From contig JACDET010000004.1 in the NCBI GenBank assembly GCA_013816255.1, forward strand, positions 18,298-52,373: a DNA stretch of 34,076 bases, in the 5' to 3' direction. The stretch comes from Candidatus Levyibacteriota bacterium (GTDB lineage: Bacteria; Patescibacteriota; Microgenomatia; Levybacterales; UBA12049). The position numbers were made by a program, and so were the translations under genes. Numbering within the stretch: position 1 is the stretch's first letter; each line of letters begins with the position of its first letter. A model generated the notes under the pieces. The model did not search any database. It was not told where the DNA came from and saw only the letters and a list, made by a program, of their open reading frames with translations. Positions 1-34,076 of this stretch are shown here, piece after piece.

Positions 1-1280
1 TACGGGAAAACATCTTGGGAAGGGATAACTGCTTTTAATGCGCGTTCTGCAAGTGCTCCGTGACCGATTTCTCGTCGTGAAACAAAGCCGACTCTTCCTG
101 CTTGTCCGAAAGAGTATGGAAGTCCTGAATAGTGGTGGATGTATCTTTTTGTTTCTTCACCTTCAGCTGATTCAATCAAGAGTTCAAGTCGTGGTGAACC
201 AAGAGTCGCGATACTGAGGGCTTGTGTAATGCCTCTATTAAAGAGTGCTGAACCATGCGTTCGTGGAAGAAGTCCAACTGTTGCAGTAATCTCTCGAAGT
301 TCATCAACAGCACGTCCATCTGCGCGCTTTTTATTCTGGACAACATTTGCCCGGATCATTTGGAACATGACATGTTCAAGTGCTTTGCCTAATGATTTTT
401 TATCAATTTCAGCAGTAGCATCTTTTTCTTTTAATGCTTCGTAGACACTGTCAATAAGTTCACCTGTTTCATTGCCACTGCCTTCTTTCTTGACACGTGA
501 TTCAATAAGTTTTTGGATCTCTGCTTTATAACTTTTTTCAAAAACTGCAACGAGTTCTTTATGCGTTGTATCTTGAGGAACTGGGAGTTTTTCTTGTCCG
601 ACTTTTTTCACTAATGCTTCAATTCCTGCAATAACTTTTTGGGTTTCTGCGTGAGCTTTTTCAATTGCGCCTTGGACCACATCTTCAGGAACCTGAAGCG
701 CTCCAGCTTCAATCATGACGGTTTTCTCTTTACTTTGTGAAACAACAATATCAAGATCTGATGTCAGTGATTCAGTCGCTGTTGGATTATAGATGTATCC
801 GCCGCCAGCTGTACTGTATCCCATACGTGTTGCGGCAATTGGACCTTTCCAAGGAATTTGTGAGATTGCAAGTGCTGCTGATACTGCATTGAGTGCTAAA
901 ATATCTGGTTCATTTTCCCCATCAACTGAGAGTACCGTTATAATAACTTGTACTTCTCTCTTGAAACTCTTTGGGAAAAGTGGTCGGATTGAACGATCAA
1001 TAAGACGTCCTGCGAGAATTGCTTCATCTGATGGACGGCCTTCTCTTTTGACCCATCGACTGCCTTTTATTTTACCACCTGCATACAATCTTTCGACGTA
1101 TTCAACTGAAAGTGGGAAATAATCAATATCCGTGCGCTCTCCGCCACCAACAACAGTGACAAGAACAACGGTATCACCGAGTCTTGCTAAAACTGATGCT
1201 GATGCTTGTGGAGCTAATATGCCTGTTTCAAACGTTAATGTTTTTCCTGCAAATTCTACAGGTACTGAAGTTTTATTCAT
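1..1280 (-). CDS. pnp: Polyribonucleotide nucleotidyltransferase (PNPase), 5' part; the 3' end lies outside the window
   Basis: PNPase is a trimeric phosphorolytic 3'-5' exoribonuclease in mRNA turnover. About 426 residues are visible, starting MNKTSVPVEFAGKTL. The N-terminal RNase PH-like domain is clear, with the family block GRPSDEAILAGRLIDRSIRP near residues 85-105. An all-helical linker follows, then the start of the second RNase PH domain (ADGRAVDELREI, THGSALFNRG). The reading frame is open to the window edge, so the second core's catalytic end and the KH/S1 domains are not seen. The ATG at 1278-1280 agrees with the family N-terminus; only a weak purine-rich stretch precedes it. The gene lies downstream of rpsO, the classic rpsO-pnp order. 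A separate promoter candidate sits in the 121-bp gap. Confidence 0.96.
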   Translation of the reverse strand, partial: MNKTSVPVEFAGKTLTFETGILAPQASASVLARLGDTVVLVTVVGGGERTDIDYFPLSVEYVERLYAGGKIKGSRWVKREGRPSDEAILAGRLIDRSIRPLFPKSFKREVQVIITVLSVDGENEPDILALNAVSAALAISQIPWKGPIAATRMGYSTAGGGYIYNPTATESLTSDLDIVVSQSKEKTVMIEAGALQVPEDVVQGAIEKAHAETQKVIAGIEALVKKVGQEKLPVPQDTTHKELVAVFEKSYKAEIQKLIESRVKKEGSGNETGELIDSVYEALKEKDATAEIDKKSLGKALEHVMFQMIRANVVQNKKRADGRAVDELREITATVGLLPRTHGSALFNRGITQALSIATLGSPRLELLIESAEGEETKRYIHHYSGLPYSFGQAGRVGFVSRREIGHGALAERALKAVIPSQDVFP

Positions 1281-1327
1281 TTTTGTTCTTTCTATATCCT
1301 TTCGTTATTCGTTACGTAGCTACAAAT

Positions 1328-1356
1328 AGTGTAGTATGCCTCGTCATTTATGACAA
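1328..1356 (-). promoter_or_regulatory. Candidate sigma70-type promoter for pnp
   Basis: On the minus strand, TTGTCA (1351-1356) and TACACT (1328-1333) are separated by exactly 17 bp. The start would lie about 40 nt upstream of the pnp ATG. The -35 matches consensus at 5 of 6 positions and the -10 at 4 of 6. The -35 overlaps a small inverted repeat, GTCATAAATGAC. A TATAAT at 1364-1369 lacks a recognisable -35. Confidence 0.38.
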
Positions 1357-1401
1357 TAGGTATATTATACTCTCTTCGAAGGAGAATTGGTAGTCGTAAA
1401 A

Positions 1402-1671
1402 TTAGTCTTTCAATCCGATCTTTGTCAAAATCCCAGAAACTCTCTTGTCATCAACCTTTTTAAGGAAGTTAATAAGTCTGCGTCTTTTGGCAATCATAGA
1501 GAGAAGTCCGCGTCGACTGTGTACATCGTGAGCATGTGCTTTCAGATGTTCAGCGAGTCTTTGGATTCGTGTTGAAAGCAGTGCGATTTGCACTTCAGGA
1601 CTTCCAGTGTCACCTTTTCCCTGCTGGAATTCATTAATAATTTCTTGTTTTTGAGTCGTGGATAACGGCAT
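1402..1671 (-). CDS. rpsO: 30S ribosomal protein S15
   Basis: This 89-residue protein is full length for S15 and binds the central domain of 16S rRNA as a primary assembly protein. Family blocks are evident: GDTGSPEVQIALLSTRI near residues 20-36, the LxxHLKxHxxDxHSRRGL segment near 39-56, and KRRRLINFLKK near 63-73. The ATG at 1669-1671 has no Shine-Dalgarno sequence. Instead, an extended -10 promoter ends 10 bp before it, so the mRNA is probably leaderless or has only a few leader bases. pnp follows 121 bp downstream. In well-studied bacteria rpsO and pnp are co-transcribed and S15 autoregulates; no pseudoknot-like operator can exist here if the leader is this short. Confidence 0.98.
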   Translation of the reverse strand: MPLSTTQKQEIINEFQQGKGDTGSPEVQIALLSTRIQRLAEHLKAHAHDVHSRRGLLSMIAKRRRLINFLKKVDDKRVSGILTKIGLKD

Positions 1672-1681
1672 AACAAAATGT

Positions 1682-1710
1682 ATTATAACATTTCCTGATT
1701 ATGATAACAA
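1682..1710 (-). promoter_or_regulatory. Extended -10 promoter of rpsO, near-leaderless
   Basis: On the minus strand TTGTTA (1705-1710), a 17-bp spacer and a perfect TATAAT (1682-1687) are preceded by TG to give TGTTATAAT. Only 10 bp separate the -10 box from the rpsO ATG. A normal start site would therefore leave about 4 nt of leader, too short for a Shine-Dalgarno sequence, and none is seen. Confidence 0.62.
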
Positions 1711-1730
1711 GTGGCCTGAGTTTCCTTTTT

Positions 1731-2102
1731 TTAAGAAACTGTCTTGCTATTGATAAACGTTTTAACTTTGGTTAACTGACTTTCACTGAGCAAAGGGATT
1801 GTAGCCCTAACTGCTTCTTGTAAATTGTCTATTACCACTGCCTTAAAAGCATCTTGCATTTGACTTGGAGTGAAATATTCTTTCAAACAGTCTTCTAAAG
1901 AATGATATTTCTTAGATGCTAATGCAATTTCAAACTTTTTAGCAGTTTCAGGAGAAAGCGTTGCAACTAAGTTGATAACCGTTTGCTGTTGTGAGATGTT
2001 CAAAAATGTATTTACAAACTCATTCTTATCTCCATTATAATCCAGAGCTATTAAAAGTTCAAAAAGTTCCTGCTTAAACGCATGCATACTATTATCTTCC
2101 AT
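1731..2102 (-). CDS. Small all-helical protein of unknown function
   Basis: This 123-residue protein matches no family I recognise. It is predicted soluble and mostly helical, with amphipathic stretches (ELFELLIALDYNG, FVNTFLNISQQQ, LKEYFTPSQMQDAF) and no Cys motif, signal peptide or membrane segment. Its start overlaps the end of the upstream small membrane-protein gene by 11 nt, so the pair is probably translationally coupled. An alternative start is the Met at residue 6. A purine-rich GGGAAG about 5 nt before the ATG could serve as a ribosome binding site, and part of it lies beside a 6-bp hairpin. The pair sits between the nusA-infB group and rpsO. Coding status rests on the overlap, codon-like composition and operon fit. 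Confidence 0.72.
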   Translation of the reverse strand: MEDNSMHAFKQELFELLIALDYNGDKNEFVNTFLNISQQQTVINLVATLSPETAKKFEIALASKKYHSLEDCLKEYFTPSQMQDAFKAVVIDNLQEAVRATIPLLSESQLTKVKTFINSKTVS

Positions 2103-2376
2103 TCGAGCTTCCCTGGTTAGTACCAGGAATACTTACAATAGCGGTTACCCCTTCAACAATGACTCCAGTCAAAAATACAACTCCTTGTTTTTCGGGCGGA
2201 AACATCGCTGCAGCCATTCCAGGAAGTAAAAGTGCTGTACTCCCAGCCAGCAAGGGATGATGTGCTACATTATATTTGACATTTTCCTTAGACCGATCCA
2301 ACCATGCTTTTAGCCGTCCTGTTTGAGGATTTTCCGGCTGACTTGCTTGCTCTGGGATGGAATGAAATTCAGTCAT
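2092..2376 (-). CDS. Small protein with one or two hydrophobic helices, unknown function
   Basis: The 94-residue product has a polar N-terminus (residues 1-35, rich in Gln, Pro and Lys), then two hydrophobic stretches: about 40-60 (HPLLAGSTALLLPGMAAAMF) and about 66-84 (GVVFLTGVIVEGVTAIVSIP). It ends with a short polar tail and has no signal peptidase site. A membrane hairpin with both ends in the cytoplasm is plausible. I do not recognise the family. It lies 37 nt after the DHH-like gene and overlaps the following helical gene by 11 nt. A GATAAT box 4 bp before the ATG hints at its own leaderless promoter. Confidence 0.72.
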   Translation of the reverse strand: MTEFHSIPEQASQPENPQTGRLKAWLDRSKENVKYNVAHHPLLAGSTALLLPGMAAAMFPPEKQGVVFLTGVIVEGVTAIVSIPGTNQGSSNGR

Positions 2377-2380
2377 ATAT

Positions 2381-2409
2381 ATTATCTTTAAAGCTGAGTT
2401 TTACAACAA
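2381..2409 (-). promoter_or_regulatory. Weak promoter candidate abutting a start codon
   Basis: GATAAT (2381-2386) lies 4 bp before the ATG at 2376. A TTGTTG (2404-2409) 17 bp further upstream matches the -35 consensus at only three positions. It is listed because it repeats the layout seen at rpsO, nusA and the clp gene. Confidence 0.28.
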
Positions 2410-2413
2410 GTGT

Positions 2414-3415
2414 TTATACTTCGCTTGAACCTTTGTAGACTTTTGGTGTTAACCAGTCTAATGGAGGTGCATCATCTTGCGGTTGCTCTTCTTTTGGTGC
2501 AGGAGCTGGAGCCTGCGTCTGAGGAGCAGGTGTCGGAGCTGGTTGCGGTTGTGGTCGCGCTGGTGCAGGAACGGGAGCTTGCGCTTCAGGTGCTGGGCGT
2601 GGTTGCGGAGCTGGTGCAGGACGAGGTGCTGGTCGCGCTGGTACATTTTCTTGCTGTGGTTGATCGTATCGGGACGGTTGTTGACCGCTTACTCGCAAGG
2701 CTCCACGTTTCATTAAGAATGCTGAAACTTCAAATGCAAGTGAGCTTGTTTTTGGATCTTGGAAGTTTTTTGTCGAGTACATAATACCGCTAAGCAAGTT
2801 TTGTGCAGCATCTTGTTCAATTGAAAAACCAAGTGTCAAAACAATATCTGCAACATGTTCACTGACGGATGACGCTTGTGGCGCGACAAGGACGATGTCT
2901 CCGTATCCTTGGTTATTTGGTTGGTTATCAATGTTAATGACACTGACATCTGATAATTTCTGTGCATCAAAGACATCACTGACGTCATCAAGCTGTGCTG
3001 CACCAATAGTGATAAGTAAATCAATTGTGCCACTTCCACGGGTATAATTGACATCTTTTTCATCAAAAGAAAGACCTTGCTCTGAAGCTTTGACGATAAT
3101 ATTGAGGAAGTTATTCTCAAGAGTGTATGATACTTTCTCGATTTCACCTTCTTGGTATGGGAATGATACGACAAGATCTCCTGCATCGCCACCAAACTTA
3201 CGTGCAACTTTGTTGATACCGACAAGGGAAGAAATTTCGACTATAGGATCTGTAGGACTTGCGACACTCACTTTCTTATTTGCATTTTTTAGGAGTAGGT
3301 ATAGTGCAAGGGCTGCACCCATTTCATCAATTGAAGGTTCACGTCCGACAGCAATCCCAATACTGTTACTTCGTCCGATTGCATCTTTTAATTTTTGTAA
3401 TGTTGTCTTATCCAT
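2414..3415 (-). CDS. Degenerate DHH-family (NrnA-like) protein with Pro/Ala-rich tail
   Basis: The 333-residue product keeps the DHH/NrnA fold but not its active site. Fold markers: PSIDEMGAALALYLLL at about 27-42, VINIDNQPNNQGYGDI at about 159-174, and ASSVSEHVADIVLTLGF at about 181-197 followed by GIMYSTKNF. In active enzymes these regions read as a D-x-D motif, I-D-H-H-P-x-N and G-I-x-x-D-T. Here the first motif has a single Asp, DHH has become DNQ, and the last Asp is Ser. The DHHA1 domain is replaced by about 80 residues of Pro/Ala/Gln-rich sequence. The ATG at 3415 is chosen over an upstream TTG because the conserved fold begins just after it. It follows infB by 48 nt, the place where nrnA sits in many nusA-infB operons. 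A binding or scaffold role is inferred. Confidence 0.88.
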   Translation of the reverse strand: MDKTTLQKLKDAIGRSNSIGIAVGREPSIDEMGAALALYLLLKNANKKVSVASPTDPIVEISSLVGINKVARKFGGDAGDLVVSFPYQEGEIEKVSYTLENNFLNIIVKASEQGLSFDEKDVNYTRGSGTIDLLITIGAAQLDDVSDVFDAQKLSDVSVINIDNQPNNQGYGDIVLVAPQASSVSEHVADIVLTLGFSIEQDAAQNLLSGIMYSTKNFQDPKTSSLAFEVSAFLMKRGALRVSGQQPSRYDQPQQENVPARPAPRPAPAPQPRPAPEAQAPVPAPARPQPQPAPTPAPQTQAPAPAPKEEQPQDDAPPLDWLTPKVYKGSSEV

Positions 3416-3463
3416 AAGTCTTCTGTTAAGCCTGCCTGGCCACAAATTTGTGACGCAAAACAA

Positions 3464-4939
3464 TTAACTATGGGATAGTATCACATCTCCGACCTGTATG
3501 TCAAGTGGTAGGGCAGGAATCAGGCCAGCCTCATTACCCTTTTCAACTTTTGAGGTAGAATTCTTGCCAACCCGAAGTGAAGTGATCGTCGTTTCGCCAA
3601 TGATTTCGTCTCCACGAAGAACACGTAAATGGTCACCTTTTGCGATTCTGCCATCCATAACCGAGATACCAAAAGCAAAGGTTTTTTCAAAAGGGAACTT
3701 AGCGAGCACTTTGGCGGTACCAAAGATTTGTTCCATTTGTGACTGCAGTTTACCTTCTAATGCATCTTTTACTTCATCAAGCAGTTCGTAAATGATTTCA
3801 TAATTACGTAAAAGCACTTTTTCAGTAAAAGCAAAGCTGATCACATCAGGCTTCACTTTAGTATTAAAACTCAAAAGAATACTTCCCGTAGATTTCGCGA
3901 GGAGCACATCAGCCTCACTTACTTCACCGGTTTTTTGATAGACAATTTTAATACCCTCGGGGAACGCATTGATGATCGCCTCAAGTGAACCTTGTGAATC
4001 AGCCACAAGTACCACTGATATACCTTTGTGTTCTACTTGAGGACGATAAACTAATTCTTTTTTTAGAGCAATCTCACCTGTTTCGGGGATTGACGCTTTC
4101 GCATTCGCTTTATCGCTAATAATACTTCCAACGGTTGGTACTATTGTAAATCCCAAAATCTCAACTGCATCTCCAACTGTCGCAGATTGAATCTGCTTCC
4201 CGGCTGTACTCAGTAATGTTCTGATTTTGAAGATTTGTCCATCAATTTGCACTTCTTCACGCACAGTCATACTACCGTTTTTCACAATTGCTGTTGCTTT
4301 TGGCCCAGCTCGGTTATCAAGTTTTGATTCGATGACAACAGCTGCAAGTGGTGAAGTGCTTGAAACATCTTCAGTGTACGTTGGAATCTTGTGCATATCA
4401 AACATAAGAAGGATTAAATCAAGTAACTCTTTGATGTTATGATTTGTCTTCGCTGACACTTCAATGACGGGGACATTTCCACCATACTCTTCAAGTTCAA
4501 TTTCCTCAGTTGCAAGCTCTTGCTTCACTTTGTTTGCGTTCGCAGTTGGAAGATCAGATTTGGTTAGGACGACAATATATGAAGTTTTAGCTTCTTTGAG
4601 CGCTTTGATACTTTCACGGGTTTGTGGTTTTACGCCGTCCCCTGCTGAAACAACAAGTAAACTTAAATCAGCGGCTTGCACACCACGACCCCGCATCTGC
4701 GTAAATGCTTCGTGACCTGGTGTGTCAATAAATGTAATCCAACGCTCTTGCCCTTCATGCACAATCTCAATTGCCGATGCACCAATTTTTTGTGTGATTC
4801 CGCCTTTCTCACGATCAGCGATTGAACTTTGGCGGATTGCATCAAGAAGTGTAGTTTTACCATGATCAACGTGACCAAGTACCGCGACAACTGGCGGAAA
4901 ATGCGTGATTGAATTTATCTTTTTTTCTTCTTTTGCCAT
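3464..4939 (-). CDS. infB: Translation initiation factor IF-2, minimal form
   Basis: This GTPase delivers initiator fMet-tRNA to the 30S subunit and promotes subunit joining. The 491-residue protein begins almost directly at the G domain, with GHVDHGKT at 22-29. The switch region GGITQKIGAS, DTPGHEAF (G3), TKSD (G4, usually NKxD) and SAKT (G5) follow, then domains II-IV. The long N-terminal region of E. coli IF2 (about 890 residues) is absent. Near the C-terminus the fMet-binding C2 domain has EAGL where most bacteria have ECG(I/L). The start MAKEEKK at 4939 is preferred to an upstream TTG in the same frame. No Shine-Dalgarno sequence is visible; AT-rich sequence abuts the ATG. nusA lies 95 nt upstream. 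Confidence 0.97.
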   Translation of the reverse strand: MAKEEKKINSITHFPPVVAVLGHVDHGKTTLLDAIRQSSIADREKGGITQKIGASAIEIVHEGQERWITFIDTPGHEAFTQMRGRGVQAADLSLLVVSAGDGVKPQTRESIKALKEAKTSYIVVLTKSDLPTANANKVKQELATEEIELEEYGGNVPVIEVSAKTNHNIKELLDLILLMFDMHKIPTYTEDVSSTSPLAAVVIESKLDNRAGPKATAIVKNGSMTVREEVQIDGQIFKIRTLLSTAGKQIQSATVGDAVEILGFTIVPTVGSIISDKANAKASIPETGEIALKKELVYRPQVEHKGISVVLVADSQGSLEAIINAFPEGIKIVYQKTGEVSEADVLLAKSTGSILLSFNTKVKPDVISFAFTEKVLLRNYEIIYELLDEVKDALEGKLQSQMEQIFGTAKVLAKFPFEKTFAFGISVMDGRIAKGDHLRVLRGDEIIGETTITSLRVGKNSTSKVEKGNEAGLIPALPLDIQVGDVILSHS

Positions 4940-5034
4940 AATATATTTTGGGAGAAAATGAGGCAATGTGAGGCTAAATTATGAGGTTTATGCCAACGTA
5001 TACTGTATAACAATCTCAGTTCTCATAGCGTCTT

Positions 5035-6090
5035 TCATTTCTCACTTTTCTCAACCGAGTCTGACTCAGTTTTTTTTGTATCGTTATCACTAGCAACGTC
5101 TGACGTTGCCTCTTCTTTAGCATTCTCACCCGAGTCTGACTCGGTTTTACCTTCAATCTCGATTCTATACTTGGTTAACTTGTATGCTAAGCGGACATTT
5201 TGCCCGTCTTTACCAATTGCCAATGAAAGTTCATCTTGTGGGACGAAAACATGTGCAACTTTCTCTTCTTCGTCGACTTCAACACGGACGTTCTTTGCAG
5301 GTGAAAGTGCTTGTGCGATGTATGTTTCGATGTTATCTGACCATTGGATAATATCAATCTTTTCAAGACCTCCAAGCTCTTGAATGATTGCCTGCACGCG
5401 AACACCTTTTTGTCCGACACATGAACCGACAGGATCAATACCAGGTTGGCTCGAGAAAACTGCAATCTTCGCTCTATTACCAGGCTCACGAACGATAGTT
5501 TTGAGCTCGACACTGCCTTGTGCAACTTCTGGAACTTCGCGCTTGAATAAGCCTTCAATCAACCCATTATGTGAACGTGAAACAATAATCTCTTCACCTT
5601 TCATACCTTGGCGAATTTCTGAGAGATAAAATGCCAAACGCTGATTTAGATGATACTTTTCATTCGAGATTTGTTCTGAAACAGGCATAATTGCTTCAGC
5701 TTTTCCTATATCAATAATGATGTTCGGACCTGCAAAACGCAAAACCATACCATTCACAATTGAACCAATCTTCACACGGTAATCGGTAAAGATAGCTTCT
5801 TTTTCTTTCTCGCGGATCTTTTGCAGAATTACTTGCTTTGCAGTTTGTGCAGCAATCCGGCCAAATCCCGGAGGCGTAACGTCGCGATCATTTTCAAAGA
5901 TTTTTGCTTCTCCGGTATTTGGATCAAGTACAGCCCGATACTCTTCAACTTCAACACCTGGATGATCTTTGCGGTAAGCCGCCAAAATGGCGTTTTGTAC
6001 AGTATCAAGCACGACATCAACGTCAACTCCGCGTTCGGAGGCAACTTGATTGAGGGCTAATGCGAATTCACTGCGTTGTATAGCTGGCAT
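5035..6090 (-). CDS. nusA: Transcription termination/antitermination factor NusA
   Basis: NusA binds RNA polymerase and nascent RNA and modulates pausing, termination and antitermination. The 351-residue product has the N-terminal polymerase-binding domain (1-115), an S1 domain (about 115-185, GSIVNGMVLRFAG), KH1 with GSCVGQKGVRVQAI near 225-240, and KH2 with LSLAIGKDGQNVRLA near 290-305. It lacks the acidic C-terminal repeats of E. coli and ends in a charged Ser/Glu/Asp/Lys tail encoded by three palindromes. The ATG at 6090 (MPAIQRSEF) is chosen because an upstream in-frame start would overlap a good promoter. Only 7 bp separate the -10 box from this ATG. infB follows. Confidence 0.97.
   Translation of the reverse strand: MPAIQRSEFALALNQVASERGVDVDVVLDTVQNAILAAYRKDHPGVEVEEYRAVLDPNTGEAKIFENDRDVTPPGFGRIAAQTAKQVILQKIREKEKEAIFTDYRVKIGSIVNGMVLRFAGPNIIIDIGKAEAIMPVSEQISNEKYHLNQRLAFYLSEIRQGMKGEEIIVSRSHNGLIEGLFKREVPEVAQGSVELKTIVREPGNRAKIAVFSSQPGIDPVGSCVGQKGVRVQAIIQELGGLEKIDIIQWSDNIETYIAQALSPAKNVRVEVDEEEKVAHVFVPQDELSLAIGKDGQNVRLAYKLTKYRIEIEGKTESDSGENAKEEATSDVASDNDTKKTESDSVEKSEK
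5054..5144. repeat. Three short palindromes with a shared GTCTGAC core in the nusA tail
   Basis: Three inverted repeats lie in 91 bp: ACCGAGTCTGACTCAGT (5054-5070, one wobble pair), GCAACGTCTGACGTTGC (5093-5109, perfect) and CCGAGTCTGACTCGG (5130-5144, perfect). Each is centred on GTC-T-GAC. They encode the E/S/D-rich end of NusA, with T-E-S-D-S twice. In the nusA mRNA each can form a stem. None is followed by a U-run on the coding strand, so they are not ordinary terminators. Confidence 0.6.
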
Positions 6091-6097
6091 AGTGCCT

Positions 6098-6126
6098 AGT
6101 ATACCAGATAGAGGAATAACCTTCAA
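6098..6126 (-). promoter_or_regulatory. Leaderless promoter of nusA
   Basis: TTGAAG (6121-6126), a 17-bp spacer and TATACT (6098-6103) read leftwards, with 7 bp between the -10 box and the ATG. The expected start site falls on or next to the A of ATG. The 50-bp gap between the surface-protein stop and nusA holds this promoter and almost nothing else. Confidence 0.6.
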
Positions 6127-6140
6127 CCACAAAGAGTAAT

Positions 6141-9077
6141 TTACGGAGCGACTTCTTCAAGAGTAGTTCGCTGCAAACGAATAAACTCCGGGAGGTTAAG
6201 AACAAAGTCTAAGCGCTGTGTCAATTGCAGCGCAGGTGTGGAAGCATTATTTCCACAAAGATCTCGATTGTTCTGTAATGATCCACCTTTTCTTGCTGCG
6301 TTCACAATAAGCGTTCCTTCTACATTGAGTCTGAGATCTGAGCAGTTATTGTTGCTCTGCATAATAAATGATCGGTCAGTACTAAAAATACCTGATAAAT
6401 TAGCTATTATCACGGGAGCTGGACTACCAACAGTTGATGAAACGATAATATTCCCTGAAGCTGAAAAAACTGATGAAGAGGTGACAGGAGTAATTATATT
6501 GCCTCGAAGAGTGAGGTCCCCATTTATAAGGAAAACATATTTCCTGTTTGGTAGAAATGTGTGCGTATTTAATAGTACACTACTATTGGATTGATATACT
6601 CCCTGAGGTAAATTAACAGGAAGCGTGCAATTGGAAACTGTACAAACTGTGGAAAGATTTATAGGCGGAGTATCTGTCGTTTGTGCTTTTGCACTAAGAT
6701 AGGCATAGGACGAAAAGATACCTCCAGTATTTGGTGGAGTATAAACCTCTGGATATGCTGAACCCCCAACAACTTGGTTTGTAGAGGATGCATTACCAGG
6801 GGTAAATAATGGCGTTCCACTCCCTGTAAAGACAATTCCGGGAGACGTGCAGGAAGTATTGGTCGTCAGTGCTGATTGTCCGACGGGAACTGGATTGGTA
6901 ACGCCAGCATCATTACGGAAATTGCCACAAACCGACTGAATCCAAGGTAAAGAGTTATTAATGCCAAAATTAAGATTTGCGATATTGAGTGCACATGTTG
7001 CTCCTTGCGCCCCATTTGTATTACACGAAGGACCGACTGTTACTTGAAACGACGGTGGAGGACCATTTCGCGGGTATGATATGAAATATCCTATTGGAAG
7101 TGACGTATAGGAAACAGTCACTACCCCTGCGCTGAGATTATTTATCTTGTAGGTCCCCCCCGGACCAGTTGTAACATTTCCCGTACTTGCAGCAATACCC
7201 GGTGTCCCTGCATAGTTACGTTCACCTGCATCTTTTATACCGTTACCATTCTCATCAATAAACACTTGGCCATCAATGGTATATCTCTGCGCATTACCGA
7301 AATTAATAGTACTTATATTTCCATCTGTAATGGCAATGTCATATGCACTGTTTGTTGTAGCGGACCATCCAGGTTGGACGACTTGGGCTACCCGATAGGT
7401 GTTGGTACATAAACCTGTAAAGGTATAATTACCATTTACGCTAGTAACTTTTGAGCGCGCAGCACCTCCTGAGAGCTGTACTGTCCAACCGGCCAGTCCT
7501 TCTTCACCTGTATCTTTTAAAAGATTGGTATTTTTGTCATTATAAACTACACCTGTAATCTTGCCAGTCGGGAGAATCTCGGTAGAAATATCTCGAAAAA
7601 TGGTACTGAGCGTTCCATCGGTTGGATCATTATAATATTTACCTCCATTTGTTGCAGCAATTTGCTTTAGAAAATCCTCGTTAAAAGACTTACCTCCCTC
7701 TCCAATTCCAATAGAGTAGTAAACAGTGTCGTATGCGTTAACACCAACAATTATCTCATCCATTGCAGCATTTTCTGCAATATCATCATCGACATACCGA
7801 CCATTAGAAGTGACTATTTCGTTTGCAACCCCATCAGTCATAAAGATAACTTTTTTCTGCGCGTTTTTATTTCCATTTTTCTTTAATTCCTCATTTATCA
7901 AATTGGCACCACATTCATGGCATGTTCCATTTACAGTATCTATTGCACTTATTGCGCTTTTTACTTGGGCAAAGTTATTGGTTAATCCGACGGTTATTGC
8001 TGTGTCTGGATTGTCCGGGAAATTTGCACTTGATGAAAATTCTATAAGCCCGATCTTGGCTGAAGGAAGATCCGTCGCTATGATGTCAACAAATTCGTTT
8101 GCAGCTGCTTTGGCTACATTTATTTTGGAATCTCCTGTTGTAGGGTCAGTATTATCCATACTATCTGAATTATCAATAGCAATAATAATATCCGCAGTCC
8201 CAGCAGTACAAACTCCAGCAGCTCCTGTTGTTGACTGTTTCACACCAAAATTAACAATCCGACTAGCCGTCAAGGTAAATGTATTTGTATTCGGCGTTGT
8301 TGACCGATAACCCGGAGGAACTGTCACAGCAACCGTATATTTCCTCCCTGTAACTGTAGTAGGGAAAGAATAATTACCGCTCGTATCTGTTTGTGTCTGC
8401 AAAGTTGCTGAACCTGAACTGATCAATTTTACGGTCGCATTAACAAACGATGTGTCTGATCCATCTATCTTACTGTTTGCATTATTATCGACAAAAACAT
8501 TTCCTGTAATTGCGAACCGAGAGGTACTTCCTGTATAGGTAATATTTTGCAACGTCAATGTACTTCCAGAATTATTTAAATCCACACCTGATAGCGTACT
8601 GAAGTTTCCATCCCAGCCTACAGGTGTAATTATCGAAAAACTATGGGGATTGGTACTGCAATCAAATGAAGATTGTCCATAAAAATATGCCATATAATCA
8701 TCAGTTGTCCCGTCTAGATTCGTATCTATTCTTTTGGTTAACTGCTCGTCCCTGTTCTGATTCCACTCTTCATCGTTATCATCATTACCATTTTGATTGC
8801 CATCACTGTTCTCTAAGTTATCCCACGTTTCAAAGTAATATTCTCCATCTGCATTGGTTTTTGCATATCGCCATTGCACGCCATTATTATCCCATCCCTT
8901 ATCATTCCATTTCACCCAAACTCCTGCAATGGGAGCGTTTGTTCCTTGCGTCACAACTTTTCCTTTGACATTCTGTGTTACTGCCTCTACTTGTGACGGA
9001 ATAGTTATGCTAAACGCAGTAAAAACCAAGAGCGTCACAAATATATGTAAAAGTATTTTAATTGATAATAATTTCAT
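6141..9077 (-). CDS. Large secreted SdrD-like/VWA-domain surface protein
   Basis: The 978-residue product starts MKLLSIKILLHIFV, a typical signal peptide ending near residue 32; this ATG is preferred over one 33 nt upstream. A carboxypeptidase-regulatory-like beta domain (about 35-190) comes first, then an SdrD B-like domain (about 190-280, FVDNNANSKIDGSD). A von Willebrand A domain follows (about 296-500) with an intact MIDAS DNSDS at 302-306 and FMTDG near 413. Two more SdrD B-like domains (from about 505 and 600) carry Ca-binding loops such as NDKNTNLLKDTGE and DENGNGIKDAGE. The C-terminal third is beta-rich with several Cys and ends EFIRLQRTTLEEVAP. No LPxTG motif or C-terminal membrane helix is seen. 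The gene overlaps the parvulin gene by 20 nt, implying coupled translation. An adhesin or cell-surface structural role is likely. Confidence 0.93.
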   Translation of the reverse strand: MKLLSIKILLHIFVTLLVFTAFSITIPSQVEAVTQNVKGKVVTQGTNAPIAGVWVKWNDKGWDNNGVQWRYAKTNADGEYYFETWDNLENSDGNQNGNDDNDEEWNQNRDEQLTKRIDTNLDGTTDDYMAYFYGQSSFDCSTNPHSFSIITPVGWDGNFSTLSGVDLNNSGSTLTLQNITYTGSTSRFAITGNVFVDNNANSKIDGSDTSFVNATVKLISSGSATLQTQTDTSGNYSFPTTVTGRKYTVAVTVPPGYRSTTPNTNTFTLTASRIVNFGVKQSTTGAAGVCTAGTADIIIAIDNSDSMDNTDPTTGDSKINVAKAAANEFVDIIATDLPSAKIGLIEFSSSANFPDNPDTAITVGLTNNFAQVKSAISAIDTVNGTCHECGANLINEELKKNGNKNAQKKVIFMTDGVANEIVTSNGRYVDDDIAENAAMDEIIVGVNAYDTVYYSIGIGEGGKSFNEDFLKQIAATNGGKYYNDPTDGTLSTIFRDISTEILPTGKITGVVYNDKNTNLLKDTGEEGLAGWTVQLSGGAARSKVTSVNGNYTFTGLCTNTYRVAQVVQPGWSATTNSAYDIAITDGNISTINFGNAQRYTIDGQVFIDENGNGIKDAGERNYAGTPGIAASTGNVTTGPGGTYKINNLSAGVVTVSYTSLPIGYFISYPRNGPPPSFQVTVGPSCNTNGAQGATCALNIANLNFGINNSLPWIQSVCGNFRNDAGVTNPVPVGQSALTTNTSCTSPGIVFTGSGTPLFTPGNASSTNQVVGGSAYPEVYTPPNTGGIFSSYAYLSAKAQTTDTPPINLSTVCTVSNCTLPVNLPQGVYQSNSSVLLNTHTFLPNRKYVFLINGDLTLRGNIITPVTSSSVFSASGNIIVSSTVGSPAPVIIANLSGIFSTDRSFIMQSNNNCSDLRLNVEGTLIVNAARKGGSLQNNRDLCGNNASTPALQLTQRLDFVLNLPEFIRLQRTTLEEVAP

Positions 9078-9960
9078 ACTGGGTTTTTTGACCTTCGTAC
9101 CAAGCGTCAAAGCTATTTATTGGCGTCTCTGCTGTCTTTTGTTTCACTTGTGCAAACATATACAGTGCATCTAGCTCCACATTTCTTTCACTATCCTTTG
9201 CTTTGGCTAAATAGATTGCTGAAACTTCACCTACATTTAATCTGCGTATACTAGTATCAAAGGCAGGATCAAGCGTTATTGCTTCATCTTGTTTTACTTT
9301 AAAAGGCAAAAGCGCGTTTGTTTTATATGATGTAGGATCAATTTGCGCCAAACTTGTATCATTTCTTATAGCTTCAGCAGCTCGCTCAATTGTCATTTGT
9401 TTATTCTTTACAGCCTGATGGAGGGAGGTGATTTTGGAAAGTGCAAGTGCTTTTCCGGCTTCAGGACCAATAGGTGCGGGAATTGTATTCCCAAACCAAA
9501 TAGAAATAACGTTACCTTCCAAGGCGTACGATTTCTCTTCAATACGATCCTTTACACCTTCTACCATTTGTATTCTTTTCAGATAATCTTTCGTTGCACT
9601 ATCATAAACTGATGCATCGAGCGTTATAAGTCCTTCTTTAGCACCTGCCTGGAGAATAATTGAATCTTTGACGATTTTTTTAAGAAGAAGCTGCTCTCGG
9701 ATTATATCAGCTTGCGGTGGATATGAAGTCAGCTCCAAATCTAAATCATTCTTATAGATACGTTCCTCGCCTACTCTTGCAATAATATCATTTGGTTTTG
9801 CAGTATCTAAGTTTGTTGGTACAGTAACAGCCGTATCTGCCGGTGCTGCTTTTTTTGTAAAGAACGTTGTTTGCAAAATATAACCAACCATAAAAACGAC
9901 GATAAGACCGAAAACGACACCAAGTAATAATTGTACTTTTGTATTGTTTAAAATATTCAT
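9058..9960 (-). CDS. Membrane-anchored SurA/PrsA-like parvulin-type chaperone
   Basis: The 300-residue product has a single N-terminal membrane helix (about 11-31) and an exported remainder. The region from about 55 (ARVGEERIYKNDLDLEL) resembles the start of SurA/PrsA N-domains, V-x-G-x-x-I-x-x-x-D-L. Residues about 165-290, with NVGEVSAIYLAKAKDSERN, resemble a divergent parvulin prolyl isomerase domain. I see no clear conserved isomerase residues, so a pure holdase role is possible. Its ATG overlaps the stop of the membrane-bound Clp gene by 4 nt (ATGA), and its end overlaps the VWA protein start by 20 nt. Context suggests that it helps fold the large surface protein outside the membrane. 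Confidence 0.82.
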   Translation of the reverse strand: MNILNNTKVQLLLGVVFGLIVVFMVGYILQTTFFTKKAAPADTAVTVPTNLDTAKPNDIIARVGEERIYKNDLDLELTSYPPQADIIREQLLLKKIVKDSIILQAGAKEGLITLDASVYDSATKDYLKRIQMVEGVKDRIEEKSYALEGNVISIWFGNTIPAPIGPEAGKALALSKITSLHQAVKNKQMTIERAAEAIRNDTSLAQIDPTSYKTNALLPFKVKQDEAITLDPAFDTSIRRLNVGEVSAIYLAKAKDSERNVELDALYMFAQVKQKTAETPINSFDAWYEGQKTQYEIIIN

Positions 9961-12368
9961 TTCGTTACCTCCGTATGTAACGCCCCTGTACCATCAATTG
10001 AAAACGCGACTGTACAACCCCGGTCAATCTCTTTCGTTAACCGCTTTTGGGCAATCATATCTTCAACTGTATCTTGCAGATATCGACGCAGTGGTCGTGC
10101 TCCAAAGTCTTGGTCGTATCCTTCTTTGGTAATCTTCTCAATAACAGCCTCATCAAACGTAAGTGTAATATCTTGTTTTTGCATCGTCTTAGTCAATGCA
10201 TCAAGCATCAATTTCGTCACAGCAGTAATTTGCTCAGGACCAAGTGGTTTGAAGGTGACCACGTCATCAAAACGGTTAAGTAGTTCCGGCTTAAAGATAC
10301 CTTTTGTTTGAAGTTGCTCCAAAAGGCGCTGCTCAAACGCTTTATTAATAGCCGTTCCTTTTGCAACTTCCTCACGGATAAATTCAGATCCAGCATTGGA
10401 TGTAGCAATAATGATCGCATTACGAAATGATACGGTTGTTCCTTTATTATCAGTCAGTCGCCCATCATCGAGTACTTGCAGAAATAGGTTATGAATTGAT
10501 GGATGTGCTTTTTCAAATTCATCAAGCAGAATAAGTGAAGCAGGATTATCATGAACCTTATCAGTCAATTGTCCTCGCTCTTCTCCTTCTCCAGGTGCAG
10601 CACCAAGAAAACGCTTTAACCCGTTCTCATCAGTATATTCACTCATATCAAGCCTGATCATTTTCTCCTCGCCTCCATAATAGAACTGCGCTAATGCTTT
10701 GGCAGTTTCTGTTTTTCCCACACCCGTTGGGCCTAAGAAAAGAAATGAAATTGGACGTTCGCTTGTGGTCATACCTGAGCGGACTCTACGCATTGCTTCA
10801 CTGATCGCTGTAACTGCTGCATCTTGTGCGATAACACGTTCATGCAACTTATCTTCCAAATGCAACAATAAATCAATCTCCTTACCAGTTGGCAAAGCAA
10901 TTGCTACGTGACTTGTCGCTTCAACTTTTTTAACAACATCTGCTTCAAGTACCATTTTGCGGTGTGTTTTCTCAAACGTTGGGCGCTCTTTTTCTTGCGC
11001 AATAGCATTGGCAACCGTCTCCAGAAGTGAAATGGCACTTCCCGGAAGCACTTGATCTTGATAAAAACGGTTTGCTAGCTCAACAGCACTGACTAACGCA
11101 CGATAACTAATAATTACTTTGTACCGTTCTTCGATCTTGGTTGCTTCCCCAAGTGCCATCTGCACCGCAGTTTCCTGTGTAATCTCGCGAAGATCGACTA
11201 TTGTGAATGCTTCACGTAATGGATTTTTTTCCATATAAGTTTTATAATTTCCGGTTGTTATTGTGGCAATAACAGGTACAGATCCGCTCTTCAGATACGG
11301 AAGCAATGCACCGGAAAGATCGATCCCGTAAGACGTTGCGCCTAATATATTTTGGAAATCAGGAATATATACCAACACATCATTGGCATGTGATATCTCG
11401 GCAATAATCTGCTGCAGACGTGATTCCAAATCACTTCTATTGCCAGCTCCCGCAGTCAAAGCACCGACGAGTAACTGAAATACTCTTTTGTGATCAAGAT
11501 AGCCTCCAATACTGCCTGTAAAACTATGGTATGCCAGTGCACGCACCAAGTTTTCTTTGCCTGCGCCAATATCTCCAACAAGGAGTACATTATTATTTTC
11601 AACTTTTGTTAGACCTTCAAGCATTGTTTTGAATTCTGCTTCTCTCCCGCTAATTAATGGTTCAGTCCTGAGTGCATAATTTGTAAATTGTGCGGTATAT
11701 TTCCTCGTTTCAGGTGTCCAACCAGAAACAAGTGCTTCACCGATGCCACCGCCGTTGAAATGTACTCTGAGTTGTTTTGGCGTTTCTTCATCAGGCATAT
11801 CAAGCCGTACCCATGAGAGTATGTTGTACAGATCAGCAATTTTGAGCTGTTTGGCGAAAAGTATTTTTGTGTCATCTTCAATTAAGAATAAATAGGCTAC
11901 AAAAACATCAAGTGTCGTCACATATTTGCCTTTAAAGGTTTGCGCCGTCTGGAATGCGCTTTGTGCAAGTAAGTGCTTTTGGACTTCTGTGACGACAATG
12001 TCGCGACTTGTGATGTTCGCTTTTTGCATGACGAGTTTGATTTGAGGATAGGTAATCAGTTTGTGGATAAGTCTTGACGTATTTGGTTCGGTAACAAAGC
12101 CATAGAGGGCGGGAAGCGTAAACGACTCGTACATATGTTCTTCTTTATTTTTCGCGACAGGAATTGTCGGCATTGCACGGCTTATTTTGTAGTGAAAAAA
12201 CACCTCAAACATAACGAGTATATTGAAGAGAAAAAGAGCAATTTTTGGCGAAATATTATTTGCAACTTGATACAAAACTAGCGCAAACAAAAGCATAAAC
12301 GCGACAAGACGGATACTCCGAATAAGAGCAGTTCGATAAAAATGATAGAGTCGAGCAGATAATTCCAT
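9957..12368 (-). CDS. Membrane-anchored Clp-like double AAA+ ATPase with degenerate first ring
   Basis: The 803-residue product has two N-terminal membrane helices (about 20-36 and 42-60), a Clp-N-like helical region (about 95-190), and two AAA+ modules. Module 1 is degenerate: its P-loop reads GDIGAGKE (265-272), with Glu in place of Ser/Thr, and the Walker B region reads VLVYIPDF (331-338) without the catalytic Glu. Module 2 has GPTGVGKT (546-553) and LILLDE (612-617), so it should hydrolyse ATP. Where Clp proteins have the G-Y-V-G pore loop, it reads GAAPGEGEERG. The family's [ILV]-G-[FL] ClpP loop is not seen. The ATG at 12368 is preferred over an in-frame TTG 21 nt upstream. It follows a small membrane-protein gene by 2 nt. 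A membrane-localised remodelling role is inferred. Confidence 0.93.
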   Translation of the reverse strand: MELSARLYHFYRTALIRSIRLVAFMLLFALVLYQVANNISPKIALFLFNILVMFEVFFHYKISRAMPTIPVAKNKEEHMYESFTLPALYGFVTEPNTSRLIHKLITYPQIKLVMQKANITSRDIVVTEVQKHLLAQSAFQTAQTFKGKYVTTLDVFVAYLFLIEDDTKILFAKQLKIADLYNILSWVRLDMPDEETPKQLRVHFNGGGIGEALVSGWTPETRKYTAQFTNYALRTEPLISGREAEFKTMLEGLTKVENNNVLLVGDIGAGKENLVRALAYHSFTGSIGGYLDHKRVFQLLVGALTAGAGNRSDLESRLQQIIAEISHANDVLVYIPDFQNILGATSYGIDLSGALLPYLKSGSVPVIATITTGNYKTYMEKNPLREAFTIVDLREITQETAVQMALGEATKIEERYKVIISYRALVSAVELANRFYQDQVLPGSAISLLETVANAIAQEKERPTFEKTHRKMVLEADVVKKVEATSHVAIALPTGKEIDLLLHLEDKLHERVIAQDAAVTAISEAMRRVRSGMTTSERPISFLFLGPTGVGKTETAKALAQFYYGGEEKMIRLDMSEYTDENGLKRFLGAAPGEGEERGQLTDKVHDNPASLILLDEFEKAHPSIHNLFLQVLDDGRLTDNKGTTVSFRNAIIIATSNAGSEFIREEVAKGTAINKAFEQRLLEQLQTKGIFKPELLNRFDDVVTFKPLGPEQITAVTKLMLDALTKTMQKQDITLTFDEAVIEKITKEGYDQDFGARPLRRYLQDTVEDMIAQKRLTKEIDRGCTVAFSIDGTGALHTEVTK

Positions 12369-12370
12369 AT

Positions 12371-12697
12371 TTATAAAAACAGTAACCAAATTGTTGCAAA
12401 CGGTAAAAAGATATATCCGATAAAGACAGTTACCTCAAAGAGGAGCAAGAGTATAAGCATGAGCAGATTCGCTAGAATTAGCCACGTCTTTACAAACATT
12501 CCTACAGCAACAGAAAAGGCAACAAGCCCTTGCCTATATTCATTCTTTATTGGCTTAAAGTATGTTTTGAGAAAAAGTGGTAATGAAAATAGTTGCAGGA
12601 ATGATCTATTGAGTGAAAAAAAGAACTTTAAAAGAGCCAACGGACTTTCAAAGAACCAAAACTTGAGAAACATTACAGGCAGGACTAAATAATTCAT
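12371..12697 (-). CDS. Small polytopic membrane protein
   Basis: The 108-residue product is strongly hydrophobic. Likely helices span about 5-25, 30-45, 57-72 and 75-105, with a basic loop (KTYFKPIKNEYRQG) between the first and second halves. I do not recognise the family. Its stop lies 2 nt before the start of the membrane-anchored Clp-like ATPase, so it leads a tight four-gene unit (this gene, Clp-like, parvulin, VWA protein). It may be an assembly partner of the ATPase. A palindromic repeat element occupies most of its leader. Confidence 0.82.
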   Translation of the reverse strand: MNYLVLPVMFLKFWFFESPLALLKFFFSLNRSFLQLFSLPLFLKTYFKPIKNEYRQGLVAFSVAVGMFVKTWLILANLLMLILLLLFEVTVFIGYIFLPFATIWLLFL

Positions 12698-12708
12698 AGT
12701 AAAACGAA

Positions 12709-12774
12709 TGTCATGCTAAACTTGATTCAGCATCTCTTCCATTACAAAGATTCCGAAACAAGTTCGGAATGACA
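12709..12774. repeat. Palindromic element, TGTCAT...ATGACA family, copy A
   Basis: This 66-bp element begins TGTCATGCTAAA and ends AGTTCGGAATGACA. Its right half pairs as ATTCCGAA...TTCGGAAT, and the left half forms a weaker ATGCT...AGCAT hairpin. It shares its right half almost exactly with copy B at 25812-25871. It sits in the 154-bp gap between the clp gene and the small membrane-protein gene. Confidence 0.78.
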
Positions 12775-12783
12775 CCTCTCTTT

Positions 12784-12812
12784 AGTATATGCAGTACAGT
12801 TAAGAAATACAA
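12784..12812 (-). promoter_or_regulatory. Possible promoter of the membrane-Clp/parvulin/VWA unit
   Basis: TATACT (12784-12789) is preceded 17 bp upstream by TTGTAT (12807-12812), a weak -35. If used, the transcript would carry palindromic element A in its leader of roughly 80 nt. Confidence 0.28.
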
Positions 12813-12851
12813 TGGAATTGAGGATCAAAAAGTTCTCTAAATGTTGGCAAG

Positions 12852-15800
12852 TTACTCAATCTCGTCCTGACGGGTTTGTGGGGCGACGTAATTGATACGT
12901 CTAAATGATGCTGGAATACCTGAGTAATTATATGGGCTTGCAGTTGGTTGCATAGCAGCACCATTTGATGCGACGCCACTTGTCGGAATGCTGTCAACAG
13001 CAGATGGAGCAGGCGGTGACTGGAACACAGGCCCAGTTGCTTGTGCTGGCGGAGGCATTTGTGATGGTGCACTTGGTGTTGTAGCCGGATACGCAGATGG
13101 CGTTATGACAGATTGATCAGTCTGTGTCGGAGCTGGTGTCATTGGTGCTGGAGCAGATGCATCAGTAGTCACAGGTGTTTGCGGCATTTCTTGTGCTACA
13201 CCTGTTGGTGCTGCTGGGGTTTCGCTTGGAGACACTTGACCCAATGAACTTGGAACTGCTGATTGATCATCAGAAGGTTGTGCTAGATTTGGGTCTGTTG
13301 GTGCTGGCTGTTCATCAATTGGAGCAGGAGTTCCATTTCCTGTGCTAGCATCAGTTGCTGCTTGATCTGGAGAGCCGTCTGCACTAGCTTGTCCGTCTGC
13401 TGGTGAAGTTGCAGATTCATCACCTGCTACTGCAATCCCTGCAGTTTGCATGACCAAAAGCGCGATTTCATCTTTTTTAACACATGCTGCCTGCATCTGA
13501 TCCATAAGGCTTTGCATTTCGTCCATTGTTGCTGTCTCTTTGAAAGCTAGAAGTGCTCCTGCAAGCAAATTACCCTTTCCATTTGCCTCGTTCACTTTGG
13601 ATTGAACTCCAGTATAAAGCTCTCGCTCTTGAGGCGTTTCAGCAGTCATTGGACTCATAACCAAAAGTATGGTTTGTTTTAATTTTCGCAGCGGCTGATT
13701 TTTAATTTCACTTTCAATCACCTGCAATATCTCTGTTGCCAATGGATCGCCAGCTTCATTTGCCCTTTCAAGCTGTACTTTTATCTGCATAATGTCATCA
13801 TCTGATGTGATGTCAGTAATTGCAAGAATAGCTGTAGCAATTTCATTATTTTCGGCTTTTGCTTTAGAAATCTTGTCATACAGAACGCTGAACTTTGCTT
13901 TATTTTCTTTGTCCGCGAGATAAAGAGGATTGATAAGTTGTTTCAAAACATTCTTGAATTTCGTCACAGGTTCTTCTTCATGCGCTGCTTCAGCTTCGTC
14001 CACAACTTCTTTATTCACTGCAATAAGGATTTCCTCGGCCAAACTATCTCCGTCATCTTGTGCTTTTTTGAGCTCAATCATAAGCTCATCAATCGCTGCT
14101 TCAGGTGTTGTCTCATTGACGGCTAAGATTTTGACAGCTAAAGCATTACCGCGTTGACTTTCAGCATTTAACTTCTCATGTAATTCCATGAATCTGAGCT
14201 TTTTATCTGGCTGTTTGATATCATTTGGGTGAATAATCTCGAGTAAAATCTTCTTAAGCTTTAGTGAGGCTTGAATTTGCTGTGCCATACTGGATGCGAG
14301 ATCCATGATTGCAACGGCCAATGAGTCGCCTTTTGCTTTTGCCTCTTCAATTTCTTTTCTGAGGGTTTGAATCTGTTTGAGATCTGTTGAAACGGTAACT
14401 TCCAAAACAGCACTTGCCATTTTATTGTTTTCAGACCGGGCTTGAAGAAGCTGATCGTGGAGTACAATAAACCTTTGGCGGTCGTTAATACTTACAACAC
14501 TTTCAGGATTAGCGAGTTGCATCAGCACTGTTCTGAATTGTTCATCACTCAGTGGAGCCATAGTTGCGGCAGCTCCGCCTTTGTTGAAGATAAATTCATT
14601 GGTATTGTCACTGTAATCAATAACAATCGTGTCCCCTGGTACAAACTTCTTCGAAATTATTGCCAATGCAATTGGGTTTTCAATAGCTGTTTGGACAAGT
14701 CTTCTCAGTGGTCGCGCACCGTAAACAGGGTCATACCCATCTTTTGCAAGCTGTGCAATAGCTTTTTCGGTAATTTGGAGATTATAGCCTTGTTCTTTGA
14801 GGAGTTTTGCGGTCTTTGCAATAGCAAGCCTGGCGATTCCGGCCATGTGTTCAGGCTGGAGTGGTTTGAAGATAACAACCTCGTCAAAACGGTTTAAAAG
14901 TTCGGGACGGAAGAATTTAATCAATTCTTCTTTGACTTTCAGTGTCATATCTTTAAACGTTCTTTCAAATTCTTCAGGAGATTTCTTAGCTTTTGGATCA
15001 ATTGTACTTAAGAACTGTTGAATTATCGCACTTCCAATGTTACTCGTACAGATAACAATTGTATTCTTAAATGAAATTGTATTGCCTTTGTTATCGGTCA
15101 AGCGACCATCTTCAAGGAGCTGTAACAAGACGTTAAAGACATCAGGATGTGCTTTTTCGATTTCGTCAAACAATACAATTGAATACGGCTTCTTCCGAAC
15201 TGCTTCAGTCAATTGTCCACCCTCTTCATATCCGACATAGCCTGGAGGCGCACCAATCAGCTTGGCAACTTCGTGCTTTTCCATATACTCTGACATATCA
15301 AGACGAGCCATAGCATCATCTTTACCAAACAAGAGTTCCGCAAGTGTCTTCGCAAGTTCAGTTTTACCGACACCGGTAGGACCTAAGAAAACAAAAGATG
15401 CAATTGGACGGTTAGCCGCAGCCAAACCAATTCTTCCACGTCGTACAGCTTCAGAAACAGCACTCACTGCTTGCTCTTGGTCAATCATGCGGTGGTGGAT
15501 CCGGTCTTCAAGCTTGAGAAGCTTTTCACTTTCATCTTCAGTAAGCTTGGTAATAGGAATACCAGTCCATGCACTTACTACTTTTTCAATATCAGCCTTT
15601 TTAATCGAAGTATCTCCTCCACCTCTATTGCCTGCGTCAATTTGCAACTTTACCTCAGATGCTGCTTCATCAAGAAGATCAATTGCCTTGTCTGGCAAGA
15701 AGCGCTCACCAATATATTTTTTTGATAATTTGACACATTCCTTCAATGCATCATCAGGAATTTGAATTCTGTGAAACTTTTCATACTTTGGTCTGATAAC

Positions 15801-17153
15801 TTTAAGCATCTCAAAAGCATTTTCTTCACTTGGTTCGTCAGCCTGTACAGGTTGGAAGCGTCGTTCAAACGCTTTATCTTTCTCAAAGTTCTTGCGATAT
15901 TCAACAGTCGTCGTCGCACCAATAAGTTGGAAATGTCCACGAGCTAAATGAGGTTTGATGATATTGGCCGCATTCATACCTTCACCGTCACCAGTTCCCA
16001 TCAAAGCATGGATTTCGTCAATAAAGAGGATAATCCGATTGTTGGAACCAAGCACTTCAGTAATAACGCCTCGCAAACGTTCTTCAAATTCTCCGCGGTG
16101 ACTCGCACCTGCGATGAGGGACGCGACATCGAGTTGAAAAATTCTTTTGTCTTTCAGATCTTTTGGCACAGAACCTTGCACAATCTTTTGCGCCATCCCT
16201 TCAACCAATGCTGTTTTACCTACACCAGGTTCACCAATGATAATAGGGTTATTTTTGGTTCTTCGAAGCAGTACATGCACCATGCGGTCAATTTCTTTGT
16301 CGCGTCCTGAAACAGGATCAAGCCTTCCTGCTCGAGCTTCTTCTGTCAAATCTACTCCATATTTCTCAAGTATTGTCTTTTTACCAAAAGTGCTCTTTGG
16401 ATCTTTTGAAATTTTTTCAACAAGCGTTTCTTTTTTCAGATTATGTTTGGTGAGATATGCTGCAGTTGTATAGCTTGGGTTGAATAATACAATTAAGATA
16501 TCCTCAGGAGCTATAAAATTTGCCCCACGCATTTTGGCATCTCGATATGCTTGATCAAATACTTCTTGCGCAGTTTTGCTTAACGTTGGCTGTCCTTTAT
16601 AGACACCCATTTTTTCATTTGCTTGTATTTCCTTTGAGATCTGTCCGCCATCAGCTGCCATCTCACTGAGCATCGCATAAAGCTGTTCATCATAAAGAAG
16701 CCCGAGAAGCACTTGATCAGGTTCAATATTTTGTTGTTTTATGCGCTTGGTTTCTTCTTGTGCATGTGTGAGTGCTTGCGTCGCTCGTGGATCAAGGTGG
16801 CTAAGCGCTGAAAGATCTGCCTGCCCTGCAGCAGGATGTGTTGGATCTGGAGTTGCGCTAGGCGTCCCTGGTGCAACTGGTTGACCGCTTACTGGTGCAT
16901 TCGGATCAGCTGGAGGCGTACCTGCTGGTGCAGCGGCCACATTTGGATCAGTCGGTGGTTGCGAACCGTCGGTTGGATTTTGTTCAACCGGCTGCGCACT
17001 AACAGGTGCATTTGGATCAGCTGGCTGACCATTTATTGGTGGAGCAGATGGATCAACAGGGGCTCCCTGTACAGGTTGTGCTGGGGTTTGCGCCTGGGGA
17101 TCCTGTTGCGATGGATCTTGGTCTTTTTTCTGATTAAAAATATTTCCAAACAT
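12852..17153 (-). CDS. ClpA/C-type AAA+ unfoldase with Pro-rich N-terminal and repeat-bearing C-terminal extensions
   Basis: This 1433-residue protein has a Clp core. Residues 1-113 are Pro/Gln/Ala-rich, with [10 protein letters not shown] repeated. A Clp-N domain covers about 114-260. Ring 1 has GEPGVGKT (307-314) and ILFIDE (375-380); ring 2 has GPTGVGKT (591-598), IVLFDE (659-664) and an intact pore loop GYVG (638-641). The linker between rings is short, as in ClpA/C, without the ClpB middle coil, and no clear [ILV]-G-[FL] ClpP loop is seen. Beyond the core (about 862), four repeats of about 90 residues (865-1235) match those of the VirB6-like neighbour, followed by a Pro/Thr/Gln/Ala-rich tail. 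Usual ClpC proteins are about 810-850 residues. A leaderless promoter directly precedes the ATG. Confidence 0.96.
13450..14565 (-). repeat. Four ~90-residue helical repeats in the Clp C-terminal extension
   Basis: Four units follow the second AAA+ ring. Each has a first helix with [IL]-x-x-[IL]-x-N/S-P, a D-R-x-x-F-x-x-L-H type second helix, a G-N-x-L-A-x-x-I-L turn, and A-x-x-x-G-D-x-L-A-x-x-I-L. The best examples are [10 protein letters not shown] with [10 protein letters not shown], and [10 protein letters not shown] with [10 protein letters not shown]. The fourth unit is most divergent. The same unit occurs five times in the VirB6-like protein upstream. Confidence 0.8.
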
Positions 17154-17159
17154 AGTCCT

Positions 17160-17188
17160 ATTATCTATTTAATACTAAATTTTCACAA
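17160..17188 (-). promoter_or_regulatory. Leaderless promoter of the Clp-type ATPase gene
   Basis: TTGTGA (17183-17188), a 17-bp spacer and GATAAT (17160-17165) read leftwards, with 6 bp to the ATG at 17153. The predicted start is the ATG itself. It separates the Clp gene from the VirB6-like gene, whose stop is 94 nt upstream of the Clp ATG. Confidence 0.58.
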
Positions 17189-17247
17189 AGAACAAGTACC
17201 CCAGAGTCCATTAATACATTCAAACACCAAAGCAATATGTTCGAATT

Positions 17248-20200
17248 TTATTTCTTTTCTTCAGCATTTGTATCTTCAACTTTTAACACGTTCTCTTCAG
17301 CTTTAGTTTCTTTCGTTGCATTAACTGTCTCTTTACCTTCTTCTTCTTTTTGTAATTCAGCGATGACGTTTGTTCCCGCTTCTGTTTTGGCTTTAAGATA
17401 TCCGATGATTTCAAGGGACGAGAATCCACCAAGCATAAGCATTGGCATAATTTCAGAAACCTTTTGCATACCTAATTGTTGCTTCTCAGTTTCTGGTGAC
17501 ATCAATTGCTCGATCGTCTCTGCAACAACTTTCACATCAGATTGAATCCATGCAACTCGGCCTGTTGCCTCACTACCAAATTCTACGGGAACAGGAAGTG
17601 TGCGGTAGTTCTCTTCCCACATCTTTTTCACTTCTTCATAATCAGCATCAGAAACAGGCTGGAGCGTATTTGCATCTGGGACAGCAGCCTCCGGGAGGTG
17701 TTCAAGAACTGACTGAGCAACTGGTTCACCTTTGATCTTTGCCTCTTTGAGCTTTTCACTGAGCTTTTGAATATCTTCAACTGAAGTCGCGTCGTGAGTA
17801 GCCAAAATTGATTTTGCCAATTCATTGCCGTCTGCACTTGCTTTGGTCAATGATTCATTAAGCTGCGTAAAGCGCTTCTTATCAGCTTCAACTGTTGCGA
17901 GTGAAGGATTGGCGATCTGAGACAGAACTGACTTTACATGATCTGACGGTTGCCCTTGTGCTTTGAGTGAAGCATTAAGGAGAACTTCGGCAGTAAGATT
18001 TCCTTTTTGTTTTTCATCCAAGAGCGTTTGGCGGACTTTTTCAAATTGCGCGCGTTCTGTTGTATCGGTAATCTTTGATGGATTGGCGATCTTCCCAAGA
18101 ACACTTTGCATCTTTTCAATTTCAACTGTTCTGGTTGCATCTTTCTTCATTGCCCGGGTTTCATATTGTGCAATATCACGAAGCTTTGGAAGTTTTAAGT
18201 CAACCATAGCAAGTATCTCGTTTGAAACCTGTGGTTGTACTGGTGTCGTTGATTGTGCAACGTTCGCAACATTCATATTTGCAAGTGGACTCTCATCGTT
18301 TGCATCGTCATCATCTGAAGATGATGCATTCGAACTTGAAGATGATGCATTCGAACTTGAAGATGATGACGTACTACTTTGTTCCATCGTCGCAGACATA
18401 GTCTTTTCCGCGTGCGTTGTAGTAGCGTTAACGCTAACTTTATCGTCCTCATCAGCGGCAAGTGTCTTTGATACCTCTTTCGCTGCATCTTGTTTGGCTT
18501 GGAGATATTGCACAATTTCATCCTGAGAGAATCCTCCAACCATGAGGAACGGAAGTATGTTTGAAACCTGCTCCATACCTTCTTTTACTTTGTCTTGATC
18601 AGGTGAAGTCAATAACCCTATTGTCTCGTCAATACCTTCGACATCATCTTTGATCCAATCCGCCCGCGTACCTGCCATTCCTTGTGGCACCTCTAAGTTC
18701 TGATAATTCTGCTTCCACATATCTCGGACTGCTTGGTAATCTTCTTTACTGACATTTTGGACACGGTTAAGAGAAGGTAGTGCCGTTGTTTGTTGCGCCA
18801 ATGCTGCTACTTCTGTTGCAACTGGTTCTCCTTTTTCTTTGGCCATCTGAATTCTTTGCTGCAAAGCTTCAATCTCTTCTATAGGTGTTTTATCATTTAC
18901 TTTAAGTATTGATGAAGCGAGCTGATTTCCCTGTGCGCTTGCTTTCTCAAGGGTTGCTTTCAGTTTTGTTACAGACTGTTTATCTGCGGTATGAGTAACC
19001 GATTTAGGGTTAGCCATTTGCGTAATGACACCTTTGATTTGTGTTGATGCTTGCGCTGATTGTGTAACGGCTGAAGATACAGATTTTCCAACATGCGTGT
19101 TTGAACTTTGACTCAATTGGCTTTTAATTTTCTCTATTTCTTTATCCGAAGTTTTGTCGGTTACAGAAAGGACCGCTTTTGAAAGTTCACTCTTTTGTGT
19201 ACCTTTTGCTCCCTGACTTTCTTTTACAAGCAAGTTATTTAATTTGCTCATCTTCTCACGGTTGGTAGAAGATGCTAAGGAAGGATTTGCCATTTGCTTT
19301 AACGACTCTCTCATCTGCTGATTTGAGACTTGTGCGTTACGCTTTGCTGTGACACTGGCAGCGTTTAGGATTGAACTGGCGACAAGATTTCCTTTATCAC
19401 TATTTGCTGAGATCTTCTCGTGAATTTCCACGTATTGATCCCGTTCAACAGTATTTGTGACAGAAACTGGGTTCGCAATCCTTTCAAGTGTTTGTGTAAT
19501 ACGGGATGTTTCCTGCTGTTTGGATGCATCACGAGAAGTAAGTGCTGCATCATATTTCGCAATATCTCGCATACTTGGGACTTTCATATTGGCAACACTT
19601 AATACTTGCGCGTTAACACTTGCGTTGTTCATCTGCGGCATAGCTATAGGTTGAGCAAATGATGCCGTCATGCTTTGAACATTAAGTTCTTTTGCTTCAC
19701 CAGTCGGCTGCGGCTGTAAGTCTTTTGGAATAGAGAACTTCTTTGAGAAAGGCAAACTAATAGCAGCCCCAGTTGAAGGCGGCATAGTTCCACCACCACC
19801 TGCAGGAGGATTTTTGTTGGAATTAGCCATATTGACCAGCGTCTTCATGACAGCTGTGTCACCTGGTGCGAAGTTAGAAGCGTAATCCAGAAAGATCTGC
19901 AAAAGAATCCATGGCAAGAGAATAACAATCCATAACATGATAAGAGAAACGACATACAGAGCAAATGTTTCAATCAAGTTAAGACTGTTCAGTGGCGTAA
20001 CAAATTCTTTTGGGCCACCCAGCAAGATATTTACGGCAGTTGGGAAAATAACCTGATCAACTTTATCACGACCCGCATTGGTGAAGACAAGCGGAATATT
20101 ACTTTTCCATAAGTACACTAAGCCATTTAGAAAGATTGCAAAGAGTGGAGCGTAGAGAAGCCAACGGAAGAATTCACCAATCCAAATCTTGGCTGTGTTA

Positions 20201-21048
20201 CGGACAGGGTAGTACAAAAGAAGGATTGGGAAAATTGGAGAAACAATAATAAAGAACCAAAGAATAATCTTTCTCACAAGTAAAAGGAAAACCATCACAA
20301 AGTATGTAAGTGCTGTCAGTTTAGTCAAAAGAAGCGATATAAAAGCTGATTCAGCATATTCATCACCCAGCAAACGAAGTCCTATGAAGTCTTGGTACTT
20401 CCATCCGACGTACAATAAATTGGTTTGTTGAATACAATCTGGTGGACACGGCTTATTGATATCAGTACGGAGGAAGAATCCTTGGATTAAATCTGTAAAC
20501 TGATAAAAGAACTGGAGAAGTGCGTAAGAAAATACAATAAGAAGAACCACAGCTACAAACCGTGGTATAAAACGCATAATCGTCAAACTTTTACCGCGGG
20601 TAATAATAATAACTATCGATGTTGCTAAGATAACAATAAAGAGCAGAGGCACCACAATGTAAAGTACGATCAGTGACCAGTAGGCTGCAATTGGGTTATT
20701 GGTATTATCACAATAGATTGCCTGTGTCTGGCCATTCACGCCGCCTTGAGCTGTACCGCGGGTACCAACTTGTTTTACACACGACCAGTGGTAGTTCTGA
20801 AGCGTCCAATCCAAGAATAAACCTGAACGGGCAGCATTTTTCCCGATAAATGTAACCTCAGGATCAATGACCCAAATAGATGTCGATGGGGCAGCAGCTC
20901 CTGGAGCTGGTTGCGCACCGGGATTTACCCCAATCTGTGGAACAGGTGGAGCACCTCCAGGAGGAACAACGGCAAATGCTGCATTAGGAGAAACCAACGC
21001 TATAATAGCAAACAAAAAAACAACTAGAATGGACAGAATTCTTTTCAT
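17248..21048 (-). CDS. VirB6/TrbL-like polytopic protein with long duplicated cytoplasmic tail
   Basis: The 1266-residue product starts with a signal-like helix (1-26, cut near A-F-A) and a Pro/Ala-rich exported segment with Cys residues. Six membrane helices follow at about 123-149, 161-181, 235-257, 259-280, 293-314 and 358-388. That layout resembles VirB6/TrbL, the inner-membrane channel of type IV secretion. Residues 390-1266 are soluble and carry five A-N-P repeats in two related blocks. Each block ends in a shared module (YxxVxxMWxxNY, then a W-I-x-x-D-V helix and GGFS). A Ser/Asn/Asp-rich linker joins the blocks. The tail repeats match those in the Clp ATPase encoded next. The gene follows the small VirB2-like gene by 14 nt. 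A channel that recruits the ATPase is inferred. Confidence 0.88.
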   Translation of the reverse strand: MKRILSILVVFLFAIIALVSPNAAFAVVPPGGAPPVPQIGVNPGAQPAPGAAAPSTSIWVIDPEVTFIGKNAARSGLFLDWTLQNYHWSCVKQVGTRGTAQGGVNGQTQAIYCDNTNNPIAAYWSLIVLYIVVPLLFIVILATSIVIIITRGKSLTIMRFIPRFVAVVLLIVFSYALLQFFYQFTDLIQGFFLRTDINKPCPPDCIQQTNLLYVGWKYQDFIGLRLLGDEYAESAFISLLLTKLTALTYFVMVFLLLVRKIILWFFIIVSPIFPILLLYYPVRNTAKIWIGEFFRWLLYAPLFAIFLNGLVYLWKSNIPLVFTNAGRDKVDQVIFPTAVNILLGGPKEFVTPLNSLNLIETFALYVVSLIMLWIVILLPWILLQIFLDYASNFAPGDTAVMKTLVNMANSNKNPPAGGGGTMPPSTGAAISLPFSKKFSIPKDLQPQPTGEAKELNVQSMTASFAQPIAMPQMNNASVNAQVLSVANMKVPSMRDIAKYDAALTSRDASKQQETSRITQTLERIANPVSVTNTVERDQYVEIHEKISANSDKGNLVASSILNAASVTAKRNAQVSNQQMRESLKQMANPSLASSTNREKMSKLNNLLVKESQGAKGTQKSELSKAVLSVTDKTSDKEIEKIKSQLSQSSNTHVGKSVSSAVTQSAQASTQIKGVITQMANPKSVTHTADKQSVTKLKATLEKASAQGNQLASSILKVNDKTPIEEIEALQQRIQMAKEKGEPVATEVAALAQQTTALPSLNRVQNVSKEDYQAVRDMWKQNYQNLEVPQGMAGTRADWIKDDVEGIDETIGLLTSPDQDKVKEGMEQVSNILPFLMVGGFSQDEIVQYLQAKQDAAKEVSKTLAADEDDKVSVNATTTHAEKTMSATMEQSSTSSSSSSNASSSSSNASSSDDDDANDESPLANMNVANVAQSTTPVQPQVSNEILAMVDLKLPKLRDIAQYETRAMKKDATRTVEIEKMQSVLGKIANPSKITDTTERAQFEKVRQTLLDEKQKGNLTAEVLLNASLKAQGQPSDHVKSVLSQIANPSLATVEADKKRFTQLNESLTKASADGNELAKSILATHDATSVEDIQKLSEKLKEAKIKGEPVAQSVLEHLPEAAVPDANTLQPVSDADYEEVKKMWEENYRTLPVPVEFGSEATGRVAWIQSDVKVVAETIEQLMSPETEKQQLGMQKVSEIMPMLMLGGFSSLEIIGYLKAKTEAGTNVIAELQKEEEGKETVNATKETKAEENVLKVEDTNAEEKK
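17375..18225 (-). repeat. Second copy of the duplicated tail block of the VirB6-like protein
   Basis: This block starts NEILAMVDLKLPKLRDIA and contains two A-N-P units (GKIANPSKITD, SQIANPSLAT). It then has KGEPVAQSVL, DYEEVKKMWEENYRTL, RVAWIQSDV and MLGGFSSLEIIGYLKAK. Each segment aligns with the first copy at 18481-19617. It is shorter because it lacks one repeat unit. Confidence 0.85.
18317..18369. repeat. 21-bp in-frame tandem repeat, 2.5 copies
   Basis: The unit runs 18317-18337 and is repeated identically at 18338-18358, then partly to 18369. On the coding strand it gives Ser-rich S-S-S-N-A units followed by an Asp run, forming the flexible linker between the two tail blocks. The identity of the copies suggests recent slippage. 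Confidence 0.85.
18481..19617 (-). repeat. First copy of the duplicated tail block of the VirB6-like protein
   Basis: The block begins AQVLSVANMKVPSMRDIA and contains three A-N-P units (LERIANPVSV, LKQMANPSLA, ITQMANPKSV). It continues KGEPVATEVA, DYQAVRDMWKQNYQNL, RADWIKDDV and MVGGFSQDEIVQYLQAK. The correspondence with the second block is colinear, so a segmental duplication followed by divergence is the simplest reading. Confidence 0.85.
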
Positions 21049-21062
21049 AAATAAGTACTTTT

Positions 21063-21359
21063 TTAATTAAATCCAGGGACTCGCAAAATATCTGAGATAA
21101 TTACTTCGATAAATACATAGCCAAAGATTGCAAGCAATAGTCCTGCAATCGAGTAAAAAATATAACTTTTGCCGATGTTAACCCTTTGCGGATCTCCGCG
21201 GGAAGTCAAAATTGTGTATCCACCCAAAATAAGTGTGATGAGTGCTATACCGCCTACAAAGCCTAACCCAATTGGATAGAATTCCTGAACAAAGCCGATG
21301 GGATCATTTGGCAAACATCCAAAATCTGTCTGAATTCTATCAATAGCACAAGGCTTCAT
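21063..21359 (-). CDS. Small two-helix VirB2/TrbC-like membrane protein
   Basis: The 98-residue product has two Cys near the N-terminus (4 and 15), a membrane helix at about 27-50 (GLGFVGGIALITLILGGYTI), a short basic loop (LTSRGDPQRVNIGKSY) and a second helix at about 68-90, ending ILRVPGFN. This two-helix hairpin with a small polar loop is typical of VirB2/TrbC-type components. It resembles the C-terminal domain of the Cys-rich protein at 27492-28910, with T-S-x-G-x-P loops and I-L-x-[VI]-P-G-F ends. It precedes the VirB6-like gene by 14 nt, the same pairing as in many type IV secretion loci. Pilin or channel-plug roles are both possible. Confidence 0.85.
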   Translation of the reverse strand: MKPCAIDRIQTDFGCLPNDPIGFVQEFYPIGLGFVGGIALITLILGGYTILTSRGDPQRVNIGKSYIFYSIAGLLLAIFGYVFIEVIISDILRVPGFN

Positions 21360-21418
21360 ACATTAACAGTAGCATAGAATGAAAATGAATTACAAGATGT
21401 GTTTCACGAACGAGAACT

Positions 21419-22303
21419 TTAAAACCAGCTTTTTTTCTCTGGTTCTGATTCTTCTTTGAGGAGATCTTCTAGAAGCTGCTTTTCTTTATGGCTTAATTTT
21501 TTTGGCACTACTACTTTTATCTTTACATAATGATCACCATGCCCACCGCCACGAAGGCGCGGGACACCACGGCCTGACAGTCTAATGAGACTATTTGGTT
21601 GTGTCCCTGCCGGGACTCTGATTTTTACTTCACCGTTTATTGTTTCAACAGCTATTTCGACACCCAGAGCAACTTGTGCGTAGGATAATTCTTGCTCGGA
21701 GACGATATCATAGCCTTCACGTCCAAACTTCTTATCTTGTGTCACCTCAAGAACTATATCATACGCATCAAAGCGTATTCGGGATCCTTGATCAACCCCT
21801 GCTGGAACTTTAATCTTTTGCTTTTTATCATTGATTGTCACTTCTTTTTCAACACCATGGACAGCATCAGAGAAAGAAATTCTTAATGAATAAACTGCTC
21901 GACGCGGACGCTGTTGTCCAAAAGGTGAACCACCACCAAAGAATTGCTCAAAGATATCAAATGGATCTGAGAAACCACCCATATCAGGACCCTGGCCATT
22001 TTGTGAGTAGGTGTATGTAAATGGTCCATATTGCCCTCCCGGCTGACCCCCGAAAGGTCCTCCTTGCCCTGCTCCACCTTCAAAAGCTGCGTGTCCGAAT
22101 TGATCATACTGTTGCCTTTTCTCAACACTTGATAAGACTTCATACGCCTTGGTAACTTCTTTGAACTTTGTCTCCCCTTCTTTGGTCTTATTGCGGTCAG
22201 GATGATATTGCAACGCTAATTTACGGTATGCTTTCTTAATCTCATCCGCTGTTGCTGTTTTCGTAACTCCTAATAGTTGGTAATAATCTTTTGAATCTGC
22301 CAT
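21419..22303 (-). CDS. dnaJ: J-domain co-chaperone, DnaJ/CbpA type without zinc finger
   Basis: This co-chaperone stimulates DnaK ATP hydrolysis and delivers clients. The 294-residue product has a J domain (about 4-70, [11 protein letters not shown] at 34-36, YDQFGH near 64-69), a Gly/Phe/Gln-rich linker (about 72-125) and two C-terminal beta domains (to about 270). The four CxxCxGxG zinc repeats of class A DnaJ are missing, so it is class B, like CbpA. It is the only J protein in the window and lies in the dnaK region, so it probably serves as the main DnaJ. An extended -10 box precedes it by 20 nt, and an AAGGGAG Shine-Dalgarno-like sequence lies 4 nt before the ATG. Confidence 0.95.
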
Positions 22304-22307
22304 AGTT

Positions 22308-22332
22308 CTCCCTTACAAGCTTTATTATACCA
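22308..22332 (-). promoter_or_regulatory. Extended -10 promoter and Shine-Dalgarno of dnaJ
   Basis: TGGTATAAT reads leftwards with its TATAAT at 22324-22329; no good -35 is present, but the TGn motif can compensate. The leader would be about 14 nt and contains AAGGGAG (22308-22314). This is one of the few genes here with a visible Shine-Dalgarno sequence. Confidence 0.45.
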
Positions 22333-22354
22333 TTTACCATACGAAATTGAACCT

Positions 22355-23317
22355 TTAACTACCCGGGAATATATCGATTATAGTTGTTCTCTTATCAATC
22401 TTCCCTAAACTTAAAATTTCTATGGGAGGCTTTTTAATATGTCTCTGCGCTAAGAGAACGCTATCAATCATCGAAATTGGTTGCAATCGTGCAAGTTTTT
22501 TTTGCTCATGAACTTCTGTTTCTCCTGCCCGCATAGCTTCAAAAAGATCTGCTCCTTCCGGAATTACGACCACTGCTTCTGCAACACGAGTTCCTTCATG
22601 GTCATCAGATCCTGCTGATGCTGCAGGAATTTCATCACTATATTCGTTATAAATAGTAAGCGCAGCTGCATTTGAACCCGTAGGAGGAATAAAATCTTTA
22701 AAAGCCTGGGGCACCAACAGAGAATTATGTATTGGATCAATTGCCCATGCATATCTGTCAAAGAGAACCCCGCTGCCATTATGGACTTCAAGACCATCAG
22801 GTGCTAAACCCGCATCAACCATTCTTTTTACTTCTTCTCCAGTGTAAGAAATGTTGCCTTTACCACGTCCGAGTTCTAAATGAGCTGGGAAAAGTAACAT
22901 CTCCTCTTCATTTGCTTTTTGACGGAGATCTTTCCACGACATAAAAGGCTGCAATAGCTTTTTTTGATTAAGGATTATCACATGCTTACCTTTGCGATTG
23001 TAAGGATCAGCTATTGGTAAAGCCGTTGCCTCTGAAGCTGAAATTATATTAATTTCAAATCCCAATAGATCACGAATTCTTCTTATCGCATTTGTCGTCT
23101 CTTCATCTCCTCCCTCATCATGATCCGTCATTGCGAGCCAATCAACACCTTTTATGTGAGCGTTAGTCAGAAAAGGAATAACGCCTACTCGAGAATCAAC
23201 ATGGGGATGCGTATGGAGATCAGCTAACTGTACTTTAGTGCCAGGAGGTAATTTATGAGAAAATTTTCTTTCAGTAACCGGAATATAGTTGTCGCGTAAG
23301 GCTTCTACTGTAATCAT
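22355..23317 (-). CDS. PHP-domain metal-dependent phosphoesterase
   Basis: The 320-residue product has the motifs of the PHP superfamily, hydrolases with a His/Asp-coordinated metal cluster. These are DLHTHPHVDS near 33-42, TDHDEG near 64-69, a Glu in ISASEAT near 96, PAHLELGRGKG near 144-154, and GSDDHEG near 235-241. Its substrate cannot be told from sequence; relatives act on histidinol phosphate, 3',5'-nucleotides or DNA ends. It is not the polymerase-associated form, since no polymerase domain follows. It lies between dnaK (54 nt upstream) and dnaJ (51 nt downstream) in the same orientation, an unusual place. A short GTTACT...AGTAAC inverted repeat lies before its ATG. Confidence 0.9.
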   Translation of the reverse strand: MITVEALRDNYIPVTERKFSHKLPPGTKVQLADLHTHPHVDSRVGVIPFLTNAHIKGVDWLAMTDHDEGGDEETTNAIRRIRDLLGFEINIISASEATALPIADPYNRKGKHVIILNQKKLLQPFMSWKDLRQKANEEEMLLFPAHLELGRGKGNISYTGEEVKRMVDAGLAPDGLEVHNGSGVLFDRYAWAIDPIHNSLLVPQAFKDFIPPTGSNAAALTIYNEYSDEIPAASAGSDDHEGTRVAEAVVVIPEGADLFEAMRAGETEVHEQKKLARLQPISMIDSVLLAQRHIKKPPIEILSLGKIDKRTTIIDIFPGS

Positions 23318-23371
23318 GCAGTGTTACTAATCAAGAGTAACATATCTATCAAATAATTTTAACGCAATCAA

Positions 23372-25291
23372 TTATTCAACGACTTCGCCTTCAACTGTTT
23401 TGTCTTTGTTTTTTTTCTTGTCTGATTCTGATGACCCGTCATCTGTTTTGCCTTCTTTTTCTTCACTCTCTATCTCTGGCTCTGTTTGTGCTTGTTGCCC
23501 CTGTGCATATGCAGCCTCACCTATCTTTGAAAGTGAATCTGATAACTCTTTTGTTTTTGCTTCAATGTCTTCTTTATTACCTGAATCGACGATATCTCTC
23601 AAAGTTTTCATCTTTTCTTCAACGTCAGTTTTGACTTCGGCTGGGACTTTGTCTCCACCATCCTTGAGTGATTTTTCAGCGGTAAACAGTAATGCATCAG
23701 CATGATTTTTAGCTTCGATTTTACCCATCTTTTCCTCATCTTCTTTTGCGTGCACTTCAGCCTCTTTGGTCATTTTTTCAACTTCGTCTTTTGATAGACC
23801 TGTTGAACCGGTAATCTTTATACTTTGTTCTTTACCTGATGCTTTATCTTTTGCATTTACATTGAGGATACCATTGGCATCAATATCAAATGTTACTTCA
23901 ACTTGTGGAACACCTCGTGGGGACGGTGGAATACCGTCAAGAATAAATCTTCCAAGTGATTTGTTATCAGCTGCCATTGGACGTTCTCCTTGAAGAATAT
24001 TAATTTCAACTTGGGTTTGGTTATCAGCAGCTGTTGAGAATGTCTGTGACTTAGATGTCGGGATCGTTGTGTTACGGTTGATAAGTGGTGTTGAAACACT
24101 GCCTAAGGTTTCAATACCTAATGTAAGTGGTGTGACGTCCAAAAGCAAAACATCTTTTACTTCTCCACCGAGAACTCCTGCTTGTACAGCAGCACCAACT
24201 GCGACGACTTCATCTGGATTTACTGAACGGTTTGGCTCTTTACCAAAGAACTTGCTTACAGCATCAACAACTTTTGGCATACGGGTCATACCACCGACCA
24301 TGATAACTTCATCAATCTCGCCTACTTTATGCCCTGCGTCTTTGAGCGCTTTTGCAACAGGTTCGAGTGACCGTTGGATAAGACTATCAACAATTTGCTC
24401 AAGCTTTGAACGGGTTAATGTCATCGTCAAATGTAATGGACCATCTTTCCCTTGTGTGATGAAAGGTTGATTAATTTGTGCTTCTTGTGAAGTTGAAAGT
24501 TCAATCTTTGCTTTTTCAGCAGATTCCTTCAAACGCTGCAGTGCTTGTGGGTCTTTCCTGAGATCGACATTGTTTTCTTTTTGGAATTCTTCAGCAAGAT
24601 AGTCAATGATTTTTTTATCAAAGTCATCTCCACCAAGATGTGTATCACCATTGGTTGATTTCACTTCATAGACACCGTCACCGAGTTCAAGAATGGAGAT
24701 ATCAAATGTTCCTCCACCCAAATCATAGACAGCAATTGTATGCGCGTTCTTTTTGTCCAAACCATATGCAAGTGCTGCTGCTGTAGGCTCATTAATTATC
24801 CGCAAAACTTCAAGTCCGGCAATTTCTCCAGCCTGCTTGGTAGCTTGCCTTTCACTATCATCGAAATATGCAGGAACGGTGATCACAGCTTGGGTTACTT
24901 TGTCGCCGAGATATGATTCTGCGTCTGCTTTGATCTTTTGCAGAATCATTGCGCTTACTTCTTGTGGTGTATATGTCTTCCCATCAACTTCAACGACCGC
25001 CATGTCATCACGACCAGCTTTAATAGTATATGGAAGCCATTTGAGATCTTCTTGGACTGTTGGATCATTAAACTTCTTACCCATCAAACGCTTGATTGAA
25101 AAGATAGTTTGTTTTGATTTGAGTACCAATTGTCTTTTTGCCACGTCTCCAACAACGTGTGACTTTGGGTCCACGACTGATGGAATAGTGTTGCGGCCTT
25201 CGGCTGAATGGATTACCTTCGGAGATCCACCTTCCATAACGGCTACACATGAATTTGTTGTACCTAAATCAATACCAATTATTTTTCCCAT
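23372..25291 (-). CDS. dnaK: Chaperone protein DnaK (Hsp70)
   Basis: This ATP-driven chaperone binds hydrophobic segments of unfolded proteins with DnaJ and GrpE. The 639-residue protein is full length. It starts [20 protein letters not shown] (phosphate 1 motif) and has [17 protein letters not shown] near 140-156, [15 protein letters not shown] near 190-204, and [10 protein letters not shown] near 335-344. Beyond the [11 protein letters not shown] linker are the beta-sandwich substrate domain and a helical lid, ending in an acidic/Lys-rich tail. It starts 4 nt after the grpE stop, so the two are co-translated. No CIRCE operator was found upstream. Confidence 0.98.
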
Positions 25292-25295
25292 ATTT

Positions 25296-25796
25296 TTAAG
25301 TTCTTAGTTCTTTCCCAACTGTCACTTGTGCTGCTCTCAATAAATGCTCGTTGAGCATGAAACCTACTCTTGCTTCATTTATAACTTTATTCTCTTCCCC
25401 CTCAACAGTTGCAATTGCTTCCATGATGGCAGGGTCAAAGTCTTTACCGATAACTGCAATTCTTGTAACACCTTCAGATTTTAAGACATCTAAGAAGTGA
25501 TTTGTACTCACTTCCAAATTTTTATCTTGTAAATGATTCTGAGCAAGTAACAGTGTATCGAAAACTGACAAAATTCTCAAGAGCAAATCTTTGTTTGCTG
25601 ACCGGATGAGTGTAATCCGCTCATCTTGTGAACGCTTCTGCAAATTCTGATAATCAGCAAGTGCTCTTCTATATTTATTCTCTGTTTCTTCAAGACGCTG
25701 TTCTAGGTCTACAATCTGCTGATCTCTTGCATCTATCTCTTCAGATTCAATCTCAGTAACTTCATCTTCATGTTCTGTTGGTTCTTTTTTTATCAT
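25296..25796 (-). CDS. grpE: Nucleotide exchange factor GrpE
   Basis: GrpE releases ADP from DnaK. The 166-residue product has an acidic N-terminal tail (1-25), a long coiled coil (about 25-75, [20 protein letters not shown]) continuing into [16 protein letters not shown], and the compact C-terminal beta domain with [17 protein letters not shown] near 120-135 and [20 protein letters not shown]. It lies between hrcA and dnaK in the order hrcA-grpE-dnaK. A TATAAT box ends 5 bp before its ATG, but no -35 is seen; a palindromic element begins just beyond it. Confidence 0.96.
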
Positions 25797-25801
25797 TATC
25801 T

Positions 25802-25807
25802 ATTATA
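25802..25807 (-). promoter_or_regulatory. TATAAT box 5 bp before grpE
   Basis: A perfect TATAAT reads leftwards, with 5 bp before the grpE ATG at 25796. The expected -35 position falls in a palindromic element and shows no match. It may be a weak internal promoter, or chance in AT-rich sequence. Confidence 0.25.
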
Positions 25808-25811
25808 TTAT

Positions 25812-25871
25812 TGTCATTCTGAATTTATTTCAGAATCTTTTAAGAGATTCCGAATCAAGTTCGGAATGACA
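25812..25871. repeat. Palindromic element, TGTCAT...ATGACA family, copy B
   Basis: This 60-bp element holds two back-to-back hairpins: left ATTCTGAA...TTCAGAAT, right ATTCCGAA...TTCGGAAT. Outer ends ATTGTCATTC and GAATGACAAT are perfect inverted repeats. It fills almost all of the 84-bp gap between hrcA and grpE, and the right half is nearly identical to copy A. Confidence 0.85.
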
Positions 25872-25880
25872 ATGATTAGT

Positions 25881-26612
25881 TTACCATCCCTTAGCACTTG
25901 TTTCAATAAGATCTGCAAAGTATCTAACAGTTGGAATAATTGTTGTATACCGTAACCTTGCAGGTCCAAATACTCCAATTCTCCCTTTTACATTTAATGG
26001 CGTTGTATATTCAGTAAAAATAAATCCATATGGTCCTACGAGTTTTGCACCCAATTCATCTTCAATCAATATATGTACTTCATCATCATCGTGCACCATT
26101 GCATAGATGCCTTCAAAGCTAGCATATTCATCAAGCGCTTCGAGTAACGTTTTGGTGACATCAATGTCATAAAACTCAGGCATTTCCAATATATTTGCAT
26201 ACCCAGAACAATAAATGTCTCCATCATTGGTCGTCGCAATTGCCAAAGTACCTGTCTTTTCAGCCAGTGAACGGGTTGATTCTTTCAAGAACCGCTGCAT
26301 CCGCTCACGATAATCCCATACTTTTTCTTTGAGTGCCACTTCTTCGACTGTTGAAAGATCCTTCTCTTTCATCAGTTCCCGGACATAAAACTTTAAGCCC
26401 ATGGCAGTCGGTATACGACCGGCCGACGAATGAGGCTTTTTCAGATAGCCATATTCTGAAAGCTTCACCATCTCATTTCTAATTGTCGCAGGACTCGCAC
26501 TCAAGTTGTGCTTTTTTTCAATTGTTTCTGATCCAACTGGATCAGCTGTCTCGATATATTCCTCGATAATACTCCGAAGAATCTCGATTTGCCTTTGTGT
26601 TAAGTTATGCAT
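25881..26612 (-). CDS. hrcA: Heat-inducible transcription repressor HrcA
   Basis: HrcA represses chaperone genes and is folded and activated by GroEL in model bacteria. The 243-residue product has the N-terminal winged helix (about 1-75), with TQRQIEILRSIIEEYI, DPVGSETI, SASPATIRNEM and the family signature KPHSSAGRIPT near 59-69. The C-terminal effector region is about 100 residues shorter than the usual 340-350-residue protein, so part of the GAF-like/insert region is reduced. It begins the chaperone operon, behind a strong promoter and a leader of about 80 nt. No CIRCE inverted repeat (TTAGCACTC-N9-GAGTGCTAA) is found near it; tandem repeats in the leader may replace it. Confidence 0.94.
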   Translation of the reverse strand: MHNLTQRQIEILRSIIEEYIETADPVGSETIEKKHNLSASPATIRNEMVKLSEYGYLKKPHSSAGRIPTAMGLKFYVRELMKEKDLSTVEEVALKEKVWDYRERMQRFLKESTRSLAEKTGTLAIATTNDGDIYCSGYANILEMPEFYDIDVTKTLLEALDEYASFEGIYAMVHDDDEVHILIEDELGAKLVGPYGFIFTEYTTPLNVKGRIGVFGPARLRYTTIIPTVRYFADLIETSAKGW

Positions 26613-26625
26613 AACTGCTGATAGC

Positions 26626-26679
26626 AGGACCCGTCACATACGCTTCTGCAATATTGTGACCTGTCACGTACACGCTTTA
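26626..26679. promoter_or_regulatory. Two direct repeats 30 bp apart in the hrcA leader; candidate operator
   Basis: GACCCGTCACATACGCTT (from 26628) and GACCTGTCACGTACACGCTT (from 26658) differ by two substitutions and a 2-bp insertion. The second contains the palindrome GTGACCTGTCAC (26656-26667); the first keeps only one good half. Their 30-bp offset places them on the same helix face, as for a cooperatively bound repressor. They lie between the hrcA promoter and its ATG. Confidence 0.42.
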
Positions 26680-26701
26680 GCGATGTACTGTGGTTAGCAA
26701 T

Positions 26702-26730
26702 AATATAACATGACTGCCAAAGCTTGTCAA
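26702..26730 (-). promoter_or_regulatory. Strong promoter of the hrcA-grpE-dnaK operon
   Basis: A perfect TTGACA (26725-26730), a 17-bp spacer and TATATT (26702-26707) read leftwards. This is the closest consensus match in the window. The predicted start near 26695 gives a leader of about 80 nt. Its -35 overlaps the -35 of the opposite mntA promoter. Confidence 0.68.
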
Positions 26731-26734
26731 GCAG
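26716..26734. repeat. 19-bp direct repeat, left copy
   Basis: GCCAAAGCTTGTCAAGCAG occurs here and again, identically and in the same orientation, at 27393-27411. The two copies bracket the mntA-hepT pair. This copy supplies the -35 region of both divergent promoters. Confidence 0.9.
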
Positions 26735-26752
26735 AAAACGCAATGTTATACT
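26724..26752 (+). promoter_or_regulatory. Leaderless promoter of mntA-hepT
   Basis: TTGTCA (26724-26729), a 17-bp spacer and TATACT (26747-26752), with TGT just before the -10 box, read rightwards. Six bp separate the -10 box from the ATG at 26759, so transcription should start at the ATG. Five of six -35 bases are shared with the opposite hrcA promoter. Confidence 0.6.
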
Positions 26753-26758
26753 TTCCAT

Positions 26759-27049
26759 ATGAGAGTAAAGACACTTGAAGAAATAAAACGACAAGCGCTT
26801 CCTATTCTTAAGCAATACCACGTCACAAAAGCAGCCCTCTTTGGATCTTACGTACGAGGTGAGGCAACGCAGAAAAGTGATATTGATATACTTGTTCAGA
26901 TGCCTGAACATGCAAGTCTCTTTGACTTAGTGGGCTTAAAGTTAGATCTTGAAGAGAGTTTCGGAAAAAAAGTTGATGTCGTTACATATAAAGGAATTAA
27001 ACCGCGTATTAAAGATACTATACTAAGCCAACAGGTTCATATCTTATGA
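26759..27049 (+). CDS. mntA: MntA-type nucleotidyltransferase (antitoxin of MntA/HepT pair)
   Basis: The 96-residue product is a minimal nucleotidyltransferase-fold protein. It has the signature GSYVRGE (29-35) followed by SDIDILV (40-46), giving the two metal-binding Asp (41 and 43), with a third candidate Asp at about 73 (KKVDVVTY). In characterised MntA/HepT systems this enzyme adds AMP groups to the HEPN toxin and so inactivates it. The gene starts at a leaderless promoter and overlaps hepT by 4 nt (ATGA). It is oriented away from the chaperone operon and shares its promoter region. Solitary housekeeping roles are also possible for such small enzymes, but the HEPN partner makes the toxin-antitoxin reading likely. 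Confidence 0.93.
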   Translation: MRVKTLEEIKRQALPILKQYHVTKAALFGSYVRGEATQKSDIDILVQMPEHASLFDLVGLKLDLEESFGKKVDVVTYKGIKPRIKDTILSQQVHIL

Positions 27050-27393
27050 AACGTGATCCACGACTCTACCTTGATGATATTTTGAAAAGTATCATGCTTC
27101 TTGAAAAATATTTAGATGGAATATCAAAGGAACAATTTTATCTATCAGAAGAGAAGCAAGATGTTGCAGCACGAAGAATTGAGATTATTGGTGAGGCTAC
27201 AAAACGCCTTTCTGATGATTTTAAAAGACAACATACTGATATTCCATGGAAAACAATGGCTGGAATGCGAGACATTTTAATTCACCAATATGACAACATT
27301 GATTTAGATGTTATCTGGGAAGCAGCAACACGACATATTCCCCCTCTTAAAACGCAAATCCAAGAATTGCTTAAAGAATACTCCTCTGACTAG
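27046..27393 (+). CDS. hepT: HepT-like HEPN-domain protein (DUF86 type), probable RNase toxin
   Basis: The 115-residue all-helical product has the HEPN active-site motif R-x4-H-x-Y, seen as RDILIHQY with R75, H80 and Y82. It also has the family segments ARRIEIIGEATKRLSDDF (42-59) and PWKTMAGMRDILIHQYDNID. HEPN proteins of this type are metal-independent RNases that act on tRNA or mRNA. In MntA/HepT systems the Tyr of the motif is the AMPylation target, and it is present. Start overlap with mntA gives coupled translation. Its stop codon overlaps the first base of the second 19-bp direct repeat. Confidence 0.93.
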   Translation: MKRDPRLYLDDILKSIMLLEKYLDGISKEQFYLSEEKQDVAARRIEIIGEATKRLSDDFKRQHTDIPWKTMAGMRDILIHQYDNIDLDVIWEAATRHIPPLKTQIQELLKEYSSD

Positions 27394-27411
27394 CCAAAGC
27401 TTGTCAAGCAG
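27393..27411. repeat. 19-bp direct repeat, right copy
   Basis: This copy is identical to 26716-26734 and begins within the hepT stop codon. No good promoter is built on it here. Together the copies frame a 677-bp offset, exactly one repeat plus the mntA-hepT cassette. Confidence 0.9.
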
Positions 27412-27480
27412 TGCAATACGGTTTAGATAGGATAAATGTTAGTCAACTATATAATATTGCATTTTTATAACATTTTTGCC

Positions 27481-27495
27481 ATGCTGGAAGAGTGA
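27481..27495 (+). other. Five-codon upstream reading frame, speculative
   Basis: ATG CTG GAA GAG TGA ends on bases shared with the GTG start of the next gene (GTGA overlap). It could couple translation to the weak GTG start. It may equally be chance. Confidence 0.2.
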
Positions 27496-28910
27496 AAAAA
27501 TATTTACTTCTTGCCATTTCTTTCTTTCTATTGACATACCTATTCTTCTTCCCAATTGTTCGCATCTCTGAAGCAGGAACTGCAGAACTTGATCAACTCT
27601 GTGTAACTGGTCCTGATCTTATTGTTCGAGGTGATAGTTTTGAGTGTAGAGATGATGCCTACTGTGACACAGAGCATTTTGACCCGCGGGTTGACGAGTT
27701 AGGAGTAAGCTCATCAGACCCTTTCTATGGTATTTGTAAATCCAAAACAGTCCTAGATTGTAGATGCGCTACTCTCCCAGGGGCACCAAATGGTATTTTG
27801 TGTAGAGGCAATGGGGGAGCTCAAGATTTGCCCAGTGCTTGTAAGGATAGCGCTCACATATGCCGCGATACTCCTGGCCTTATAGAACAAGCAGATAGAG
27901 TAAAAAGAATTACATTGACTCCTGACGTTGGACGAGGCCTCTATCTAGATGGCGGAACAGAACGATTCCGAGGAATAAGTTGCGGTACTACAGTGCAACC
28001 AACATGCACATGTATTGGTGCTACCAATCAAGCAGCATCAGGTGTAAATGGTATTCGATGCGAACTTCCAGGATTACAACCTGCAGAGGGATATTGCATG
28101 GGTAGTAAAGCATGTATTCCAAATGGCACAATGAGAGAGAGTGATGTCGATCGGATGCGAGATGGTTTTCTTAACCCGACGAGACCAGGTGAAGATAGGG
28201 GAGCAGCTACAGATGAAGCTCCATATAGAGATGCAGATCTTATAGGTGTAAGCTGTGGAGCTGAGCAAATAACCTGTACCTGCATCGGTGGAGGAAATAC
28301 AACCGGAGCTGAACAGAACGGTATTCGATGCACCAATGCTGCTGGAGCAGTTATTGGCGAAGGATATTGTTCAGGGAGTGGTGATGCATGTGTCCCAAGT
28401 GGGACTATCAATCAAATGGATACTGTTCGCCTTGAAGATGGTCAACTTAACGATAACAAAGGCCCGCTTGATGAATCAGCGATGGATAATAAAGATCTTA
28501 TAGGAGTAAGTTGTGAGGCGCTTCAAGCAACGATTGCGCCAACTATCCCACCACCACCGCCACCACCATGTGCTGAATGGAGTGATGGAGGACCTGGTAA
28601 AGGTTTTTGTAAAACATTTGCAACTGGATTTGGTGATCTTGGTACGAGAACTGATGAGTTTATACAGTCACTTTTTGCAGTCCTTCTCAGTCTTTCAGGC
28701 GGTATTGCGCTACTATTGATCCTCAAAGCCGGCTATCAGATGATGACATCGCAAGGAAAACCTGAACAATTACAAGCAGGTCGAGATCAACTCGTTGCTG
28801 CCATTGTCGGACTTATATTCCTCATCTTCTCGTTCGTCATTCTCCAAATCATCGGCTATGACATTCTCCAAATTCCTGGCTTTGGTACTGTTGATCCTGG
28901 TGCTCCATAG
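27492..28910 (+). CDS. Secreted Cys-rich repeat protein with C-terminal VirB2-like two-helix domain
   Basis: The 472-residue product has a signal-like helix (about 4-25) and an exported region (about 29-350) rich in Cys. Two well-conserved repeats and one divergent repeat share T-C-T-C-I-G, N-G-I-R-C, G-Y-C-x-G-S, C-[IV]-P-x-G-T and D-L-I-G-V-S-C. A run of prolines (about 353-362) leads to two membrane helices, about 393-415 and 432-458, separated by MMTSQGKPEQLQAGRDQ and ending ILQIPGFG. This tail resembles the complete 98-residue protein at 21063-21359. The start is GTG, chosen because it begins the signal peptide; no upstream ATG in this frame fits. Disulfide-bonded repeats displayed on a VirB2-like base are inferred. 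Confidence 0.88.
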   Translation: MKKYLLLAISFFLLTYLFFFPIVRISEAGTAELDQLCVTGPDLIVRGDSFECRDDAYCDTEHFDPRVDELGVSSSDPFYGICKSKTVLDCRCATLPGAPNGILCRGNGGAQDLPSACKDSAHICRDTPGLIEQADRVKRITLTPDVGRGLYLDGGTERFRGISCGTTVQPTCTCIGATNQAASGVNGIRCELPGLQPAEGYCMGSKACIPNGTMRESDVDRMRDGFLNPTRPGEDRGAATDEAPYRDADLIGVSCGAEQITCTCIGGGNTTGAEQNGIRCTNAAGAVIGEGYCSGSGDACVPSGTINQMDTVRLEDGQLNDNKGPLDESAMDNKDLIGVSCEALQATIAPTIPPPPPPPCAEWSDGGPGKGFCKTFATGFGDLGTRTDEFIQSLFAVLLSLSGGIALLLILKAGYQMMTSQGKPEQLQAGRDQLVAAIVGLIFLIFSFVILQIIGYDILQIPGFGTVDPGAP

Positions 28911-28923
28911 TAGCTACAACTTT

Positions 28924-29259
28924 ATGCGTGGATTCAAAAAAAAATTACTCTTTCTACTCCTGAGTATTGTCAGCGGCCTATTGCTCGGTGGTCTTGTTTA
29001 CTTTTATCCACCTGATGCGGTTTTTTCGTTCTCTTTCATCCAAATTTCATACCTTTCCATTTTTTTCTTTCTTCTTGCACTTTGGCTCTTTGCAACAGGG
29101 ACATTTGTTTTCAAAAGCAAATTTCATGGACTCTTTATCACACTCTTTGTAGTCATCTATCTTATCTTCAGGTTGAACAACTTAACACACCCATTCTTCC
29201 TCATCCTCCTCTCCGCCCTCTTTCTTACCCTCGAACTTTTTATTTCCCATCGCAAGTAA
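28924..29259 (+). CDS. Small polytopic membrane protein, unknown
   Basis: The 111-residue product begins MRGFKKKL and has about four hydrophobic helices (8-28, 36-60, 68-84, 88-107), with Lys/Arg at both ends. The Met at 28924, 13 nt after the previous stop, is preferred to any start inside the preceding gene. No family is recognised. It probably shares the transcript of the Cys-rich VirB2-like protein. Confidence 0.75.
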   Translation: MRGFKKKLLFLLLSIVSGLLLGGLVYFYPPDAVFSFSFIQISYLSIFFFLLALWLFATGTFVFKSKFHGLFITLFVVIYLIFRLNNLTHPFFLILLSALFLTLELFISHRK

Positions 29260-29291
29260 CCTCATTCAGCCTCGCATTCAGAGAATAAGTA

Positions 29292-29300
29292 TGGTACAAT
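29292..29300 (+). promoter_or_regulatory. Extended -10 element before metG
   Basis: TGGTACAAT provides an extended -10 box ending 12 bp before the metG ATG. No -35 match is visible. The short leader contains GAGGG about 6 nt before the ATG, a possible Shine-Dalgarno sequence. Confidence 0.42.
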
Positions 29301-29312
29301 TTGAGGGTAATC

Positions 29313-30749
29313 ATGGCAAAATATTATCAAACAACCACTATTCCTTATGTAAATGCCGAGCCGCATATTGGTTTTGCTCTTGAAATAGTACAAGCAGATA
29401 CTATCGCTCGATATCGATCTCTCATGGGTGACGATGTCATATTTAACTTTGGGACGGATGAACATGGTGTAAAGATTTATGAAAAAGCGCTTGCAGCTAA
29501 TAAGACGCCACAAGAATATTGTGATGAATATGCTGTTAAATTTGACGCGCTGAAAAAAGCATTAAACTTAAGTTACAACAAGTTTATCCGTACAACTGAT
29601 ACGCACCACATTGCAGCTGCACAAGAATTTTGGAAACTAGCGAAAGCAAATGATGATATCTATAAAAAGTTATATAAAATTAAATACTGCGTCGGATGTG
29701 AACTTGAAAAAACAGACTCTGAATTAGTAGAAAGCCGATGCCCACTCCATCCAAATCAAGATATTCAAGTGTATGAAGAAGAGAACTACTTTTTCCGCTT
29801 TTCCAAATATCAAAATGCGCTTTTAGAGCTTTATAAAAAGAATCCGCAATTTGTTGTTCCTGAAAATAAACTTAACGAAATCCGGAACTTTGTGGAACAA
29901 GGCTTACAAGACTTTAGTATTACCCGTTTAAAAGCCAAAATGCCATGGGGTATAGATGTACCTGACGATCCCGATCATGTTATGTACGTCTGGTTTGATG
30001 CTCTTATCAACTACATATCGACTATTGGATGGCCGACAGATAAAAAGCAATTTCAAGATTATTGGCCTGTGGTGCAATTTGCTGGCAAGGACCAGGTGAG
30101 ACAACAAGCAGCAATGTGGCAGGCGATGCTTATGTCTGTGCAATTGCCAAGTTCAAAACAAATTTTTATCCATGGCTTTATGACCGTTGATGGTCAAAAA
30201 ATAAGTAAGAGCTTGGGAAACACAATAGATCCTATTCAGGTTGCGAAAGAGTATGGGACAGATACGCTCCGGTATTATCTTCTCGCGAAGATTCACCCAA
30301 CTGAAGATAGTGATTTTTCCTGGGATAAATTCAAACAATCATACAATTCGGATTTGGCAAATGGCTTGGGTAATCTTGTAGCCCGTGTGGCAAAGCTCTG
30401 CGAAACGATTGATTATACACATGACGGTGGAACAAAAACATTTCACGATGTGTTAAGCAAACATAAAGCATTCCAAGATACGCTTGAAGCGTACAAATTT
30501 AGTGAAGCACTTGCAATCCTTTGGGAAAAGATTACACTTGTTGACCGCTATATAAATGACGAAAAACCTTGGGTTCTTGTGAAGTCTGATGCAGAGAAAG
30601 CAGTCAACGTACTTGCCCATTGTGTGAACGAAATTCAGGAAATAGCATTACTGCTCCAACCTTTTTTGCCAGAAACTGCGGGAAAAATTCAAGAACAATA
30701 CAAAGGACCCAAGATTGTTTCAGGCCAATCGTTATTCCCAAGATTATAA
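29313..30749 (+). CDS. metG: Methionyl-tRNA synthetase
   Basis: The enzyme charges tRNA-Met. The 478-residue protein is class I, with the HIGH-type motif PHIG (17-20) and KISKS (296-300). Its zinc insertion has YCVGCE (Cys126, Cys129) and a C-x-x-H pair (143, 146), so a single metal site is likely. The anticodon-binding helical domain follows, and no C-terminal EMAP-like tRNA-binding domain is present. The segment GKDQVRQQAAMW (258-269) replaces the family's GKD-I-x-[RY]-F-H-x-x-x-W. In E. coli that His (301) contacts the methionine side chain; here it is Gln. The ATG at 29313 is chosen because MAKYYQTTTIPYVN is the normal N-terminus. Confidence 0.97.
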   Translation: MAKYYQTTTIPYVNAEPHIGFALEIVQADTIARYRSLMGDDVIFNFGTDEHGVKIYEKALAANKTPQEYCDEYAVKFDALKKALNLSYNKFIRTTDTHHIAAAQEFWKLAKANDDIYKKLYKIKYCVGCELEKTDSELVESRCPLHPNQDIQVYEEENYFFRFSKYQNALLELYKKNPQFVVPENKLNEIRNFVEQGLQDFSITRLKAKMPWGIDVPDDPDHVMYVWFDALINYISTIGWPTDKKQFQDYWPVVQFAGKDQVRQQAAMWQAMLMSVQLPSSKQIFIHGFMTVDGQKISKSLGNTIDPIQVAKEYGTDTLRYYLLAKIHPTEDSDFSWDKFKQSYNSDLANGLGNLVARVAKLCETIDYTHDGGTKTFHDVLSKHKAFQDTLEAYKFSEALAILWEKITLVDRYINDEKPWVLVKSDAEKAVNVLAHCVNEIQEIALLLQPFLPETAGKIQEQYKGPKIVSGQSLFPRL

Positions 30750-30756
30750 CGAGATG

Positions 30757-30818
30757 TAAGATTAAGGATTGAAGATTAAAGAAATTCTTAAATCTTACTT
30801 CTTAAATCCTTAATCTTA
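30757..30818. repeat. Imperfect palindrome built from ATTAAG words, before tatD
   Basis: Arms TAAGATTAAGGATT (30757-30770) and AATCCTTAATCTTA (30805-30818) are perfect inverted repeats. A nested pair, AAGATTAAAGAA and TTCTTAAATCTT, matches at 11 of 12 positions. The structure fills the gap between metG and tatD and ends 3 bp before the tatD ATG. It could be a weak terminator-like stem for metG, or a repeat element. Confidence 0.7.
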
Positions 30819-30821
30819 TTT

Positions 30822-31748
30822 ATGATAGACGTCCATTGTCACCTCCAATTCCAGAAATTTGAAAGCGATTATGACCGTGTAATTCAAGACGCTTTTGATG
30901 CAGGTATAACCAAAATCATCAATACAGGTACCCAGCTCTCATCAAGTCGTGGAGCAATTGCGTTTGCGGAAAAATATGAACACCTTTACGCAATAGTTGG
31001 TGTACACCCACATCATGCAGATAAAATTCAAACGAATCCTGAAGTTGTTGAACGAGGAGAACCAATCTCTCATAATGTCATTGCGAGAAACGAAGCAATC
31101 CCCACCAGGATACCGGTTGAGCAGGGGATTGCTTCGTCGTCCATGACTCCTCGCAATGACAAAAGTTATTGGCTCAAAGAACTTTATGAGATGACAAAGC
31201 ATCCAAAAGTTATTGGCATTGGAGAAATTGGCCTTGATTATTTCTCGTATAAATCAAATGGCATTGTCGAACCAAAGGTGCAAAAAGAAATCTTTCTGGC
31301 ACAAATTGGACTCGCACATAAAGCAAAGCTACCGTTGCAAATTCATAACCGTCAGGCAGGAGAAGACGTCATAGAAATTCTTAAAGCAAATAAACATCTT
31401 TTACAACCCGTACCAGGTATGTTTCACTGCTTTGCGGGAACGAAAGAAGTGCTCAAAGACGCTTTGGATCTTGGTTTTTTTATTGGGTTTGACGGAAATG
31501 TAACGTATAAAGGACTTGCGCCAGGCGAAACTGTGGAGTTATCTGAATTAGCAAGGCTCACCCCTCTTGAAAGAATCGTTGTTGAAACCGATGCACCATA
31601 TTTAACGCCCATTCCCCACCGTGGAAAGAGAAACGAGCCAATGCATGGTATACTAACAGCCAACCACCTCGCAGGACTCAAAGGCGTCTCTTTTGAAACA
31701 CTAGTAGAACAGACTGACAAAAATGTCTATACTATATTTAATATATGA
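30822..31748 (+). CDS. tatD: TatD-family metal-dependent deoxyribonuclease with a repeat-derived insertion
   Basis: TatD enzymes are TIM-barrel metal hydrolases linked to DNA repair and 3'-5' exonuclease activity. The 308-residue product has the metal-binding HCH (5-7), GVHPHHAD near 65-72, GEIGLDY near 130-136, QIHNRQAG, MFHCFAG and VETDAPYLTP. Typical length is 255-265 residues. The excess includes about 29 residues (VIARNEAIP...MTPRND) encoded by palindromic element D in a loop before the SYWLKEL helix. All catalytic motifs are intact, so the protein may remain active. The stop overlaps the next gene's ATG by 4 nt. Confidence 0.95.
   Translation: MIDVHCHLQFQKFESDYDRVIQDAFDAGITKIINTGTQLSSSRGAIAFAEKYEHLYAIVGVHPHHADKIQTNPEVVERGEPISHNVIARNEAIPTRIPVEQGIASSSMTPRNDKSYWLKELYEMTKHPKVIGIGEIGLDYFSYKSNGIVEPKVQKEIFLAQIGLAHKAKLPLQIHNRQAGEDVIEILKANKHLLQPVPGMFHCFAGTKEVLKDALDLGFFIGFDGNVTYKGLAPGETVELSELARLTPLERIVVETDAPYLTPIPHRGKRNEPMHGILTANHLAGLKGVSFETLVEQTDKNVYTIFNI
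31076..31161. repeat. Palindromic element, TGTCAT...ATGACA family, copy D, inside tatD
   Basis: This 86-bp element starts TGTCATTGCGAGAAACGAAG and ends CTCCTCGCAATGACA. Outer arms TGTCATTGCGAG and CTCGCAATGACA are perfect inverted repeats, and inner arms GAAGCAATCCCC and GGGGATTGCTTC pair perfectly. It stays in the tatD frame and encodes V-I-A-R-N-E-A-I-P and M-T-P-R-N-D. Confidence 0.9.
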
Positions 31749-33238
31749 CAAACTTTTTTGATAAGCTCTTTACAAGGTACCCACATGGAACAAGACGTGC
31801 TCTTGAAATCTTTCCTGGTTTTATGGCGTGGACGCTTATCACGGCTCCCGTTTGGGGATCATTTCTTATCCCGACAGCACTTGCCTATTTTATCCTCTTT
31901 TTTGATGTCTATTGGCTGTATAAATCCTTTAATCTTGTACGAACTGCTTTTATCTCCTCTCGGAAAATCAAACAAGCAGAATTAGTTGACTGGTATGAAA
32001 AAGCCCGCGCATTGCCCCATGTAGAGAAAGTACATCACGTATTAATCATTCTGAACTACAAAGAATCTGTTGAAAAGTTGCGCGTAACCTTGGATGTACT
32101 TGCCAAACAAAGTTTCCCAGCCAAACAATTACACATAGTTCTTGCTATGGAAGAACGCGAAGAAGAAGCTAAAGAGCGTAGTAACATCTTAATGAAGGAG
32201 TACAAACATCTTTTTGGCAGTATTTTCCCAACGTTTCATCCTGATGTACCAGGTGAAGTGAAAGGGAAATCCTCAAATGAGGCGTACGCCGGCAGGGTTG
32301 CGTATAAGAAGTTATTTGAGGACGGAACACTCGATATTGAGTATGCAACAATTTCTTCAGTTGATGCAGATTCAATCTTTCATAAAGAGTATTTTGCCTA
32401 CCTTGCCTATAAATTTCTTTCTGATCCAAAGCGGCACAATAAATTTTGGCAATCAGCAATTGTTTTCCATAATAATATTTGGGATGTTCCGGCACCTACG
32501 CGTGTTACATCATTTTTTGGGACACTGTATAGAATTGCCCTTCTCGTCCAGGGCGACAAACTGCTTACACACGCAACCTATTCACTTTCATTCAAACTAC
32601 TCAAAGAGGTTGATTTCTGGGATGTGGATGTCATTCCTGAAGACTATCGTATTTTCTTTAAAGCCTTTTATCAGAAAAAGGGTGAGATGTGGGTTGAGCC
32701 GATCTTTCTCAAAACATCAATGGATGCGGCGCAATCGAAAGGGTATATCAACAGTCTTAAGAACAAATATCATCAAGAACGCCGCTGGTCTTGGGGCGTT
32801 AGCGATAACCCACTTTTTATTAAATGGTGGTTCAATGTCCCAGGTGTACCATTTTTCCGTAAAACATCGCTTATGCTTAACGTTCTTCTTGATCATATTC
32901 TTTGGCCAAGCAGCTGGTTTATTGTCACAATCGCGGCCAATGTCATGGCAGTTATCAATCCAGTATACTCAAGAACTGCCCTAGGATTTAGTTTGCCGCA
33001 ACTTGCAGGCGCTATTCTCAACTTTGCCCTTTTGGCTCTTTTGGCTATGTTATACATTGACTACAAGAACCGACCGTCAAATAAGCATTTACCAATGTAC
33101 CGCAAAATTCTCTTTCCATTTGAATTCCTTCTCATGCCACTTGTCGGCTTTTTTCTGTCCGCATTGCCTGCACTTATTTCACATACGCAACTAATGTTTG
33201 GAAAGCGGCTTGAATACAAAGTGACAGACAAAGTATAA
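31745..33238 (+). CDS. Membrane-embedded GT2-family glycosyltransferase
   Basis: The 497-residue product resembles processive GT2 enzymes of the cellulose/hyaluronan-synthase group. It has N-terminal membrane segments (about 25-65) and a cytosolic GT-A core with NYKES near 104, SVDADS at 205-210 (the D-x-D metal site), a PEDY acidic motif at 298-301 and QERRW at 344-348 (the Q-x-x-R-W motif). Hydrophobic C-terminal helices follow, at about 378-405, 415-437 and 455-480. It should transfer sugars from nucleotide donors at the membrane, perhaps for a surface polysaccharide. It overlaps tatD by 4 nt and is followed by another glycosyltransferase gene, so a surface-glycan role is likely. The exact sugar cannot be inferred. 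Confidence 0.92.
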   Translation: MTNFFDKLFTRYPHGTRRALEIFPGFMAWTLITAPVWGSFLIPTALAYFILFFDVYWLYKSFNLVRTAFISSRKIKQAELVDWYEKARALPHVEKVHHVLIILNYKESVEKLRVTLDVLAKQSFPAKQLHIVLAMEEREEEAKERSNILMKEYKHLFGSIFPTFHPDVPGEVKGKSSNEAYAGRVAYKKLFEDGTLDIEYATISSVDADSIFHKEYFAYLAYKFLSDPKRHNKFWQSAIVFHNNIWDVPAPTRVTSFFGTLYRIALLVQGDKLLTHATYSLSFKLLKEVDFWDVDVIPEDYRIFFKAFYQKKGEMWVEPIFLKTSMDAAQSKGYINSLKNKYHQERRWSWGVSDNPLFIKWWFNVPGVPFFRKTSLMLNVLLDHILWPSSWFIVTIAANVMAVINPVYSRTALGFSLPQLAGAILNFALLALLAMLYIDYKNRPSNKHLPMYRKILFPFEFLLMPLVGFFLSALPALISHTQLMFGKRLEYKVTDKV

Positions 33239-33241
33239 ATT

Positions 33242-33305
33242 AGCGTCTAGGTTCTAGCGTCTAGAAAAATAATTACTAAACCCTAACCGCTAGAAGCTAA
33301 ACGCT
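33242..33305. repeat. Imperfect palindrome built from TCTAGCG words
   Basis: Arms AGCGTCTAGGTTCTAGCG (33242-33259) and CGCTAGAAGCTAAACGCT (33288-33305) pair at 16 of 18 positions. The left arm itself repeats TAGCGTCTAG. The structure fills the gap between the two glycosyltransferase genes. It parallels the ATTAAG palindrome at 30757-30818 in layout, but not in sequence. Confidence 0.72.
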
Positions 33306-33313
33306 CATAATAT

Positions 33314-34076
33314 ATGAAACTACTCTCTCACTTAGAAAAAAATAAAACGTTCTGGTCACTCGTCAGCCTTTGTATCCTCTTCTTTCTTCTGAGACTTCCT
33401 TCAATAATCGAACCGTATTGGTATGGTGACGAGGGAATATATCATGTTTTAGGGCTTGCGCTCAATCAAGGGCAAGTACTGTACCGCGATATTTGGGATA
33501 ATAAACCGCCTCTACTTTATGTTATTTATGCACTAGCAAATAGTGACCAAATGACTGTCCGTTTTATTTCCCTTATTATTGGCCTTTTATCTGTCCTTGC
33601 ATTCTTTCTGTTAGCCATAAAACTTTTTACTTCCAACCGAATTACGCTAATTATCACAACAATCTATGTACTATTATTTGCGACACCTATACTTGAAGGC
33701 AATATTGCTAATGCTGAGAATTTTATCTTATTTCCAATCATTCTAGCGGCTTTACTGATCTATTCACACGTACAAAAATCTCCAATTGTCATTCCCGCGA
33801 AGGCGGGAATCCAGAAAACAGATAGATCCCGGATCAAGTCCGGGATGACAATACTATTCTCAGCAGGACTTCTTCTTGGTATTGCGTTTCTTTTCAAGAT
33901 TGTTGCAATATTTGATTTGGTTGCGTTTGCATTATTTATTGTAATGCTTGCATTACCAAAGATAACCAGAAGAGACACCTCGCAAGCATTCATAGCTGTT
34001 GCCCCGCTACTCGCCGGTTTTGTTTTACCTTTTATTCTCAGTCTTTTCTATTTCGCGACGCAGAACATCCTTGGTG
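33314..34076 (+). CDS. GT39/PMT-like membrane glycosyltransferase, 5' part; continues beyond the window
   Basis: About 254 residues are visible, with no stop before the edge. The N-terminus has a membrane helix (about 13-30) followed by YWYGDEGIYHVLGLALNQGQ. The Asp-Glu of that loop is the usual catalytic site of PMT/ArnT-type enzymes. WDNKPPLLYVIYAL and several membrane helices follow. Such enzymes transfer sugars from polyprenyl-phosphate donors on the outer face of the membrane. A 64-bp palindromic element is inserted in frame at about residues 158-179 (VIPAKAGIQ...SGMT), in a loop between two helices. The ATG at 33314 lies 8 bp after an intergenic palindrome. Confidence 0.88.
   Translation, partial: MKLLSHLEKNKTFWSLVSLCILFFLLRLPSIIEPYWYGDEGIYHVLGLALNQGQVLYRDIWDNKPPLLYVIYALANSDQMTVRFISLIIGLLSVLAFFLLAIKLFTSNRITLIITTIYVLLFATPILEGNIANAENFILFPIILAALLIYSHVQKSPIVIPAKAGIQKTDRSRIKSGMTILFSAGLLLGIAFLFKIVAIFDLVAFALFIVMLALPKITRRDTSQAFIAVAPLLAGFVLPFILSLFYFATQNILG
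33787..33850. repeat. Palindromic element, TGTCAT...ATGACA family, copy C, inside the GT39-like gene
   Basis: The element begins TGTCATTCCCGCGAAGGCGG and ends CAAGTCCGGGATGACA. Two hairpins are present: ATTCCCGC...GCGGGAAT and ATCCCGGA...TCCGGGAT. Flanking bases extend the end match to ATTGTCAT...ATGACAAT. It is GC-rich in AT-rich surroundings and encodes V-I-P-A-K-A-G-I-Q. Confidence 0.92.

Follow-up and report, generated by a model that had tools for sequence, protein, structure and literature searches.

Genetic Organization of the Locus

The DNA that we analysed, a stretch of 34,076 nucleotides referred to throughout as the window, belongs to a genome (G000) that is available in 78 contigs with a completeness of 79.86%. 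It carries on its minus strand a gene cluster with the order nusA-infB-DHH-fold gene-two small ORFs-rpsO-pnp. The gene that we focus on (2414..3415) starts with an ATG codon at position 3415, ends with a stop codon at positions 2414-2416, and encodes a putative DHH-fold pseudoenzyme of 333 amino acids. Directly upstream lies infB (3464..4966), the gene for IF2, which is itself preceded by nusA (5035..6132), while rpsO (1402..1671), encoding S15, and the start of pnp (3..1280), a PNPase gene named from its sequence that runs off the window, are positioned downstream. The nrnA gene commonly sits in the infB operon. An earlier sequence-only reading of the window had assigned the DHH-fold gene to this nrnA position, and its placement between nusA and infB on one side and rpsO and pnp on the other bears this out. 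The IF2 gene is found upstream of the DHH-fold gene at each of the 43 loci that made up our first locus set from the class to which the window belongs.

Several other genes are present in the window. The two short ORFs between the DHH-fold gene and rpsO (1731-2102 and 2092-2376, minus strand) have no Pfam match, and among the loci compared tblastn finds them solely at the window's own locus (L001), so that they are apparently lineage-specific. Adjoining nusA is a reading frame (6141-9110, minus strand) whose translation reads as a large, repeat-rich and probably secreted protein. Judged likewise from their translations, two Hsp100/Clp-like AAA+ proteins are encoded farther along on the minus strand (9957-12389 and 12852-17153), the second of which has long Pro-rich ends, and a large membrane protein (17248-21048) is encoded close to them.

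Fold and Domain Layout of the Protein

The DHH-fold domain comprises residues 1-241 (2693..3415, minus strand, as are all features of the gene given below) and contains an insert of about 50 residues (about 74-126; 3038..3196; borders approximate) that includes beta strands. It is followed by a Pro/Ala/Gln-rich linker (residues 242-316; 2468..2692), which is fast-evolving and modeled with low confidence, and by a conserved C-terminal motif (residues 317-333; 2417..2467) with the sequence PPLDWLTPKVYKGSSEV. The Pfam DHH model matches the protein with an E-value of 1.7e-5 and 25.5 bits at a cut-off of 28.1, a score that varies considerably within the class, from 48.4 bits for the protein of locus L145 to no match for that of locus L282. 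By sequence, the best relatives of solved structure are NrnA chains (E 3e-5). An AlphaFold model built with 60 sequences has pLDDT values mostly above 90 for residues 1-241 and around 60 for the tail, and it can be superimposed on the nanoRNase structure 3w5w (Z 27.3, rmsd 1.7 Å), on TM1595 (5o4z; Z 27.1, rmsd 1.9 Å) and on Rv2837c (5jju; Z 26.3, rmsd 1.9 Å), in each case over 184-188 residues that fall entirely inside model residues 1-245. The NrnA-type fold signatures noticed at the outset are thus real, both by sequence and with a structural Z-score of about 27.

The NCBIfam model NF053633 gives 27 bits with the window protein at a curated cut-off of 350. This cut-off is no discriminator here, since even a ligand-complete NrnA protein of the class (locus L060) reaches only 123 bits and no control genome passes it. 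The DHHA1 domain is not found in the window protein up to an E-value of 10, and the GGGH motif is also absent from its sequence. The proposal that a Pro/Ala/Gln tail has taken the place of DHHA1 therefore holds for the loss of the domain and for the composition of the tail, but not for the last 17 residues, which form the conserved motif. The beta insert is common to relatives in other classes of the phylum; neither of the true NrnA proteins that we aligned (loci L059 and L060) has it.

Active-Site Positions

The DHH motifs are numbered here in our own usage. Motif I corresponds to residues 24-33 (3317..3346), motif II to residues 135-141 (2993..3013), motif III to residues 161-165 (2921..2935) and motif IV to residues 210-218 (2762..2788). 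According to the available text of the study on Bacillus NrnA (PMC5593865), its active site is made up of Asp24, Asp26, Asp80, Asp156, His20, His103, and His104. Six of these seven positions are changed in the window protein: in motif I, Gly24 and Ser28 replace His20 and Asp24; in motif II, Gly138 replaces Asp80; in motif III, which reads IDNQ where I-D-H-H is expected, Asn164 and Gln165 replace His103 and His104; and in motif IV, which reads GIMYST for G-I-x-x-D-T, Ser214 replaces Asp156. The Asp of the DHH motif itself is kept as Asp163. The only one of the seven positions to be retained is Asp30, the equivalent of Asp26, which is a metal-1 ligand in NrnA. Hence, the changes reported from the sequence-only reading for motifs II, III, and IV were all recovered, whereas the contention that the ligands are lost in every motif goes too far: of the D-x-D of motif I the first Asp is gone and the second is still there.

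When the protein is aligned by profile with DHH phosphodiesterases of solved structure, the motif positions are in register, and TM1595 gives the same register. The residues mutated in the structure whose title calls it an inactive D80N D154N mutant align to Gly138 and to the motif IV position, both of which are lost in the window protein.

Distribution and Ligand Loss Within the Class

The best named relatives are encoded by metagenome-assembled genomes labelled Candidatus Levyibacteriota or Levybacteria, followed by Gottesmanbacteria, Roizmanbacteria, and Woesebacteria; judging from these labels, we take the class to be of the Microgenomatia type. Among 60 related genomes, 56 match the first 244 residues of the protein, or 55 when genome G048, in which the match is a separate true NrnA, is left out. 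A family profile that included the tail matches 181 of 187 genomes of the class. We left out three of these (G048, G343, and G464), whose profile scores lie in the range of true NrnA paralogues and which may possess NrnA only; this brings the count to about 178, an approximate figure as the remaining matches were inspected singly only in part. We then examined 129 class matches (30 automatically retrieved loci and 99 fetched ones) and dropped one true NrnA (locus L296), which leaves a set of 128 members that includes the window's own copy and under-samples the lowest-scoring matches.

A complete metal-1 site is present in none of the 128 class members, and the Asp of motif IV (position 214) is likewise found in none of them. 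At the remaining positions the loss is graded: His at position 24 is kept in 21 members, Asp at 28 in nine, Asp at 138 in 39, Asp at 163 in 82, His at 164 in seven and His at 165 in 36, with some class lineages retaining both Asp138 and His165. Asp30 ranks first in conservation across the family (127/128). Conservation is also high elsewhere in the domain, at Glu186 (120/128), Asn206 (121/128), and Lys47 (120/128), which indicates that the domain is under constraint, and it extends to Thr215 (108/128), Asn217 (94/128), and Phe218 (107/128) in the former motif IV. The loss of a complete site is thus shared by all class members examined, and we infer that it happened once, early in the history of the class.

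Asp30, kept throughout, makes a one-metal or other activity compatible with the sequence, and one may therefore envisage an altered or residual enzyme that operates with one metal or a different chemistry on Asp30, Asp163, and Glu186. The near-invariance of Asp30 and Glu186 would fit, as would the fact that, in an alignment of 128 rows scored at seven positions, 32 rows retain four of these and one retains five (the row with all seven is the true NrnA of locus L296). Such an enzyme would have to do without a complete metal-1 site in any class member, with an Asp163 that is present in only 82 of them, and without a recognizable substrate domain. We searched the class alignment for catalytic residues at shifted positions, which would have refuted the pseudoenzyme reading. 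No conserved substitute ligand appears among the 128 members, the best His column reaching 36/128 and the best Cys column 68/128, and the only columns with at least 70% Asp, Glu, His, or Cys are D30, E93, D132, E186, D202, E229, and D320. We consider a residual enzyme improbable.

The erosion of the ligands, of DHHA1, and of the Pfam score might also be taken as signs of a functionless relic in decay. This is hardly credible for a gene that is present in about 178 of the 187 class genomes sampled and whose domain and motif evolve slowly. The protein is 78% identical to that of a same-genus gene in the domain and 94% in the motif, but only 29% in the linker. In a comparison with genome G029, dN/dS is about 0.21 for the domain (dN 0.25, dS 1.20) and about 0.24 for the motif (dN 0.25, dS 1.05, from 17 codons), while it is about 0.65 for the linker (dN 1.20, dS 1.84, a high dS value); dS was not computable against genome G001. 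No internal stop codon occurs in any of the 56 matches listed from the search of the 60 relatives, and one occurs among the matches listed from the 187-genome profile search. The gene is a member of a conserved family and not a peculiarity of one genome. Collectively, the lack of complete sites, the low dN/dS of the domain, and the wide distribution are in keeping with the initial suggestion of a retained pseudoenzyme that would serve a non-catalytic role.

The C-Terminal Motif and the Linker

The C-terminal motif, missed in the sequence-only reading, is the best clue to function. It conforms to D-W-L-x-P-K-[IV]-[YF]-[KR]-[GS]-S in 110 of the 128 class members and to a relaxed form in nine more, and among the 110 proteins with the strict motif, 76 have their Trp residue exactly 13 residues from the end. 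Both the motif expressions and the DNA pattern used below were composed after the sequences had been seen, and 80 named loci that had partly been found via the motif itself were excluded from the motif counts. Nine class members lack even the relaxed motif; five of them (loci L264, L279, L282, L285, and L289) belong to the family that we designated f11 and carry Lys-rich tails instead, a difference that could help to trace the partner of the motif.

At the DNA level, the motif pattern is found in 47 of the 60 relatives, once per genome, while a reversed control pattern has no matches there. In a sample of 286 genomes of the phylum it is present in 16, namely in 15 of the 24 genomes of the class and in one of the 262 genomes outside it; the reversed control pattern matches two genomes of this sample (G122 and G145), which counts against the specificity of the motif. 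The single positive genome outside the class (G216) carries the motif on a contig (G216:C73; loci L037 and L192) that also encodes IF2 and NusA. The DHH-fold protein of this contig groups inside the class on our tree, and we therefore regard the contig as mis-binned or transferred.

Two simple explanations of the motif were considered. That the tail docks on the core of the same molecule is made less likely, but no more than that, by two AlphaFold models with different linker lengths, neither of which is confident in the motif (pLDDT about 50-60); this judgement is based on pLDDT alone, for a type of weak cis contact that AlphaFold can miss. A general sorting signal was rejected because every one of the 47 genomes with the pattern has a single match, and 46 of these matches lie at the DHH-fold gene; the 47th, in genome G026, is on another contig than the DHH-fold gene, which is cut there by the contig end. 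The tail has no match in the PDB up to an E-value of 10.

Relatives Outside the Class

Within the phylum sample, 239 of the 286 genomes match the query, a count that includes other DHH proteins. For a survey of insert-bearing proteins we hand-picked 35 genomes from the query and profile matches, 29 of them from outside the class, and scored in the latter the equivalents of D24, D26, D80, D102, H103, H104, and D156. These 29 proteins have the same insert as the class proteins. Twelve of them keep all seven positions together with the GGGH motif, while the other 17 have lost at least one ligand and, in every case, GGGH. In three of the 17 (loci L310, L316, and L318) the loss is confined to GGGH and a single scored position, and these proteins may still be active. 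A motif of the class type is absent from the last 20 residues of all 29 proteins. As in the class operon, S15 is encoded nearby at seven of the 29 loci, and all seven encode ligand-complete proteins; the shared operon slot is thus shown for these, not for the degenerate ones.

In a quick tree the insert-bearing proteins, those of the class included, separate from the two true NrnA proteins, with one long branch. Mapping the complete and the degenerate state onto this tree gives five changes, of which only two are forced by well-supported branches. Although such a count by itself does not separate gain from loss, we read it as repeated ligand loss across classes, with two changes as the safe minimum. 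The possibility that the degenerate copies outside the class are one ancient paralogue was discarded, as there is one insert-bearing gene per genome in the 29 genomes; genome G216 carries its class-type gene besides its insert-bearing one. All 29 genomes also have a shorter match that lacks the insert and is putatively of the NrnA type. A single-protein scan of viral contigs yielded no relatives.

Exonucleases and Cyclic Dinucleotides

The NrnA family model matches only the DHH-fold gene in the approximately 80% complete genome G000. Orn scores above the cut-off in none of the 60 relatives, and none of the five weak partial matches is in G000. A DHHA1 domain is found in 49 of the 60 relatives, as a single match in 46 of these and mostly in frames of 500-650 amino acids, a size that fits RecJ; G000 has one such match, in a frame of 617 amino acids. 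An intact NrnA or Orn elsewhere in this incomplete genome was therefore not encountered in a search that covered these two families. By our count from the listing, 42 of the 187 class genomes possess an NrnA-type match with an E-value of 1e-13 or better. None of the 14 genomes of the same family does so (a weaker match, 2.5e-10, lies at another locus of genome G399), and all 14 carry the DHH-fold gene. This raises the question of how cells of the class finish RNA degradation, as neither a strong NrnA-type match nor an Orn above the cut-off turned up in G000 and the same-family genomes, some of which are incomplete, in the search for these two families.

The distribution of these enzymes bears on the idea that the DHH-fold protein, inactive itself, pairs with a catalytic DHH protein, either true NrnA or RecJ, and regulates it. 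NrnA is described as a homodimer in the available text of PMC5593865, and the 42 genomes with an NrnA-type match would offer a partner. For NrnA, the 14 same-family genomes that hold the DHH-fold gene and no such match speak against it, and we deem a regulatory partnership very unlikely.

Binding of cyclic dinucleotides, one of the roles initially suggested, has to be divided according to the ligand. The DAC domain is absent from all 60 relatives, which disfavors c-di-AMP. GGDEF domains are present in 28 of them, including G000 (G000:C75:3358-3792), and this leaves c-di-GMP possible; their presence does not track the DHH-fold gene. These findings count against a wider proposal, in which the remodelled site would bind, but not cut, short RNA or a mononucleotide and the tail would signal this to translation. 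That proposal draws on the strong conservation of Asp30, Asn206, Thr215, Asn217, and Phe218 at former motif positions in the absence of the ligands, and on the RNA-handling functions of the named operon neighbors. The DHHA1 domain with its GGGH motif, the substrate binder of NrnA according to the available text of PMC5593865, is not found in the protein, and we regard a non-catalytic reader of RNA or nucleotides as unlikely, albeit worth keeping in mind.

A Proposed Non-Catalytic DHH-Fold Adaptor

With DHH-DHHA1 phosphodiesterases such as Bacillus NrnA (5j21), TM1595 (5o1u), and Rv2837c (5jju) the window protein has the DHH fold in common (Z about 24-27), along with the order of the motifs and, given the usual location of nrnA, the operon position. 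It differs from them by the six changed active-site residues, by the DHHA1 domain that is not found, and by the addition of the insert and of a disordered tail with its C-terminal motif. The explanation that we favor, and hold to be rather probable from the sequences compared, is a non-catalytic adaptor derived from a nanoRNase, with a tail that would dock on a partner. By comparison, all class members examined are without the two-metal site and without the DHHA1 arm that a nanoRNase-like ancestor had. The folded core with its beta insert would have been retained as a binding platform, and the long disordered linker would present the conserved C-terminal peptide for docking in trans on a conserved partner. 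Three observations suggest docking in trans: the peptide is conserved, genomes that carry its DNA pattern do so a single time, and its confidence is low in both AlphaFold models, which contain no other protein. Counting against the adaptor are the graded loss of the ligands, the retention of Asp30, and the nine class members in which even the relaxed motif is missing.

With the neighboring genes as our guide, the protein might act in the initiation of translation, on the small ribosomal subunit, or in RNA decay that involves PNPase; the operon neighbors may share a process with the protein, adjacency being no proof. More tentatively, and with clearly greater doubt, the family may constitute a class-wide, nanoRNase-derived core factor. 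Its DHH platform would be non-catalytic, and its peptide would dock on IF2, on PNPase, or on the ribosome during initiation and thereby link translation to RNA decay, catalysis having been lost several times independently in the phylum.

The logic of such an adaptor would be comparable to that of eukaryotic Cdc45, which is described in the available text of PMC5484177 as a DHH protein with mutated metal-binding residues that has no catalytic activity and serves as a subunit of the CMG helicase. The likeness, drawn from this description, lies in the DHH fold and in the mutated metal ligands; unlike the window protein, in which DHHA1 and a helical stem are missing, Cdc45 keeps DHHA1 and functions in replication. 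A DHH protein without catalysis is therefore already known from Cdc45. By title and abstract, no work on this DHH family was found among the literature matches listed. If our favored explanation is true, the protein encoded beside infB would be an unrecognised bacterial translation or RNA-turnover factor, shared by the majority of the genomes sampled from this class of small-genome bacteria, and its conserved short peptide could be used directly as bait for the partner.

Follow-up and report, generated by a model that had tools for sequence, protein, structure and literature searches.

A membrane-anchored Clp-type AAA+ protein of Patescibacteria that keeps the ATPase motifs of its second ring, has lost its pore-loop aromatics and is linked to a small hairpin membrane protein

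The window analyzed here, a 34,076-nucleotide stretch of contig JACDET010000004.1 from a Candidatus Levyibacteriota bacterium, encodes a membrane-anchored Clp-type AAA+ protein, which we refer to as memClp, and directly upstream of it a small membrane protein, sm, whose stop codon lies 2 nt from the memClp ATG at 12368 (Table 1). The memClp reading frame is open over 9957-12389 on the minus strand and specifies 803 amino acids from this ATG, or 810 from an upstream TTG.

Table 1. Features of the memClp locus, in positions of the window.
Feature	Position	Strand	Evidence or remark
memClp, membrane-anchored Clp-type AAA+ protein	9957..12368	(-)	ORF; Pfam AAA_lid_9, AAA_2, ClpB_D2-small; AF2 mean pLDDT 85.5; best folds ClpC/ClpB
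Two memClp membrane helices	12183..12329	(-)	Residues 21-43 and 49-69 in the numbering that starts at the TTG; AF2 helices and hydropathy
D1 Walker A, degenerate GDIGAGKE	11553..11576	(-)	GK[ST] present in 11/30 close and 32/73 distant relatives
D1 pore loop without its aromatic: AGAGNRSDLE for AGTKYRGEFE	11424..11453	(-)	Alignment
D1 Walker B, DE pair lost: YIPDFQN	11349..11369	(-)	Alignment
D1 Arg-finger site, RR lost: NPLREAFT for AALERRFQ	11202..11225	(-)	Alignment
D2 Walker A, intact GPTGVGKT	10710..10733	(-)	Lys invariant among relatives; Thr replaced once, by Ser
D2 pore loop replaced by GEGEERG	10572..10592	(-)	Alignment; GYVGYEEGG shortened by two residues
D2 Walker B, intact LLDEFEK	10509..10529	(-)	Alignment
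D2 sensor-1 N665, conserved	10395-10397	(-)	Alignment
D2 Arg finger R706 (NRF), conserved	10272..10274	(-)	Alignment
D2 sensor-2 R765, conserved	10095-10097	(-)	Alignment
sm, 108-aa helical-hairpin membrane protein	12371..12697	(-)	AF2 pLDDT 96; adjacent or fused to memClp in relatives
Soluble Clp	12852-17153	(-)
VirB6/TrbL-like membrane protein	17248-21048	(-)
T4SS pilin-like ORF	21066-21359
hrcA	25881-26612	(-)
SurA-like anchored protein	9058-9960
Large surface protein	6141-9110	(-)	VWA and SdrD_B domains

A first-pass annotation of this DNA had described two N-terminal membrane helices fused to a double AAA+ Clp architecture, and both parts of that description were borne out, the helices by the AF2 model and the Clp architecture by Pfam, AF2 and the ClpC and ClpB folds. 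In the AF2 model, which was built with 29 sequences, the membrane helices are followed by a helix run fitting the Clp-N double repeat and then by D1 and D2; the Pfam matches cover the D1 lid, an AAA_2 domain and the D2-small domain. Among profiles, ClpC of Bacillus subtilis matches best (7.8e-176), and structure comparison likewise returned ClpC and ClpB as the best solved folds. By Pfam, profile, model and fold match, memClp keeps the two AAA+ rings of the HSP100 class I fold, although it scores below the cut-offs of the NCBIfam equivalogs for both ClpA (415 bits; cut-off 993) and ClpB (446 bits; cut-off 1232). Its order of Clp-N-like region, D1, D2, and D2-small is that of B. subtilis ClpC (PDB 3j3t/7abr) and other class I HSP100s. 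However, memClp adds a membrane hairpin and a constant sm partner, and it lacks the D1 ATPase site, the aromatic pore loops of D1 and D2, the M-domain, and the ClpP-docking loop, the last being deleted in the alignment with B. subtilis ClpC. The positive charges flanking the helices suggest that Clp-N, D1, and D2 face the cytoplasm.

A search of 60 relatives identified full-length memClp orthologues, 73-38% identical, in most genomes of the same family. A profile scan added at least 13 membrane-type relatives, mostly from named Patescibacteria, and memClp-type proteins are found in Moran-, Magasanik-, Kerfeld-, Uhr-, Sung-, Parcu- and Saccharibacteria. In a survey of 153 Patescibacteria genomes, full-length members proved numerous and spread over dozens of families; 80 memClps and 20 soluble Clp controls were extracted from it, and the window's order, the named set and these 80 make up the 121 membrane members scored below. 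When the trait columns were removed before tree building, all 66 sampled membrane Clps formed one clade (SH-aLRT 100), separate from the soluble Clps of Patescibacteria and of other phyla. We found no description of this family in the open-licence literature. We define sm-memClp as a clade of TM-anchored Clps in which D2 is intact, the pore aromatics are lost, and sm is adjacent or fused, all of which are observed here. The memClps of Moran-, Magasanik- and Kerfeldbacteria (L037, L039, L040) have, in addition, a CxxC...CxxC motif N-terminal to the membrane helices that recalls a DnaJ zinc ribbon.

The first ring is degenerate at several sites. The GDIGAGKE reported for its Walker A is confirmed in the window, but homologues with an intact P-loop, which the first-pass annotation had named as evidence against its reading, do occur for D1 (11 of 30 close orthologues, a count that includes the window's own sequence). 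As the D1 P-loop varies in this way among relatives, its exact state in the window matters little. In the Walker B motif of the window, Asp is replaced by Pro and Glu by Asp, so the reported absence of a Walker B glutamate holds for this sequence; nine of the close orthologues read IPEF, however, and it is the DE pair that is gone in all 30. Two losses go beyond what had been noticed before. The KYRG of the D1 pore loop has become xNQG or GNRS across memClp relatives, with ENQG-like letters in the B. subtilis ClpC alignment, and the D1 Arg fingers (RR) are absent from all 30 close sequences, the window included. None of the 121 membrane-linked members has an intact D1 ATPase set, as opposed to 25/25 soluble Clp controls. 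These alignments support D1 as a dead ATPase ring, one that would have given up ATP hydrolysis and would serve as a structural ring layer.

By contrast, the ATPase of the second ring is retained, and here the earlier reading that ring 2 keeps both of its ATP motifs was correct. All 30 close sequences, and essentially all 121 membrane members, have Walker A and B, both sensors and the Arg finger of D2; the variants are in sensor 1, where TSN is TTN in three members and SSA in one. D2 thus looks like a working ATPase, and its conservation, including an Arg finger that acts in trans, implies an oligomeric one: D2 would hydrolyse ATP within an oligomer, with Arg fingers given in trans. It has to be considered whether memClp is instead a pseudo-enzyme whose D2 binds ATP but does no work, as a clearly dead D1 and the loss of the pore loops might suggest. 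The first-pass annotation had itself suggested an ATP-driven scaffold as one possibility. Retention of the full set of D2 catalytic residues in essentially every member phylum-wide is not sufficiently accounted for by a static scaffold alone, and we regard this explanation as very unlikely.

The D2 pore loop presents the opposite picture to the D2 ATPase site. In the window this region reads GAAPGEGEERGQL, and the GEGEERG that had been singled out as a replacement for the canonical loop does stand, as an acidic, Gly-rich, shorter stretch, where B. subtilis ClpC has GYVGYDEGG. Among the 30 close sequences no aromatic occupies the canonical pore position in either ring; across all membrane members the canonical D2 aromatic, and with it anything like the intact pore loop that had also been named as counter-evidence, occurs in about 2/121 (Tyr of GYPG in L155, Phe of GFAG in L176), while the D2 pore is intact in 25/25 soluble Clp controls. 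At other positions of the altered loop, Tyr or Phe occurs in 3/30 close and 12/74 distant members. The length of the loop is also variable, with drastic shortening in L026, L027, L032, and L034. Within the D2 pore loop, membrane members show a column identity of 0.20, against 0.49 over the remainder of D2; the corresponding values in soluble Clps are 0.85 and 0.57. Judged by these values, the part that is most constrained in soluble Clps is the least constrained in membrane members, where the ATPase is fixed; apart from the ATPase, no trait of the family is as consistent as the loss of the aromatics from both pore loops.

Because the aromatic grip is lost in both rings across the family, processive threading is unlikely, as the first-pass annotation had supposed; the same argument has been made for Torsins, which are Clp-related, membrane-associated, devoid of pore loops and thought not to thread (PMC5425593, PMC4999309). 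With neither ring providing such a grip, the ATP cycle is probably not used for processive threading or proteolysis. A counterpoint is that non-aromatic loops could still move polypeptide weakly. Driven by the D2 ATPase, such loops might pull selected membrane proteins, perhaps bound to sm, into the cytosol, so that memClp would act as a gentle dislocase like Msp1 or as an FtsH without its protease. The full Clp fold, the intact D2 with its trans Arg finger, the membrane anchoring, and the few members with aromatics in or near the loop (L155 and L176) are all compatible with threading by an altered grip. FtsH, which carries a protease, and Msp1 resemble memClp in being membrane-anchored AAA+ rings facing the cytosol, but they belong to a different AAA+ clade and have kept their aromatic pore loops, whereas aromatics are missing from both loops in nearly all 121 memClps and the D2 loop differs in length from member to member, down to the four drastically shortened ones. 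We consider this kind of threading unlikely, if still worth weighing.

The constant feature of memClp outside its own reading frame is sm. AF2 models sm as a helical hairpin, for which we found no Pfam or NCBIfam family match and no structural relative among the solved folds in the PDB; by model and fold search, it has no AAA+ fold. The sm gene is directly upstream of memClp in 20/20 relatives. In the phylum sample of 80 memClps, sm is adjacent in 63 (62 found by upstream scan and one by genome search) and fused to the N terminus of the Clp in the other 17, where it matches with E values of 5e-11 to 3e-26, and it is absent from all 20 soluble Clp controls. Across 59 genomes, 34 contain both proteins, two only memClp, none only sm, and 23 neither (Fisher p = 2e-14); in one of the two genomes with memClp only (L189), the sm sequence is interrupted by a stretch of Ns. 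A search of 18 genomes from other phyla with the sm profile gave a single match, at chance level (E 0.09). Fusion and strict co-occurrence together are strong evidence for a joint function of sm and memClp, while no proof of binding; the two may bind physically. memClp would sit beside the sm hairpin through its own two-helix hairpin, or as one polypeptide with it in the lineages that have the fusion. In one fused subgroup (L155, L163, L169, L144, L154), the D2 loops are long and resemble GYVG, and the D1 DE pair is mostly kept, as if these proteins were intermediate between soluble Clp and memClp.

The many motif losses might in principle mark memClp as a decaying paralogue without function or as a product of faulty sequence, and sequencing or assembly error had been named at the outset as something that could undo the reading. 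The overall state of the window's motifs is shared by a same-genus genome and 28 other relatives, so they are not a sequencing or assembly error. Moreover, the reading frames are long and open, D2 is strongly conserved in dozens of families, and the linkage to sm extends over the whole phylum, which refutes decay as well and leaves this explanation with practically no probability.

The second gene upstream of memClp encodes a soluble Clp in the window's genus, as it does in some relatives. This protein has intact pore loops and a long C-terminal extension, the repeats of which match repeats of the next gene product, a VirB6/TrbL-like membrane protein (BLAST 1e-15 to 1e-7); a T4SS pilin-like ORF comes after the VirB6/TrbL-like gene. 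A Clp motor may here be connected with a type IV secretion-like channel. It had been suggested that memClp is the membrane dock for this full-length Clp, and the two might alternatively meet in mixed hexamers; the proximity of the genes and the 38% identity between the D1-D2 regions of the two proteins would be in keeping with either arrangement. Yet in nine relatives at least 90% complete (G016, G019, G022, G024, G030, G032, G034, G036, G042), memClp is the only Clp match, and hence it needs no soluble Clp to dock. In many relatives the soluble Clp-VirB6-pilin module is located elsewhere in the genome, and the constant partner of memClp is sm. Docking is thus contradicted as a general role, and we find it highly improbable. 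ClpP is missing as well, being absent from 23/23 high-quality relatives, with two weak partial matches in 40 genomes, which indicates that memClp does not feed ClpP.

These properties set memClp apart from the established HSP100 types. It differs from ClpC/ClpA unfoldases in its ATPase, which does not extend to both rings (D1 in 0/121), in its pore loops, and in having neither a ClpP-docking loop nor a ClpP in the genome. Compared with the disaggregases ClpB and Hsp104, memClp has no room between the D1 lid and D2 for the coiled-coil M-domain that recruits DnaK; a DnaK-coupled disaggregase, despite the dnaK neighbourhood, is ruled out by the missing M-domain. Plant SMXL/SMAX1 proteins, a weak profile match, are also Clp-derived and have turned to a non-proteolytic role, but they are soluble, eukaryotic and otherwise unrelated. 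Torsins have one AAA+ domain, reside in the ER lumen, and lack an Arg finger of their own, which is supplied by an AAA+-like cofactor. Torsins (TorsinA with LAP1/LULL1) and memClp have in common that they are Clp-related and membrane-associated, have no aromatic pore loops, and have a membrane partner; memClp, however, is double-ringed with its own conserved Arg finger R706, and sm is not an AAA+ protein. Since there is no Torsin among the 60 best profile matches of memClp and ClpC is far closer by sequence, memClp is related to Clp proper and any likeness to Torsins is convergent.

The membrane anchor and the sm partner place the work of memClp at the cytoplasmic membrane. Combined with the improbability of threading, this location favors a non-threading membrane chaperone or remodeller. 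We think it probable that memClp and sm constitute a single HSP100 machine, membrane-bound and powered by ATP but non-threading, in which sm is the dedicated membrane partner and which does Torsin-like work without being a Torsin. In such a machine, turnover of ATP by the putative oligomer would alter the conformation or the assembly state of a membrane client, sm in the first place, and memClp could thereby act in membrane remodelling or as an assembly chaperone. A broader proposal, which we put forward more tentatively, is that Patescibacteria evolved a bacterial counterpart of the Torsins. In it, a membrane HSP100 and its dedicated hairpin partner would spend ATP on building or remodelling complexes of the envelope or of cell division, again with no threading, as a machine that is conserved in much of the phylum and may be essential to such minimal cells. 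Threading by aromatic pore loops is what defines HSP100/Clp proteins, and a large bacterial clade that has kept the ATPase and lost the grip would demonstrate that such a ring is capable of other work, as has been proposed in the case of Torsins. As Patescibacteria have very few genes, the retention of a two-gene machine over so much of the phylum suggests that it is important, and cultured Saccharibacteria make sm-memClp open to genetic test.

The neighbors of memClp offer a weak hint about its client. In the window's lineage memClp lies near genes for chaperones (dnaK-dnaJ-grpE-hrcA) and for translation (nusA-infB) and not near division genes; no CIRCE element, allowing up to 3 mismatches, was detected in the window, although hrcA is present. 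The division and wall genes mraZ, rsmH, ftsL, ftsI, ftsX, and mraY/wecA lie at most 8 genes away at 18/54 loci in several arrangements, a raw count with names assigned by eye from sequence. The recurring positions beside mraZ-rsmH-ftsL, mraY/wecA, and ftsX faintly point to division or cell-wall machinery. On the other side of memClp in the window, a large surface protein carrying VWA and SdrD_B domains is encoded directly downstream of a SurA-like anchored protein.
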